Part shown: one piece after another, positions 1-64,000 of the stretch
Layout: every line of letters begins with the position of its first letter
Numbering within the stretch: position 1 is the stretch's first letter
DNA from: Zygnema cylindricum
Taxonomy: Eukaryota; Streptophyta; Zygnematophyceae; Zygnematales; Zygnemataceae
DNA length: 64,000 bases
Direction: 5' to 3'
Assembly (NCBI GenBank): GCA_037447655.1
Contig: JBBHKE010000475.1
Span: 62,001 to 126,000, forward strand
Notes under the pieces: generated by a model
Seen by the model: the letters and a program-made list of their open reading frames with translations, nothing else
Database searches by the model: none
What the model was told of the DNA's origin: nothing
Made by a program: the position numbers and the translations under genes

Positions 1-796
1 TCGCGGCTACCCGCCAATCACAGCACGTTGAGGACACGAAAAAAGTACGACACTTCGCACTTTTAATAGTACTATTTTTATTTTTTCCCGGCCTTTTTTG
101 TACCCGGATGGTTTTTTCCATCGCATGTTATTTCCATCGATTCTTTTATATTCTTAAGGTGGAGTTCCATTGACCATTATACGAAAAGTGAGGTTGTTTA
201 CAGAAATATCGTACTTTTTCGTACCATGTCGTACTTTTCAATTGTTTTTTTTATTAAAACAACGATACGAAAGATCCGATTATGATTCTCCAAAGTCTGG
301 GCGAAAACTTTGACCGTTCGATTATTTTCCGGTCAATAAATCAAAATTAGCGGAGTACTCTTTCCATGCGGCTGTGTAATGTACTCCCCACATAAGGACA
401 ACGCGTAGAATCTATACACGTGGATGATAAAGATTCGTCGGAGATGAACACCACTTAAATGTTTACACGTGAGAAAGATCACGTGCCTTCGTAAAAGTGA
501 ACGCGAGTCAACCAAAATCCACCAAAAAATCTTTGCCGAAAGATATATTCAATATTGTCACGCTCATTTTGTCTTTTCCCTTTAGCTTCGTGGTTTCCCG
601 CGCTTTGAAGTTTTCGTTTTGAAAAAGACAAAGGCTGAAAAGTAAAAACCAGCCGTTAAAAAAAAAAAAAATGAGCGTCTGCGAAGATAAGGGGACTTCA
701 GTGGTACGCTGACATTGTACGGACCATTCGTACACTGATATAGTACCAAACTACAGATTTTATAATTTACATGGAGATTGCACGGTTAAGAAAAAA
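1..796. other. AT-rich non-coding stretch
   Basis: No gene is supported here. The sequence is AT-rich and repeatedly contains GTAC-centred words (gtacgac, agtactatt, cgtacttttc) related to those in the repeats just downstream. Short open frames at 333-515 and 508-735 have no recognisable domain and low-complexity composition. It probably consists of old transposon debris. Confidence 0.5.
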
Positions 797-1003
797 CAAC
801 ACCACTCATCGTTATTAGCGTTAAAGCGTTATTAATGTTAATGCGAAATTAGAATTAATAACATTAGTTTAGTGCAAGGAGACGTGGTAGGTTGTAGTCC
901 ACGTCCTTAAATAATGTTGCTAACACTATTTTGTGATTTTTGGCCAATAGTCGCGACCGAATTAATGTTACTAACATTAATAACGATGAGCGGTGTAGTG
1001 TTG
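797..1003. mobile_element. Small MITE-like inverted-repeat element
   Basis: The left end reads caacaccactcatcgttatt and the right end is its imperfect reverse complement (aataacgatgagcggtgtag followed by tgttg). Inner sequences of the attaatgtta type are also mirrored. The length of about 207 bp, terminal inverted repeats and lack of coding capacity fit a miniature inverted-repeat transposable element. I could not recognise a target-site duplication, so the superfamily is unassigned. Confidence 0.55.
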
Positions 1004-1145
1004 TATATCGGGTAAAAATTTATCGCGATAAATTCGATATTTGATATATCGAATATCGAACGGTCAGAAGGCTCGATATGGTACGAAAATAGTACGGAAT
1101 TTGTACAAAAAATCGCACGGCACCCCCCACCCACACACCACTGAG

Positions 1146-1895
1146 CAGAGGTCGCAAACGGTCAACCGAAACCGTGACCGACCGTTAACCGACCGCCCGC
1201 GCCGGATCCGGAACGGATTCGGTTGCCAAATTTTGGGGGTCGGGCGGTTACGGTCGGTTGACTCACCAAGAAAAAAAAAACGGTCAGTTACGGTCGGTCA
1301 AACAAAAAACCAAAAAAAATGAAAATTTTGTACTTTTTTTTTTCCAACATTATTGTTCTTTGTACTTTTGGTATCGTGGAAGTACGTGGCATCATGATTA
1401 GCGTCGCAAATCTGACACGGTACTGTAGTAAGCTATTTATTTCGCAAATCAAAGGGAACGCGACAAAGCGTCGCAAATCTGACACGATAGTACACTATTC
1501 ATTTGGAAAATTTTAGGGAAAGCGACAAAGCGTCTCAAATCTGACACGGTAGTACAATATTCATTTCGCAAATCTTAGGCAACGCGACAAAGCGTCGCAA
1601 ATCTGACACAGTAGTACACTATTCATTTCGCAAATCTTAGGGAACGCGACAAATCGCAATTATTGGCTTATTCCGTCGTACATTGATTAATTTTGTACTT
1701 TTTCGGTTACGGGCGGGCACGGTTAGTCGCGATAAATCAAGATTCGGTTAATTTTTTTTTTCGTAAACGACGGTCGGTTAACAGTTAACAATTTTGGAGC
1801 GTGACAAAACTCGGTCGGGCGTCGGTTACTCAGATTTTGAAAAAAAAAAAACGGTCGGTTTCGGGTATGAAAATTTTTGACTTTTGCGACTTCTG
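1146..1895 (+). mobile_element. Ac/Ds-like hAT non-autonomous element, left copy
   Basis: A 750-bp element begins CAGAGGTCGCAAACGG and ends in the near-complement TTTTGCGACTTCTG. It is flanked by 8-bp direct repeats ccactgag (1138-1145) and ccaccgag (1896-1903), 7 of 8 matching, which is the target-duplication length of hAT transposons. The subterminal regions carry many copies of ACGGTCGG/AAACGG-type motifs, like the transposase-binding repeats of maize Ac/Ds. There is no transposase ORF. The interior holds four to five copies of a unit of about 63 bp built on gcgacaaagcgtcgcaaatc. It forms an inverted pair with the element at 1921-2672. Confidence 0.75.
1440..1655. repeat. Tandem repeat inside the left hAT element
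   Basis: Consecutive units of about 63 bp, each containing cgacaaagcgtc, gcaaatctgacac and a gtagtacactattcatttcg-type segment, are repeated roughly four times with point differences. The same array appears reverse-complemented at about 2160-2420 in the partner element, so it predates the separation of the two copies. Confidence 0.75.
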
Positions 1896-1920
1896 CCACC
1901 GAGGGCGCGCCACTAGGGGG

Positions 1921-2672
1921 CAGAGGTCGCAAAAGTCAAAAAATTTCATACCCGAAACCGACCGTTTTTTTTTTTTCAAAATCTGAGTAACCGACGCCCG
2001 ACCGAGTTTTGTCACGCTCCAAAATTGTTAACTGTTAACCGACCGTCGTTTACGAAAAAAAAATTAACCGAATCTTGATTTATCGCGACTAACCGTGCCC
2101 GCCCGTAACCGAAAAAGTACAAAATTAATCAATGTACGACGGAATAAGCCAATAATTGCGATTTGTCGCGTTCCCTAAGATTTGCAAAATGAATAGTGTT
2201 ACTACCGTGTCAGATTTGCGACGCTTTGTCGCGTTGCCTAAGATTTGCGAAATGAATATTGTACTACCGTGTCAGATTTGAGACGCTTTGTCGCGTTTCC
2301 TAAGATTTTCGAAATGAATAATGTACTACCGTGTCAGATTTGCGACGCTTTGTCGCGTTCCCTTTGATTTGCGAAATATATAGCTTACTACAGTACCGTG
2401 TCAGATTTGCGACGCTAATCATGATGTCACGTACTTCCACGATGCCAAAGAGTACAAAGTACAAGAATGTTGGATTATAGGGACAGTACAAAATTTTCAT
2501 TTTTTTTGGTATTTTGGTTGACCGACCGTAACCGACCGTTTTTTTTTCCTGGTGAATCAACCGACCGTAACCGCCCGACCCCCAAAATTTGGCAACCGAA
2601 TCCGTTCCGGATCCGGCGCGGGCGGTCGGTTAACGGTTGGTCACGGTTTCGGTTGACCGTTTGCGACCTCTG
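1921..2672 (-). mobile_element. Ac/Ds-like hAT non-autonomous element, right copy in inverted orientation
   Basis: This 752-bp element is close to the reverse complement of 1146-1895, including the subterminal ACGGTCGG motifs and the internal tandem array. It has its own 8-bp flanking repeats, ctaggggg (1913-1920) and ccaggggg (2673-2680), 7 of 8 matching, so it appears to be a separate insertion and not one half of a single foldback element. Only 9 bp (ggcgcgcca, 1904-1912) separate the two target duplications. Together the pair forms a near-perfect hairpin of about 1.5 kb. Confidence 0.75.
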
Positions 2673-2680
2673 CCAGGGGG

Positions 2681-3289
2681 GGGGGCTTTTGAAAAAAAAA
2701 TGACCTAGCATTAACTTAGATATATCGCGGTAGAAATATATCGAATTATCGGCCAATATATCGCTTAAATATCGCGATATTGAGCTTCTGATATACTGAA
2801 GCGATATATTGATTATCGAGTAACCAAAATTAGGTACATATCAAATATCGACAAGGAGCCTTCGAAACACAACACTACCAAAAAATAACAGCAGCTAACA
2901 TATTAGTTCCTACGATGAAAAATGTGATAGCACAATAAGGTTTTCGGTTTGAATGATTGTTTAGTTCGAATATATTGTATTACAACAAAAAAAAAAATAG
3001 CGCGAAATCAAGTTGAAGGACGGAATTCAATTCAGGATTGGTCATATCTCCTCCATGAGACATAATGTGGACTAATTATTTTTTGTGTTTTGTTTTTTAT
3101 AGCCACGTTTAAACGTATTTCATCTAAACCGTTGATGATTAAATCTAATGGTCCAGAAGTAGAATACTACCGCATGAACCATAGTTGTGTAATTTGCATA
3201 TTACGCACGAAACAAACGCGTGAATACAACGTACGATACGCATTTGACGATTTTGAAAAATTAATAAAATGCGTACTCAACTTTGTATT
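2681..3289. other. Intergenic, no gene seen
   Basis: The stretch begins just after a poly-G run bordering the right hAT copy. It has tatatcg-rich sequence at 2715-2830 related to that at 1010-1075 on the other side of the inverted pair, then AT-rich unique-looking DNA. The frame at 3090-3338 (82 codons) shows no known domain. Confidence 0.4.
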
Positions 3290-3790
3290 AGTGTTTTGTA
3301 CATTTACGTATTGTGTCTGTATATTTCAGTATTGTTAAGGTTATTTAAGGGGGGTTTTAGGGTTTTTACTTTTAGGGTACATTCTTGTACATTCTCGTAT
3401 ATTTCAGTACAATTGTCGTCTCTTTTCCATATATTTATGTACAATGTCCGTTTATTTTCGTACTTTTGACGGTTGTGATTTTAGGGTTTTTAGGGTACAT
3501 TCTTGTGCATTCTCGTATATTTCAGTTCTACTGCATTAAATTTTCCGTACATTTACACACAGTGCCTGTGTATTTCCTAACTTTTTAGGGATATTTAACG
3601 AGGGATTTTAGGATTATTAGGGTACTTTCTTGTACATTTCGCACAATCCCGGTACATCTTCTTTACATTTTCCCTACTTTTGGATTTTCAGGGTATACTT
3701 TCCGTATATGTTCGTATATTTCCGTATATTTTCCGCACGTTTTAGGGATTTTTAAGGATTTTTTAGGGTTAAGGGGACGATTTCCATATA
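3290..3790. repeat. Degenerate minisatellite with TTTAGGG-like motifs
   Basis: Diverged units of roughly 115 bp contain tttagggttttt, ggtacattcttgtacattc and cgtatatttcagt. Copies start near 3340, 3480 and 3600, with a shorter one near 3730. The tttaggg core resembles the plant telomere heptamer but is not in a pure array, so this is an interstitial minisatellite and not a telomere. No coding potential is recognised. Confidence 0.55.
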
Positions 3791-5843
3791 TTTCCGCACA
3801 TCATACAACGAAAACTATACAAAGTTCTCGAAAAATATAAAATCGACGAATACTACGTAAAATCTTAAAAAAGTCCAAATCAAATTGAACATCTATGGCT
3901 TGAACATATCGCAATCAAAACCGACAGGACAACCTTCGTAACATTTACGTATGACATATAACGAATATTCGTCTCGTTACATGTAGAATTTGCTTTTCCC
4001 GCCAACTCATCAGTTTTCCCAACTAGGAGATTCTCTCTCCCGTCAAGTCTACGTCTTCCTCCCCATAATCAATGCGTGAGATATTCTCATTTTTTTTTTT
4101 TTTTATAGGTGTCAATATTTAACAAATCAATAAAAGTTTTTTTCTTTTCTGTTTCAAACCCTAAAAATGGAGTTCTTTCCACTAACAAGAGTTCAAAACT
4201 CAATGCTTCAAGTTTTGAATTTTATACCCAGAGTTAAATACTAAACTTTCTTTTGAAAACAAAAACCAAAAAAGAAAAACAAGAAAAAATGAAAAAATGT
4301 TAATGTTATTCTTTTTTTTCTTTCCGGATTATTTTCATTTTTGAACTCTTGATCCAGAGTTAAAAACTGGATTTCTTTAAAAACGTGATTCAAATTTGTC
4401 AATTTGAAACTTTACCAGTGTCCTAAAATAAAACATATAAAAAAGCGAACCAATTTCTAATTTATTGTCCTCTTGGGGGACCTCCTCCTCTTGAGTAAAA
4501 GGGGAGACAAATCTCAACCCTACACTTCGTGTTCCCCTTTAATAGCTGGGGAATATACGCCCATAGGCAACATTTCAAATATTTAAACTCATATATATGA
4601 ACTCATATAATAAATGAACTCGTTGCATGTCGAGTTCTTTTCGAGTTCCCATGGGTTTCCCAAGCCTCACAATTGACCCATATCCAAAGAAATTCTTCAA
4701 GAGATCCTCAATCGATCTAAAATTGATCCTCGATCAAATCTCGACTGTACCTCGAATCTCGACCAAACCTTCGACCGAACCTCAACCGAACCTCAACCAA
4801 ACCTCGACAGAATTTCAATTGATCATTTACGTTTGGATACATCCCTCTAATCAAATGACGCGGTCGCCTTCAAATGTATTCACAATCGACTCATACATGC
4901 AAAGGAGGAAGCGGTCACAACCCTTCATTGTTGTAATTCTACTACCAAATCTCCAAGATGTTGACATGGAATAATGCATGATGTCTCGTGCTATAAGGTA
5001 AACCTAAGTTTCCTTGGCAGCACGACCAATTACTCTGGTATTGATGCCCTGTATTGGTAAAAACTTTCGTCCAGTTGTAAACAACCAACTATTAGTGTTT
5101 AACATTGTCCCGTCGATCTCGAACTTTAAGAAATTGCAACGTTTGTCATGGCATACTTTGTGACCCTTTGTCTATCCTCAGTCTCCTATAACCAAATCTT
5201 TGCCCAATAGATGACTCCATCATCTACCATTTTGTCTATTTCGCAACAAAGATTGTAATAACATGTGATTGTCGTATACTGTTATACACCTTAAATGACA
5301 ATTGTAAGTGGTCCAATGGATGTTGACTAAAATTGAGTTCAAACGGTGTAAATTTAGTGTGTTTGTGATGTTCGTCCTTGATAGCACAACCAACGAATGG
5401 TTGAAAATCAACGCCAATCACATAATCTACTCAATTTACTTGATTGTTTCTTTCCGAATAGAAAAAAGTGGACGTAGCTTGATGTGTACTGAGACCCTTA
5501 TGAATTTCTGGCCAAAATGGACTTGTGGACCAAACATTCCTAACTGTCACAGTTTTTTCTTGTACGTCCATTCCCTTCGTGGTTTAAGTACATTTTTCTT
5601 GTCTTTGAAACACTTACATCCGCCAAAATTAGAGCATAATGTTCCATCTTTCAAGACTAACCTACAAATCACAAAATGCCCTGTTTTTGGTAACTTATTT
5701 TGGGTAAAATTTGCAAATTCTATAACAATCCAACCTTAACTATATTCGTAAGTTAGTCGCGTTAATGTTTACCACATTTGTACATAACTTTTGACATCCT
5801 TACAAACCGATGGTCAAGTAATTACCCGCAAAACCTACTTCGT
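3791..5843. other. Intergenic, AT-rich, no supported gene
   Basis: Long AT-rich DNA. A clause around 4690-4830 is a degenerate repeat of cctcgaccaaacc/cctcaaccgaacc words, which produces the 115-codon frame at 4627-4974. That frame looks like a by-product of the repeat. The 143-codon frame at 5308-5739 shows no domain I recognise. No RNA gene was seen. Confidence 0.4.
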
Positions 5844-6062
5844 ACACCGTGTATCGCTTATACTGGTAATGCCTTTTTGCCACTAAATAACATATTTTCG
5901 CTGTGCACACTTGTCGAATTGCAAATCCGGCGGTTACAATTGAAAGACAAGGTTCTCACCTTCCGATCGATGGTCACCAATCACAAATGGGACACGTGTA
6001 CTGAGAGAAGATGTTGTAAGTGGCGAAAACAATGTTAACACCAAAAGCGATACAAGATGTAG
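5844..6062. mobile_element. MITE family A, copy 1
   Basis: The terminal inverted repeats are acaccgtgtatcgct on the left and a degenerate agcgatacaagatgt on the right. Inside are the landmarks ttgccact, cacacttgtcg, ttccgat and gaagatgttgtaag, each mirrored across the centre. The same layout recurs at 17311-17528 and 17703-18652. It is non-coding and about 219 bp. Superfamily unassigned because no clear target duplication is visible. Confidence 0.7.
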
Positions 6063-8155
6063 TCCCAAAAACACCCGTGTTTCTAGAATATGGAGCATTA
6101 TTGAACTCAGAGAGGATGGTTGTCTTCGCCCCACGAGCCTTGTCACTTGGATATAACCAATAATAGTGAAGACTTAATTAAAAAGGCGCGATGGTAAAAC
6201 ATATACTAAAATTTCTTGTAAAAACCTACCTTCCTGTCTTAAACTATGATGTCCGAAGGAACAATCCGATTGTCAAATTAGTCATAAATATTTTTGGAAC
6301 ATGGGGAACCTTGTGAGAAGCAAAATGGCGAAATATATTATGATAGGCAGAAAGAATAAGAAAATATCAAGCATATAAGCATAAAACGGGAATTGAAACG
6401 ACAAACTCGCTTCTGTTAAAAATAAAGAAGAGTTTTCAATTGGAATCATTAAACACATAAAACCTTGAATATACACTGTAAATAGAAACCACGTGTATAT
6501 AGAATTATTCATTTTCAAGACCATATATTTTGTTATTAGTACGAAGAGGGAATTGGCTTTGTGCCACACTTGTACATTAACAAGAGAAAATAAAGTAAAA
6601 AAATAAAAAAAAAAGTAATAAAAACAATAATAATAATAAAATAATAAACAACAAACAACAAATAATAATAATAAAATGCAAAAGAACACCGTGAAAAGCT
6701 ATTAGCGAGGATTGTTTGTCACAATAATTCTATTTATGGTCCAACCTTCGTAGACGATTGCAAACCGCAAAAAGCATAAGTGTAAAAAAAGATAAAGATT
6801 TAGTATTAACAACGTTATTTTATGTTCCGAGGGGAAAAAAACCAGGACAATCAGTGTTACTAACACAGTCACCTCTTAAATTCATTTTTTTCTCCATTCA
6901 ATTTTTCTCGTTATAATGTCGACAAAGTTTTCGAGGAAAATAGTTTTCAAGGTATTGTAATTAGCTCAAATGGACCAAGTCAAATAAAATATTTCCTAAA
7001 GTAATATGCCTATACTCCAGTACTTTAAAAGCAAACAGTTTTTTGTAACTTTATTTTATTTCTTTGTGTTTTTTGCATTTGGGGTTTGAATGATTGGGTT
7101 TCTCACATGCAATACAGTAGACATCAAATATGTCTACCAATAATAAATATAATCGGAAAAAAAAATGGCTTAGTTTAAATACAAAAAAAAATATTAATTA
7201 TAATTATAACTATAATTATAACCAAGGTATTAATTATACTTGTATTTGTGATTTATTTTCAGTATTTATATATTGTCCTTAACTTACTTTCCCTTGATAA
7301 ACCTTAACAATTATATGACCCGACTGCCTAAAATGTGAAATGAATGGAGGTATTAATATTGCTAAAAAAATTCCCATAATCCCAATATTCCCATTATCCC
7401 AATATACCCATTATCCCAATATTTCCATTATCCGAATATTCCCATTATCCCAATATTCTTCTAATGAATTAAGTGACAATAGTCATTACTGATAACGGTG
7501 TAACAAATGAAAAAACTCTCCTACTCAAAGTTTTCAACAAACTTATTCAGAATAAGTACACAATTGCATCTATGGAGTTTTCAATTTGAAAAAAAAAAAT
7601 GGTTGAAAAATAGTAACATACATGTGACACTTTCTTCACTCTCGAAAAGCTTCTCAAAACCGGTTTTTTTTTTTTCTAACTTCAAAATCACTAGGTAATT
7701 AATAATATGACACATTATGAGCCACTTGACTAATTAGTGTTAGTGACACTAAATTATGATTTTGGGTCAGGAAAACACTCGCTCGAATTAGAGTGATTAA
7801 ATGCAAAACCGATGGGCAATGTAATACACCTAATGACCATCTCTAGATTTTCACGTTTAAAAAAACATTGGTTTCTCACGTAATTCGTCGATACATCCAT
7901 AAAAAATATTTGAAACAATGTAGAATATAAGTTTCTCTCACAACAGGTAGGAATTCAGATCTTTTCTAGCTCTGAACGTAATTTCATTTCTAACTCGAAA
8001 TAGAGTCCATTTTTTTTTCCTTTTTGGGGTCCAATTGGTATGGGAAATTATCAATTCAGAACGTGGGAAACCAACAGCTTAAAATTACAAGCCATAACTG
8101 GAAATTTTTTTACAACCGATTACAAGATAGCGAATGTAAGAGTTTTTCAACTCAC
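6063..8155. other. Intergenic 3' region of the AAA ATPase gene
   Basis: Mostly AT-rich. It contains taa/ata-rich low complexity at 6590-6680, a poly-A/T imperfect palindrome near 7190-7230 and a minisatellite at 7373-7460. The 135-codon minus frame at 6282-6689 encodes runs of F, Y and L from that AT-rich tract and is not a credible gene. A short terminal exon of the AAA ATPase might lie here on the minus strand, but none could be fixed. Confidence 0.4.
7373..7460. repeat. 17-bp minisatellite
   Basis: About five tandem copies of a cccattatcccaatatt-type unit with occasional substitutions. Repeat and repeat are directly adjacent with no unique spacers, so this is a minisatellite and not a CRISPR-like array. 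Confidence 0.8.
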
Positions 8156-16757
<8,602 letters not shown>

Positions 16758-17310
16758 GGTTTTTTTAGTGCGTTTTTGAGGAGGAAAAAGTTTGAATTTG
16801 CGATAAGAGTGAGAAAGGAATAAAATCTGCGCAGAAGTTGTTTGAGGTTTGCCAGAAGAGATGGGTGGAAGAGAAGGAGGCGAGGGAGATGACGTCAGCC
16901 ATGAGCTCATGCAGAAAAAAAATGGAGATGACAAGTGCGGACAAGATAACAAACGAAGAAAAACCTAGGAAAATAAAAAAAAAAGGAATAAAGTGAAAAC
17001 GTTTAGTCAAAGAAGAAGAAGAAGTGCGTAAACACTACAACATGCTGGAAGAGTCCAGTTAGGAGGAGAAACAGATGATCATGGTGACACGGTTTCTTTT
17101 TGACTTTTGGTGAATGCATAGTATTTGAGACATTTGAAGCCTTTATCTAAAAGTGCGGATATTTCAGACGGAAGTCGCACAGAATCCAGATATCGGGGAG
17201 AAATTTTGCTATTGTTAAGATTGCGTGCGACTATTTTCGTGCGGCCGTATGAAATTCCCACTACGATACGGCACAGTACGACACACCAGTGAAGTACAGT
17301 TCAGTACAGT
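16758..17310. other. Upstream region of the AAA ATPase gene
   Basis: This is the probable 5' leader and promoter of the minus-strand AAA ATPase gene. An in-frame ATG exists upstream at 16952 that would add 65 residues rich in S, P and F. I regard this as leader sequence because conservation begins at 16757. No confident TATA box was identified. Confidence 0.4.
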
Positions 17311-17528
17311 ACACCGTGTATCGCTATTAGGATTAATGTTATTCTTTTTTGCCACGTAAAACATCTTTTATCGTACACACTTGTCGGATTGTAGATTCGG
17401 CTGCGATTGAAAGGTAAGATTCTCAGCTTCCGATTGGCGTCTCCATCTGAAAATCCGACAAGTGTGTACGGAGAAAAGATGTTTTAAGCGGCGAAAAAAT
17501 TATCAACACTAATAGCGATACACGGTGT
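17311..17528. mobile_element. MITE family A, copy 2
   Basis: The termini are acaccgtgtatcgctattag and its complement ctaatagcgatacacggtgt. Imperfect complementarity continues outward into cagttcagtacagt and actgtactgtagtgaactg, so the hairpin may span about 17290-17550. Internal mirrored blocks include tacacacttgtcgga/tccgacaagtgtgta and aaaacatctttt/aaaagatgtttt. Non-coding. Confidence 0.8.
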
Positions 17529-17702
17529 ACTGTACTGTAGTGAACTGTAATGTACGACTGTACAAGTGTTTTCTTTGGCGTCCTACAGCAGATTATGAAG
17601 GGTTGCCCGTTACCAGTTTGCCACACCTGCGTATTTTTCTCCGTTACCGTCAAAACATCTTTGAAATCCCGTTATCGTGTATTCCTGACTGCACATGTAC
17701 AG

Positions 17703-18652
17703 TACACCGTGAATCGCTATTAGTGTAAACGTTTTTTTTGCCACTTAAAACATCTTTTCTCCGTACACACATGTCGGATTGTGGATCTGACGGTTGCGAT
17801 TATAAGGGCGTGTCCCCATGTAACCGATATTTTGAAACGTTATTTTGGAATTTAGCGCTGATTTTACGGTGTACTTTTCAAAGTGTGCCTATGTGAATCG
17901 TTACTTGCGCGTTCATTATTTTGAATATGTGGCAGCTGTACACGTCGCCAATACTTGCGAAACCCAAACTGCTGACATTTGTAGACGCCAACGGTCTCGG
18001 AACAAACTGCGGACATTTGTACGCCGCAAAGAGCTCCTGACATACTGGGACAATTGTCGACGCCAACTGTCATTTGTTGACGCCCACACGTGAACGACAT
18101 AAGCAATCGCCTACGTCTACAAAATGACATTTGTAGACGCCCACAAGTGGACAACATAAGCAAACGGACAAACAATTTTTTTTTCGTGTATTCTCCCAAC
18201 TGCAAAAAAACAAATGAGACCTTTTGACGCGTGCAACCCAAGATTTCTATTCGTCAATAGGGTAGTATTTTGATTAAAAGCAGGTCGCGATTTGATTTCA
18301 TTGCAAGTGTGAAGATGAGCTGGAAGTGGGTCGCGATGATAATACTGCCAAATCGCCGTACCTTTCTAAGTTCCAAGATGACGCAAAATGTATTTGAGTT
18401 TTTGCCCATTTTTCGTACGGCGTAATATTTTCAAGTAGGAAGTCCCATTTTCTGTGTAAACGACGGAAAAAAACCCTTACTTGAACACATGGGGACACGC
18501 CCTAAGGTAAGGTTCTCACTTCTCAGCTTCCGATTGGCGAAAAACCGAAAATTGAAAATCGGACAAGTGTGTACGGAGAAAATATGTTTTAAAGTGGCCA
18601 AAAAACTATTAGCAGTTTAGCACTGCTGTCCTGTAATAGCGATACACGGTGT
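17703..18652. mobile_element. MITE family A, copy 3, interrupted
   Basis: The left terminus is acaccgtgaatcgctattag and the right is agcgatacacggtgt. The landmarks of copies 1 and 2 are present, but after tgcgatta the element is interrupted by a 697-bp insertion and resumes with taaggtaaggttctcac. Removing the insertion restores the layout of copy 2. Confidence 0.8.
17806..18502. mobile_element. Non-autonomous TIR element nested in MITE A (PIF/Harbinger-like)
   Basis: The element begins gggcgtgtccccatgt and ends in the exact complement acatggggacacgccc. It is flanked on both sides by TAA (17803-17805 and 18503-18505), a 3-bp TWA-type target duplication as in PIF/Harbinger elements. The interior contains repeated gacatttgtagacgcc and cgccaac words in both orientations. 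There is no transposase, so mobilisation would need one in trans. Confidence 0.8.
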
Positions 18653-20492
18653 AGTTAATCAAAACAAGGGCGAAAGACATTTCCGTCTGTTACACAAGAC
18701 GGAAATTTTTTGCCGTCTCCGTTAAACGTTTCGAACGTGGGACTCTGGACTCTCAGGTGTGAAAGTAGATGCGAAAGTTCTAGAAGCCGAAACCGATTGG
18801 ACAGGCGGTAACCGTGACGAACGCAAACTTTTTCCCGTTGGTTAGAAAACTGGCAACCTTTGATAATGGTTTTTTTAAAACCCTTCTATGCTCTTTTTTA
18901 CTTTGACCATTTTCTTTTTTGAAGTTAATCTGCCTCTCTGGCTCTATCATATTGCGTCAGCCTCCAAATCATTTTTTTTTTTTGTGTTGCTCCACTTCAT
19001 TTATTAAAAAAAAAAAATTTGTTGCACCACCTCATTTTTAAACAATTATGTTTTTTTGAAACAATGCTTAACAATACTTTTTTGAAGATTAAACATACCG
19101 TCTATCCAATTGGATGATGGAACTGGGAAAAAAAGCCGACTGTTTTTAATAATGGACTCGAAATTTTGGCTCGAGGTGACAAAAATGATGACGTGGCAGC
19201 CACTCTATTCACACGAGTGGATACTACATGAGAATCGTTGTTACCTCAAATATTTTTCCGATACGAAACGTATCGTTTTTTTCGAAACGTTTTTCCGTAT
19301 AAACGTGTCCGATTGGAGGCCGGTAATATGAAGGTAAGATCCTTACCTTTCTATCACAACTGTTGGACTATTAATTGTTTTGATTAATAATATGACAAGT
19401 GTGCACGCAGAAATAATGTTTTAAGACAGAAGATGAATGGATGAAAGGAAAGGAGGTGGACCACAAAAGGCTAAAGAAAGAGAGGATGAAAAGAGAGCGA
19501 AAAAAATGATCTTTGCAAGAGGAGATAGATAGGAAATAAGTGGGAAATTACAAAATGTTAAAATGAAGATTCTAAAAGATGTGTGGACATAAAAATGGGT
19601 TATGAGACTTCTATAAAGAAAAACAAAACTCCAAAAGGAGGCGAATGTTTGAAAAGAAAACGGTAAAATGTGACGGTACAAAACGCATAAATTAGGAGTG
19701 GAGAGGCACAAAACAAATGTGTAGAAACTTTACCCCTTCATGGGAATGTGATTACAAATTCAAGCTTCTTCCCTATTGTGCCTAAGGGTGGACTACTTAG
19801 TTTCTTCTTCGTGGTACTTTTATGTTTGTGATCTGTTTGGACCTCTTCCATGTTTACTTAAATTGTGGTCCTCTCGTGCGTGGTTATGAAGATTCTTTTT
19901 CCATTGACTCAAATGGTGATAAAATGATCAAAATCATTTCACTTATCTCATCTAGGATACCATAGACCATTCACGTACCATATAATAACACATAAAACCA
20001 TTACATGGCACTGAGGGTTTCTCCTCGGAAATACTCTTATAATATTAGGGTTTTTCTCACTCTCTCACACATACTTCTTACATTAACGAAAACATAAAAC
20101 TCATTAACTTAAGTTTAGACCTAAGAAAGAATAATGTAGACGACTACGTCCAAAACAAATTAGTGTACAAAACGACAAAACGTGCTAACATTCACTTTGT
20201 TTTAAACAAAACACATCAGCCAGCGCGTCGTCAAACACTCAAAAGACAAGTGCAAGCTTACACAACTTGGCTTACACAACTTGAGCACGGAACAGAAACA
20301 TAGAAACATATCGGCATGAAAGCGAAACATACATGGACAAGACTAGCTCGAGATCAAAACTGATACCGCATGTTCGAAATGAAACATGCGAACTAAAACA
20401 CGCACAAAACAAAACGTAGTAGACCGGATTCACACAATGTGCATATCTTTATCTTTTCCCCTTCAATGTGGAAATCCTCACTAATCACCAAC
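18653..20492. other. Intergenic, no supported gene
   Basis: AT-rich DNA. Weak MITE A-like words (cgtgtccgattgg, gacaagtgtgcacgcag, atgttttaag) occur between about 19250 and 19430 and may be a fourth, badly decayed copy. The part from about 19700 onward may include the LTR of the copia relic that follows on the minus strand. Confidence 0.4.
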
Positions 20493-22090
20493 AAAATCTA
20501 ATCTTTGGCCTTCATATAGCATGTTTGCAGCCTGCTACGTGCAGCTTGCCACGTGTTCTCCTCTAGGTAGAAAAATAAACTCAATGTCATCAGCCTTACT
20601 AAATCTCTCACAAGTTGCCATTGAATCCTTATGTATTTTGTCATTTTATGAACCACCAGGTTCTTAATCAAAAAGAATACTGGACATACTATGTGTATAT
20701 ATCTCAAACACTTCATTTGAATCCCTAACTCACTCAACATCCCTTCCAACCAATCTGAAGCTTGACACGCAATTATGGCCTCTATTGAACTCAACGCTAT
20801 TGTAGGCTTCATTTTGGAGCTTTATGAAATAACCGCTCCACATGGAAAAAATGCATAACTTGAGATACACTTTTCGATATCAAAGTCTCCACCCCAATCA
20901 AAATCATAATCAACAAGCCAAATCCACATCTATAAACCGAGATGAAGCTTAAAGTTACAACTAGGTATTTGAATATCCTTTTGACACTCTCCCAATGACA
21001 CCTTTTAGGTGCCTGATTACTCTTTCTAAAAATACTAGCAACAACAAATATTTTAGCCTAGTGCCAATACCTAAATACATAAGACATCCGACAACCTCTC
21101 TAAAAAAAACATCGACAATATTCTTAATTTTTGCCTTGCTCAATTGTAACTTAGGATCCAAAGGTTTGCTAAAAAGGTTATGATATTTGCTTTAATCAAT
21201 TGTACCTTATGATCTAAAGGTGTGCTTAGAGGCTTAGCATTTGACATTGAAAATCTAGTTAAAACTTCTTTGCAATCTTATTTTTGACTCAACTTTATAC
21301 AAAAAGATGAATTATTTACCACCTTAATCCCCAAAATATGCTAAACCTTCGGCGTGTCACCTCGCTCCCCTCTACCATCCCCTTTACTATAGGAAATAGG
21401 AGAGGTTACATTAAATACTCTAGTACTCGTAAAACCTTTGAAAATGCTCGCTCCATTTTTCTCTTTTGTTTTGACGTAGTTAACCGCAAATTTACATATG
21501 GTACGCTCCCTTGCTATTAAGAACTCTTTAAGGTGAAAAATCTTTTCCACTAAGGTATTCATAAACACGGTCACCTTGTCATCCTCGAATTTTTTCCATC
21601 ATTAGCTAATTGCCTTGATGATGTTGTACATATTGACTGCCTCCACAAGTACGAGGACAAATATTCAGCGAGTGGAGGATACTGGTAAATCTCGAAAACC
21701 AAATTACGTACACCAAAAATCCACCAATGCCTTTAAACGCGAGCAAGTGTGCACGCCTCATAGAATCTCAAATTGGTTTCTCTCCACGACTAAAAAATGA
21801 AGCTTTATAGAGATCTTTTCACTCGCATCATTTTCATGTTTGATGTCAATGCCCTTAACCATACTGATGACCAGTTGATTTCCACTAATGGTGATTGTGT
21901 TGAGACAAAATTTGATTGTGTTGAGACAAAATTTACTTGGGTTGACTTTGGACCGGCAACCACCAAATGGTATCTTCCAAAAACTTTGTAAAAACATGGT
22001 AAAAGAGAGCGTCAATGTCAAACACTGTGTGCAAGAAACCACCATATCCATTGATATTATAATGTATGGTGGAATTTCGATGTAAGCCAA
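20493..22090 (-). mobile_element. Ty1/copia retrotransposon relic (RT to RNase H)
   Basis: Minus-strand translation, interrupted by stops and frameshifts, gives the copia 3' pol order: a segment resembling the end of RT (EVVGCLMYLGIGTR then RHLKG) near 21161-20961, the VDYD...GGDFD region near 20900-20850, and RNase H with ALSSIEA, WLEGMLSELG and KYIRIQ near 20812-20560. A TGTTGG just after the coding end, on the minus strand at 20493, is a plausible start of the 3' LTR. The region 21200-22090 is weaker; short frames there show no secure domain. It is clearly non-functional. Confidence 0.75.
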
Positions 22091-23850
22091 AACTTAAAAG
22101 GAGAAATCTTTGTCGACCTAGAACCCTTGTTTGCTGAGTTTGGTTATCTTAGTTCGACTTTTCACATTATCAGTTTTTTAATTAGGTTCATTTGTTTGTT
22201 TCTTTTTGCGTTTAGTTTATGAGGCATATGGATTGAATCTTCTATTGCAAGAACTCATTTTGAATAATGAAAAATTCCTTTTGAAGAATGAAAAATATTG
22301 TTAAACAGTGGGGCTTAATCAGACATGTATCTGCTTCATATTTCCATACTTTTAAAATTGTCTTTTGGAATAGTTAAATATTACAAATTACATATTACTC
22401 TGAACATTGTACAAATATGATTGACATTGTTGGACATTTGCTCATTTATTCCTTCAAATTTATTAAACATTAGTGAATATTGCATGGCATTCGCCAACAT
22501 TGCGACACATTGAGTGACAATTGTGCAATTTTTGTATATTTCCCCGCATTTCTTTGCATAGGACATTGTTGTGGAAATTGCCCGATAACTTTAGACATTG
22601 TTTGCACATTTTCTAGACATTTCCTTTTGTTATCAAAATTGTTCCAATTTTAGGTGACATTGCCGATTTTTGCATATTCTATAATTGAACTTCTCAATTT
22701 TCCAAACATGATTTCCGCAATTTCCGAAAACTAATATCCGCATTTTTCAAAGATTGATCTTTGATGATTACATTACTCGAGTTTTGCAACTTTTGGAAAT
22801 TGATTTCAACAATTTTTAAAACTATCGAATCTTGAATCTTGAATTTTTGGATTGCGCACTAATTTAATTTTTTGATTATTTTTGTGTTTTTGGTAATCTT
22901 ATCTGGCTTTACGAATCGATCGAATCTCGCTCTCTATAGAGGATTTGAGCCGGGATAAAGAATTTGAATCTACATTTTTGAAAGACTCTAGTTGTATCGA
23001 TCAACCACGGTTCATATTTGATAGTCACCGGATTGTCAAATGTTTTTTGTAAGTATCTTTAATACATATCCAAACTGTTAATGTTGATGTTGGTGCAAAA
23101 CATTGACGATAAAAACCTTTTGATAAAATAAACGACTCCGGTAGTCACTCTTGCCCGTTCTTTTCCGTGTTTGAAAATACTTTGATAGGGCTAACCGACT
23201 ATCAGTAAATCTACACCCCCTGAATCTAAATTGTGTTGTGAAGTAATCAAGTCATTATTTTGTGTGAGGCGATAGTGAGATTTGGAAATAGCGAACACAA
23301 GGAGTTGGAGAGTTTATTATCTTTGAAGCTCCAAGAGTCGAAATTTGCTTGGTGTCCGAGCAAAAGATGAAAATTCCACGCCCCAATAATTTTTAATGTG
23401 GTGGTCATTTATCAATAACGTTTTTTAGTGATATTGGAAGATAATGAAACCAGGGTTAATCTTGGCAGTTCTAGTGTGAAATGAACAACCTCTTGAGGAA
23501 GTGTTGTCAAAATTTGGCCAAAAACAAAATTTTGAATTCTGGTTTTTGTTTTAGATCCTTTTGTCTCTAAAGCCAATGTCTTTGCATCTATCAAAATAGT
23601 GAAAACTTGTTCACGAAGTTGTCGTGAAAAAGTAGCTACCCCCAATATCCGTTTTTGGGATAAATCGGTGCAATTTCGATGTGTTTTTCCTCCGTTTCCA
23701 CGACAAATAGAGAAGAATAAATGGGAGACATATTGTTTGCGTAATCATGGTTGTAGTTGATCGCTCATGAAAACACGGTGAGTGGTCGAAGCTGGTAAAT
23801 CTCGAATACAATTTTGCTCTATAAAAAAATCCACCAATGCTCCCATTGAT
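22091..23850. other. AT-rich repeat-derived DNA
   Basis: No gene. 22380-22720 holds many loosely periodic acattg words. The segment around 23770-23850 (ggtaaatctcgaa... then aaatccaccaatgc) resembles 21680-21730, indicating a shared older repeat. Confidence 0.4.
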
Positions 23851-24054
23851 GTTGTCATGCATGTGACAAAGGAGATGGTAAATATGCAACACAATCAGCT
23901 GCAAGATAAAAAAAAAACAAAATAAGCAAAAAAATCATAAATATATCAGGAAACAAGTGATTTAAATCTGTATAGACAACAAGCAACAAATACACGTATC
24001 ACAAGAAAAATAAAGGTAGGGTGAGAGAGGAAGCTAAAGGCTCAGTTTATTTAT
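23851..24054 (-). repeat. LTR-like repeat, copy 1
   Basis: A segment of about 204 bp with the landmarks caaaggagatggtaaa, cacaagaaaaataaa, gtagggtgagaga and ggctcagtttatt recurs at 25167-25365 with about the same length and order. The second copy directly follows the 3' end of the gypsy pol on the minus strand, so the repeat is probably part of that family's LTR. Confidence 0.6.
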
Positions 24055-25120
24055 TAAGCCAACGGATAGCCACTAGGCTCCTTGGTCTTACAAGCGTCGA
24101 TCTAACCTATTTAACACAACACATAAACTGAAAATGTAGAAAACTGCGAACAAATCTGAGATAACCAGATTTAGCCACACACAAAACAAATAATGAAAGC
24201 CAACCCTAATCCACTATCACCTAGTGAACCACACGAGCAAACCCAAAACTGTCCAATCAGAATCCAAGGTTCAGCAACAGCTTGAAAGAGAAGGCTGAGC
24301 AGCAATCCACTTGATAGGACGAAGAAAGAAGTGAAGGGAAACCTGGTAGGCCTCGGCGTGAGCCGTGTAGATTAAATTGCAAGGCAGATTACAGAGAAAG
24401 GTGAGTGCGAGCTAGGCAGCAGAAAGCTTAATGACAATAAAAACAGTGACTAAAACTATCTTGACAATTTTAGAAGAAAAATAATGAAAACAAAGGTCAA
24501 ATCTTCCAAAAGAACTCTTGTACTTTGAAATTGTGAGCACAGAATTCACCTTAAATTCACTAAGTACAAAGTCTACAGCTGAGCGTCTAACCTATTGTAA
24601 ATACATGCGTTATATGTAGTCGTCTGCGCCTAGTTTGGATTCTGGCCAATAGGCGACCGGAATCGTATGCTTTACGTTACAAAATCTACCCCCCTAATGA
24701 TAAAAACCCTTTCGACGCTACATGTGAACGCGTGAGACCTCCAAGGGTCCACGACTTAATATAGACCGATCGCGTCGCCGTGTGTAGTCAGAATCTGGTT
24801 CGTCCGTTTGCCTGCATCATTTGTGGCCGTATATGCGCGTTCGTCTTGACATACTTTCAAGTCGACGTTTCGGTTCTCAAATAGTACGGATGACAACTCA
24901 AATTGGTTTGCGGAAATTCCGGCGTCTAACGAATAGGCGTACGGACTTCAATATGTTCGCGGGTTCCACGGCGTCTAACGATTAGCGTACAAAATCTAAT
25001 CTGTCTGCGTGTTTTACGACGTCAACAAAAATCTGTACAGCCTTGTAGCCACCGAAACATACCAAAATACAAGTTAGTGTGGCGTCAATTTTTACGAACC
25101 GTTTCTATACAATTTAAATG
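24055..25120. repeat. Dispersed repeat family shared with about 47080-47960
   Basis: Several landmarks occur in the same order here and at about 47080-47960: gatagccactaggct versus aggtagccactatgct, gccgtgtagattaaa versus gccgtgtggattaaa, and cctccaagggtccacgactt versus cctacaagggttcacgactt. No coding domain is visible. An LTR fragment of an unassigned element is plausible. Confidence 0.5.
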
Positions 25121-25166
25121 CGGTTAAATGTGGTTAATTGCAGCCGACATCATACGGCATGACAGC

Positions 25167-25365
25167 TGTCGTGCATATGACAAAAGAGATGGTAAACATA
25201 CAACAATGTCAGCAAGATAAAGAATAAAAAAATAAGCAAGAAAGTCATGAACATATAAGGAAATAAGTGAAATAAATTTGTATAGAAAGCAAGCAACAAA
25301 TATAAGTATCACAAGAAAAATAAAAGTAGGGTGAGAGAAAAAGCTAGAAGGTTCAGTTTATTCCC
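25167..25365 (-). repeat. LTR-like repeat, copy 2 (3' end of the gypsy relic)
   Basis: It directly follows the purine-rich aggtgggga tract beyond the PHD-like finger on the minus strand, as a 3' LTR would. It is similar to 23851-24054. I could not fix the TG...CA ends, so the LTR assignment is inference from position. Confidence 0.55.
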
Positions 25366-25376
25366 CACCTAGCTCT

Positions 25377-25760
25377 TTAGCTTGTTGAAAAGCTGGCCAA
25401 TACGACTGGTAACTCTCGGCAGCCGTAACAAAACCAATGGCCGTTTGGAACCGCTGTTAATAGAAAAACCAAACACTCTATGGGAAATCCCTGGTTGCAA
25501 TAGGCACATAGAATCATATAATTTTCTCTGTCATCCCGGTTGCAAAGTGTGCATTTTGTTGCCTCAGTGATAGACATACGCAAAAGGTCTATGTCCATGT
25601 CCGTAATAAGACGTAATCTCCCACCTAGTAAGGCTACGATAGACATATGCAAAAGGTCTATGTCCATGTCCGTAATAACACGTAATCTCCCACCCAGTAA
25701 GTCTTCTGCTGTGGCCAGTAGCTGTCGATATATGTTGTGGCAAAACGCAGAGTATCTCAA
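25377..25760 (-). pseudogene. PHD-like finger at the C-terminal end of gypsy pol
   Basis: The C-terminal half has the PHD spacing CTLC, then CAYC, GFPIEC, and finally WFCYGC, with the usual acidic and tryptophan neighbours. The canonical His before the last Cys pair is replaced: GFP in place of GFH. Upstream is a 23-residue in-frame tandem duplication (DNA 25569-25637 and 25638-25706, 69-bp unit) containing ITDMDIDLL. PHD fingers bind histone H3 tails. In a retroelement this could replace a chromodomain as a chromatin-targeting module; that role is inference. The host element is dead, so this copy is not functional. Confidence 0.7.
25569..25706. repeat. 69-bp tandem duplication
   Basis: Two adjacent copies of a 69-bp unit beginning gatagacata differ at a few positions. 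The length is divisible by three, so the duplication adds 23 codons without changing the minus-strand frame. Confidence 0.85.
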
Positions 25761-25831
25761 TGTTGGGCGATGTGCAGGTTGTCAAAAGCCATGGGCATCT
25801 TTCGTGCAAAAAGCAGCGCCCTCTTAGTAAG

Positions 25832-26627
25832 TTATTCCAAAAAAACCCTGTTAAATAGTAAGGGAAGCGGGAAGCTTGCAGCTTTTTGGATATTCCTATC
25901 CAACAACGGTTGACGCCCAAACAAGACATAGTATAGACTCAAATTAGCAAGGCTTGCTTGTACAAACATTCGATATCCCATGGTAATGTAACCGAGGGAC
26001 TCGTCCGATACTGTAATATGTTTCTCCAAGCAGTGCATGCGTTATAGTCGCTTTAAAGTCTGAACTGCTTGTTCTGTCTATCCATCAGCCTTTGGATGAT
26101 CTAGGCTTGTTCAATGGTGGTTTATGAGCACGTCTTCTAACATTTTTTGGAATTCTCCGCGAAGTTCAGTTCATTAAACTGTAAAGACTTCAGCCAGAGC
26201 TCCTTATCTCATAAGACATGTTCCTTAAAAGTTGCGGTAGTGAGCTTTGCAGTTTTGTGTGGTAATGCCACGACTTCAACCTATTTGCTAAAATTTTCAA
26301 TCATGAACATTATAGATTGTTTCCCCCTCCGGGATATGGGAAAAAGACTTGCTATATCGCACGACCAACGGTGAAATAACCCCTTGATGGGTAATGGTTG
26401 GAGGGCATCTACTGGTTGCTAAAAAAAGTGTGCACAAGATCACATATTGCACACTTGAGCAATACCGATGCGACATCAGATTGCATCCCAGACCACCAAT
26501 AGCGTGTGTGCAGCAAGCTTAAGGTGCGCTCGATCCTATAGTGACCAAACTCAATGTGAATTTGTTCAATCAGCAAAAGACATTCAATTGGGCGAGCCAT
26601 GTCTTTGTGACTATCGTCTGCTGACAA
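25832..26627 (-). pseudogene. Gypsy integrase remnant
   Basis: The N-terminal zinc-binding part at 26627-26409 shows HIEFGHYRIERTLSLL and CAICD, the HHCC pattern of retroelement integrases, with YWWSGMQSDV between. The C-terminal part at 26038-25832 has GYRMFVQASL and SLYYVLFGRQP, typical of the end of gypsy integrase. The catalytic core between is broken by stops. Confidence 0.8.
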
Positions 26628-27012
26628 CCGAACTATCGATCCACCTAACCAAAGATAATTTTTAGCTCATTTTTTACTCTTTTCTCCTCTTCGGATGTAG
26701 TGTCGATCGAAAATTTTGTGAGGAGAGGAAAAAAATAAGTGCTCCATCTCCCCATGGGTCTACAACAGAACGCGAGTTGGGCAACGATGCCAAGAAATGT
26801 GTAATATAAAACCCTGTTGACATTGTCTCAACGTTATCGTCTTCAAAGTCCTGCTAGACTCCGTTGTCTGTGGTCCTTGGCAAAGGATTTCGGGAAATGT
26901 TGTCTGCATTCAGACAAACTATCTCTAAAAGGTGAATAATTTCCACATTGTATTTTTGTAAAATTATTGCCCATCGCGCTATTTTTCTCGAAAACTTATC
27001 ATTCGTCATCAT

Positions 27013-28427
27013 CTAGTGTAAGGGTTGATGGTTGGTTAAGAGTGTAAATGGTTTTCCGCAAAGGTATTGACGAAGGTATTCAATACCACAAACTACCGCC
27101 AAACATTCTCCTTCATAAATATTATAATTTGACCCCGCACGATTTTTAGTTCTGCTTCCGTAAGCGAAGACGTATTCATTTCTTATAGTTTTCGTTGAGT
27201 TAAGATGGCCGCAATGCAAGCTTTCTAAAGTGTGTTTGTAGGAAAAAATGTAATTTGTGATTAAGAGGTCGGAAGATGGGAGCATTAGAAAAGGTATTCC
27301 TCAATTTCTGAAAAGCTAAAATCTGATCAAGTCTCTATACGAACTCAACTTCTTTCTTGAGCAAATCGTTCATTGGTGAAGCGATAGTGGTGACACTAAG
27401 AACAAATCTGCGATAGTACTTGGCCAATCCAAGGAAGGCCCGGAGGCTGGTACGATCAACGGGAGTCGGTAGTTTGCTGATAGCTTCGGTTTTTGCTTCA
27501 AGTGGTGTGATTCATTTAGATGAAACAAAATGTCCAAAGTAAGGCACACCTACAAAATCGAAAGTACATTTAGCTGGATAATATATTAATCTGATTTTTT
27601 TGAATTTAGTTATGACCCATTTGATATGAGCTGCGTGATCTTCAATTGTGGCAAAGGCAATATTTAAATTATCGATATAACATCGTGCAAACTTACAACC
27701 ACCTAAAACTAAATCAATTTTTTTTTGAATAACTACGGGGGGCTTGTTTAAATCCAAAAGGCATCACGCACCATTCCCAACGCCCATTACTATCCCAAAA
27801 TAAGGTTTTATAATTATCTTTCTCCTCTATTTCAATATGGTTAAACCATTGTTGCAAATCAAGAATACTGAAATATTTAGCATATCCTACATGATCAAAT
27901 ATTTCTTAGGCCAATGACATCTGATGTCGGTCTTGTACAGTTCTGGAATTGCGTTCACGGTAATCGCCGCACATTCAACAATTAGTAAAGTTTCCCTAAA
28001 CATCTTTTTTTCGAGGCATGACAGTGGGTGCTGCAAAAGTAGAGTCCGAGTAATAAATGAGGCCAACTTTCTCCAATTCAGTGTAACGTTGATCCACTAT
28101 TTCCCATTCATTTTTGAATAAGCGGTGTTTTATCTTAAAAATGGGACGATCATCTTCGAGATCTACAAACATTTTTTAAGTTGTATGGCGACCAAGATCA
28201 TTCATAGAGAAAGCGAAAACATCGATATTCCAGAGAATCACTTCGTTTAGTAAATCATGTTTAGACAAAGAAATATTAGCCCCAAATTTCCATTTAAGAG
28301 GTTTCGAACTTTTAAATGTCATCGCCTCCATGCCTTGTGCAAAAGCCAATTGTTCGTCTGCGATAAGTGTTTCACCTAAATAGTAATTGACAAGTGTCTG
28401 TGTAAACAATTTGTCCAATAATGCCAA
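27013..28427 (-). pseudogene. Gypsy reverse transcriptase and RNase H remnant
   Basis: In minus-strand order the sequence shows IDVFAFS, RPIFKIKHRLF, the RT palm words YFSILDLQQWF and MPFGLNKPP, then ARCYIDNLNIAF where YIDD is expected, and VPYFGHFVS. RNase H follows with YGSRTKN and IYEGECLAVV. The reading frame changes several times and contains stops. The catalytic second Asp has become Asn, so the enzyme would be inactive even if frames were open. Confidence 0.85.
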
Positions 28428-28728
28428 GTACGAGTGGGGAAGGTTGCAGTCTAGAGAAGAGATGTTGATGTGTGACTAGAGAGAGTAGATTGAGCAGCAA
28501 TATAGGCTGGCATGGACGATGGGATATGACGGTGATTTAAAAAAGTGTATATTGTGACATTTGGAGAAAGTGTTATAAGGGATGGAAAGAGGAAAAATTG
28601 AGAAAGTGTTCCTCTAAGGGTGATAAGAGATCCAGTATGTATGCGTTTAGAGGTTGATGATGCATCTCCCCCCCAGCTGGTTGAGACGGATGGGTTTGTG
28701 TGAAACGACCTGCTGCAATTTCGAAGCC

Positions 28729-29856
28729 TTAGACAAATGAGAGGGATTGAGGGTCCATAACACGACCTAAAAAGATGAAGCGCTGTTGTTCTGTGAGACC
28801 ATGGGTAGCCGTAGTGTTGGGAAAGAAATGCATAAGATGTTTCCGTTCTGTGGCTGTGGGCTCATCTGGGCCGCCTGTGTGAATTTTTCTGAGCATGCCG
28901 AGCCTATCGCCGAAAAAAACGTGATAGTGTGGATAAGACACTAAGGTGGAGAAAACGTTGAGTGGTTTGACTGGCAACGTTAATGTTGTAATTCGTCGTG
29001 TGATTAGGCTGATGAATTGTTTAGACTTTATGAAAAGACAGAAGTGCGGTCTGAATATGTGTAAAAAAAAATCTGACTAAAAGATTTCCTTCTCGAAGGC
29101 AACTTATATCAATCAAGTTGGTCCATTTAGATTGCACCTGATGGGCTAAAAAACCGTGACGTGACGAAGGATATCAATGATAAAAAAATGACTAAAAAGT
29201 GCATTTATCCGCTTGTAATCAGCTAACACTATAGGTCGATGATCGTTATAAGCTGCCACGTTTTCCAAAATATATCCCAATCGGCGATGTAAAGATTGCA
29301 AAAAACACATGGTACGAAGTATTTCAGAGAATAATTTAGTGCGGGGATCAGCCAAGCCGAAACCTTTGACTGCTCGTGACATGACTTGACACTCACAACC
29401 GGCAAAGAAAAGTTCGATGGTTTTTATATCAAAAAAGTGTTGATTGCCTATCAAACGAATGTAGTCTTCATAGAAGGCTGTGTGTATGTGAGCATAGGCA
29501 AATTTAGGGAAAAAATGTGGGTATTGTTTGTGTAAAAGATTACAATGATGTGTCTAGGCTTTCTGAGCTAAAGGGTTAGAGTCGACTGAGTAGTAGTGTA
29601 TGACAAGTAATCCATTACAAAGGCATAAGAGCAAAGAGGTACATATGCTTGCGAATAAATCTAAAAAAATCAAACCATCTTGATAGAGGTTGAGCTGAAT
29701 CAGTTTCCAATTAATGGGAAAAAAATCGCAAATATCTAGTGAAATGAGTGGAAGAGGTAGAACTTCCGATAAAAGAATCTGAAGTGTGTGTTTGTAAATG
29801 TGATCAAACTCGCGAGAATCAATAATAAAATCGAGATTATCGAAAAGTTCAGACAA
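28729..29856 (-). pseudogene. Cytosine-5 DNA methyltransferase domain in gypsy element
   Basis: Three well-separated blocks lie in the same minus-strand frame. Block 1 (29680-29560): LDLFASICTS then YYSVDSNPLA, motif I and II of C5 methyltransferases (S-adenosylmethionine site). Block 2 (29420-29220): FFAGCECQVMSRA, motif IV with the catalytic Cys but Glu where the Pro of PCQ is normal, then GLADPRTKLF and GYILENV (motif VI). Block 3 (28977-28729): STLVSYPHYHVF, DEPTATERKHLM and FLGRVMDPQSL, motifs IX and X. A stop follows block 1, and the segment between blocks 2 and 3 needs a frameshift. Enzymes of this family transfer a methyl group to cytosine C5. Position between protease and RT suggests it was part of the polyprotein. 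Confidence 0.85.
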
Positions 29857-30199
29857 AAAAGAACTGTCGGGAAAATTTCCTTTGCGGATAGAGAATAAAA
29901 AATTTTAAATCTCACTGAATTTTCGTAACAAGCACAGACAAATAGGGCCACATGAGCCATAATGGGTATTGGCTGTCGTGTTGAAATTAATGGGAGACAG
30001 GTTTGCTTCTCCGGATAATTGGTAAAACGGTAAAAAAATGTCTGATCGTTTATGTCAACGCCAATTTTTTGATTAACCATCTTTTATAATCTGTCATAAT
30101 TCACATATTCTAAACGTTTATGTCGTTAATCACAATTATTGATTACACTTAACTACACAACATCATTATCATTTTGATTTGCAAAACTCAGCCGTTACA

Positions 30200-30660
30200 A
30201 ATTGTTTCCTACAGCAAATCAGTCTGTAACTATTTTCCCATTTTTAATCACTATTTTCTTCCTATTGTCAAATATAGTTTTAAAACCTTTGTTTTCTACC
30301 ACTGACATAGAGAAAAAAATTATTTTAAATAGTGGTATATGGAACACATCTTCCAGGACCCTTTTCACAATTTTTCCATCTACATTCAACATAAGTTACA
30401 CTCTCCCTTTTCCTTTGGACTCAACGAAAGTATCCTCACTGAAATAATTTTTGATGGGAGAAGTAGATTTAATACTTTCAAAAAGGTAGCAATTGCAATA
30501 CATATGTGGTGATGCACCAGAGTCCATTATCCATTCGTCCTCTTCCACGCCTTCTGTTGCTTGTGCCATCGCAAAGTATTTTTTTTTTTGTTGTTGATGG
30601 GAAAACTACTCACGTCCTCCTCCTGAAATTTGTTTGAGGAGGTTCTTGGTCGTACACTTG
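30200..30660 (-). mobile_element. Ty1/copia protease fragment inside the gypsy relic
   Basis: Minus-strand translation gives EDEWIMDSGASPHMYCN, the copia gag/protease junction with the catalytic DSGA, followed by KGKGRVYLMLNVDGK-like sequence. This is a copia and not a gypsy protease. The gypsy element already has its own protease remnant at 31192-30730, so the copia piece is probably a nested insertion or a recombinant fragment. Confidence 0.7.
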
Positions 30661-30729
30661 ACTGAGGAAGAACCCGACTTTCGTCCGAGCCTGAGCGAAA
30701 ATTTCATGTAGCTTTCGCTCTTTTATATG

Positions 30730-31192
30730 CATTATAAAGCCTAAAAACAAAGCCTAAATTTTTTTTTTTCGGCTTGCAATTGGGTGGATATTTCTCTAAA
30801 GCAGTAGTAGAGATAAGGTTCGGCAAGGAACTTGTATTAACCACCGTTTGGAAAAAACGACCAAAACCATTGATTTTAAAGTGTCTAGTAAAATTTCCAA
30901 TATATGCAACGGCTAAGGATGAGTAATGCCTATTGGCTATTCGCACCTTTATCGAGCTACCGAAATTGGAGTCAGAAGACGAAATGGGTCCTCCAAAGGC
31001 ATTTGTGGTAGTCACTTTGTTGGTGATCTTACATCCTAATGACGAAATGAGTTCCTCATCCGAGATTTGGTGGGAGTTAGCCAAAGTGCAACCTAAATAT
31101 AAAGAGTGTGGGATGAGAAGATCCACTAACATGGCGGAGGGTCGAGAAGGTGGAATGGGCGGATTCGACACCAAAATAGGATGAGATCCCAC
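30730..31192 (-). pseudogene. Gypsy aspartic protease remnant
   Basis: The frame contains FQTVVNTSSLPNLIST where an active retroviral-type protease would have a D-T/S-G-A/S/T core. Both the catalytic Asp (now Asn) and the Gly (now Ser) are lost. Assignment rests on position between gag and RT and on the NLIS continuation typical of plant gypsy proteases. Confidence 0.6.
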
Positions 31193-31878
31193 CTGAGTGG
31201 TGAAAGGAGTAGTGGAAAATTTGTCTTTAGTGTGATTAGATCATTAGTCCGATCAACAGAAGTAGTCATCTTTGGTAGAGGTGGTGGCGGAGAATCGACT
31301 TTAACCGCCAAACCAACTTTCGTCTTCAAAAAAACTTGCCGAGGGGTGAAAGAGAGAATGTCAGATTGCCTTTTCCTCTCTTGATCAGTGGTCGTTACTC
31401 ATAGCTTGTCTTTTTTTCGATCTTCAGTGGTTTTTCGTAATTGTCTTCTTCTCTCTCCAATGTTCATATTAAATAAAGTCGGATCGCCCGCAAACAATCC
31501 ACTCATCAGAGAGTGGTCTGATCTATCCTATCCTTCCGGATCCTTGTCTGAATTTGAATCTTCCGTCTATAAACCTGCCATTTGCTGAATAAGGTAAACC
31601 AACCGGGCCTCTTCCTCTAATTTCTTGGCCGATTTTGAAAAAAAAACACTTTTGCTTGCGTTCTCTCCCATCAATAAATCAAGTTTGAGTTTGACTTCCA
31701 AAAACTCTTTCAATAATTTCGTCTCAAAAGTTGTTGGATTTCCGAATTGTGCTCCCCAAACCAGATCGGGTTGCTCTTCTCCCTATCGGGTTGAAGTGTC
31801 TCACGAAAGTGATAAATTTGACAAAAAATGTGAATACTCATAAATGTTTTCCTTGTAGCAGGATTAGTCTTCACATAT

Positions 31879-33144
31879 TTAAGCAATTTTTTTTGAAATC
31901 TCGTGTTTTCGAAAACATTGAGCTGTCGTATGGCTTTGATATTCATACGCCTCGCATGTCGTGTTAAGAGTAGGAAACTTTGCCCGCAAATCAGCATGAA
32001 TGTTCTGATAGTTCAACAAAAAAAGCGTAATTCGACGATTTTTTTGAATTTCCACCTGCTGTGCATCTAATGTGTCACCTCTTTTCTCGTTGTCGTGACC
32101 TCCACCATCTTTCCCATTTCTTTGATCACTAACTCCACGTACCATGTTCCGAGCATTTCGTTCGACGTCAATCTTTGCCCTGTTAGCTACTAACTCAACT
32201 GATAAAGGTCTCGAACATTTTTGCCAACCATGTCCAACCTGTCCACAATTGTAGCATGAGAATACAATCTGTGTATCCGCTCTATGAAATTGCGGATTTG
32301 GCTCTGCCACTCTTTTCTATTTCATTGCCCGTGGTATGGGAGCATTCAATTCAGCATTGGTGACAAAAAGAGTGTTGGATCCTAAAAATACTTCCTCTTT
32401 ACGAACTTTCCCTGTTATGGTCCTCTCCTGAACTTCTCGATCAACAAAGTGGTGATGGTATTTGTGAGCAACTGTAGCAAGATCAAAAGAAATTATAGGA
32501 AAGCCATTGAAAGCTTACAGCGCAGTCGAATTTTCTAAATTTCGGGTCGTTTTTAGGTCAAGAGATTTCGACAACGCGTGTTCAAACTTAGCAATTATCA
32601 ACGAATTTTTAATATCTTGCTGAGTTCGAACACAAAGGTTAGCAAGGCGGTTGTACATAGTGAGAGGAGTTTCATTAGGCTTCTGTTTAAGTTCATCCAA
32701 CTCTATCATGGGAGCCTCATCTCGCTCCGTATACTAAGTCTCTCTTATACCTAGTAATGTAGTATAAGGTTGGGAATTCGCCTCCATGTTCGTAGAAGTA
32801 ATAGCGTCATACACTTACTTCTTCATCTAAGAGTAAGCTAATGTCTCATCACATAACTTATCATCAAACGTGTACGTGGCTGAAATAGGGTGATAGATGG
32901 TTGCATCGAGATCAGCCACATAAGTAACATAGGCCTGGTCCAAAGTCGGATTCAAATTTTTGGTTGTTGGAGCAGTTAAGCAAGTCTTTCTCTCGATATA
33001 ATTTGACAAAGTCCCTCTTGCCAATCGATCTAGTATCATCGGATATAACATTCGCAGTAAGTGGGTCGGAACGACACCTTTTCGTGAGCATTCATGGAAA
33101 GAAAGACTCCAGATAGTAGGAACTTTCGTGTTTGAAAGAGACAA
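31879..33144 (-). pseudogene. Gypsy gag remnant
   Basis: Three minus-strand frames (33144-32827, 32709-32515, 32310-31879) give a gag-like N-terminus, a central helical piece (LKQKPNETPLTMYNRLANL) and a CCHC zinc knuckle (CYNCGQVGHGWQKC), then a polar basic tail. Stops separate the frames. The gag knuckle packages RNA in active elements. Confidence 0.75.
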
Positions 33145-36100
33145 ACATAGATCTCACCTAGAAAGTCTCTCACCTCAAAACGACATAAGTAGGAGACTTT
33201 ACCAAAATAGAGTCATACAAGTGGTAGAGAATGACACCACGTTTCAAGTGTTACCGAATAGCACCACATCGAGTAGTTTCGCCTCAAAACGGTTGGAAAC
33301 CACGACAAAGAAAATCTGTAGAGAAATCACCAAGAGTACTCCAAATCAAATGAGCACTCTATCATCAACAATCTGCAAGTAGGACGAGACTAACGTTCTG
33401 AAACAAAAAGCCATAGTGATCATCAGTCAAGCAAAACAAGGGGAGACAGATCGCACACTAACCATGCATGTTGATACAAGAAAGCAAACAACAAAAGAAT
33501 GTAGCACGAGCGAACAAAAAGTTCAAACAACAAAAGAATGTAGCACGAGCGAACAAAAAGTTCAAAGGGAGACAGATCGCACACAAACCCTGCATGTTGA
33601 TAAAAAAAAGCAAGCAACAAAAGAATGTAGCACCACGAACAAAAAGTTCAAAAGATTGCAGGTTTAAAAAACATGACCTCAACAAACAGAGGGAATCGAA
33701 TGCATGTCAAAGAGGGAGAAAAACAAGAAAAAGACTCGAAACCTTACCTTAAGAATCCTGAAACAGCGAGAGGAGATCCCAAGCGAGATGACAAAAAATG
33801 TGGTAGTCAAGAGAGAACCAGAAACATTCTCTCAGTTATCGTCTAACTAGGTAGCACGGACAATGTCCTAAGAACTAGCTCTAATAATAAGATAGTCGAA
33901 GATCTGCATAATGAGAGAGGGGTCAGAAATCAGTTTTTCTGATCGTTAAAACCATGATAACAAAAGCCATGCAGAAAGTGGAATAGTTGCAGAAAAACCC
34001 GAAGGTAGCAAACCACATGCTAGACATTTTAGAAAAACAAAGAGTTTAAGGAAATTTTGCAGTAGAAGCATTGGTGAGCAAGAGGTAGAGAGAAGACAAA
34101 AAAAAAAAAAACATTACATAGAAAAAAAAAATGCAACTGTGGGAGAAAAGAGAAAGAATCAAAAGACGAAAGGCTGAACTTACTAACCTGCGTGCACACG
34201 ATCAGAAGTACAGATGACTAGGATAACTAAAGTCACCACCATCATTCTCATGTTCCCACCTCAATCAATGGGAGGAAGATTGTTTCGGCATCCGAAACTC
34301 AAAAAATCTGTCAAAAATGCCATTGGAGAAAGCAAGTAAAGTTAGTAAATCGGCGACATCAGTGTCAACTTTGACACAAAAGCCGAAAAGAAACAAAAAG
34401 GATCAAGGAAAACTCAAGCACGACTCAAATCAAAGGAGGAAAGAAAGTTTGAACATCTCAAAGAATCTTGGTAATAATACCACAAGGTGCGAAGATTGTT
34501 CCAAAATCGGCAAGCGGTGTCTTACCTCAAGCATAGAAGACAAGGCCGAATGAGATGAGGTGACATAAACTAGTTGGCTCTCTTAATACCTTATCCCTTG
34601 GAGATGGAGGAAGCGGACCTGCACACAAAGGTCCACAAGCAACATCAGAGGTGAAAATCAGGAAATCCAAATATCTGCCACGAAACATTCAAGTGAAGAA
34701 GATTGAAAAACAAAGAGTAAAAATCAAAAAAACTCTTAGTCTAGACTTGCAGCATACAAAAGAGCAAAAGAATGCAAGCATAAAGAGAGAATCAATTGAG
34801 AAATTACCTTACAGTTTGGCTATAGTGGGAGATTCCTTATCTCCTCTACTATGCACCTCACAAAAATCCAACGAGTTCACTATCAAATCTGCGAGCAAAG
34901 AAACCCAGATGTTTGAGGAGGTGAAAGAGTGTCAGGACATTCATAGAAGTATTGTTTGGAAAGAGCATGAAAGAAGATGGAATCAAACAAGCAGCCATGA
35001 AAAGAGTAAGTTACACTCACATTGAAGAAGAAAATCCGGAGGCTCAGATTCATCCACATTCGAGTTCATGCGCCAAACAGATGTAGATAAAGTGTCCAGC
35101 CATAAAAAACGCAGCGGAACGCGGGGAATAGCAAGAGGAAGAAAACCTAACCCTAATTCTTAACCTCACTTTAATGTCAATTTTTAGCATGCCGATTCAA
35201 AGAAATCTTATTAGAGACAAGCTGCGACTTAAAAAAAAGCAAAGAAAAAAAGAGAGAAAAGGTAGCTTTGGCACGGAAGATTAAGGAAAAAAAGAAAGTG
35301 TGAAATGAAACGCTAAAGAGAGAAGGCGAACCTAAAGAGGAGAGGGGAGAATAGGTACCAGACAGAGAAAGTTGGAAAAATTGTCCAAGCTCTAAAAAGT
35401 TGGCATAGGTACGATTGACGCCAACTCAAAAAATGATTTCATACTCGTGGATGGTACCTTCTCTAAAACGTGGCAAAAACGCACGATAGAATTAAAACCT
35501 TCAATTAAAACATTCGATTCAAATTTAACCGTACCGCAAAGTACATTAAAATCTTGGTCAAATGAGACTTCGCCATGTGCGCCGCCAAGAACGCATACGA
35601 TGTCACGACACCAAAGTTTTTTATTTGTGGGCGACGGCTCATTGAGCGACGAAACTTACTTGAAACATAGGATTGGCGACAACCACGCGACGTTGGAATT
35701 CGCGATCGTTATCCGCACCGTTAGAACAAAGTCAATGAACAACGAGCGCTGTTTGATTTCACTGACAAATTTCTCCCATGCATATCAAGAAATTTTAACG
35801 GACGAAAACCCTTCTAAATTATCAATGGTTGAGGACCATCCAAATAGAGACCAACGAGGTCCATTCGAAGAGATGTTAAAACCCACGCTGAGATTATCGA
35901 TGCCATGAACTTGGAAATTTACGAAACCAAAGATCGACAGATAAAGGAATCTCGAGCTCACTGACCACGCAGATGAGCTTCACGTGTCTAATGACGAAAG
36001 AATAATATCGGATTCCAAAGTTTACATGAAAAATTTGTCAGCATGTGACGAAACAATTTAACATGCGAATGTGGGAGGAAATTTCGAACCTTCCAAATTT

Positions 36101-36251
36101 CACCCCGTACAGGTTCACAATTCGAACAGATACGCGACAATTTTCACAAGCACGGATCAGTGCGACTTTTTACGGGCGACTTCGAATCGACCCAAAGTTA
36201 TTTTCAAAACCATCTTTTACGCGAACCCATATTGCAACAAACTCGAGTGGG
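33145..36251 (+). mobile_element. Probable internal region of a diverged LARD-like element
   Basis: Purine-rich plus-strand DNA rich in K/E/R/N codons with no pol domains, like the interior of the element at 48216-53956. Short frames (34317-34553, 34651-35025, 35447-35908, 36045-36371) show no recognised family. 33486-33575 has a 45-bp unit present twice (caaaagaatgtagcacgagc ...). It ends at aaactcgagtgggat, a polypurine-like tract matching cctcgagtgggag before the LTR at 53201. Its left limit and any 5' LTR are undefined. Confidence 0.45.
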
Positions 36252-36870
36252 ATTGTTGATTTTATAGGCTATTTTGGTCAATATCGGTCTTGCCGATTTT
36301 GTGTGACCAATGTCACATCGTGGGACAAAATTACTTGTATGGACGAACGTCAAGATTCGGACGACGTATAGTCATACGATTTCAACAATCATGTAGTTGT
36401 AAATAGTCTCGTACACACTAACAAACTTGTGTAGGCTTGATTTCACTTGACCACATCAAAGTTTGTTTTATTCATACAGATGGCACTAAAGTACAAAAGC
36501 ACTCAGAATAAAGAAAATGAATACCTTTCATCCATCAATTAGAAAGGAAGTCAAACATAGAGAAAAGACAAAAAGTAGAATAGATTTGGCTTTATTGATA
36601 AAGTCTTTTGTAAACAAATCGTCCTAAAAAAACCATTAATGAAAGCTACGGCTATTCCGAGATTCTATCTTGTCTATTCTGTCTATTTGCTATTCATATC
36701 TCTCACTACTCCAAACCCTTCCTATGTCTATTTATTTTTTGTGACTCCCTTAGCCCCATCTGAGTGTATTGACCTGTAGTAGGTCCAATCTGTTTTTTGC
36801 TGCGAGGGATTCCTCCAATCGTTCAGATGGTTGTCCAAAACAACACATTATAGGCCCACCACCATCCTCG
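36252..36870 (+). repeat. Diverged LTR of the LARD-like family
   Basis: Beginning tgttgattttatagg, it aligns by landmarks with the LTRs at 48216 and 53201: a start after a ctcgagtggga tract, ttggctttattgataaagtc in the middle, and ttataggcccaccacc near the end. It is far more diverged than those two are from each other. Confidence 0.5.
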
Positions 36871-36886
36871 GGTATTTCTTTCATAC

Positions 36887-37430
36887 ATTAGAAGGCACAC
36901 TTTTGCCTTCTTGGAATTTCTCTCTCTGTGTGTATTCATTCCAATATTTCATCAAGGAAAATCTCCTCAAACTTCTCATCGAGTGTCTCCTACTCGTCTT
37001 CATTCACTTGTGACGGGCTAGGGGAACTAGTGCAGCCCCCCAACCCGCGAAAGAATGGGAGCTCTCATCTACGTGTTGAATATTACGCGTCTCGAGATTT
37101 CCACTGCCGGCTCCATTTATAGCCAATTATTGCACAAGCGAAACAAAAAACATTGTATTGTAGTTAAGAGGGTGTTGTAATACCTTAAAAAAACAGAAAA
37201 CTCTACGTTGAAATTGGAATAAAAACAAGCAAGTGTTAAAATTCATGGTTATAGCGGTCCACATTGGGGAGATGAAATAACCACAAAAAAATCCACAACT
37301 ATAAGAGTAAATTGGGCTAGTAAGCTCTAAAAAACAACGACAATCTTCACCATGAATTCAAACAATATCGTTGCGGGCGCCACTGTCCAAAATGTTATTT
37401 GGTTGAAAGCATTTTTAAAAAGATAGGGTT
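36887..37430 (-). repeat. Direct repeat A flanking copia integrase fragment
   Basis: Shares with 38388-38952 a long ordered series of landmarks: cttttgccttcttggaattt, cttcattcacttgtgacggg, gaatattacgcgtctcgaga, attgtattgtagttaagag, and gctagtaagctc. It may be an LTR/leader unit or a duplicated coding segment of a copia-like element; the translations are weakly conserved. Confidence 0.6.
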
Positions 37431-37521
37431 TTATTCGGATGTAACAGCTTTGTCAATTTGTTGTTTTTTTGTTTTATTTTTAGTCTATTATTGTTCTTTC
37501 TTGCCCTTTTCTCTTTCAAAT

Positions 37522-38092
37522 TTAGTTGCAGATATAGATGGCATTTTCAGGTTTTTTCTTAGAATGTTCGTTGGCTTCTCTATCCATAGAGACCGGTTCA
37601 GTTATTTCTTTTCTCTTTTCGTCTAATATGGGAGGATTCTCTTTTTCCACTTGAGATTTTCTTTCTGTAGTACATGCATTGTCTCGATGAGTTATCTTGG
37701 GAGGATTATTTTTCTCCAATTTGTCTTGATGAGTTGTCTTGGGAGGATTATTTTTCTCCAATTTAGATTTTCCTTCGGTTCTACATGCATTGTCTCGGTG
37801 AGTTTTCTCTCGATACATCTTTTGCTTCAAAATTATGGTAAGTTCTAAATCTGATTTTGACAATTTTATTGTATTTGAAGAGATATACATTTTTTTTTCC
37901 ATCAATGACTATATATCTTTTTACATCATCGTCATATCCCACTAAGTAATTAAGTTTACCCTTTGCATCCATTTCATTTGCACAAGCTAAAAAAAATCCT
38001 TTCTTTAATTGCATAAGACAATCCAAAACATACACAGGATTCCCTTTTGCAGGCATAAAATATACCTCATTTTCAAAGCTAGCTATGATCAC
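37522..38092 (-). pseudogene. Ty1/copia integrase C-terminal fragment
   Basis: Minus-strand frames contain LACANEMDAKGKLNYLVGYD followed by DDVKRYIVIDGKK and then, in another frame, KKMYISSN, the conserved end of copia integrase that precedes RT. Downstream is a repetitive acidic/basic linker from tandem DNA units at about 37675-37765 (gtcttgggaggattattttt). Frameshifted and truncated on both sides. Confidence 0.7.
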
Positions 38093-38387
38093 AAATTTTC
38101 TAATTTTTATCTCAAATTCTTTACATTAAACACAGATATAGATATAATATTTTTGTTTAACAAAGCAATATAGAAAACATCTGATAAAGTCACTATGGAT
38201 GCATTCTCATCCTCTACCACCTTAAAGACTACCGATCCTTCTAAGCTAGTGGTGACATTCTCCCATCCCTATATTTTATCTCTACGGATCGAATCTTTCA
38301 CAGTTTTGTAAAACATTTTCTTGCTCTATATATATACATAGATGCTCTTGGGTCAATGATAAACTCATTATCGGGTGTTTTTTTTTT

Positions 38388-38952
38388 TTAGAATGCACAT
38401 TTTTGCCTTTTTGGAATTTCTGTGTCCATGTATATGCTTTCGAATTTTTCAACAAGAAAAAGCTCCTCAAACTCCTCATCTAGTATCTCCTCCTCGTCTT
38501 CATTCACTTGTGACGGGCAAGGGGAACTAGTGAAGTTCTCCCACCCGCGATGCAATGTGATCTCTTATCCATGAATTGAATATTACACGTCTCGACATCG
38601 CCACCGACGTCTAAATTTGTAGCCAAATTTTGCATAGGCCAGACAAACAACATTGGATTGCAGTTAAGAGAGTGTTGGAGTACCTTAAAAAAACAAAAAA
38701 ATACACTTTGACATTGGGAAAAAAACAATAAAATGTTAAAATTTATGCTTATAGCGGTGCATATAGGGAGATGAACTTACAAAAAAAACTTCACAACCGG
38801 TTATTTGTGTAACATCAACGATGTAAGCGTAAGTTAAGCTAGTAAGCTCAAAATAACGACGACACTCTTGACGATGTATGCAAAATATATGGGTGTCACC
38901 TCCACTGTCTAAGAAGATCTTTGGTTGATAGCATCCTAAAAGAGATAAGGTT
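38388..38952 (-). repeat. Direct repeat B flanking copia integrase fragment
   Basis: Partner of 36887-37430 in the same orientation, about 1.5 kb apart. The two differ by many substitutions and small indels, so the duplication is old. Confidence 0.6.
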
Positions 38953-40072
38953 CGTGCAATCTGCAAAGGGCTATAATTTTTAGGGACAGTTATAGTTGGT
39001 TAGCTCTAATTCAAAATCCTTAAATCATCCTAAGTCAAATCACATTTCTATGAGATATCACTTCGTGAGATAAGAGATTATAGCAAAAGCTGTAAAGTTT
39101 TTTTTAACTACTGATGAAAAAAAATGTAGTTGATATGCCTGCTAAGGCTGTAGGAAAAGACAAGTTAATCTCAAAACCCTAAAAAACAAAACACAAATAA
39201 ACTAGACTGGCCAACTTTTTTGAAGTACAAAAAAAGCTAACGAATAATAATCTTAAAGATATCATTATCATTAAAAAAATCAAAAAATAAAAGATAAGTG
39301 GCCATTTCGAAAAATTTGACTAATGTACTCTTCAACTACTACTCCCTGTCTTGATTCTCTAAGACCAAATAGGTTTAAGAGAATGTTATTGGCGCTTTGA
39401 GTTCTAACCCTCTACGGTTGATGAACATGTATACGTTAGAGTAAGCCGCCTTTAATTATTCAAAATATTTGATTTATAACTGACAATTTTACGGTTACGA
39501 CTTACACGGACCTGCATAATAACGTTCTTGTGCGTTAGTGGTGGGACATCTATTCGATGTGTGTTGAAAGATCTCGTACGAACCATTTTGTAAAACACAC
39601 ATGTATGTTTTTGCAAAATGTTTGATATGATTTCATTTATGGCAAATAACTTAACAAAAAAAACCACTTACCATTTCGAGGAAGGTTTGTAATCAACCGA
39701 AGTCTTAGAGTACACAAATCATTATAGAATCTAGTAGAAGAGTTGGTTTTATGTGGAGTGTTTGTTTTATGTGCGACACCGGGCAATTCTCCGATACACT
39801 AATTTGCTTTGTTTTTTTTACATGTTAAAAGAAAATAAATTCCTTTAGTATATACGATATTTTAGTGAGGGGAATCGCATTAAGATTGTGTCAGTTTTCA
39901 GTATGCATTTTTTGTCAAAACATCTAATTGTCCCCTACGTCTTATAATGCGGTGGACATTTAACACTTGGCAATTTTTTATCCGATCGCCATTTAGTGAA
40001 TGCGTTAGTTTTAGGCTATTTAGCTGTGCGTTTAAGATTTGACAAATATCATTCACAAAGAGAAAAAACAGA
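38953..40072. other. Intergenic, no supported gene
   Basis: AT-rich DNA without recognisable domains or strong repeats. Short frames at 39452-39667 and 39898-40080 look like chance openings. Confidence 0.4.
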
Positions 40073-40367
40073 ATAAACATCCATCTTTATTCATAAGGAC
40101 AATTTGTCCATTTTGTTTTAAATCAAACGTATTCCTAACTTTTTATAATCGGAATCCATAAATCTGCCTAAAACTATTATGTGTTTGTCTATCTCTACCC
40201 ACTCTAAGATCTAACTTAGTGACTTGTCTTATTTGAGTCCAGTGTTATTCTGCTCCGGTGTCGGAAGTCTGCTTAACTTGTCATATCTGAGTTTTTTGTT
40301 ATTCATCTCCGGTGTTATTGTGACATTGAGTCCGGTGTTATTCATCTCCGGTGTTATTGTGCTTAGT

Positions 40368-41336
40368 TGTAACAGGATTTCCTACCTCTCTGAAAATCCC
40401 ATTGCTACAAACAATTTCAACCACACATTCCACACATTGGAAAATACACATCCACATTGGAAAACACTCACATAAGGATAAACTTTAAATTAGAAGAAAC
40501 TTCTGTCCACATAAAATTAGCTTGGTCTCTTGCCCTCGTGGCTCAACCCTTCAAATTAAAGTGTTTCCTCTACTCTCCACTCTTAATAATTATATCTCTT
40601 AACTACTAAAACACTATTTAGTTAGTAAGAGATTTCAATGCAAAAATGCCTTTTCTCCAATTTGGTATTAATCGCTCAGGACCAAAATCAGCCGGAATTT
40701 CCACAAACTTTTCCAAAGGAAAAGATGTCTACTCTCCTCTTACACTTCACTATTTATCCATCATCGCCTTGGACTCGCCAGGCCAGAGTCAAAGCTCTGT
40801 TTTAACAGGCTTTTACCTGGGCCAATCAATGATCAGCAAAGACTCAGACTTACCAATGCAAAAACGTGCGAAATCTCTTACTAACTACTTAGCACTTTAC
40901 TAACCAATCAAACGTTATGTTTCACTACGTAACATTTACGTGCAAAAGTGCGCGCCAAACGAAACGCGACTTTGCACGATCGTGCGTAACAAATTTCGTA
41001 CGCGAAACTTTCTACGAAATTTTTTTAAGTGAAAGTGACGTTTCGTACTAAAATTTGTACGAAACGAACCACCGTGCATACTAAACGTTTCGTTAGAACT
41101 TTATGAAACGTACATGCGTAATTTCGGTACTAACTTGACCCTTAACCCGTTTCAATGATACCCATTTTGTTATTTAGACCCTACGCTGTCACTTAAATAC
41201 ACTTATCGCTATAAATTTTAAAATATAACTCCAAATAGCGTGATTCTTTCGCGGACTTCAACCAAATTTAGTACTCTATAATCATAATACCTAAATACCC
41301 CTTTATAAACAAGTTCGATCAGCTATTACTGTTACA
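40368..41336 (-). repeat. 3' LTR of the pol-deleted gypsy element
   Basis: 969 bp, beginning TGTAACAGGATTTCC and ending ATTACTGTTACA on the plus strand. It includes a cluster of ACGAAA/TTTCGT motifs at about 40920-41110, many in inverted pairs. Landmarks match 44658-45625 throughout, with scattered substitutions. Confidence 0.92.
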
Positions 41337-41355
41337 TCATCCCCTCCTTATTTTT
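41337..41355 (-). promoter_or_regulatory. Polypurine tract of the pol-deleted gypsy element
   Basis: The minus strand reads aataaggaggggatga immediately before the 3' LTR. A purine run in this position primes plus-strand DNA synthesis in LTR retrotransposons. Confidence 0.75.
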
Positions 41356-41384
41356 AACTGACCTCAGTTAAACACCTTTAATTC

Positions 41385-41585
41385 TCAAGACGGGACTTCT
41401 ATATTATTATCCCTCCAATACCTCTGTAAAAACTCAGAATTTTTATCCTCTAAAGTCAACTCATCCTCAGGCCTTCCTAGATAATGCACTTGCCAGAATA
41501 TAGTATCACCAACCTTGAATCTTTGACCAACCCAATCTATTACCCATCTGTGGACTTCAGGTTCTATAATTATTGAGGGATCCAA
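41385..41585 (-). pseudogene. Chromodomain fragment of gypsy pol
   Basis: The frame contains IIIEPEVHRWVIDW, FKVGDTIFWQVHYLGRPEDE and LTLEDKNSEFLQRYW. This fits the end of a chromovirus pol, where a chromodomain follows integrase and guides insertion to modified chromatin. Here it is joined directly to the N-terminal RT region at about 41590-41600, deleting the catalytic parts of pol. Confidence 0.7.
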
Positions 41586-41862
41586 TGCTCAAAGAAACTG
41601 TGTTTATAAATTCCTGTGACAAGAGGATTACATCCAGGTTCAAGGTTAATAATATGTTCTACATCTCGGAAAGGTGGCCTCTCGAGGGTAAGTCAATTGG
41701 GAAAACATCTCTAAATTCAAATATCAAATTTTTAGAAGCAGCATCAGATGTACTAATGTCAGTTACAAAATCAGATTTTTTGTTTTTCGAAAGTTTTAGT
41801 GGTGTCTGATTTAGCGATGACATCAATGTTAATGTTTCCCCCCCCCCCCTTTCATCAGTAAC

Positions 41863-42516
41863 TTACTCAGTTACTAATAACAAGAAAGCATGATTTGTTT
41901 TATCTTTTAAGTGCTTTTTAAATTGTTTGGCAGATATCAAACCTTCCACTCCCATTCTGGTTATGTTATTTATATGATTCCTATGCAATTTCTTAGGAGA
42001 TAATGCTTGCAAAACCTTCCAACCGTTTTCAGACCTCACTTTCAAGGTGTTAATTTCCCAATTAATTTGAGGTTTGTGTTCAGTTAACCAAGGCTTTCCC
42101 AAAATTAGTTCTTCACTTTCCAAATTTATTATTTCACACACAACTCTCATTTTATGACCCTGGATATCAACTTCTATCGTGTCACTTTGTAAGTCTAATG
42201 TGGACTTATTACCATTTGCCATTTGAACATGTAAAGGCTTTTCCCTTATGACAGTAGGAATTTTATTTTCCTCTACAAACTTATGTGAAATAAAATTATG
42301 TGTGGCACCTGAATCAACCATTAGTTTCAACGGTTTTCTTTCCACTAATGACTCGAATCTAATCAAACTGTGTCTGGTGTCATCATTACTTAACATTCCT
42401 AACATAGGTCTGTTGTTGAGAATTTCATCATAAGGATTCTTTAAACTATGCAGTGTAGTGAGAATCTTAATAAATTCAGCTATTCTAACTTTTCCATTCA
42501 TTAATTTGCCCTCCAA
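41863..42516 (-). CDS. Gypsy aspartic protease
   Basis: A 217-codon open frame holds LMVDSGATHNFISH, the active-site loop of a retropepsin with catalytic Asp intact, followed by HVQMANG and ELILGKPWL, the conserved second half. The enzyme would cleave the Gag-Pol polyprotein as a dimer. The frame closes with a stop at 41863, just before a C-rich run on the plus strand; further downstream, RT N-terminal words occur in other frames. The N-terminal 60 residues look like a gag-pol linker. Confidence 0.8.
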   Translation of the reverse strand: MEGKLMNGKVRIAEFIKILTTLHSLKNPYDEILNNRPMLGMLSNDDTRHSLIRFESLVERKPLKLMVDSGATHNFISHKFVEENKIPTVIREKPLHVQMANGNKSTLDLQSDTIEVDIQGHKMRVVCEIINLESEELILGKPWLTEHKPQINWEINTLKVRSENGWKVLQALSPKKLHRNHINNITRMGVEGLISAKQFKKHLKDKTNHAFLLLVTE

Positions 42517-42566
42517 AGTTAACTCTTTAACTTCTGGATCAGGTTGACTTAACTGAGGACTTTCAG

Positions 42567-43889
42567 TTAGTCTTTTCCATTTCCCACCTCTTGGGCTTCC
42601 TGCTCAGCTAGGTATAATGGGATATCCTCTTGGAGACCTTCATTTACATCGACTAATTTGAGAGAACCTTTATCTGTACAGTCTTTAGCGTAATGATTTG
42701 GACCTCCGCATTTGAAACAAGTGACTTTCTTTTTGGGATTTATGCAATCCCTACTAAAATATCCCATCCTCTCCACATTTATAACAGTTAATCTTTTTCA
42801 GTTGTGCACACTCAAATGCTCTATGACCCTTTTTTTGACAAATAGTGCATGTGGGGATGGTAAGGTTAGGCTTCTGGGCATTAATGTTTGGTTTAGGATT
42901 TTTAATGTACCCCCCTCTATTGTTAAATTTATTTCCTGCATTAACACTATGTCCACCCCTTTGATTTCCCCTAAAGATATTTTGCCTATTTACCAGACCA
43001 ACATTCAGACCCTTTTCAACAAATTCTTCCTCATCCCACTCTAGTACTTCATTCAAATTACCCATGAGTGATCGAGTTTCCCCATTATACCCCAACTGAT
43101 CCTCTAATTCCAATGACTTATCTTGTAATTCTTTCAAATTATTAAATTTTTGATGTTTTAGTTCGGATTTCAGTATAGGATTCAAATAGTTCAAGAAATG
43201 TAATTTAGCCATTTCATCAGTCAAACCTATGACATGAATACTAGATGAGTCAAATTCCACAATATAATCCTTCACAGATCCAGTCTGCTTACAATTCAGC
43301 CACTTTTCTTCCATTCTGGATTTAAAAGTGACAAACAAAAAACGCGATTTGATCGCGGTTTTAAGAGTTTCCCAATCAACATTATCAGGAATCAATTTAG
43401 AACTTCTCTGAGTATAATACCAAATCTGAGAATCACCTTTCAGACAGTTAACAGCAAAAGAAGTGTAATCATCACGATCGCAATTTCTAGACTCCAAATA
43501 ATATTCCATTTGAAAAATCCAAGCATCCAACTCATCAATCCTCTTACCATCAAACGATGGTACCTCACTAATAGATAATTTCAGATCCCTTATCTTCTTA
43601 GGTCTATCATGATCATCCTCCCTAAAACTGGCATTCCGTTACTACTCTCACCCTTTTGGTCATTCATATCATTCTTGGTCTAAATTAAGTTAATAAGTTC
43701 ATCTAATTTCTCATTTGAAACATTTCCATTTTCTTTGACAACTTTCAATTCACTTTTCAATTCGGAAATGGTTTCATCCTTAGCGGCAGCATGATTATTA
43801 AATCTTTTGACCAATTTCACAGTCCTCTTCTTCAACACATTCAACGCATTCTCCATTTCACGTTTCCATGCAGAATTTGCCATTATCAC
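42567..43889 (-). pseudogene. Gypsy gag with zinc knuckles, one frameshift
   Basis: Pieces on the minus strand: 43889-43680, a charged helical N-terminal frame ending in a stop; 43530-42754, the capsid-like gag domain (MDAWIFQMEYY, SQIWYY, KDYIVEFDS) and first knuckle CTICQKKGHRAFEC; 42776-42567, another frame with CFKCGGPNHYAKDC. The second knuckle, starting CYKCGE, is split by a frameshift at about 42760-42776. Gag forms the virus-like particle and binds RNA. The main domain is uninterrupted, suggesting recent activity or selection. Confidence 0.82.
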
Positions 43890-44639
43890 ACAATGAAATC
43901 AAGCAAAAGAAAGATAGAGTATAATTTCCCAATGAAATTTGATGGAGAGTTGAAGTCCTCAGATTGCTCCAATCCAAGACTTCTTCTGCTTAACAAATCC
44001 TTTGAAAAGATCAAAATCTGAGAAATTAAAAAGACATTGACAGTAAGTTAGAATAAATTCAAATATTCAATTCCCAACATTGAAACAGAAGGTAAAAATT
44101 TCCCCACATATTTTGTGATAGCAAAATTGAAAGCTTTTAAAGGTAAGATTTAACCATAAATTATGCAACAGCAAAATTGAAATCAATCAAAAGTAATAAT
44201 TTAGGGTTTGAAAAGTTTTGAGTCATTTCTAGACTCCTTTGCTCTTGAAGAAGTAAAGTACTCCACTTTTTTTCTCCTCGATTAGCAAATTTCCCAGTTC
44301 CCACTTCATCAGGATCTTTTACTCTCTAATCCTCACATCCTCACCCTTCATGGCTTCAAGCCCTCCCTCTAGACATGAATCATTGCTTAGAGAAGGCAAG
44401 TTTGTTTGGCCTCTAGGTAATTGGAGTGAGCTTCAGCGGTGGCTACACTGCCCACCCCGCTTTAGTCTTGAGGACCTAAGCACGCCCCACATCTAACCAG
44501 CGGCCACTGGCAATGTGGTCATTTAGTTTCCCTCCAATCCCCTACCACTCACATTGTGGTTCCACCAACCCGGGTCAGAGCACCCTCACCGGTCACGGAA
44601 GTCGATTTTCGGGTGAGCAAGCTTCTCTTTGGCTTTTAA

Positions 44640-44655
44640 CCAAGCTTTGTTACCA
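44640..44655 (-). promoter_or_regulatory. Primer-binding site (initiator tRNA-Met-like)
   Basis: Two bases inside the 5' LTR the minus strand reads TGGTAACAAAGCTTGG. It resembles the TGGTATCAGAGC sequence complementary to initiator tRNA-Met, the usual primer of plant LTR retrotransposons, with a few mismatches. Confidence 0.7.
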
Positions 44656-44657
44656 TA

Positions 44658-45625
44658 TGTAATAGGATTTCCTACCTCTCTGAAAATCCCATTATTTCAA
44701 TCAATTTCAACCACACATTCCACACATTGGAAAATACACATCCACATTGGAAGACACTCACATAAGGATAAACTTTAAATTAGAAGAAGCTTTTGTCCAC
44801 ATAACATTAGCTTAGTCTCTTGCCCTCGTGGCTCAACCCTTCTTATTAAAGTGTTTTCCACTACTCTCCAATCTTAATAATTTTATCTCTTAACTACCAA
44901 AACATTATTTAGTTAGTAAGAGATTTCAATGCAAAATGTCTTGTCTCCAATTTGGTATTAATCGCTCAGGACCAAGATCAGCCGAAATTTCCACAAACTT
45001 TTCCAAAACAAAAGATGTCTACTCTCCTCTTACACTTCACTATTTATCCATCATCGCCGTGGACTCGCCAGGCCTGAGTCAAAGCTTCGTTTTAACAGGC
45101 TTTTACCTGGGCCAATCATTGATCAGCAAGGACTCAGAATGACCCATGCAAAAACGTGCGAAATCTCTTACTAACTACTTAGCACTTTACTAACCAATCA
45201 AACGTTACGTTTCACTACGTAACATTTACGTCCAAAAGTGTGCGCCAAACGAAACGCGACTTCGCACGATCGTGCGTAACAAATTTCGCACGCGAAACTT
45301 CCTACGAAATTCCTTTAAGTGAAAGTGACGTTTCGTACTAAAATTTGTACGAAACGAACCACCGTGCATACTAATCGTTTCGTTAGAACTTTATAAAACG
45401 TACACGCGTAATTTTCGGTACTAATTTGACCCTTAACCCGTTTAATTATACCCACTTGTTATTTAGACCCCACGCTGTCACCTAAATACACCCATCGCTA
45501 TAACTTTTAAAATATAACTCCAAATAGCGTGATTCTTTCGCGGACTTCTACCAAATTTAGTACTCTATAATCATAATACCTAAATACCCCTTTATAAACA
45601 AGTTCGATTAGCTATTACTGTTACA
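44658..45625 (-). repeat. 5' LTR of the pol-deleted gypsy element
   Basis: 968 bp, beginning TGTAATAGGATTTCC and ending ATTACTGTTACA on the plus strand; partner of 40368-41336. It carries the promoter of the element in minus orientation, but no TATA box could be assigned with confidence. Confidence 0.92.
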
Positions 45626-46132
45626 TTAAGTGTCAAAAGTTTGTGGTGTTGACATTTATTTTTGTCATGTACCTTCATATTCCCACGATTTGAGCATCAA
45701 ATTGATTAGTGTGGCGACCATTCATAATATACCAAACAATCTACAAAATAAATGCCCCGATACGATGCGGTATGACATAGTTAGAGATTCATTCACTACT
45801 CTGGTGAACACTCAAGGTGAAATAGAGTTGTTCAAATCAAATCGAGTTTTGAAAAGTTCCCCACAATAGAATTCGTGCCTCAATCCACTCGGAGAGTGGT
45901 TTAGAAAAGTGCCTCTGCACGCGACTCCACGTGACTCTCTGTACAGTGCAGATTTTTGCCTCCAAATGCTAAAAAACTTGGTGAAAAAAGATGAAAAATA
46001 CAAGATAATGAAAAGATAAATAGCAAAAGTAAGTTAAAATTAGGTAATTGTGCCGCTCAAACCTTAGATATGTAGCAAAACCTATGTTTGCCACAATCCG
46101 GATTCAAAAAAAAACCCTAATTTGCAACACTA

Positions 46133-46830
46133 GACCAAACAAACATCTGCCTTTATTCATAAAGACAATCTATCTATTTGAATTTACTAAAATTGTATTG
46201 CTAACTCTTTATAACAACAATCTATAAATCACTATAAAAGTATTATGTGTTTGTCTTTCTCTACGATTTTTAAACTCTGATACACGTGCCTAGTGACTTG
46301 TACTATATGAGTCTGGTGTTATTCTACTCTGGCGTCGGAAGTCTGTGGGGTTGATATTGAGATTTATCTCTGACATGTACCTTCACATTCCCACTATTCT
46401 GGCACCAAACCAAATTAGTGTGGCGACCTTTTAAAATATGCAAAATAATCTTCAAAATTAGTGCACTGATATGATGCGGCATGACATACTTACACACACC
46501 TTAAGTGTTGTAGTGAACACTAAGGGCACCAACGGTGAACTGGACTTGTTCGAATCAAGTCAGGTTTTACAAAGCTCCCGGAAATAGAATCCGCATTTTA
46601 ATCCGCTCCGCGAGTGGTTTACAAAAGTGCCTCCGTACGCGACTCTTTGTACAGTGCACATTTTCTGCCTCGAAATGTTAAGGCAACAGAAAAAAAAAAT
46701 GAAAAATACAAGAAATAGAAAATATTAATTGCAAAGGTAAGTTGGAATTAGGTAATGTTGTCGGTCAAACCTTAAACATGTAGTAAAACCTATGATTGCT
46801 ACAATCCGGACACAACAGTAAAACCCAATC
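46133..46830. repeat. Older repeat unit, uninterrupted copy 2
   Basis: Head-to-tail with copy 1 (40073-46130), sharing its landmarks in order from ctttattcataaagac to acctatgattgctacaatccgg. The immediate tandem arrangement shows the duplication; only copy 1 received the gypsy insertion. Confidence 0.65.
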
Positions 46831-48215
46831 CTATAGCCAACTTTGACTTTGACCCTAGTAGTGACAACAATCCTTAATTGTGACAGCAAACCCTGATTTT
46901 GTCAAAAAAACCTTAATCTCAAATCGCCCAAATGCCTAGATGTGCAACAAAAAAATAGAGTTGTAACAAGCTAGAAAAAAAAAATTCAAAGAAATAAATT
47001 GAAAAAAATAACAAATAAGAGATATTTTCTTTTAAAAATAAAAGCTTATAAATTTTGAGTTTTTCGAACAAAAATACTTAGCCGCGAGGTAGCCACTATG
47101 CTTTCGGGTTTTCAACATATCCTTTAAAAAATTATCTCAAAAAACAACAAAGCAAAAAGATAATTCCAATAAAAATAAAAAAAATCGGATTTCGCCATAA
47201 AAAATCGCTATTTCGAATAAACCAATATAAACAAAACAAACACAATCACTTACACCTTTTGATTGCTCGAAGAACGCACGGCTCGATCGAATTGCCTTTC
47301 CCAATATCTCCAATCTACCGCACCAAAAGATGACACAAGCGTTAAGGGAAACCTTTTAGACTTAGCCTTGGCCGTGTGGATTAAAGACGTAAGCAGGAAA
47401 ACAAAGCAAAAAACATCCGTACACAGTCTAGCCTCTGCACCTTTCTTGGAAGAAATACGTCAGCAATTGGTGAAAAAAAGCGAGAAAAGAACTTCGCCAA
47501 AAGAATTTTTTTGTTTGAAAATCAAAATAGTCTAAGTCTGAGATTTAGCCTATGTATGGGTTGGGTTAAGCCTACGCGAAACTAAACTAAATCGAAGCTA
47601 CTTCACATGACTAGGCTATTTACAATGTTGGCAAATAGACAGCCAACATCTTTTGCCGTAACATCTTTTGCCTTACACCTAAGAAAATCTATAGTCAAAG
47701 GGTAAAAACTCTTTCTATCTACTTCTGCGCGTAAACCTACAAGGGTTCACGACTTAAATATGCACCTATACGAAAGCGCCAACGAAACGTCACTTGTACA
47801 TGTACTTCATGTAACACCCAACCGATATTCGCGACAGTCTTTAGTATTGTGTACATATAAGACAAAACACACACAAACACATGGAATCGTTTCAATTCAA
47901 TCAAATTTGTACACGAATCGCGCACACGTCAAATATGAGTGAACAGACAATATCTAATATTATTAACCAACGGTGAGTGCGATAAATTGGTCATGTAAAC
48001 AGTCGATACAATGCGACTTTACACAGTAAGAGCTGGAGGAGCAATTTGAACACTTGGGCCAAATTAAGTACTTGGCCCAACAATAACTAAGCCGTTATCA
48101 AACATGCTAACAAAAGCAAACCCAGTCTATATTAAACATGGTAGCAAAAACAAACCCAAAGAGGAATTCCTATCAGACTACACCAGTATACTAGATTAAT
48201 ACAAGAAGATATGTA
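46831..48215. other. Repeat-derived region, no supported gene
   Basis: From about 47080 to 47960 it shares ordered landmarks with 24055-25120. The 90-codon frame at 47263-47535 falls inside this repeat and shows no domain. The rest is AT-rich. Confidence 0.45.
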
Positions 48216-48959
48216 TGTTGGTTTTTGCGAGTTTAGGCAATACATTTTGTACTACAAAATCGGGTCGATATATCGACCTGATGTCAACAAGCGACTTGTA
48301 CAGAATCTTACCGACGATTCCAAGAAACATTTATTCTACCAGAGCACCGAATCGACATACGACTGAAAGAGGTAGAAAAGTGACACGTGGCGACACATCA
48401 TTCGACCATACATTATTCAGCATTCGATTGCACAGATATATGCAGAGAGGCATACATAGATAAATAGCAGTAAGAATTTATCTCAAATTACTATTATAAT
48501 CATTAGAGGAACCATTGTTCATAGAGGTAGATTTTTTAGGAATTTATGAGGAGAATTACAGCTTTATTGGATAAAAAGTCCTTTGGACATTTGTACATTG
48601 CTTTTTCTATTAATGAAATTCTCCAAGCTGTTCTAAACCTGCCTACCATCCTTTCTCTATCCATTCCCTCTCCCATCTCCTATCTACCTTTGTGACTTGC
48701 TAACTAAGACACCTTTGTGGTCTATGGTTGTGTTATTGCTACATCGGCTTGAGGCCACAAGCGCGTGTGATGGACTTAACCTAACATGTTATGGGCCCAC
48801 CACTGGGTGCCCTTAGAAAGTTCTAAGTCAAAGATATCGAGTTGAAGAGTTGCAACGCCAAAGCGGCCTGTGATGAGAAGAGTCTGAGAGTGGAGCTCAC
48901 GAACCCAACGCGACTGATTTCAGAAATGTTGCATTGGCAACAAACAAAATAAGGGATCA
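48216..48959 (+). repeat. 5' LTR of the LARD-like element
   Basis: Begins TGTTGG, contains acagctttattggataaaaa and gttatgggcccaccactggg, and ends near gcattggcaacaaacaaaat then aagggatca. Its end is estimated from alignment with the other LTR. Confidence 0.7.
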
Positions 48960-49255
48960 GATTGGTTTGAAAGATCCAAGCTTCGAGACAGAAAACATCA
49001 CATTTTGTCAATGGAAGTCTGACAAGGGCTATGTCACACAGAAGACAAGGTTGCAGGAAATGAAGGACTACAGTCAAGCAACAAATTCAAAGTGGTTGCA
49101 AAATAATGGATCAGATTGGTTTGAAAGATCCAGGCTTTGAGATAGAAAACATCACATTTTGTCAAGGGAAGTGTGACAAGGGCCATGTCACACAGAAGAC
49201 AAGGTTGCAAGAAATGAAAGACTACAGTCAAGCAAAAAATCCAAAGTGGTTGATT
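48946..49255 (+). repeat. Tandem duplication at the start of the LARD interior
   Basis: The block aataagggatcagattggtt...caaagtggttg (48946-49100) is repeated at 49104-49250 with a few differences. It contains the end of the LTR and the region where a primer-binding site should lie, so that site may be present twice. Confidence 0.7.
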
Positions 49256-52200
49256 GAAAAGAGTTTGCGAGAGGATAAAGGGAGAGAAATGCCAAGGTTG
49301 AATGCTCAATTGTCAACCAGATTCAAGGAGATCTTCTCTACAAAACTTAAGCACACTCACAGTCGATCAACCATTTTCTATAGAGTTAAGATGCCCACCA
49401 ACCCATTTTGCACACAGAGTCTCCGTCAACAACAACAATCAACTCAGTCTACTACCACTCTAACCACGTTGGTATGGACAAAGCTAGCGCCCTGAAAACA
49501 AGCTGAGGTGGTTGAGGCAACGTCGACAAGGAAGTCCGACAACGCCAGTGAGTCGCTTCACGACAAGAATTCTAACAACTCCGCGTATGCATTTGCAAAG
49601 GGACAAGGAGAGATAATTGGAGCCAGAAGTCGTTGGCACAGTCACAACCGAAATGCATACCTCTCCGCAATAAAGAGGAGCATCAAGTCATGGTGTGCAC
49701 AAACCACACAAAGGAGGGAATCAAGAAAACTATGTAGAGAGATTTCGGCAATGAATGCAGCAAGAGTCTAGATCATGCAATAAAAATCAGAGATGGAACA
49801 TATCTTCACAAACTAACCAAGAAAAACTTTAGAGAGACCAGATTTGTGTCCACCTCAGGACAAACTTACCAAGAGAATAACGAAAAAATAGAATGTCAGG
49901 TTGCACAAAGTGAGAAAGACCGCCAGCATCGTCGATATCCAAGGTATCCACAGGAGTTTAAGAACCTCGTCAGATCAGAATGATCACAAGCAATCTGGAA
50001 AGAAAAACAAAAGAGTTTAAAATCGCAACAGAAAGAATTCGGCCCAGATCCACATTTAGAAAAGAGAGACAGGCCATGAATCATACAGATGATAGAGAAA
50101 ACAAAACTGAGCAGCCTTTGCTCAGCAGGAGACATCAACAACTCTCACTGAATAAAGTTCATGATGTGCATAGAGAAAGTGGGAGGACAAGAGAGAATGG
50201 GAATGAAATCAACTTACTTAGAAGGAGTTGCTGTCAAGCGACTAAGGAGAGACGGCTCCATCAAATCGAGGAGCGTCATAGAGTTCTGTCACCCTCACCC
50301 CCAATCAAAGATTCCGATGCGAAATCAATCAAATCGGAATCTGCAAACCTGAAACAACACGAGATGCCAATTTAGATCTGTCAATCGTCCGGTTAGCAAT
50401 TAAAAAATATTAGACTGTCGGAAGCAACGAGGAGACAGAAAAATGAGAGGACGTCCGATGAAGACAAATAATGGCAAGTGGAAAGTATAGGGAGTAGAGA
50501 AAAAATTACAACAAAAAATAAGATGTGTGTAAACAATCACGACTCACAAATAGTAAATAAAAAAAAAAACCCTCACAAACGAAAGCGTTGAAACTCAACG
50601 AGTATTAAGAGTTAGTGAGATACACAAAGGTACGAAGGGAAGTCAAATCGGAGGAAGCCACAAGGTTACAATAATCGGTCACATAGGATCAGCATGTCGA
50701 CCAACGTGGAGATACAAGCTCTCTATCTGCAAAATAGAAACAAATATGTCACTCAAACAGTGAAGACAAGTGGTAAAATAAATTCAACCGAAAAGGGAAA
50801 ATATGGAAACAAAGAGAGTATGAAGGTCAATGATAAGCAAGTATGGAGAGGCATACAGCAACCTACTCACAAAAGTTAAAGTAACAAAGATCTAAGAATC
50901 ATTAACAATAGTGGGAACAAAGTTAAAGAAGAACTCTTATCGAAATTATTTTACCGAATGAACTAAGCAACGATCGATCTCCTTGTAAGTCAAAACCATC
51001 TCCAATCCGAGAAATACCCCAAAGCTGCAAATTATGCCACAAGTGTTTGACTTACATCCAGAGCACACGAAAAAGTCTCAAATATGGAGGAGAATGATTC
51101 TGCCACAAACGAGAAGAAAGCGTTAGAGGAAAAAACATAACAAGTAAGTTTCTTCACATTGATATGCAAGGACGAAAAAATGACGAAAGAAATAGAGGTC
51201 ACCATGGTCCAAAACAGAAATGATTCATACATTATTGGAAAAACTCACAAAAATTGTGAAAGAGGGACGAATGAAAACTTACCATCCCTCCATGCGAGCG
51301 ATCAGATAATAGGATGTCAGCGAAGGGCCAAGTCCGCCATTACACCGTTAAAGAAAAGAAGTCCACTAGTAAAAAAAACTTCCACCATTATCGCTCAGAT
51401 ATCTACTAGTAAGAGAGGAGAAAATGGGAAATTAAGGCTTAGTTAGAGAAAGGATCAAGAGGATTATAGAGATGGTAAAGAGGATCAAACAATAAGTTTC
51501 AAAAAGGTTAATCCAAAATTCTCAAATCCAAACGAGAGCAAAACCCTAGAAAACCCTTTTGACATCTCACACATGGTGAAAAGTAAGAAGCAGAGAAAGT
51601 AAATATTCAGAAAAGAGAGGAATCTCTCAAACTCACCAAAAATCCGAGTTTTCGAAGACTGTAGGAGCACAATGGAAGACATCTTACACGAGAGACTCCA
51701 AATATCCGGGTAGATTTAAACCTGCAAAGAAAAAAGGCAGAAGGTCAGCAAGTCAGAAAATGAAGTTGCGGAAGAAAGGAAGAAAAAAGATAAATCCATT
51801 CAATAACACAAGGCAATGCAAAGAATCTAATTCTGATTGCAAGATGACAAGTGGAGAGTTTCGGAGAAGTCCAAAGACAAGTATACCTTACATTGGAGGG
51901 ACAGATGCCGAAACCGAATACGCGTATCGAGGAATTGGAGGAACTGTCGAAGTTCAGCCGACCACACATCCAATGAAAATGAACCTGGACGAGAGAGCAA
52001 CGGAAAAAAGTGATTAGAAAAGAGGAATTAAACAATTTTGAAACCCTAAAATCACCATCCAATTCCCAAACCGAAATCGAAAAAACAAAACTAAAACTTT
52101 TAGAAGGGAAGTAATGCATAGACAACTCTAGAGAAGAAACGCTCAAGAGATGAGCTTTTAATAGAAAGAGCACAGAAAACAAAAACATGGACACCTTCCA

Positions 52201-53200
52201 CCATAGAATTGAAGAGAGGAAAGGATCCGTACCTTTTGTGAACACATCTAGAAGATGTCAAAATTTCTCCTGGAACAACAATCTCGAGATTAAAGCCGCA
52301 GCGGAAGCCGTGGTTGAGTAGAAGAAAAAGAGAATTTCTCCACAGATTAGCGTTTGTAAGAGAAGCCATGAGGCGAGCTATAAAGAGGGAATCCAAAAAA
52401 GACGACCTCGGCAGCGAATTGAACTGCTGGAAAAAGAGAACCTAAGTTTGAACTCCGAACGGCAAGTATCAGACTATGACAGCCTGAGAGAAATTAGAAA
52501 GGACGAAAGAGATTTAGAAAGAAATTTCATTAAAAATTTCAAAGGAGAAACTCTAAAGAAGAGAAGTACTAGAGGACAAGAGCGTCTCCACATATTTAGG
52601 GATAAGAAGGGTCCAGGTCGAAGTAGAATAGGTACATTTTGTGAAAAGCGGCGACAGCGCAAAGCGACAAAAGCGTACATTAGAAATTACCGAAACGAAA
52701 TCTACCCGCCAAAATCGCAATTGGACGACACAGAAACAAAATAATATGCGAAAGAGTACAGGTACCTCGTACGACGAATCGTGACGCTACGATTGGTTCA
52801 CGACAAAAAATATTCAGCGACGACATCAATCGAACGAAAGTCACAGAATTTCTAAAGTACAGGTGTACGGGCGAGATTAACGTTCCGATTTTTGCACGAT
52901 TGTTTGCAGAGGACGAGGCCGCCAGCACCGCAAGTACTTTGAGCGCCAAACGCGCTACCATTGGTCAAATGAATACGGCTAGCAATCTGAGGACCACAGA
53001 TGGTCCCCACAGGATTATGTCTCAGAAAAGACAGAAATCTGTACGAGTCAGAAATCTTCCTAACTTGGAATCACCACACGTGTACGTGGGAGATAAATAC
53101 GTACCATATCGAAATGACAGTTGCAAGAGTGCGCCTTCAGAAAATCGAGAGGACATTGAGTGGATCGTACCACAAGTATCGCGCCGACCTCGAGTGGGAG

Positions 53201-53956
53201 TGTTGGTTTTTGCGAGTTCAGGCGATACATTTTGTACTACAGAATCGGGTCGATTTATTGGCGTGACGTCACCAGACGACCTGTACAGAATATTACCAAC
53301 GATTCCACAAACCATTTACTGTACCAGTGAACCGAATCGGCGTGCGGCTGAAAGAGGTGGAACAAAGACACGTGGCAACAATTCATTCGACCACGCATCA
53401 TCAAGCATTTCATTGCACAGAGGCTTACAGAGGCAGAGATAGCTATATAGCAGACAAAGGCAATCAGAAATGTATCTCAAATAACCATTATAATCATCAG
53501 AAAAACCATTGTTCATAGAGGTAGAGAATCTAGGAATTTAGGAGGATAATTACAGCTTTATTAGATAGAAAGTCCTTTGGACATTTGTACATTCCTATTT
53601 CTATTAATGGAATTCTACAAGCTGTTCTAAACCTGCCTACCATCCTATCTCTCTATCTATTCTCTCTCCCATCTCCTATCTACCTTTGTGACTTGCTAAC
53701 TAGGACACCTTTGTGGTGTATGGTTGAGTTATTGCTACATTGGCTTGAGGCCACAGGCCCGTGTGCTGGACCCAACCCAACAGGTTATGGGCCCACCACC
53801 GGGTGCCCTTAGCACGTTCGAAGTCAAAGATATCGAGTTGAGGAGTTGCAAGGCCAGAGCGGCCTGTGATGAGAGGAGTCCGAGAGTCGAGCCCACGAAG
53901 ACAGCACGACTGATTCCTGCAAATGTTGCATCGGCAACAAACAGATTAATGGATCA
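53201..53956 (+). repeat. 3' LTR of the LARD-like element
   Basis: Begins TGTTGG right after a gagtgggag purine tract and ends near ...atggatca. The 180-codon plus frame at 52900-53442 runs across the internal region and LTR boundary and is not considered a gene. Confidence 0.7.
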
Positions 53957-54295
53957 TTCGCTCCTTTAATCCTCGGAGATGCCGCGCTCCAATGTAACAT
54001 CGCCACGTGTCATCCGATGTGGCGATACCCACAAACCGCCGAATTCTTCTTCCGCGAACTCGGCGCTAATTCCGGCCGTCCGATTAAACTCGCATTTGAT
54101 CGTAGCCGTAATAAATACATGCGTGGTATTTGTTTCGCTTACGAAATTATTGCGCGGTATTGATTTCTTATCCGTACCGCAATTCGTACTTTTACACTAC
54201 CATATCTATGTATCCCGTTAACAGTTATAGTTAAATGATTTATCCTACCTGTACATGTTTAAATCATTATCGTACTATATACTAAATAAGACTAC
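53957..54295. other. Intergenic, no feature seen
   Basis: GC content is slightly higher around 53960-54120. No domain, RNA gene or repeat was recognised. Confidence 0.4.
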
Positions 54296-54378
54296 TTCTA
54301 GACTTAATGGCTAAGGCTACCGGCTATCTACTCTCTGACGGCCGACAGGTACCAGGATCAAATCCTGTCACCGGCACA
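54296..54378 (+). mobile_element. Possible tRNA-derived SINE head
   Basis: taatggctaaggctaccgg resembles a pol III A box, and about 45 bp on, ggatcaaatcc resembles a B box (GGTTCGANNCC) inside a short hairpin cagg...cctg. The acceptor stem does not pair, so it is not a functional tRNA. tRNA-derived SINEs have this organisation. No clear 3' tail or target duplication was found. Confidence 0.35.
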
Positions 54379-55615
54379 TACCTTTTAGTAATTAACTCCT
54401 TGACTAATATAAATTTCCCGTAAACCTCAGGATAGCCTAGGTAGCCATGGCTCTAGCTTCCTCTCCAATTTCTCACTGACTGCGACAAGTTTGAGAGTTG
54501 GAGAGAGAAGTAAGAGGTAGATTGCCTCGGCTTCTTTATTTCTATTTAGACCTAGAAAATACTTAAAAACCATTAATTTCTACAGTGAAAGATACAAAGA
54601 CTGGTGGTAGGGTTGGTTTGGGTGGTGAGGGTGGAAAATGGTGGTGAGGAGGGAAAAAGTGAAGGTCGCAATGGTGGAGAAGATGGTAGTTGAGAGGGAG
54701 AGGGACTTAAGATTAGAGATGTTATGGGGTTGAAAAAGGATGGGTGGTCTTTTACCAGGCGAGTGAAAAGTGGAGAAGATCGGAAAAAGTGGGAAACTGG
54801 AAAGAGAAAGAAGTGGCAAAATAAAAAAAGAAAAAAGAAGGAAAAAAAAAGAGGTGAAAATGAGAGCAAAAGAGAGAAAAAGAAAAAAAGATAAAGAAGA
54901 GGGACAAAAGGAAGAATAAAAAAGACGAAAAAAAAAGAGGAGAGAGGGAAAATAGAAGAGAGAAAAATGAAACAGAATAGAAAAAGAAAAAGTGTGGCAA
55001 GGTTATAAAATTGCTCACGCCGAGTGAATTTTTTTCTAAGCGATGTTTAAAAATACGAAGGGGTAAAAACGCTGCAACATCCGATCTTATTACATCAATT
55101 TAAATATAAAGAGTTTTTAACTGTGAAAGACGGATATAGTGTAACGAGCAGTTTTTGCATACGAGAGACGTCACAAGGTAAATCTATAGTTCATTGTATC
55201 GAAAAGACAGAAAAAGTACAAAGCTAGAAGAGGAGGAGAGATGGGGAGGGTAGAAAAAAACACATTAGTTTTCAAAAAAAAGATGTGTCCATAAAAATGT
55301 AATCTATATAGGGGAGAGAGGATGAAACAAGCAGAATGGGGAAGGGATAGGGAAAGTGGGAAAGAATACAACAATTTTCATAAAAGACAAGTGTTTTGGA
55401 CAAGTGTGTACTTTGCATGAATTTACGGAATTTGGTTTAGTGGTTACTGGATTCAGCTACTGTGTTCGAAGAAAACAAACGCGGTTGGTTGTACAAAAAA
55501 AATGGTATTTTTCCCATGGAGTTAAAAATAGTTAGGTGAAGAGGTGTGGGAGGAGAGAGGAGCATACGTGCGAGAGCGTACCGAAAAGACTATGGTGTAA
55601 AGTAAGGCACCGAGG
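54379..55615. other. Intergenic with purine-rich stretches
   Basis: 54600-55000 is strongly purine-biased on the plus strand (gagggaaaaagtg, aaaaagaaaaagaag). 55010-55615 is less biased and holds no recognised gene. Minus-strand frames here are serine/phenylalanine artefacts of the composition. Confidence 0.5.
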
Positions 55616-56058
55616 TGAAAAGAGAGAGGGAGAGGGGGGAGAGGGAGAGAGAGAGGGAGAGACTGAGAGAGGAAGAGGGAGAGAGTGAGAAGGGAAGAGG
55701 GAGAGATTGAGAGAGGAAGAGGGAGAGAGTGAGAGAGGGGAGGAGAGAAAGGTAGAGAAAAGGGGGGGAAGGAGATAAACGGAGAGAGAGGGGGGAAGAG
55801 GAGAGGTAGAGAGGGAGAGGTTACAGAGAGATAGAGAGATAGGGAGAGGCTGGGGAAAGAGGGACGGAAAAGAGGACGAGGGAAAGGGAGGGACTGAAGG
55901 AAAAGAAGAGAGAGAGGGGGGGAAGGAAACGGAGTGAGAGGTGGGGAGGAGGGAAGGAGAGAGAAGAGGAGAGATAAAGAGGGAGCGAGAGCGAGGGAAA
56001 AAGATAAAATAGAGAGAGACGCCGCAACGAAGCAGTATGTGAATAGAGTGGAGCGGAA

Positions 56059-56096
<38 letters not shown>

Positions 56097-57095
56097 ATTG
56101 CAACAAGGAAATATGTATAGGGGAAAAAGGGAGGGAAAGGGAGAGAAAGACGGAGGAGAGGTAGAGAGAGGGGAGGAAAAGGGGGGAGGGAGTAGAAAGA
56201 AAGGGAGGAAAAAGGGGGGGAGGGAGAGAGAGGGAAACAGTAGGGGAGAGGGGGGGAGAAAGGGATAGATATGGAGATTGGGAGAGATTGAGAGAAGGAG
56301 AGGGAGAGAAAAGAGTAAAGATGAAGAGGGAGAGAGATGGAGAAAAAGAGGGGGAGAGAGGTGGGAGGGAGGGAAGGGAGAGTTAGGGAGAGAGAGGGAG
56401 AGAGAGAGAGGGTGGGGGGGGAGGGAGGAAAAGTAAAAATTAGGAGAGAGGGAGAGGGGGAAGGGAGAGTTAGAGGGAGAGAGAGAGAGGGAGAGGGAGA
56501 GGGAATTAGCGAGGGAGATGGATGGGGAGAGGTGGAGGGAAGGGGAGGAAAAATGGATGGGGGAGGGGGAGGAGGAGGAGGAGGAGGTGGAGGAGGGGGC
56601 CTGGGGGAGGAGTGGAAAGTGCAGTGAGAGGGCGGTGTGTTTTAATTTTAAACATGGCGATTCTTTTTTATAAAATCGCGATTTGGGTTTCAAGCTGCTT
56701 GTCGTCGAATTCGGGATAAAATCTCCTCTGTTTTTTGATATCTTCACTTGCAATAAAATGTAGTGGGGCGAGGGGAAGGAGGGGGGGTAGGGGGAGGGGG
56801 GAGAGGCAGGGTATGCTCATGGATATGGGGGAGCGAAGGAAGAGGGAGGGATGGGATGGGAGGGATTGGCGAAGAGATGGAGGTAGGGGGAGAGGAAGCT
56901 GGAGGGGTAGAGAGAAGGGGAAGAAGGGGGGAGGGAGGAAGGGAGGGAGGGAGGGAGGGGGTAGAGGAAGGGAGGGAGGCGGGGGAGATTCGGGAGGAAA
57001 GGGTGGGTGGAGGAAGGGAGGGAGAGGGGGGGAGGAGAAAGGGAGGGAGGTGGCGGGGAGTAAGGGAGAGAGGGAGAAAGGAGAAAGAGGGAGAG
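55616..57095. repeat. Purine (GA/GGA) tract of about 1.5 kb
   Basis: Apart from a break of about 120 bp at 56640-56760, the plus strand is almost entirely G and A, with (GA)n, (GGGAGA)n and (GGA)n sections. Such mirror-rich purine/pyrimidine DNA can form triplex (H-DNA) structures. The 310-codon minus frame at 55821-56753 encodes only S/P/L/F repeats and is not a gene. Confidence 0.9.
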
Positions 57096-58058
57096 AACCT
57101 TTATTTAGTGGTAAATTACATCAGGGAGATATTCCAAGATTTTCAAGCGCCGGATAAATTACGGACTGAAAACATTGGGCGGGTGTTACGGATGGACGAT
57201 GTTTGGACTTAGGCGTTATATCCCATCCCATGGCCATTTGACGTGTAATCTGGCCCGTCCAATTAGCATCTGGCAGGAACCGAGTTCGTACCTTGTAAAA
57301 GTACGAAATTTATTTTTTGAACTTTTTCTCAAAACCTTACAGGTTACCGTTATTCAGTTTTGTAAAAATTACCGTAAACAGAACCAGATTTTTGTCGTGC
57401 ATCCAATGAGAGATATTCTTTCTTTACGTCGTCATCGTATTCTGCGCTTTCTGGTTTTTTTTGCTTCGTGTGAGGAATCTGTGTTTCCTTAATCGGACGG
57501 CGACTTCTCAATCCTTAAATCGAACGGCGTAAGATGAGCTTTGAGTTGTCGCATGCAGCAGCAGCTAGTAGCATGCAAAGTAAGCAAAAAAAATAGCTCC
57601 AAATGGGCGCCAATTGGACTGCGACTAAAGGATCGAACGGCGTAAGATAAGCCTTTGGTAAATTTCAATGTTGCATGAATTTACTTTGCCGAAAGTAAAA
57701 TCGATTTGTTACAGCAAAATCGAAATTTGGATTGCCTGCAACTTGACGTCAATCGGACGGCGCAGATTAAGAATTGCTGCATGTATTTGCATTCCCACAA
57801 AGCAAATGTGGCATTCTATGTGGATTTTTCATAATAAAATCTTTCTTTCTACTAGGGCCATGCAACGCAATTTTGGTTGGAAATAGACGACAACTAAATC
57901 CACATTGACGGACAGTTTCAACTGTCTCAGGTATTTAAGGAGCTTCTCATTACCATTGTGATGCCTGTTTCCTGATATTCAAAGAACCAAATTGCCAAAA
58001 TAGCTCGTGAGAACTTGAGAAGAAATCCGAGAGAGAAAATCGTTATTTTTGGGGAGAA
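57096..58058 (+). other. Upstream region of the giant GTPase gene
   Basis: Contains three to four copies of an atcggacggcg/atcgaacggcgtaag word between 57490 and 57760, probably an old repeat. A tatttaag at 57932-57939, about 125 bp before the chosen ATG, is a weak TATA candidate. The frame at 57175-57492 has no recognised domain. Confidence 0.35.
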
Positions 58059-61000
58059 ATGGGTGTGAAAGAGCCATGGAGGTGTTATAAGATTTTGGAC
58101 CTGTGTGAAGATAGTCAAAATGGAAGTTTCATAGAGAAAGTGGTTCTCCAAAAGGAAGCTGTCGCAAAAATATGCAACGATTTCATCGCAAACAGGTAAA
58201 TACGTGTTTTGCTTCTTGATTTTTTTTTCTCCTTTTATTTCTTCAAGCATTTGTGCTTTGAAATTCAGCCTTCTTACTTGTTCTAGTCGTTTTCTGAAAT
58301 AATTTGAAATAATCTGAAGCAATAAGTAACAAAGAATTATTTTTTGCTTACCTTTCTATAAAATTGACATTGCTGCTGTTTTCTTTTGGGGATCCATTTT
58401 TTTCTATTGTTTTCTGTTTAGTTGTAACAAAGACGCTTCAAAAATACATTTCGATAAATTGGATGCGTTTTCGCACAAATGCTATGGAATTTTTGGACAT
58501 AGATCCTCAATTTTGAGATTTTTAGTTGATAATGAGATCCTCGCAAAAGTTTCAACAGACTCGGAAAAAAAAATGACAGAATTTCCGAATGGAACTGGTT
58601 TATACGCTTTCATGACATCTCAAAATTTCAAAAAAAATCCCAAAATGATATCAGAAAATTCGGGGATTGACAACAATGGTTCCACAACAATTTTGGTGCT
58701 TTGGCCACAAGAAGATGCATTCGAAAACATTTGTCCTTCGAATAAGACGACAACATTTGTCAGATATCTTACTTCCTTATGTGATACAGTAAGTTTGAAA
58801 ATATTTTCGAGTAGCAGTCTTTTCCCTTGCAACGTGGTAGTTTTATTACGTTTGTGTATAGAGTAATGTTTTGTTATTTGCCACATTGTATGTTTATAAA
58901 TATCTTAAAAGCACTTATAGCATTTGTCTTTCTTAATTTAAAAATCTTGCTTCAAGAACGACACGCATCTTTCAATTTTGACCTAGTAAATTGCATTTTC
59001 CAACCTTGATATTTGTGATTTAAAAGATGTCCCTCATCTATAATTCATAAAAAGAACAAGCAATTCGGAACTGGGGTGATGAACAAGTTCCTGTTGATGT
59101 TTTTGCTCCATTTTGCAATATCCACATCTGTAAAAAAGAGGATTTTGTTAGATTTTTGTATACAAAATGCGTAAATATACACATATATGTATGCTTTTTT
59201 GCTTCTTTTTTTTGTTTTTGTGTGTATACACTTGAATGGTTTAATTGTAGTTTTCATGACTTTTTTGACTACGCAGGTTCAAATTTGCTTGGACAAAAAT
59301 TGTGCCGAAAACTTTCCACGTGACCGGAAACTGGATAATTTTTCACGATTCTATGAATACAATGCGGAACGGAAAACAGTACAGGAGGAGTTTTCTATGT
59401 TCGAGGGTTTTCAAATATCGTTATGTGAGACTACAGAGAAGAAACCCCATTTTCAAATGTTAATTGAAGAGTCTGGAGGAGCATTTTTTGTTACTGGATT
59501 TCCATGTAAACAACAAACCACTTTTAAAACGTTCTATCAAAAACTTGATTGTAAAGGAAAATATTCTGGGGAGATTCAGGTGATCTTTCTCTCTCCCTCC
59601 CCTTCCCCTTCCTCTCCCTCCCCTTCTCCCTCTCCCTCTCCCTATCTCTCTCCCTCTCCCCCTCTCTCTCTCCCCCCCTCTCTCTCTCTCTCTCTTTCGC
59701 TCGCTCTTGCTCTTGTTCTTGCTATCGCTCTTTCTCTGGCTCTCACTCTCTCACTGGCTGTCGACCTCGTTGTTGCTCGCCTACTCTCTCTCTCTCTCTC
59801 GCTCCTTGTCCCGTCTCCCCTATCACAATGATATATTTCTGTATTAATCTCAAAATTTATCGGGGATTTTGTCATTGAAATTTAATTTTCAGACTGACAG
59901 TAGACTTTTTCTTATTATCTTTTTAACCAGAATTTGGCAAATCGTGTAAGAATTAAAGTGGACCAAATGTCAAAAGAATGCCGCAAAATATTTTTTACCC
60001 ACTTTTCGGACGACTGTCGGAAATGTATAGAAGAATTGGACGAAGAAATTAAAACATTGGATATTGAGCGAGATGAAAAGTGTTCAAATTTCTATTCTGG
60101 AATTGAAAAATCAAATCCGAGTCGAAAGGATGTCAAAATATATTTTCAGCAAAAAATGAGTAAATTGATTGAGCCAATCTGGCCGGATTTATGCGTTTCT
60201 ATGTTACCGGATGTCCCTGAAAATGAATTAAATGAGAGGGAAAAGCGATTATTCTCCGGGTCGAATTCCAACATCGACGAGGATTTTTATAAAAATTGCT
60301 GGTTTAAGAACGAATTTAGCTTTCAAGAACGACTTTGTTTGTGCTTTGCATACTTTTTAGATTCTTCAGAGGTGAAAATTTCACTAAGAATGGTTAGAAA
60401 ATGTGTTCGTTCCTCGGTTGACGAGCTTCAGGAACTATCTCAACAAACATCCTACTTTTTCTTTAAGAAATATTCTGAAGAGAAGTGGAGTTCTTTGATG
60501 GAAAAAGTGATTAGGATTCTGGAAAGTGATTTGCTTCGAAAAGAAATTTTGCGAAAAAATGATGTTCGTACAAATGCTCTTCTCAGGTTTTTGCATTTGG
60601 TGGTGAATGAAGAATTGGAAAAAATGGTGAGCTGTTTTTTCACAAACCCGGAATACAATGTTCCTGAAAAGAAAAGGAAATTCAAAGGAGAAATGGACGG
60701 AGCTTATCAATCAAAAAAGTCAATTTTAATGGAAAAGAAACTCGAAGAAGCTCATCGAACAGCGTTTGGTGTTGATATGGGAGCCGCTGTTTTCGAAAAT
60801 AATTCAACAAATTTAAAACTTTCACTGATTTTGAGATCATGTAAGATGGATAACAACCGTATTATATTGGAAGGGGATATGGAAGAAGTTGCGGAGAGAA
60901 TGGTAAAATACGAGGTCAAACGACTTGAAATTTCACAAGATGAAGAATACAAAATCGAGGAGATTCCATTGTTAAATATTCACCCACGGCCAACACACAA

Positions 61001-63977
61001 AGGCAACTTTTTCCTTCCCGAAAAGTTGAAAATCGTTTGGAGTTGGGGATTGGAAAGAGGGAAGATACTTCTTATCACAAAGAATATAACAGAAAAAGAA
61101 TTGACTAACATATGCATTGTGGACTTGAAAGCATGTGGAAAATGGGGGATCATGAAGGTTGTTAAGAGGGATGTTGACCAAACTTCTTTCGACGATAGTC
61201 TTCGACTGCTTGCACTTTACAATTGTGAAACAGAATACGTCTACGATAAAGAAAAAAAACAAAAAGTTTCAAGCTCAACTTTTTCGTCGATGGAAAATCG
61301 TCAAGTTATCTGTACAAAGAGTATTCTCACAATTTATCGTTTTGATGAAAGGTACTCTCACATAGATCAAGCATGTAGTCCATTTGACCTTTGCGATTTT
61401 GAAGGAGAATCAAACATTCAAAATATAACTTTCATTAGGGGGTGTCATCGGTTGGCGATTCTCGATACTAGCAATCGGATTCGGTTCTACGACATTAGGA
61501 GACAATCCCTCGTACAGGAAATCGTACAACTGGAAAAGTGCATTTTGCCAGTTTCCCTGTTGTCGATGGAGAGAGGCTCATGTTTTGTGGTCGTTTCCAA
61601 AAAATGTGACAGTCCAATGGAGGTTAATATATGGCCGTTTATTGGTGAGTCATATACACAGCTTCCAAGTGTCTGTGTTAAAGCTTATGGTGACGTCACA
61701 TGGAACGCCGTTACGATTGGAGGGAAATTTAAACAGAATCATTTGTGCGCATATGATGAATCAAAAGGGATTTTGAAAAGTCAACTTGTAAAAGTAAGTG
61801 GCCTTGAACAATCGTTTGATATTTCACTTGTGAATAAAGACGTTGATCTTTGCAATGAACAAGATGAAGACGAAAGTTTGAAACATTTGTGTCCTTTGGA
61901 GTACATTTTCTACGTTTATGATAAATTTCCTTCAAAAGGAACTGTACGAAAAACACTATGCAATGGTGAATTGTATTTGGATGTTGTATTCCATTGCGAT
62001 AGTACGACATTTGAAAAGGAAAATCTGGAAAGGAAAGTGAAAGACTATGTGGATGGAATTTGGGTATCATTACTAGATACAAAAAAACCCATGGAAAATT
62101 TGTATCTCCCCAAAAATCTGGTTGTTACCCATTATGGATGTTCCAAAGCACCATCTCTATCATCCGACGGGAACGACAAAAACCCGATTATGAATCAATT
62201 CAAAGGTTCAAGTTCTTTTGAGCAAATTGGGAAGTGGTTTCGAAAGTTGATTTGTTTAGTACCATTGCAGATTGCAAGAGCCGAAGATAATGAGTTCCGC
62301 ATCCTTGTCGACGGTGTTTTGATTCCGGATAGATATGCGACAAATGTTCATGAATGTGTCCAAAATATCAAATTGGGTTTGTTTGGAGCCATTTTTTCGT
62401 GGTGGTCGGGTCCGGTATTGGTGGTTTCATCTATGGGAAAACAGAGTACTGGAAAAAGCTATACTTTGAATCACCTTTTTGGCTGTTCTTTTGAAATTTC
62501 GGGGGCTCGTTGTACCGATGGTTGTTGGATGACACTTGTTGAAACGGAGACGGTTCTTTATGTAGTTTTAGATTTTGAAGGACTTGGTTCTTTTGAGAGA
62601 ACTTATCAAGACGATATGCTTTTGTCGGTTTTCAATGCTTCTCTTTCGGGTTTGACTATATTCAAGACGGAATTTCGAATTGATCGCGACATTGAACAAA
62701 CATTTGCAAAATTTCAAGCGGGAGTTGGATTAATTAAAGGGGATAGAAGGTTGTTCAAAGGAATGTTTTGTATAGCAAATAAAGATGTTGTAAAGAGAGA
62801 TGTGGTGAGTGTTGTGGGAGAATTTAGATCGAAAATTGGTCAAATTATGGCTGGTGACAAGGACCATAATTTCATTAGTGTCATGTACAACAACGAATTT
62901 TCCATTTTTCCATTTCCACCTTTGGGAGAACGATCGTACTACAATGAGCTGCATACAATTGAAAAAGTTCTTCAAAAGAGGCCTGTTCAGTTTTCTTCCG
63001 GAAAATCTTTTGAAATATGTATGAAGACCGTTATGGCAAAAATGCATCTCAAAGATTGGCAATCGCTTGATCGAAACGAAATCGAATTGCGTTTAAAGTA
63101 TCTCCAAAAACACGTCGATATTGCTTTTAGAAAAGGTCGGATTAGCGAGGATGATATGGTTGAGGAGGATCTTGTTTGCCTCGACGACCAAAAATTGATT
63201 CCTGATGTTCCATTGGTAAACTTCTTTCGTAAAGATCATCCTCTAATACGTTCAGCTTCTGTCATTGACCTCCCCGATATTGCAATAGTTTTTATGTCAG
63301 AGGAAACAATGGAAAAGGAAATTACAATGAACAAGTTTTTAGCGCTTTACGAAGATATTGGGCGTCCAAGAAAAACACAGAACCACAAGTCATGGCATTC
63401 CGAATTTTCCGAATTTGTAAACGCTCTCGTCATGAGGCGAATTTCTCGTGTTCAAGAATGGGCAAAGAGGAACGTACAGATTTTTAATGAACAACCTGAT
63501 TCATTTTCTCCAACTTCGGGGGAAGAAACAAAAAGTTGCCATTCGGATGAAGAAGTCGCGAGGTTTCTCGACCAAGTCGACTCACTCTCGAAAAACTTGA
63601 CTCAGAATTGGGAGGTATGGATAATTTAAGTTCATTCTGTTAATTATGCTTTGGATACGTTTCCTAGCTTTTCGTTTGCATCTGTTTGTCGTTTTTGTTT
63701 AACTTTCGGTTCACACGTTCATTTAAGAATGCTTGAAAACTGGACAATGATTTTGTTTCATCCAGTACTAATATCATTTTATCTTTTTGCAGATTTGTAA
63801 ATCAGCATGTAGCAGCTGCTTTTTAAGGTGCTTATTGACAAAAGGTCATTCGTCCATTACTCATTCTTGTATGGGAAATCACAAATGTGAAGAATTTTGT
63901 CTTTACTGTCAAGAAGAACGGAAGAAACCGAAAACTTGTATGGACAAAAACGGGCACCACGGAAATCATGACTGCAG
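58059..63977 (+). CDS. Giant GTPase of VLIG/GBP type, 5' part (runs off the window)
   Basis: Exons: 58059-58195, 58422-58788, 59277-59579, 59931-63614, 63793-63977; all introns GT-AG with agreeing phases, giving at least 1558 codons. The ATG was chosen because it opens a frame that splices cleanly. Residues 1-1090 have no domain I can name. The G domain lies around 1095-1300: P-loop GKQSTGKS (about 1105-1112), then SGARCTDGCWM, switch-II DFEG (about 1150-1153) and ANKD (about 1218-1221) as candidate G4. STGKSY-x-LNHL with a following SG-x-RCTDG-x-W is typical of very large inducible GTPase-like proteins related to guanylate-binding proteins. Exon 5 begins a Cys/His-rich region (CKSACSSC, HSCMGNHKCEEFC, GHHGNHDC), probably zinc-binding. 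Cellular role unknown; the relatives are large, dynamin-superfamily GTPases. Confidence 0.85.
59584..59820. repeat. Pyrimidine repeat in intron 3 of the GTPase gene
   Basis: ctctccc, ttcccc and ctcgct words start 5 bp after the splice donor at 59579 and fill most of the intron. The 214-codon frame 59187-59831 reads exon 3 and then this repeat, so its S/P/L tail is artefactual. Confidence 0.85.
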
Positions 63978-64000
63978 GTAAATTTCAAATTGTCGACACT

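Follow-up and report, generated by a model that had tools for sequence, protein, structure and literature searches.

Retrotransposons that encode cytosine methyltransferases were the subject of a primary report by de Mendoza et al. in 2018 (PMC5890265), as an earlier note on the present DNA had stated, and the available text of a later paper (PMC12344493) cites them as known. Two of the elements in that primary report, in the passages available, come closest to the locus analyzed here. KnitGypsy-Dnmt3 of Klebsormidium nitens carries a Dnmt3-related, intronless methyltransferase within a gypsy Pol open reading frame (ORF), combines gypsy domains with a DIRS-like layout of repeats (A-coding-B-A-B; Fig. 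4 legend), and is described as being under purifying selection with conserved key residues. SymbioDIRS-Dnmt3 of dinoflagellates likewise has Dnmt3 in Pol and A-coding-B-A-B repeats, together with a tyrosine recombinase. In the yeast assay of that report, the Symbiodinium DIRS enzymes were active and the outcome for the K. nitens enzyme was inconclusive.

The locus lies in a 64,000-nucleotide stretch of Zygnema cylindricum DNA (the window). It represents a kind of element already known from K. nitens since 2018, of which the two families found in this genome, A and B, are a variant. The features listed above for KnitGypsy-Dnmt3 are shared by the present elements, with the exception that the P of PCQ is replaced by E in family A. 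They differ in their host, in the ECQ that motif IV of one family shows, and in a PHD finger that ends the polyprotein, the word PHD occurring 0 times in the main text of PMC5890265. The 4-bp target duplications and palindromic junction described below are also absent from the available text passages of that paper. With SymbioDIRS-Dnmt3 they share the place of the enzyme and the repeat order, but they have a DDE integrase and target duplications where that element has its tyrosine recombinase. DIRS membership was rejected based on the integrase core (PF00665) in loci L013-L017 and L020, the lack of a tyrosine recombinase among the Pfam matches, and the 4-bp duplications. Chromovirus membership was rejected as well, with a PHD finger at the C-terminus of the integrase and no chromodomain among the Pfam matches at E 0.1. 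A PHD finger also occurs in REM1, a green-algal gypsy element of Chlamydomonas, where a separate inverse ORF encodes it together with a chromodomain; REM1 is not known to carry a methyltransferase. Among the matches listed in open-access literature searches for gypsy elements with split direct repeats and for PHD fingers with integrases, no title or abstract held the combination described here.

The earlier note, made from the letters of the window, had placed a C5-methyltransferase on the minus strand at 28729-29856. This similarity was confirmed by a profile search, in which DNA_methylase (PF00145) matched the minus-strand ORF at 29146-29553 with an E value of 3.4e-05 (23.9 bits, cut-off 22). 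The two ORFs flanking it, searched singly, gave no Pfam match, a read-through of the whole methyltransferase frame scored 20.8 bits with PF00145, below the cut-off, and the same read-through had no match in the PDB by sequence. A tblastn search against phages returned 66 records; E values ranged from 1e-3 to 7e-3 in the best 10 of 66, seven of which are annotated as methyltransferases or methylases, two as hypothetical, and one not at all. A hidden Markov model (HMM) of three phage enzymes, which is not fully independent because these enzymes were chosen as matching the window, found a single significant place in the six-frame translation, 29149-29553 (1.3e-12; next best 0.2). With one relative per family added to the model, the other blocks were recovered at 28732-29076 (1.3e-11) and 29557-29904 (6e-07), along with a fourth block in a different frame at 29024-29173 (0.0019), and the best match in the reversed window was 0.048. 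The three blocks described in the earlier note do share one minus-strand frame, but the stretch at ∼29167-28967, which includes motif VIII, reads in another, so that the methyltransferase frame is broken twice; four of the seven stops fall in this stretch. The C5-methyltransferase domain in the window is real, and it is broken by frame changes and stops. Separately, the model with relatives weakly matched 23081-23251 on the minus strand (0.0076), perhaps a further remnant.

The window copy corresponds to residues 810-2393 of the polyprotein of a relative, L013, followed by repeats B1, A2 and B2 (Table 1). From 29871 to 28669 it is 50.9% identical to L013 residues 874-1271. The remnant spans 30062-23853, and only the portion past the protease is left. 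The gypsy RT, RNase H and integrase that had been noted downstream of the methyltransferase were all found again as Pfam matches, that of the integrase to its zinc domain, but the upstream ORFs read as gag and protease showed no match to this family, with nothing upstream of 30062 matching its gag-protease at 1e-3. Repeats B1 and B2 are 84% alike, as compared to ∼99.5% in the copies on contigs C1344, C829 and C1915. The window copy is old and broken and cannot work. A Ty1/copia fragment in the same orientation meets the remnant at a sharp joint at 30063, for which a template switch, a deletion or a nested insertion are candidate origins. Upstream of this fragment lie further ORFs at 33153-30704.

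Table 1 Parts of the methyltransferase-bearing element in the window and the fragment adjoining it
Feature	Coordinates	Strand	Evidence or remark
Ty1/copia fragment adjoining the element, outside the methyltransferase family	30063..30533	-	Pol_BBD 5.7e-17; weak gag_pre-integrs (0.094) ending at the joint
Polyprotein region separating protease from methyltransferase, at the 5' limit of the remnant	29701..30062	-	tblastn (L013, L014, L016, L020 proteins) stops at 30062
DNMT3-like C5-methyltransferase domain, broken (stops; frame change)	28669..29700	-	Pfam 3.4e-05, HMM control
Reverse transcriptase (RT), broken; YIDN for YIDD	27512..28400	-	RVT_1 1.5e-06 and 0.0013, below curated cut-off; 64-69% identity to L013
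RNase H of reverse transcriptase	27013..27300	-	RT_RNaseH 2.3e-13
Integrase: zinc domain (26409-26666) and core	25661..26666	-	Integrase_H2C2 1.4e-13; 47-70% identity to L013
PHD finger ending the polyprotein; histidine lost in the window copy	25419..25553	-	PHD 1.2e-07
Repeat B1	25167..25362	-	84% alike to B2, 200 bases
Palindromic junction GACAGCTGTC, B1/A2	25161..25170	-	
Repeat A2	24052..25166	-	Between B1 and B2; begins TGTCATGCCG like relatives
Repeat B2, with the element's right end (ATGCATGACA)	23853..24051	-	

Relatives are abundant in the same genome. Two merged lists, one from Pfam DNA_methylase (123 scored matches among 782 candidates) and one from the window protein (108 matches; 107 candidates scored among 1569), gave at least 206 distinct places with a DNA_methylase-type domain in the 353-Mb assembly, the window copy included. 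As only part of the candidates was scored, methyltransferase copies may exceed 206, and some of the places are no element. One of these, L011 1501-1749 (+), is a host-type methyltransferase exon, whose best PDB chains (9mvy, 7ubu and 4fsx; ∼8.8e-28) we take to be maize chromomethylase, which makes a green host likely; the next DNMT1-labelled chain scores 6.6e-12. Twenty relative loci were taken, and the proteins of six were scanned with Pfam. L013 contains a single 2395-amino acid ORF with, in order, a zinc knuckle (0.0086) and an aspartic protease (0.012), both below cut-offs, the methyltransferase (2e-11), RT, RNase H, integrase zinc domain, integrase core and PHD finger. The earlier note had looked to intact relatives for all domains in one ORF; this arrangement holds in L013, but in L014, L016 and L020 the same order is spread over two or more frames. 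L015 and L017 represent family B, in which the methyltransferase lies near the start of an ORF of ∼1520 amino acids and the PHD finger match, at 21.5 and 17.5 bits, falls short of the cut-off of 24. The two families share ∼42% identity in the methyltransferase and ∼52% in the RT, and YIDD is present in the RT of the relatives.

The methyltransferase is part of the Ty3/gypsy element, as had been proposed, since relatives carry the domain between protease and RT and the methyltransferase and RT trees agree. That an unrelated methyltransferase pseudogene was instead dropped into a gypsy element has next to no probability: a foreign copia fragment does adjoin the element, but relatives hold the domain at the identical place in one ORF and the two trees are congruent. 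This explanation was rejected, as the relatives with the same domain placement already refute it. Among 92 scored RT places (4495 candidates), a methyltransferase lies no more than 3 kb upstream of at least 39, and for 53 there is none among the matches listed upstream. In L033 a gag-protease lies immediately before the RT and a methyltransferase is absent, and the stretch upstream of the second RT of L029 has none either.

Several other features were observed in the window. A second gypsy element at 40368-45626 (minus strand) has ordinary 970-base terminal repeats, 94% alike, with gag and protease; an RT was not found between its terminal repeats, and its relative in L033 runs on into an RT without a methyltransferase. 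A 1241-amino acid open frame at 59904-63629 (plus strand) has a URGCP/GBP-like GTPase match (2.6e-11, below cut-off), and an exon-like ORF at 16347-16964 (minus strand) has a weak MIT-domain match (2.6e-04, below cut-off). An Rfam search of the window gave no matches.

For both families, the best PDB match of the methyltransferase is DNMT3A (3e-13 for B; 1.1e-10 for A), ahead of DNMT3C, DNMT3B, M.HhaI and, for family B, DRM2. Judged by this best match alone, the enzyme appears to be of the Dnmt3 class. Most copies retain motifs I, IV, VI, VIII and X. With repeats of one place counted once, motif IV reads ECQ in all 15 distinct family-A copies and PCQ in all nine family-B copies; the catalytic cysteine is retained in 24 of 24, and ENV/ENI and AHR.R in nearly all. 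The methyltransferase has dN/dS values of 0.10-0.42 in family A (from the 7 of 28 pairs unsaturated at synonymous sites) and of 0.12-0.39 in family B (6 pairs, 4 distinct copies). The corresponding range for the RT is 0.04-0.31 in unsaturated pairs, with the exception of one near-identical pair at 1.13 (dS 0.003). The methyltransferase is under purifying selection. The replacement of P by E in every distinct family-A copy, and the absence of CpG depletion from family-A coding DNA described below, would suit an enzyme that is no longer catalytic and is retained for DNA binding or structure, but the conservation of the catalytic cysteine, ENV/ENI and AHR.R in nearly all copies and dN/dS values well below 1 make such a loss of activity unlikely.

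In trees of the methyltransferase and the RT, the main groups match, and the split between families A and B is fully supported in both. These trees contain the 20 of 23 methyltransferase rows that also have an RT and omit seven loci: duplicates of one place, one near-identical copy, loci that belong to neither family, and L012, which is a distinct copy. Because L010 and L017 are the same place, the 20 rows represent 19 copies, and the five family-B rows in the dN/dS analysis represent four. The methyltransferase co-diverges with the RT. When the RT tree was extended by three additional gypsy RTs from this genome (that of L033 and the second RT of L029, with no upstream methyltransferase seen, and the second RT of L024, whose upstream region lies beyond the locus edge), families A and B together were set apart at 100/100. 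A single gain of the methyltransferase before the two families parted fits this tree.

The ends of the element are unusual for a gypsy retrotransposon in their split direct repeats. The A-coding-B-A-B layout was found on C1344, C829, C1915, C2602, C1811, C449 and, with an extra B, in the family-B copy on C1374, and was not seen on C2577, C783 or C544; the window copy retains B1-A2-B2 only. Relatives begin with TGTC and end with GACA. Among the seven copies with both ends, a 4-bp target duplication is exact in four (C1344, TTGG; C829, AAGG; C1915, CCCT; C2602, CCCC), matches at three of four bases in C1811 and C449, and is without a match in C1374. C2577 and C783 showed neither an A2-B2 part nor a target duplication, and neither a left end for C1407 nor repeats in C544 could be found. 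All nine B1/A2 junctions found are the palindrome GACAGCTGTC, those of the window and of family B included; four of the nine were located via that string, each where the repeats place it. The two-base spacer GC of this junction is missing from the outer ends. Scattered matches to the start or interior of the A repeat also occur elsewhere in the window on the minus strand (45768-45777, 46477-46486 and 47663-47769), probably as remnants of related elements.

Target duplications and an encoded integrase domain together indicate that a DDE integrase inserts the element. We infer that the RNA would lack the outer ends, and that the inner B-GC-A block could serve as the template that restores them, yielding a cDNA circle that has a single GACA-GC-TGTC junction. 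In the palindrome, the integrase would then cut both strands after CA, producing two ends that each have a recessed CA-3' and that share a 5' overhang of 2 nt. Joining of these recessed ends to the target would take place at a stagger of 4 bp, and the GC would be lost in the process. The methyltransferase, which is produced within the same polyprotein as the RT, may methylate a new DNA copy either ahead of insertion or at that step; the PHD finger, for its part, may tether the complex to the tails of histone H3. Methylation of its own cDNA or new insertions, with blending into or evasion of host silencing as the putative purpose, had been suggested in the earlier note. Gypsy elements are known to employ linear cDNA, and there is a sizeable chance that an ordinary linear molecule integrates here too, the split repeats then being the product of an atypical path of reverse transcription in which no circle takes part. 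A G-rich tract just before B1 in the four copies examined, the place of a plus-strand primer, agrees with such a path, but priming at this tract would start the cDNA at B, whereas inserted copies start at A, and the GC spacer is missing from the outer ends. The TGG start of the usual primer site was not present after A1 in the three copies examined. The window holds an old, broken copy of a Ty3/gypsy family in which a DNMT3-like enzyme lies between protease and RT, and in which a PHD finger follows a DDE integrase. On balance we consider this reading, with the circle, self-methylation and tethering that such a family would use, fairly probable.

The base composition of the copies bears on the role of methylation. 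The observed/expected (o/e) ratio of CpG in coding DNA is 0.81-0.99 in family A (window copy, 0.91), 0.64-0.65 in family B and 0.55 in a gypsy element without a methyltransferase; the value for the genome window is 0.89. As family-A coding DNA is not CpG-poor, any long-lasting CG methylation of this family has left no strong trace. In L018, L022, L023, L031, L037 and L039, 7 of 8 pieces of the family-A A repeats (from 5 of 6 copies) are rich in CpG, with o/e at 1.36-2.10; the exception is C1344 at 0.87. Between the A1 and A2 repeats of six copies, whose alignments are imperfect owing to tandem repeats within A, C/T differences affect 75 of 1127 CG sites as compared to 83 of 1916 CHH sites (Fisher p = 0.0066), a weak signal, and 27 of 526 CHG sites, not clearly above CHH (p = 0.41). 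In coding stretches, the rates of CG and CHG differences exceed those of CHH in 12 of 13 pairs, a comparison confounded by codon position; the thirteenth pair has two such differences in total.

The lack of CpG depletion in family-A coding DNA could also mean that the methyltransferase acts chiefly on host chromatin or RNA, or slows the element, rather than modifying its own cDNA, and the available text of PMC5890265 names RNA methylation (for its LINE family) and slower transposition as options. We regard these roles as possible though not probable, since the best PDB match is a DNA enzyme, DNMT3A, and the domain keeps a conserved place beside the RT in a single polyprotein. The PHD finger is closest to those of PHF12 and KDM5/Lid, followed by BAZ2B, WSTF and PHF21A. 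Several of these, as does the ADD finger of DNMT3A, read histone H3 that lacks methylation at K4, a likeness that provides a possible lead. By analogy with DNMT3A, which couples an H3 reader to a methyltransferase, one may speculate, doubtful as the idea is, that this gypsy lineage acquired a DNMT3-like writer and a PHD reader and altered how it replicates, with a palindrome-junction circle cut on both strands by its DDE integrase and self-methylation preceding histone-guided insertion. If so, the CpG-rich A repeats would be a natural target of self-methylation.

An element bearing an enzyme of the kind that silences such elements is a puzzle. The Z. cylindricum genome supplies open-frame copies in two families, a putative reader of chromatin in the PHD finger, and a natural variant of the catalytic motif (ECQ versus PCQ), all of which are testable. 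From the structure of the ends one would predict that a DDE integrase acts on a circular intermediate, which is testable as well. Intact sister copies with unusual end repeats ease the testing of this kind of element, which is known but little understood.
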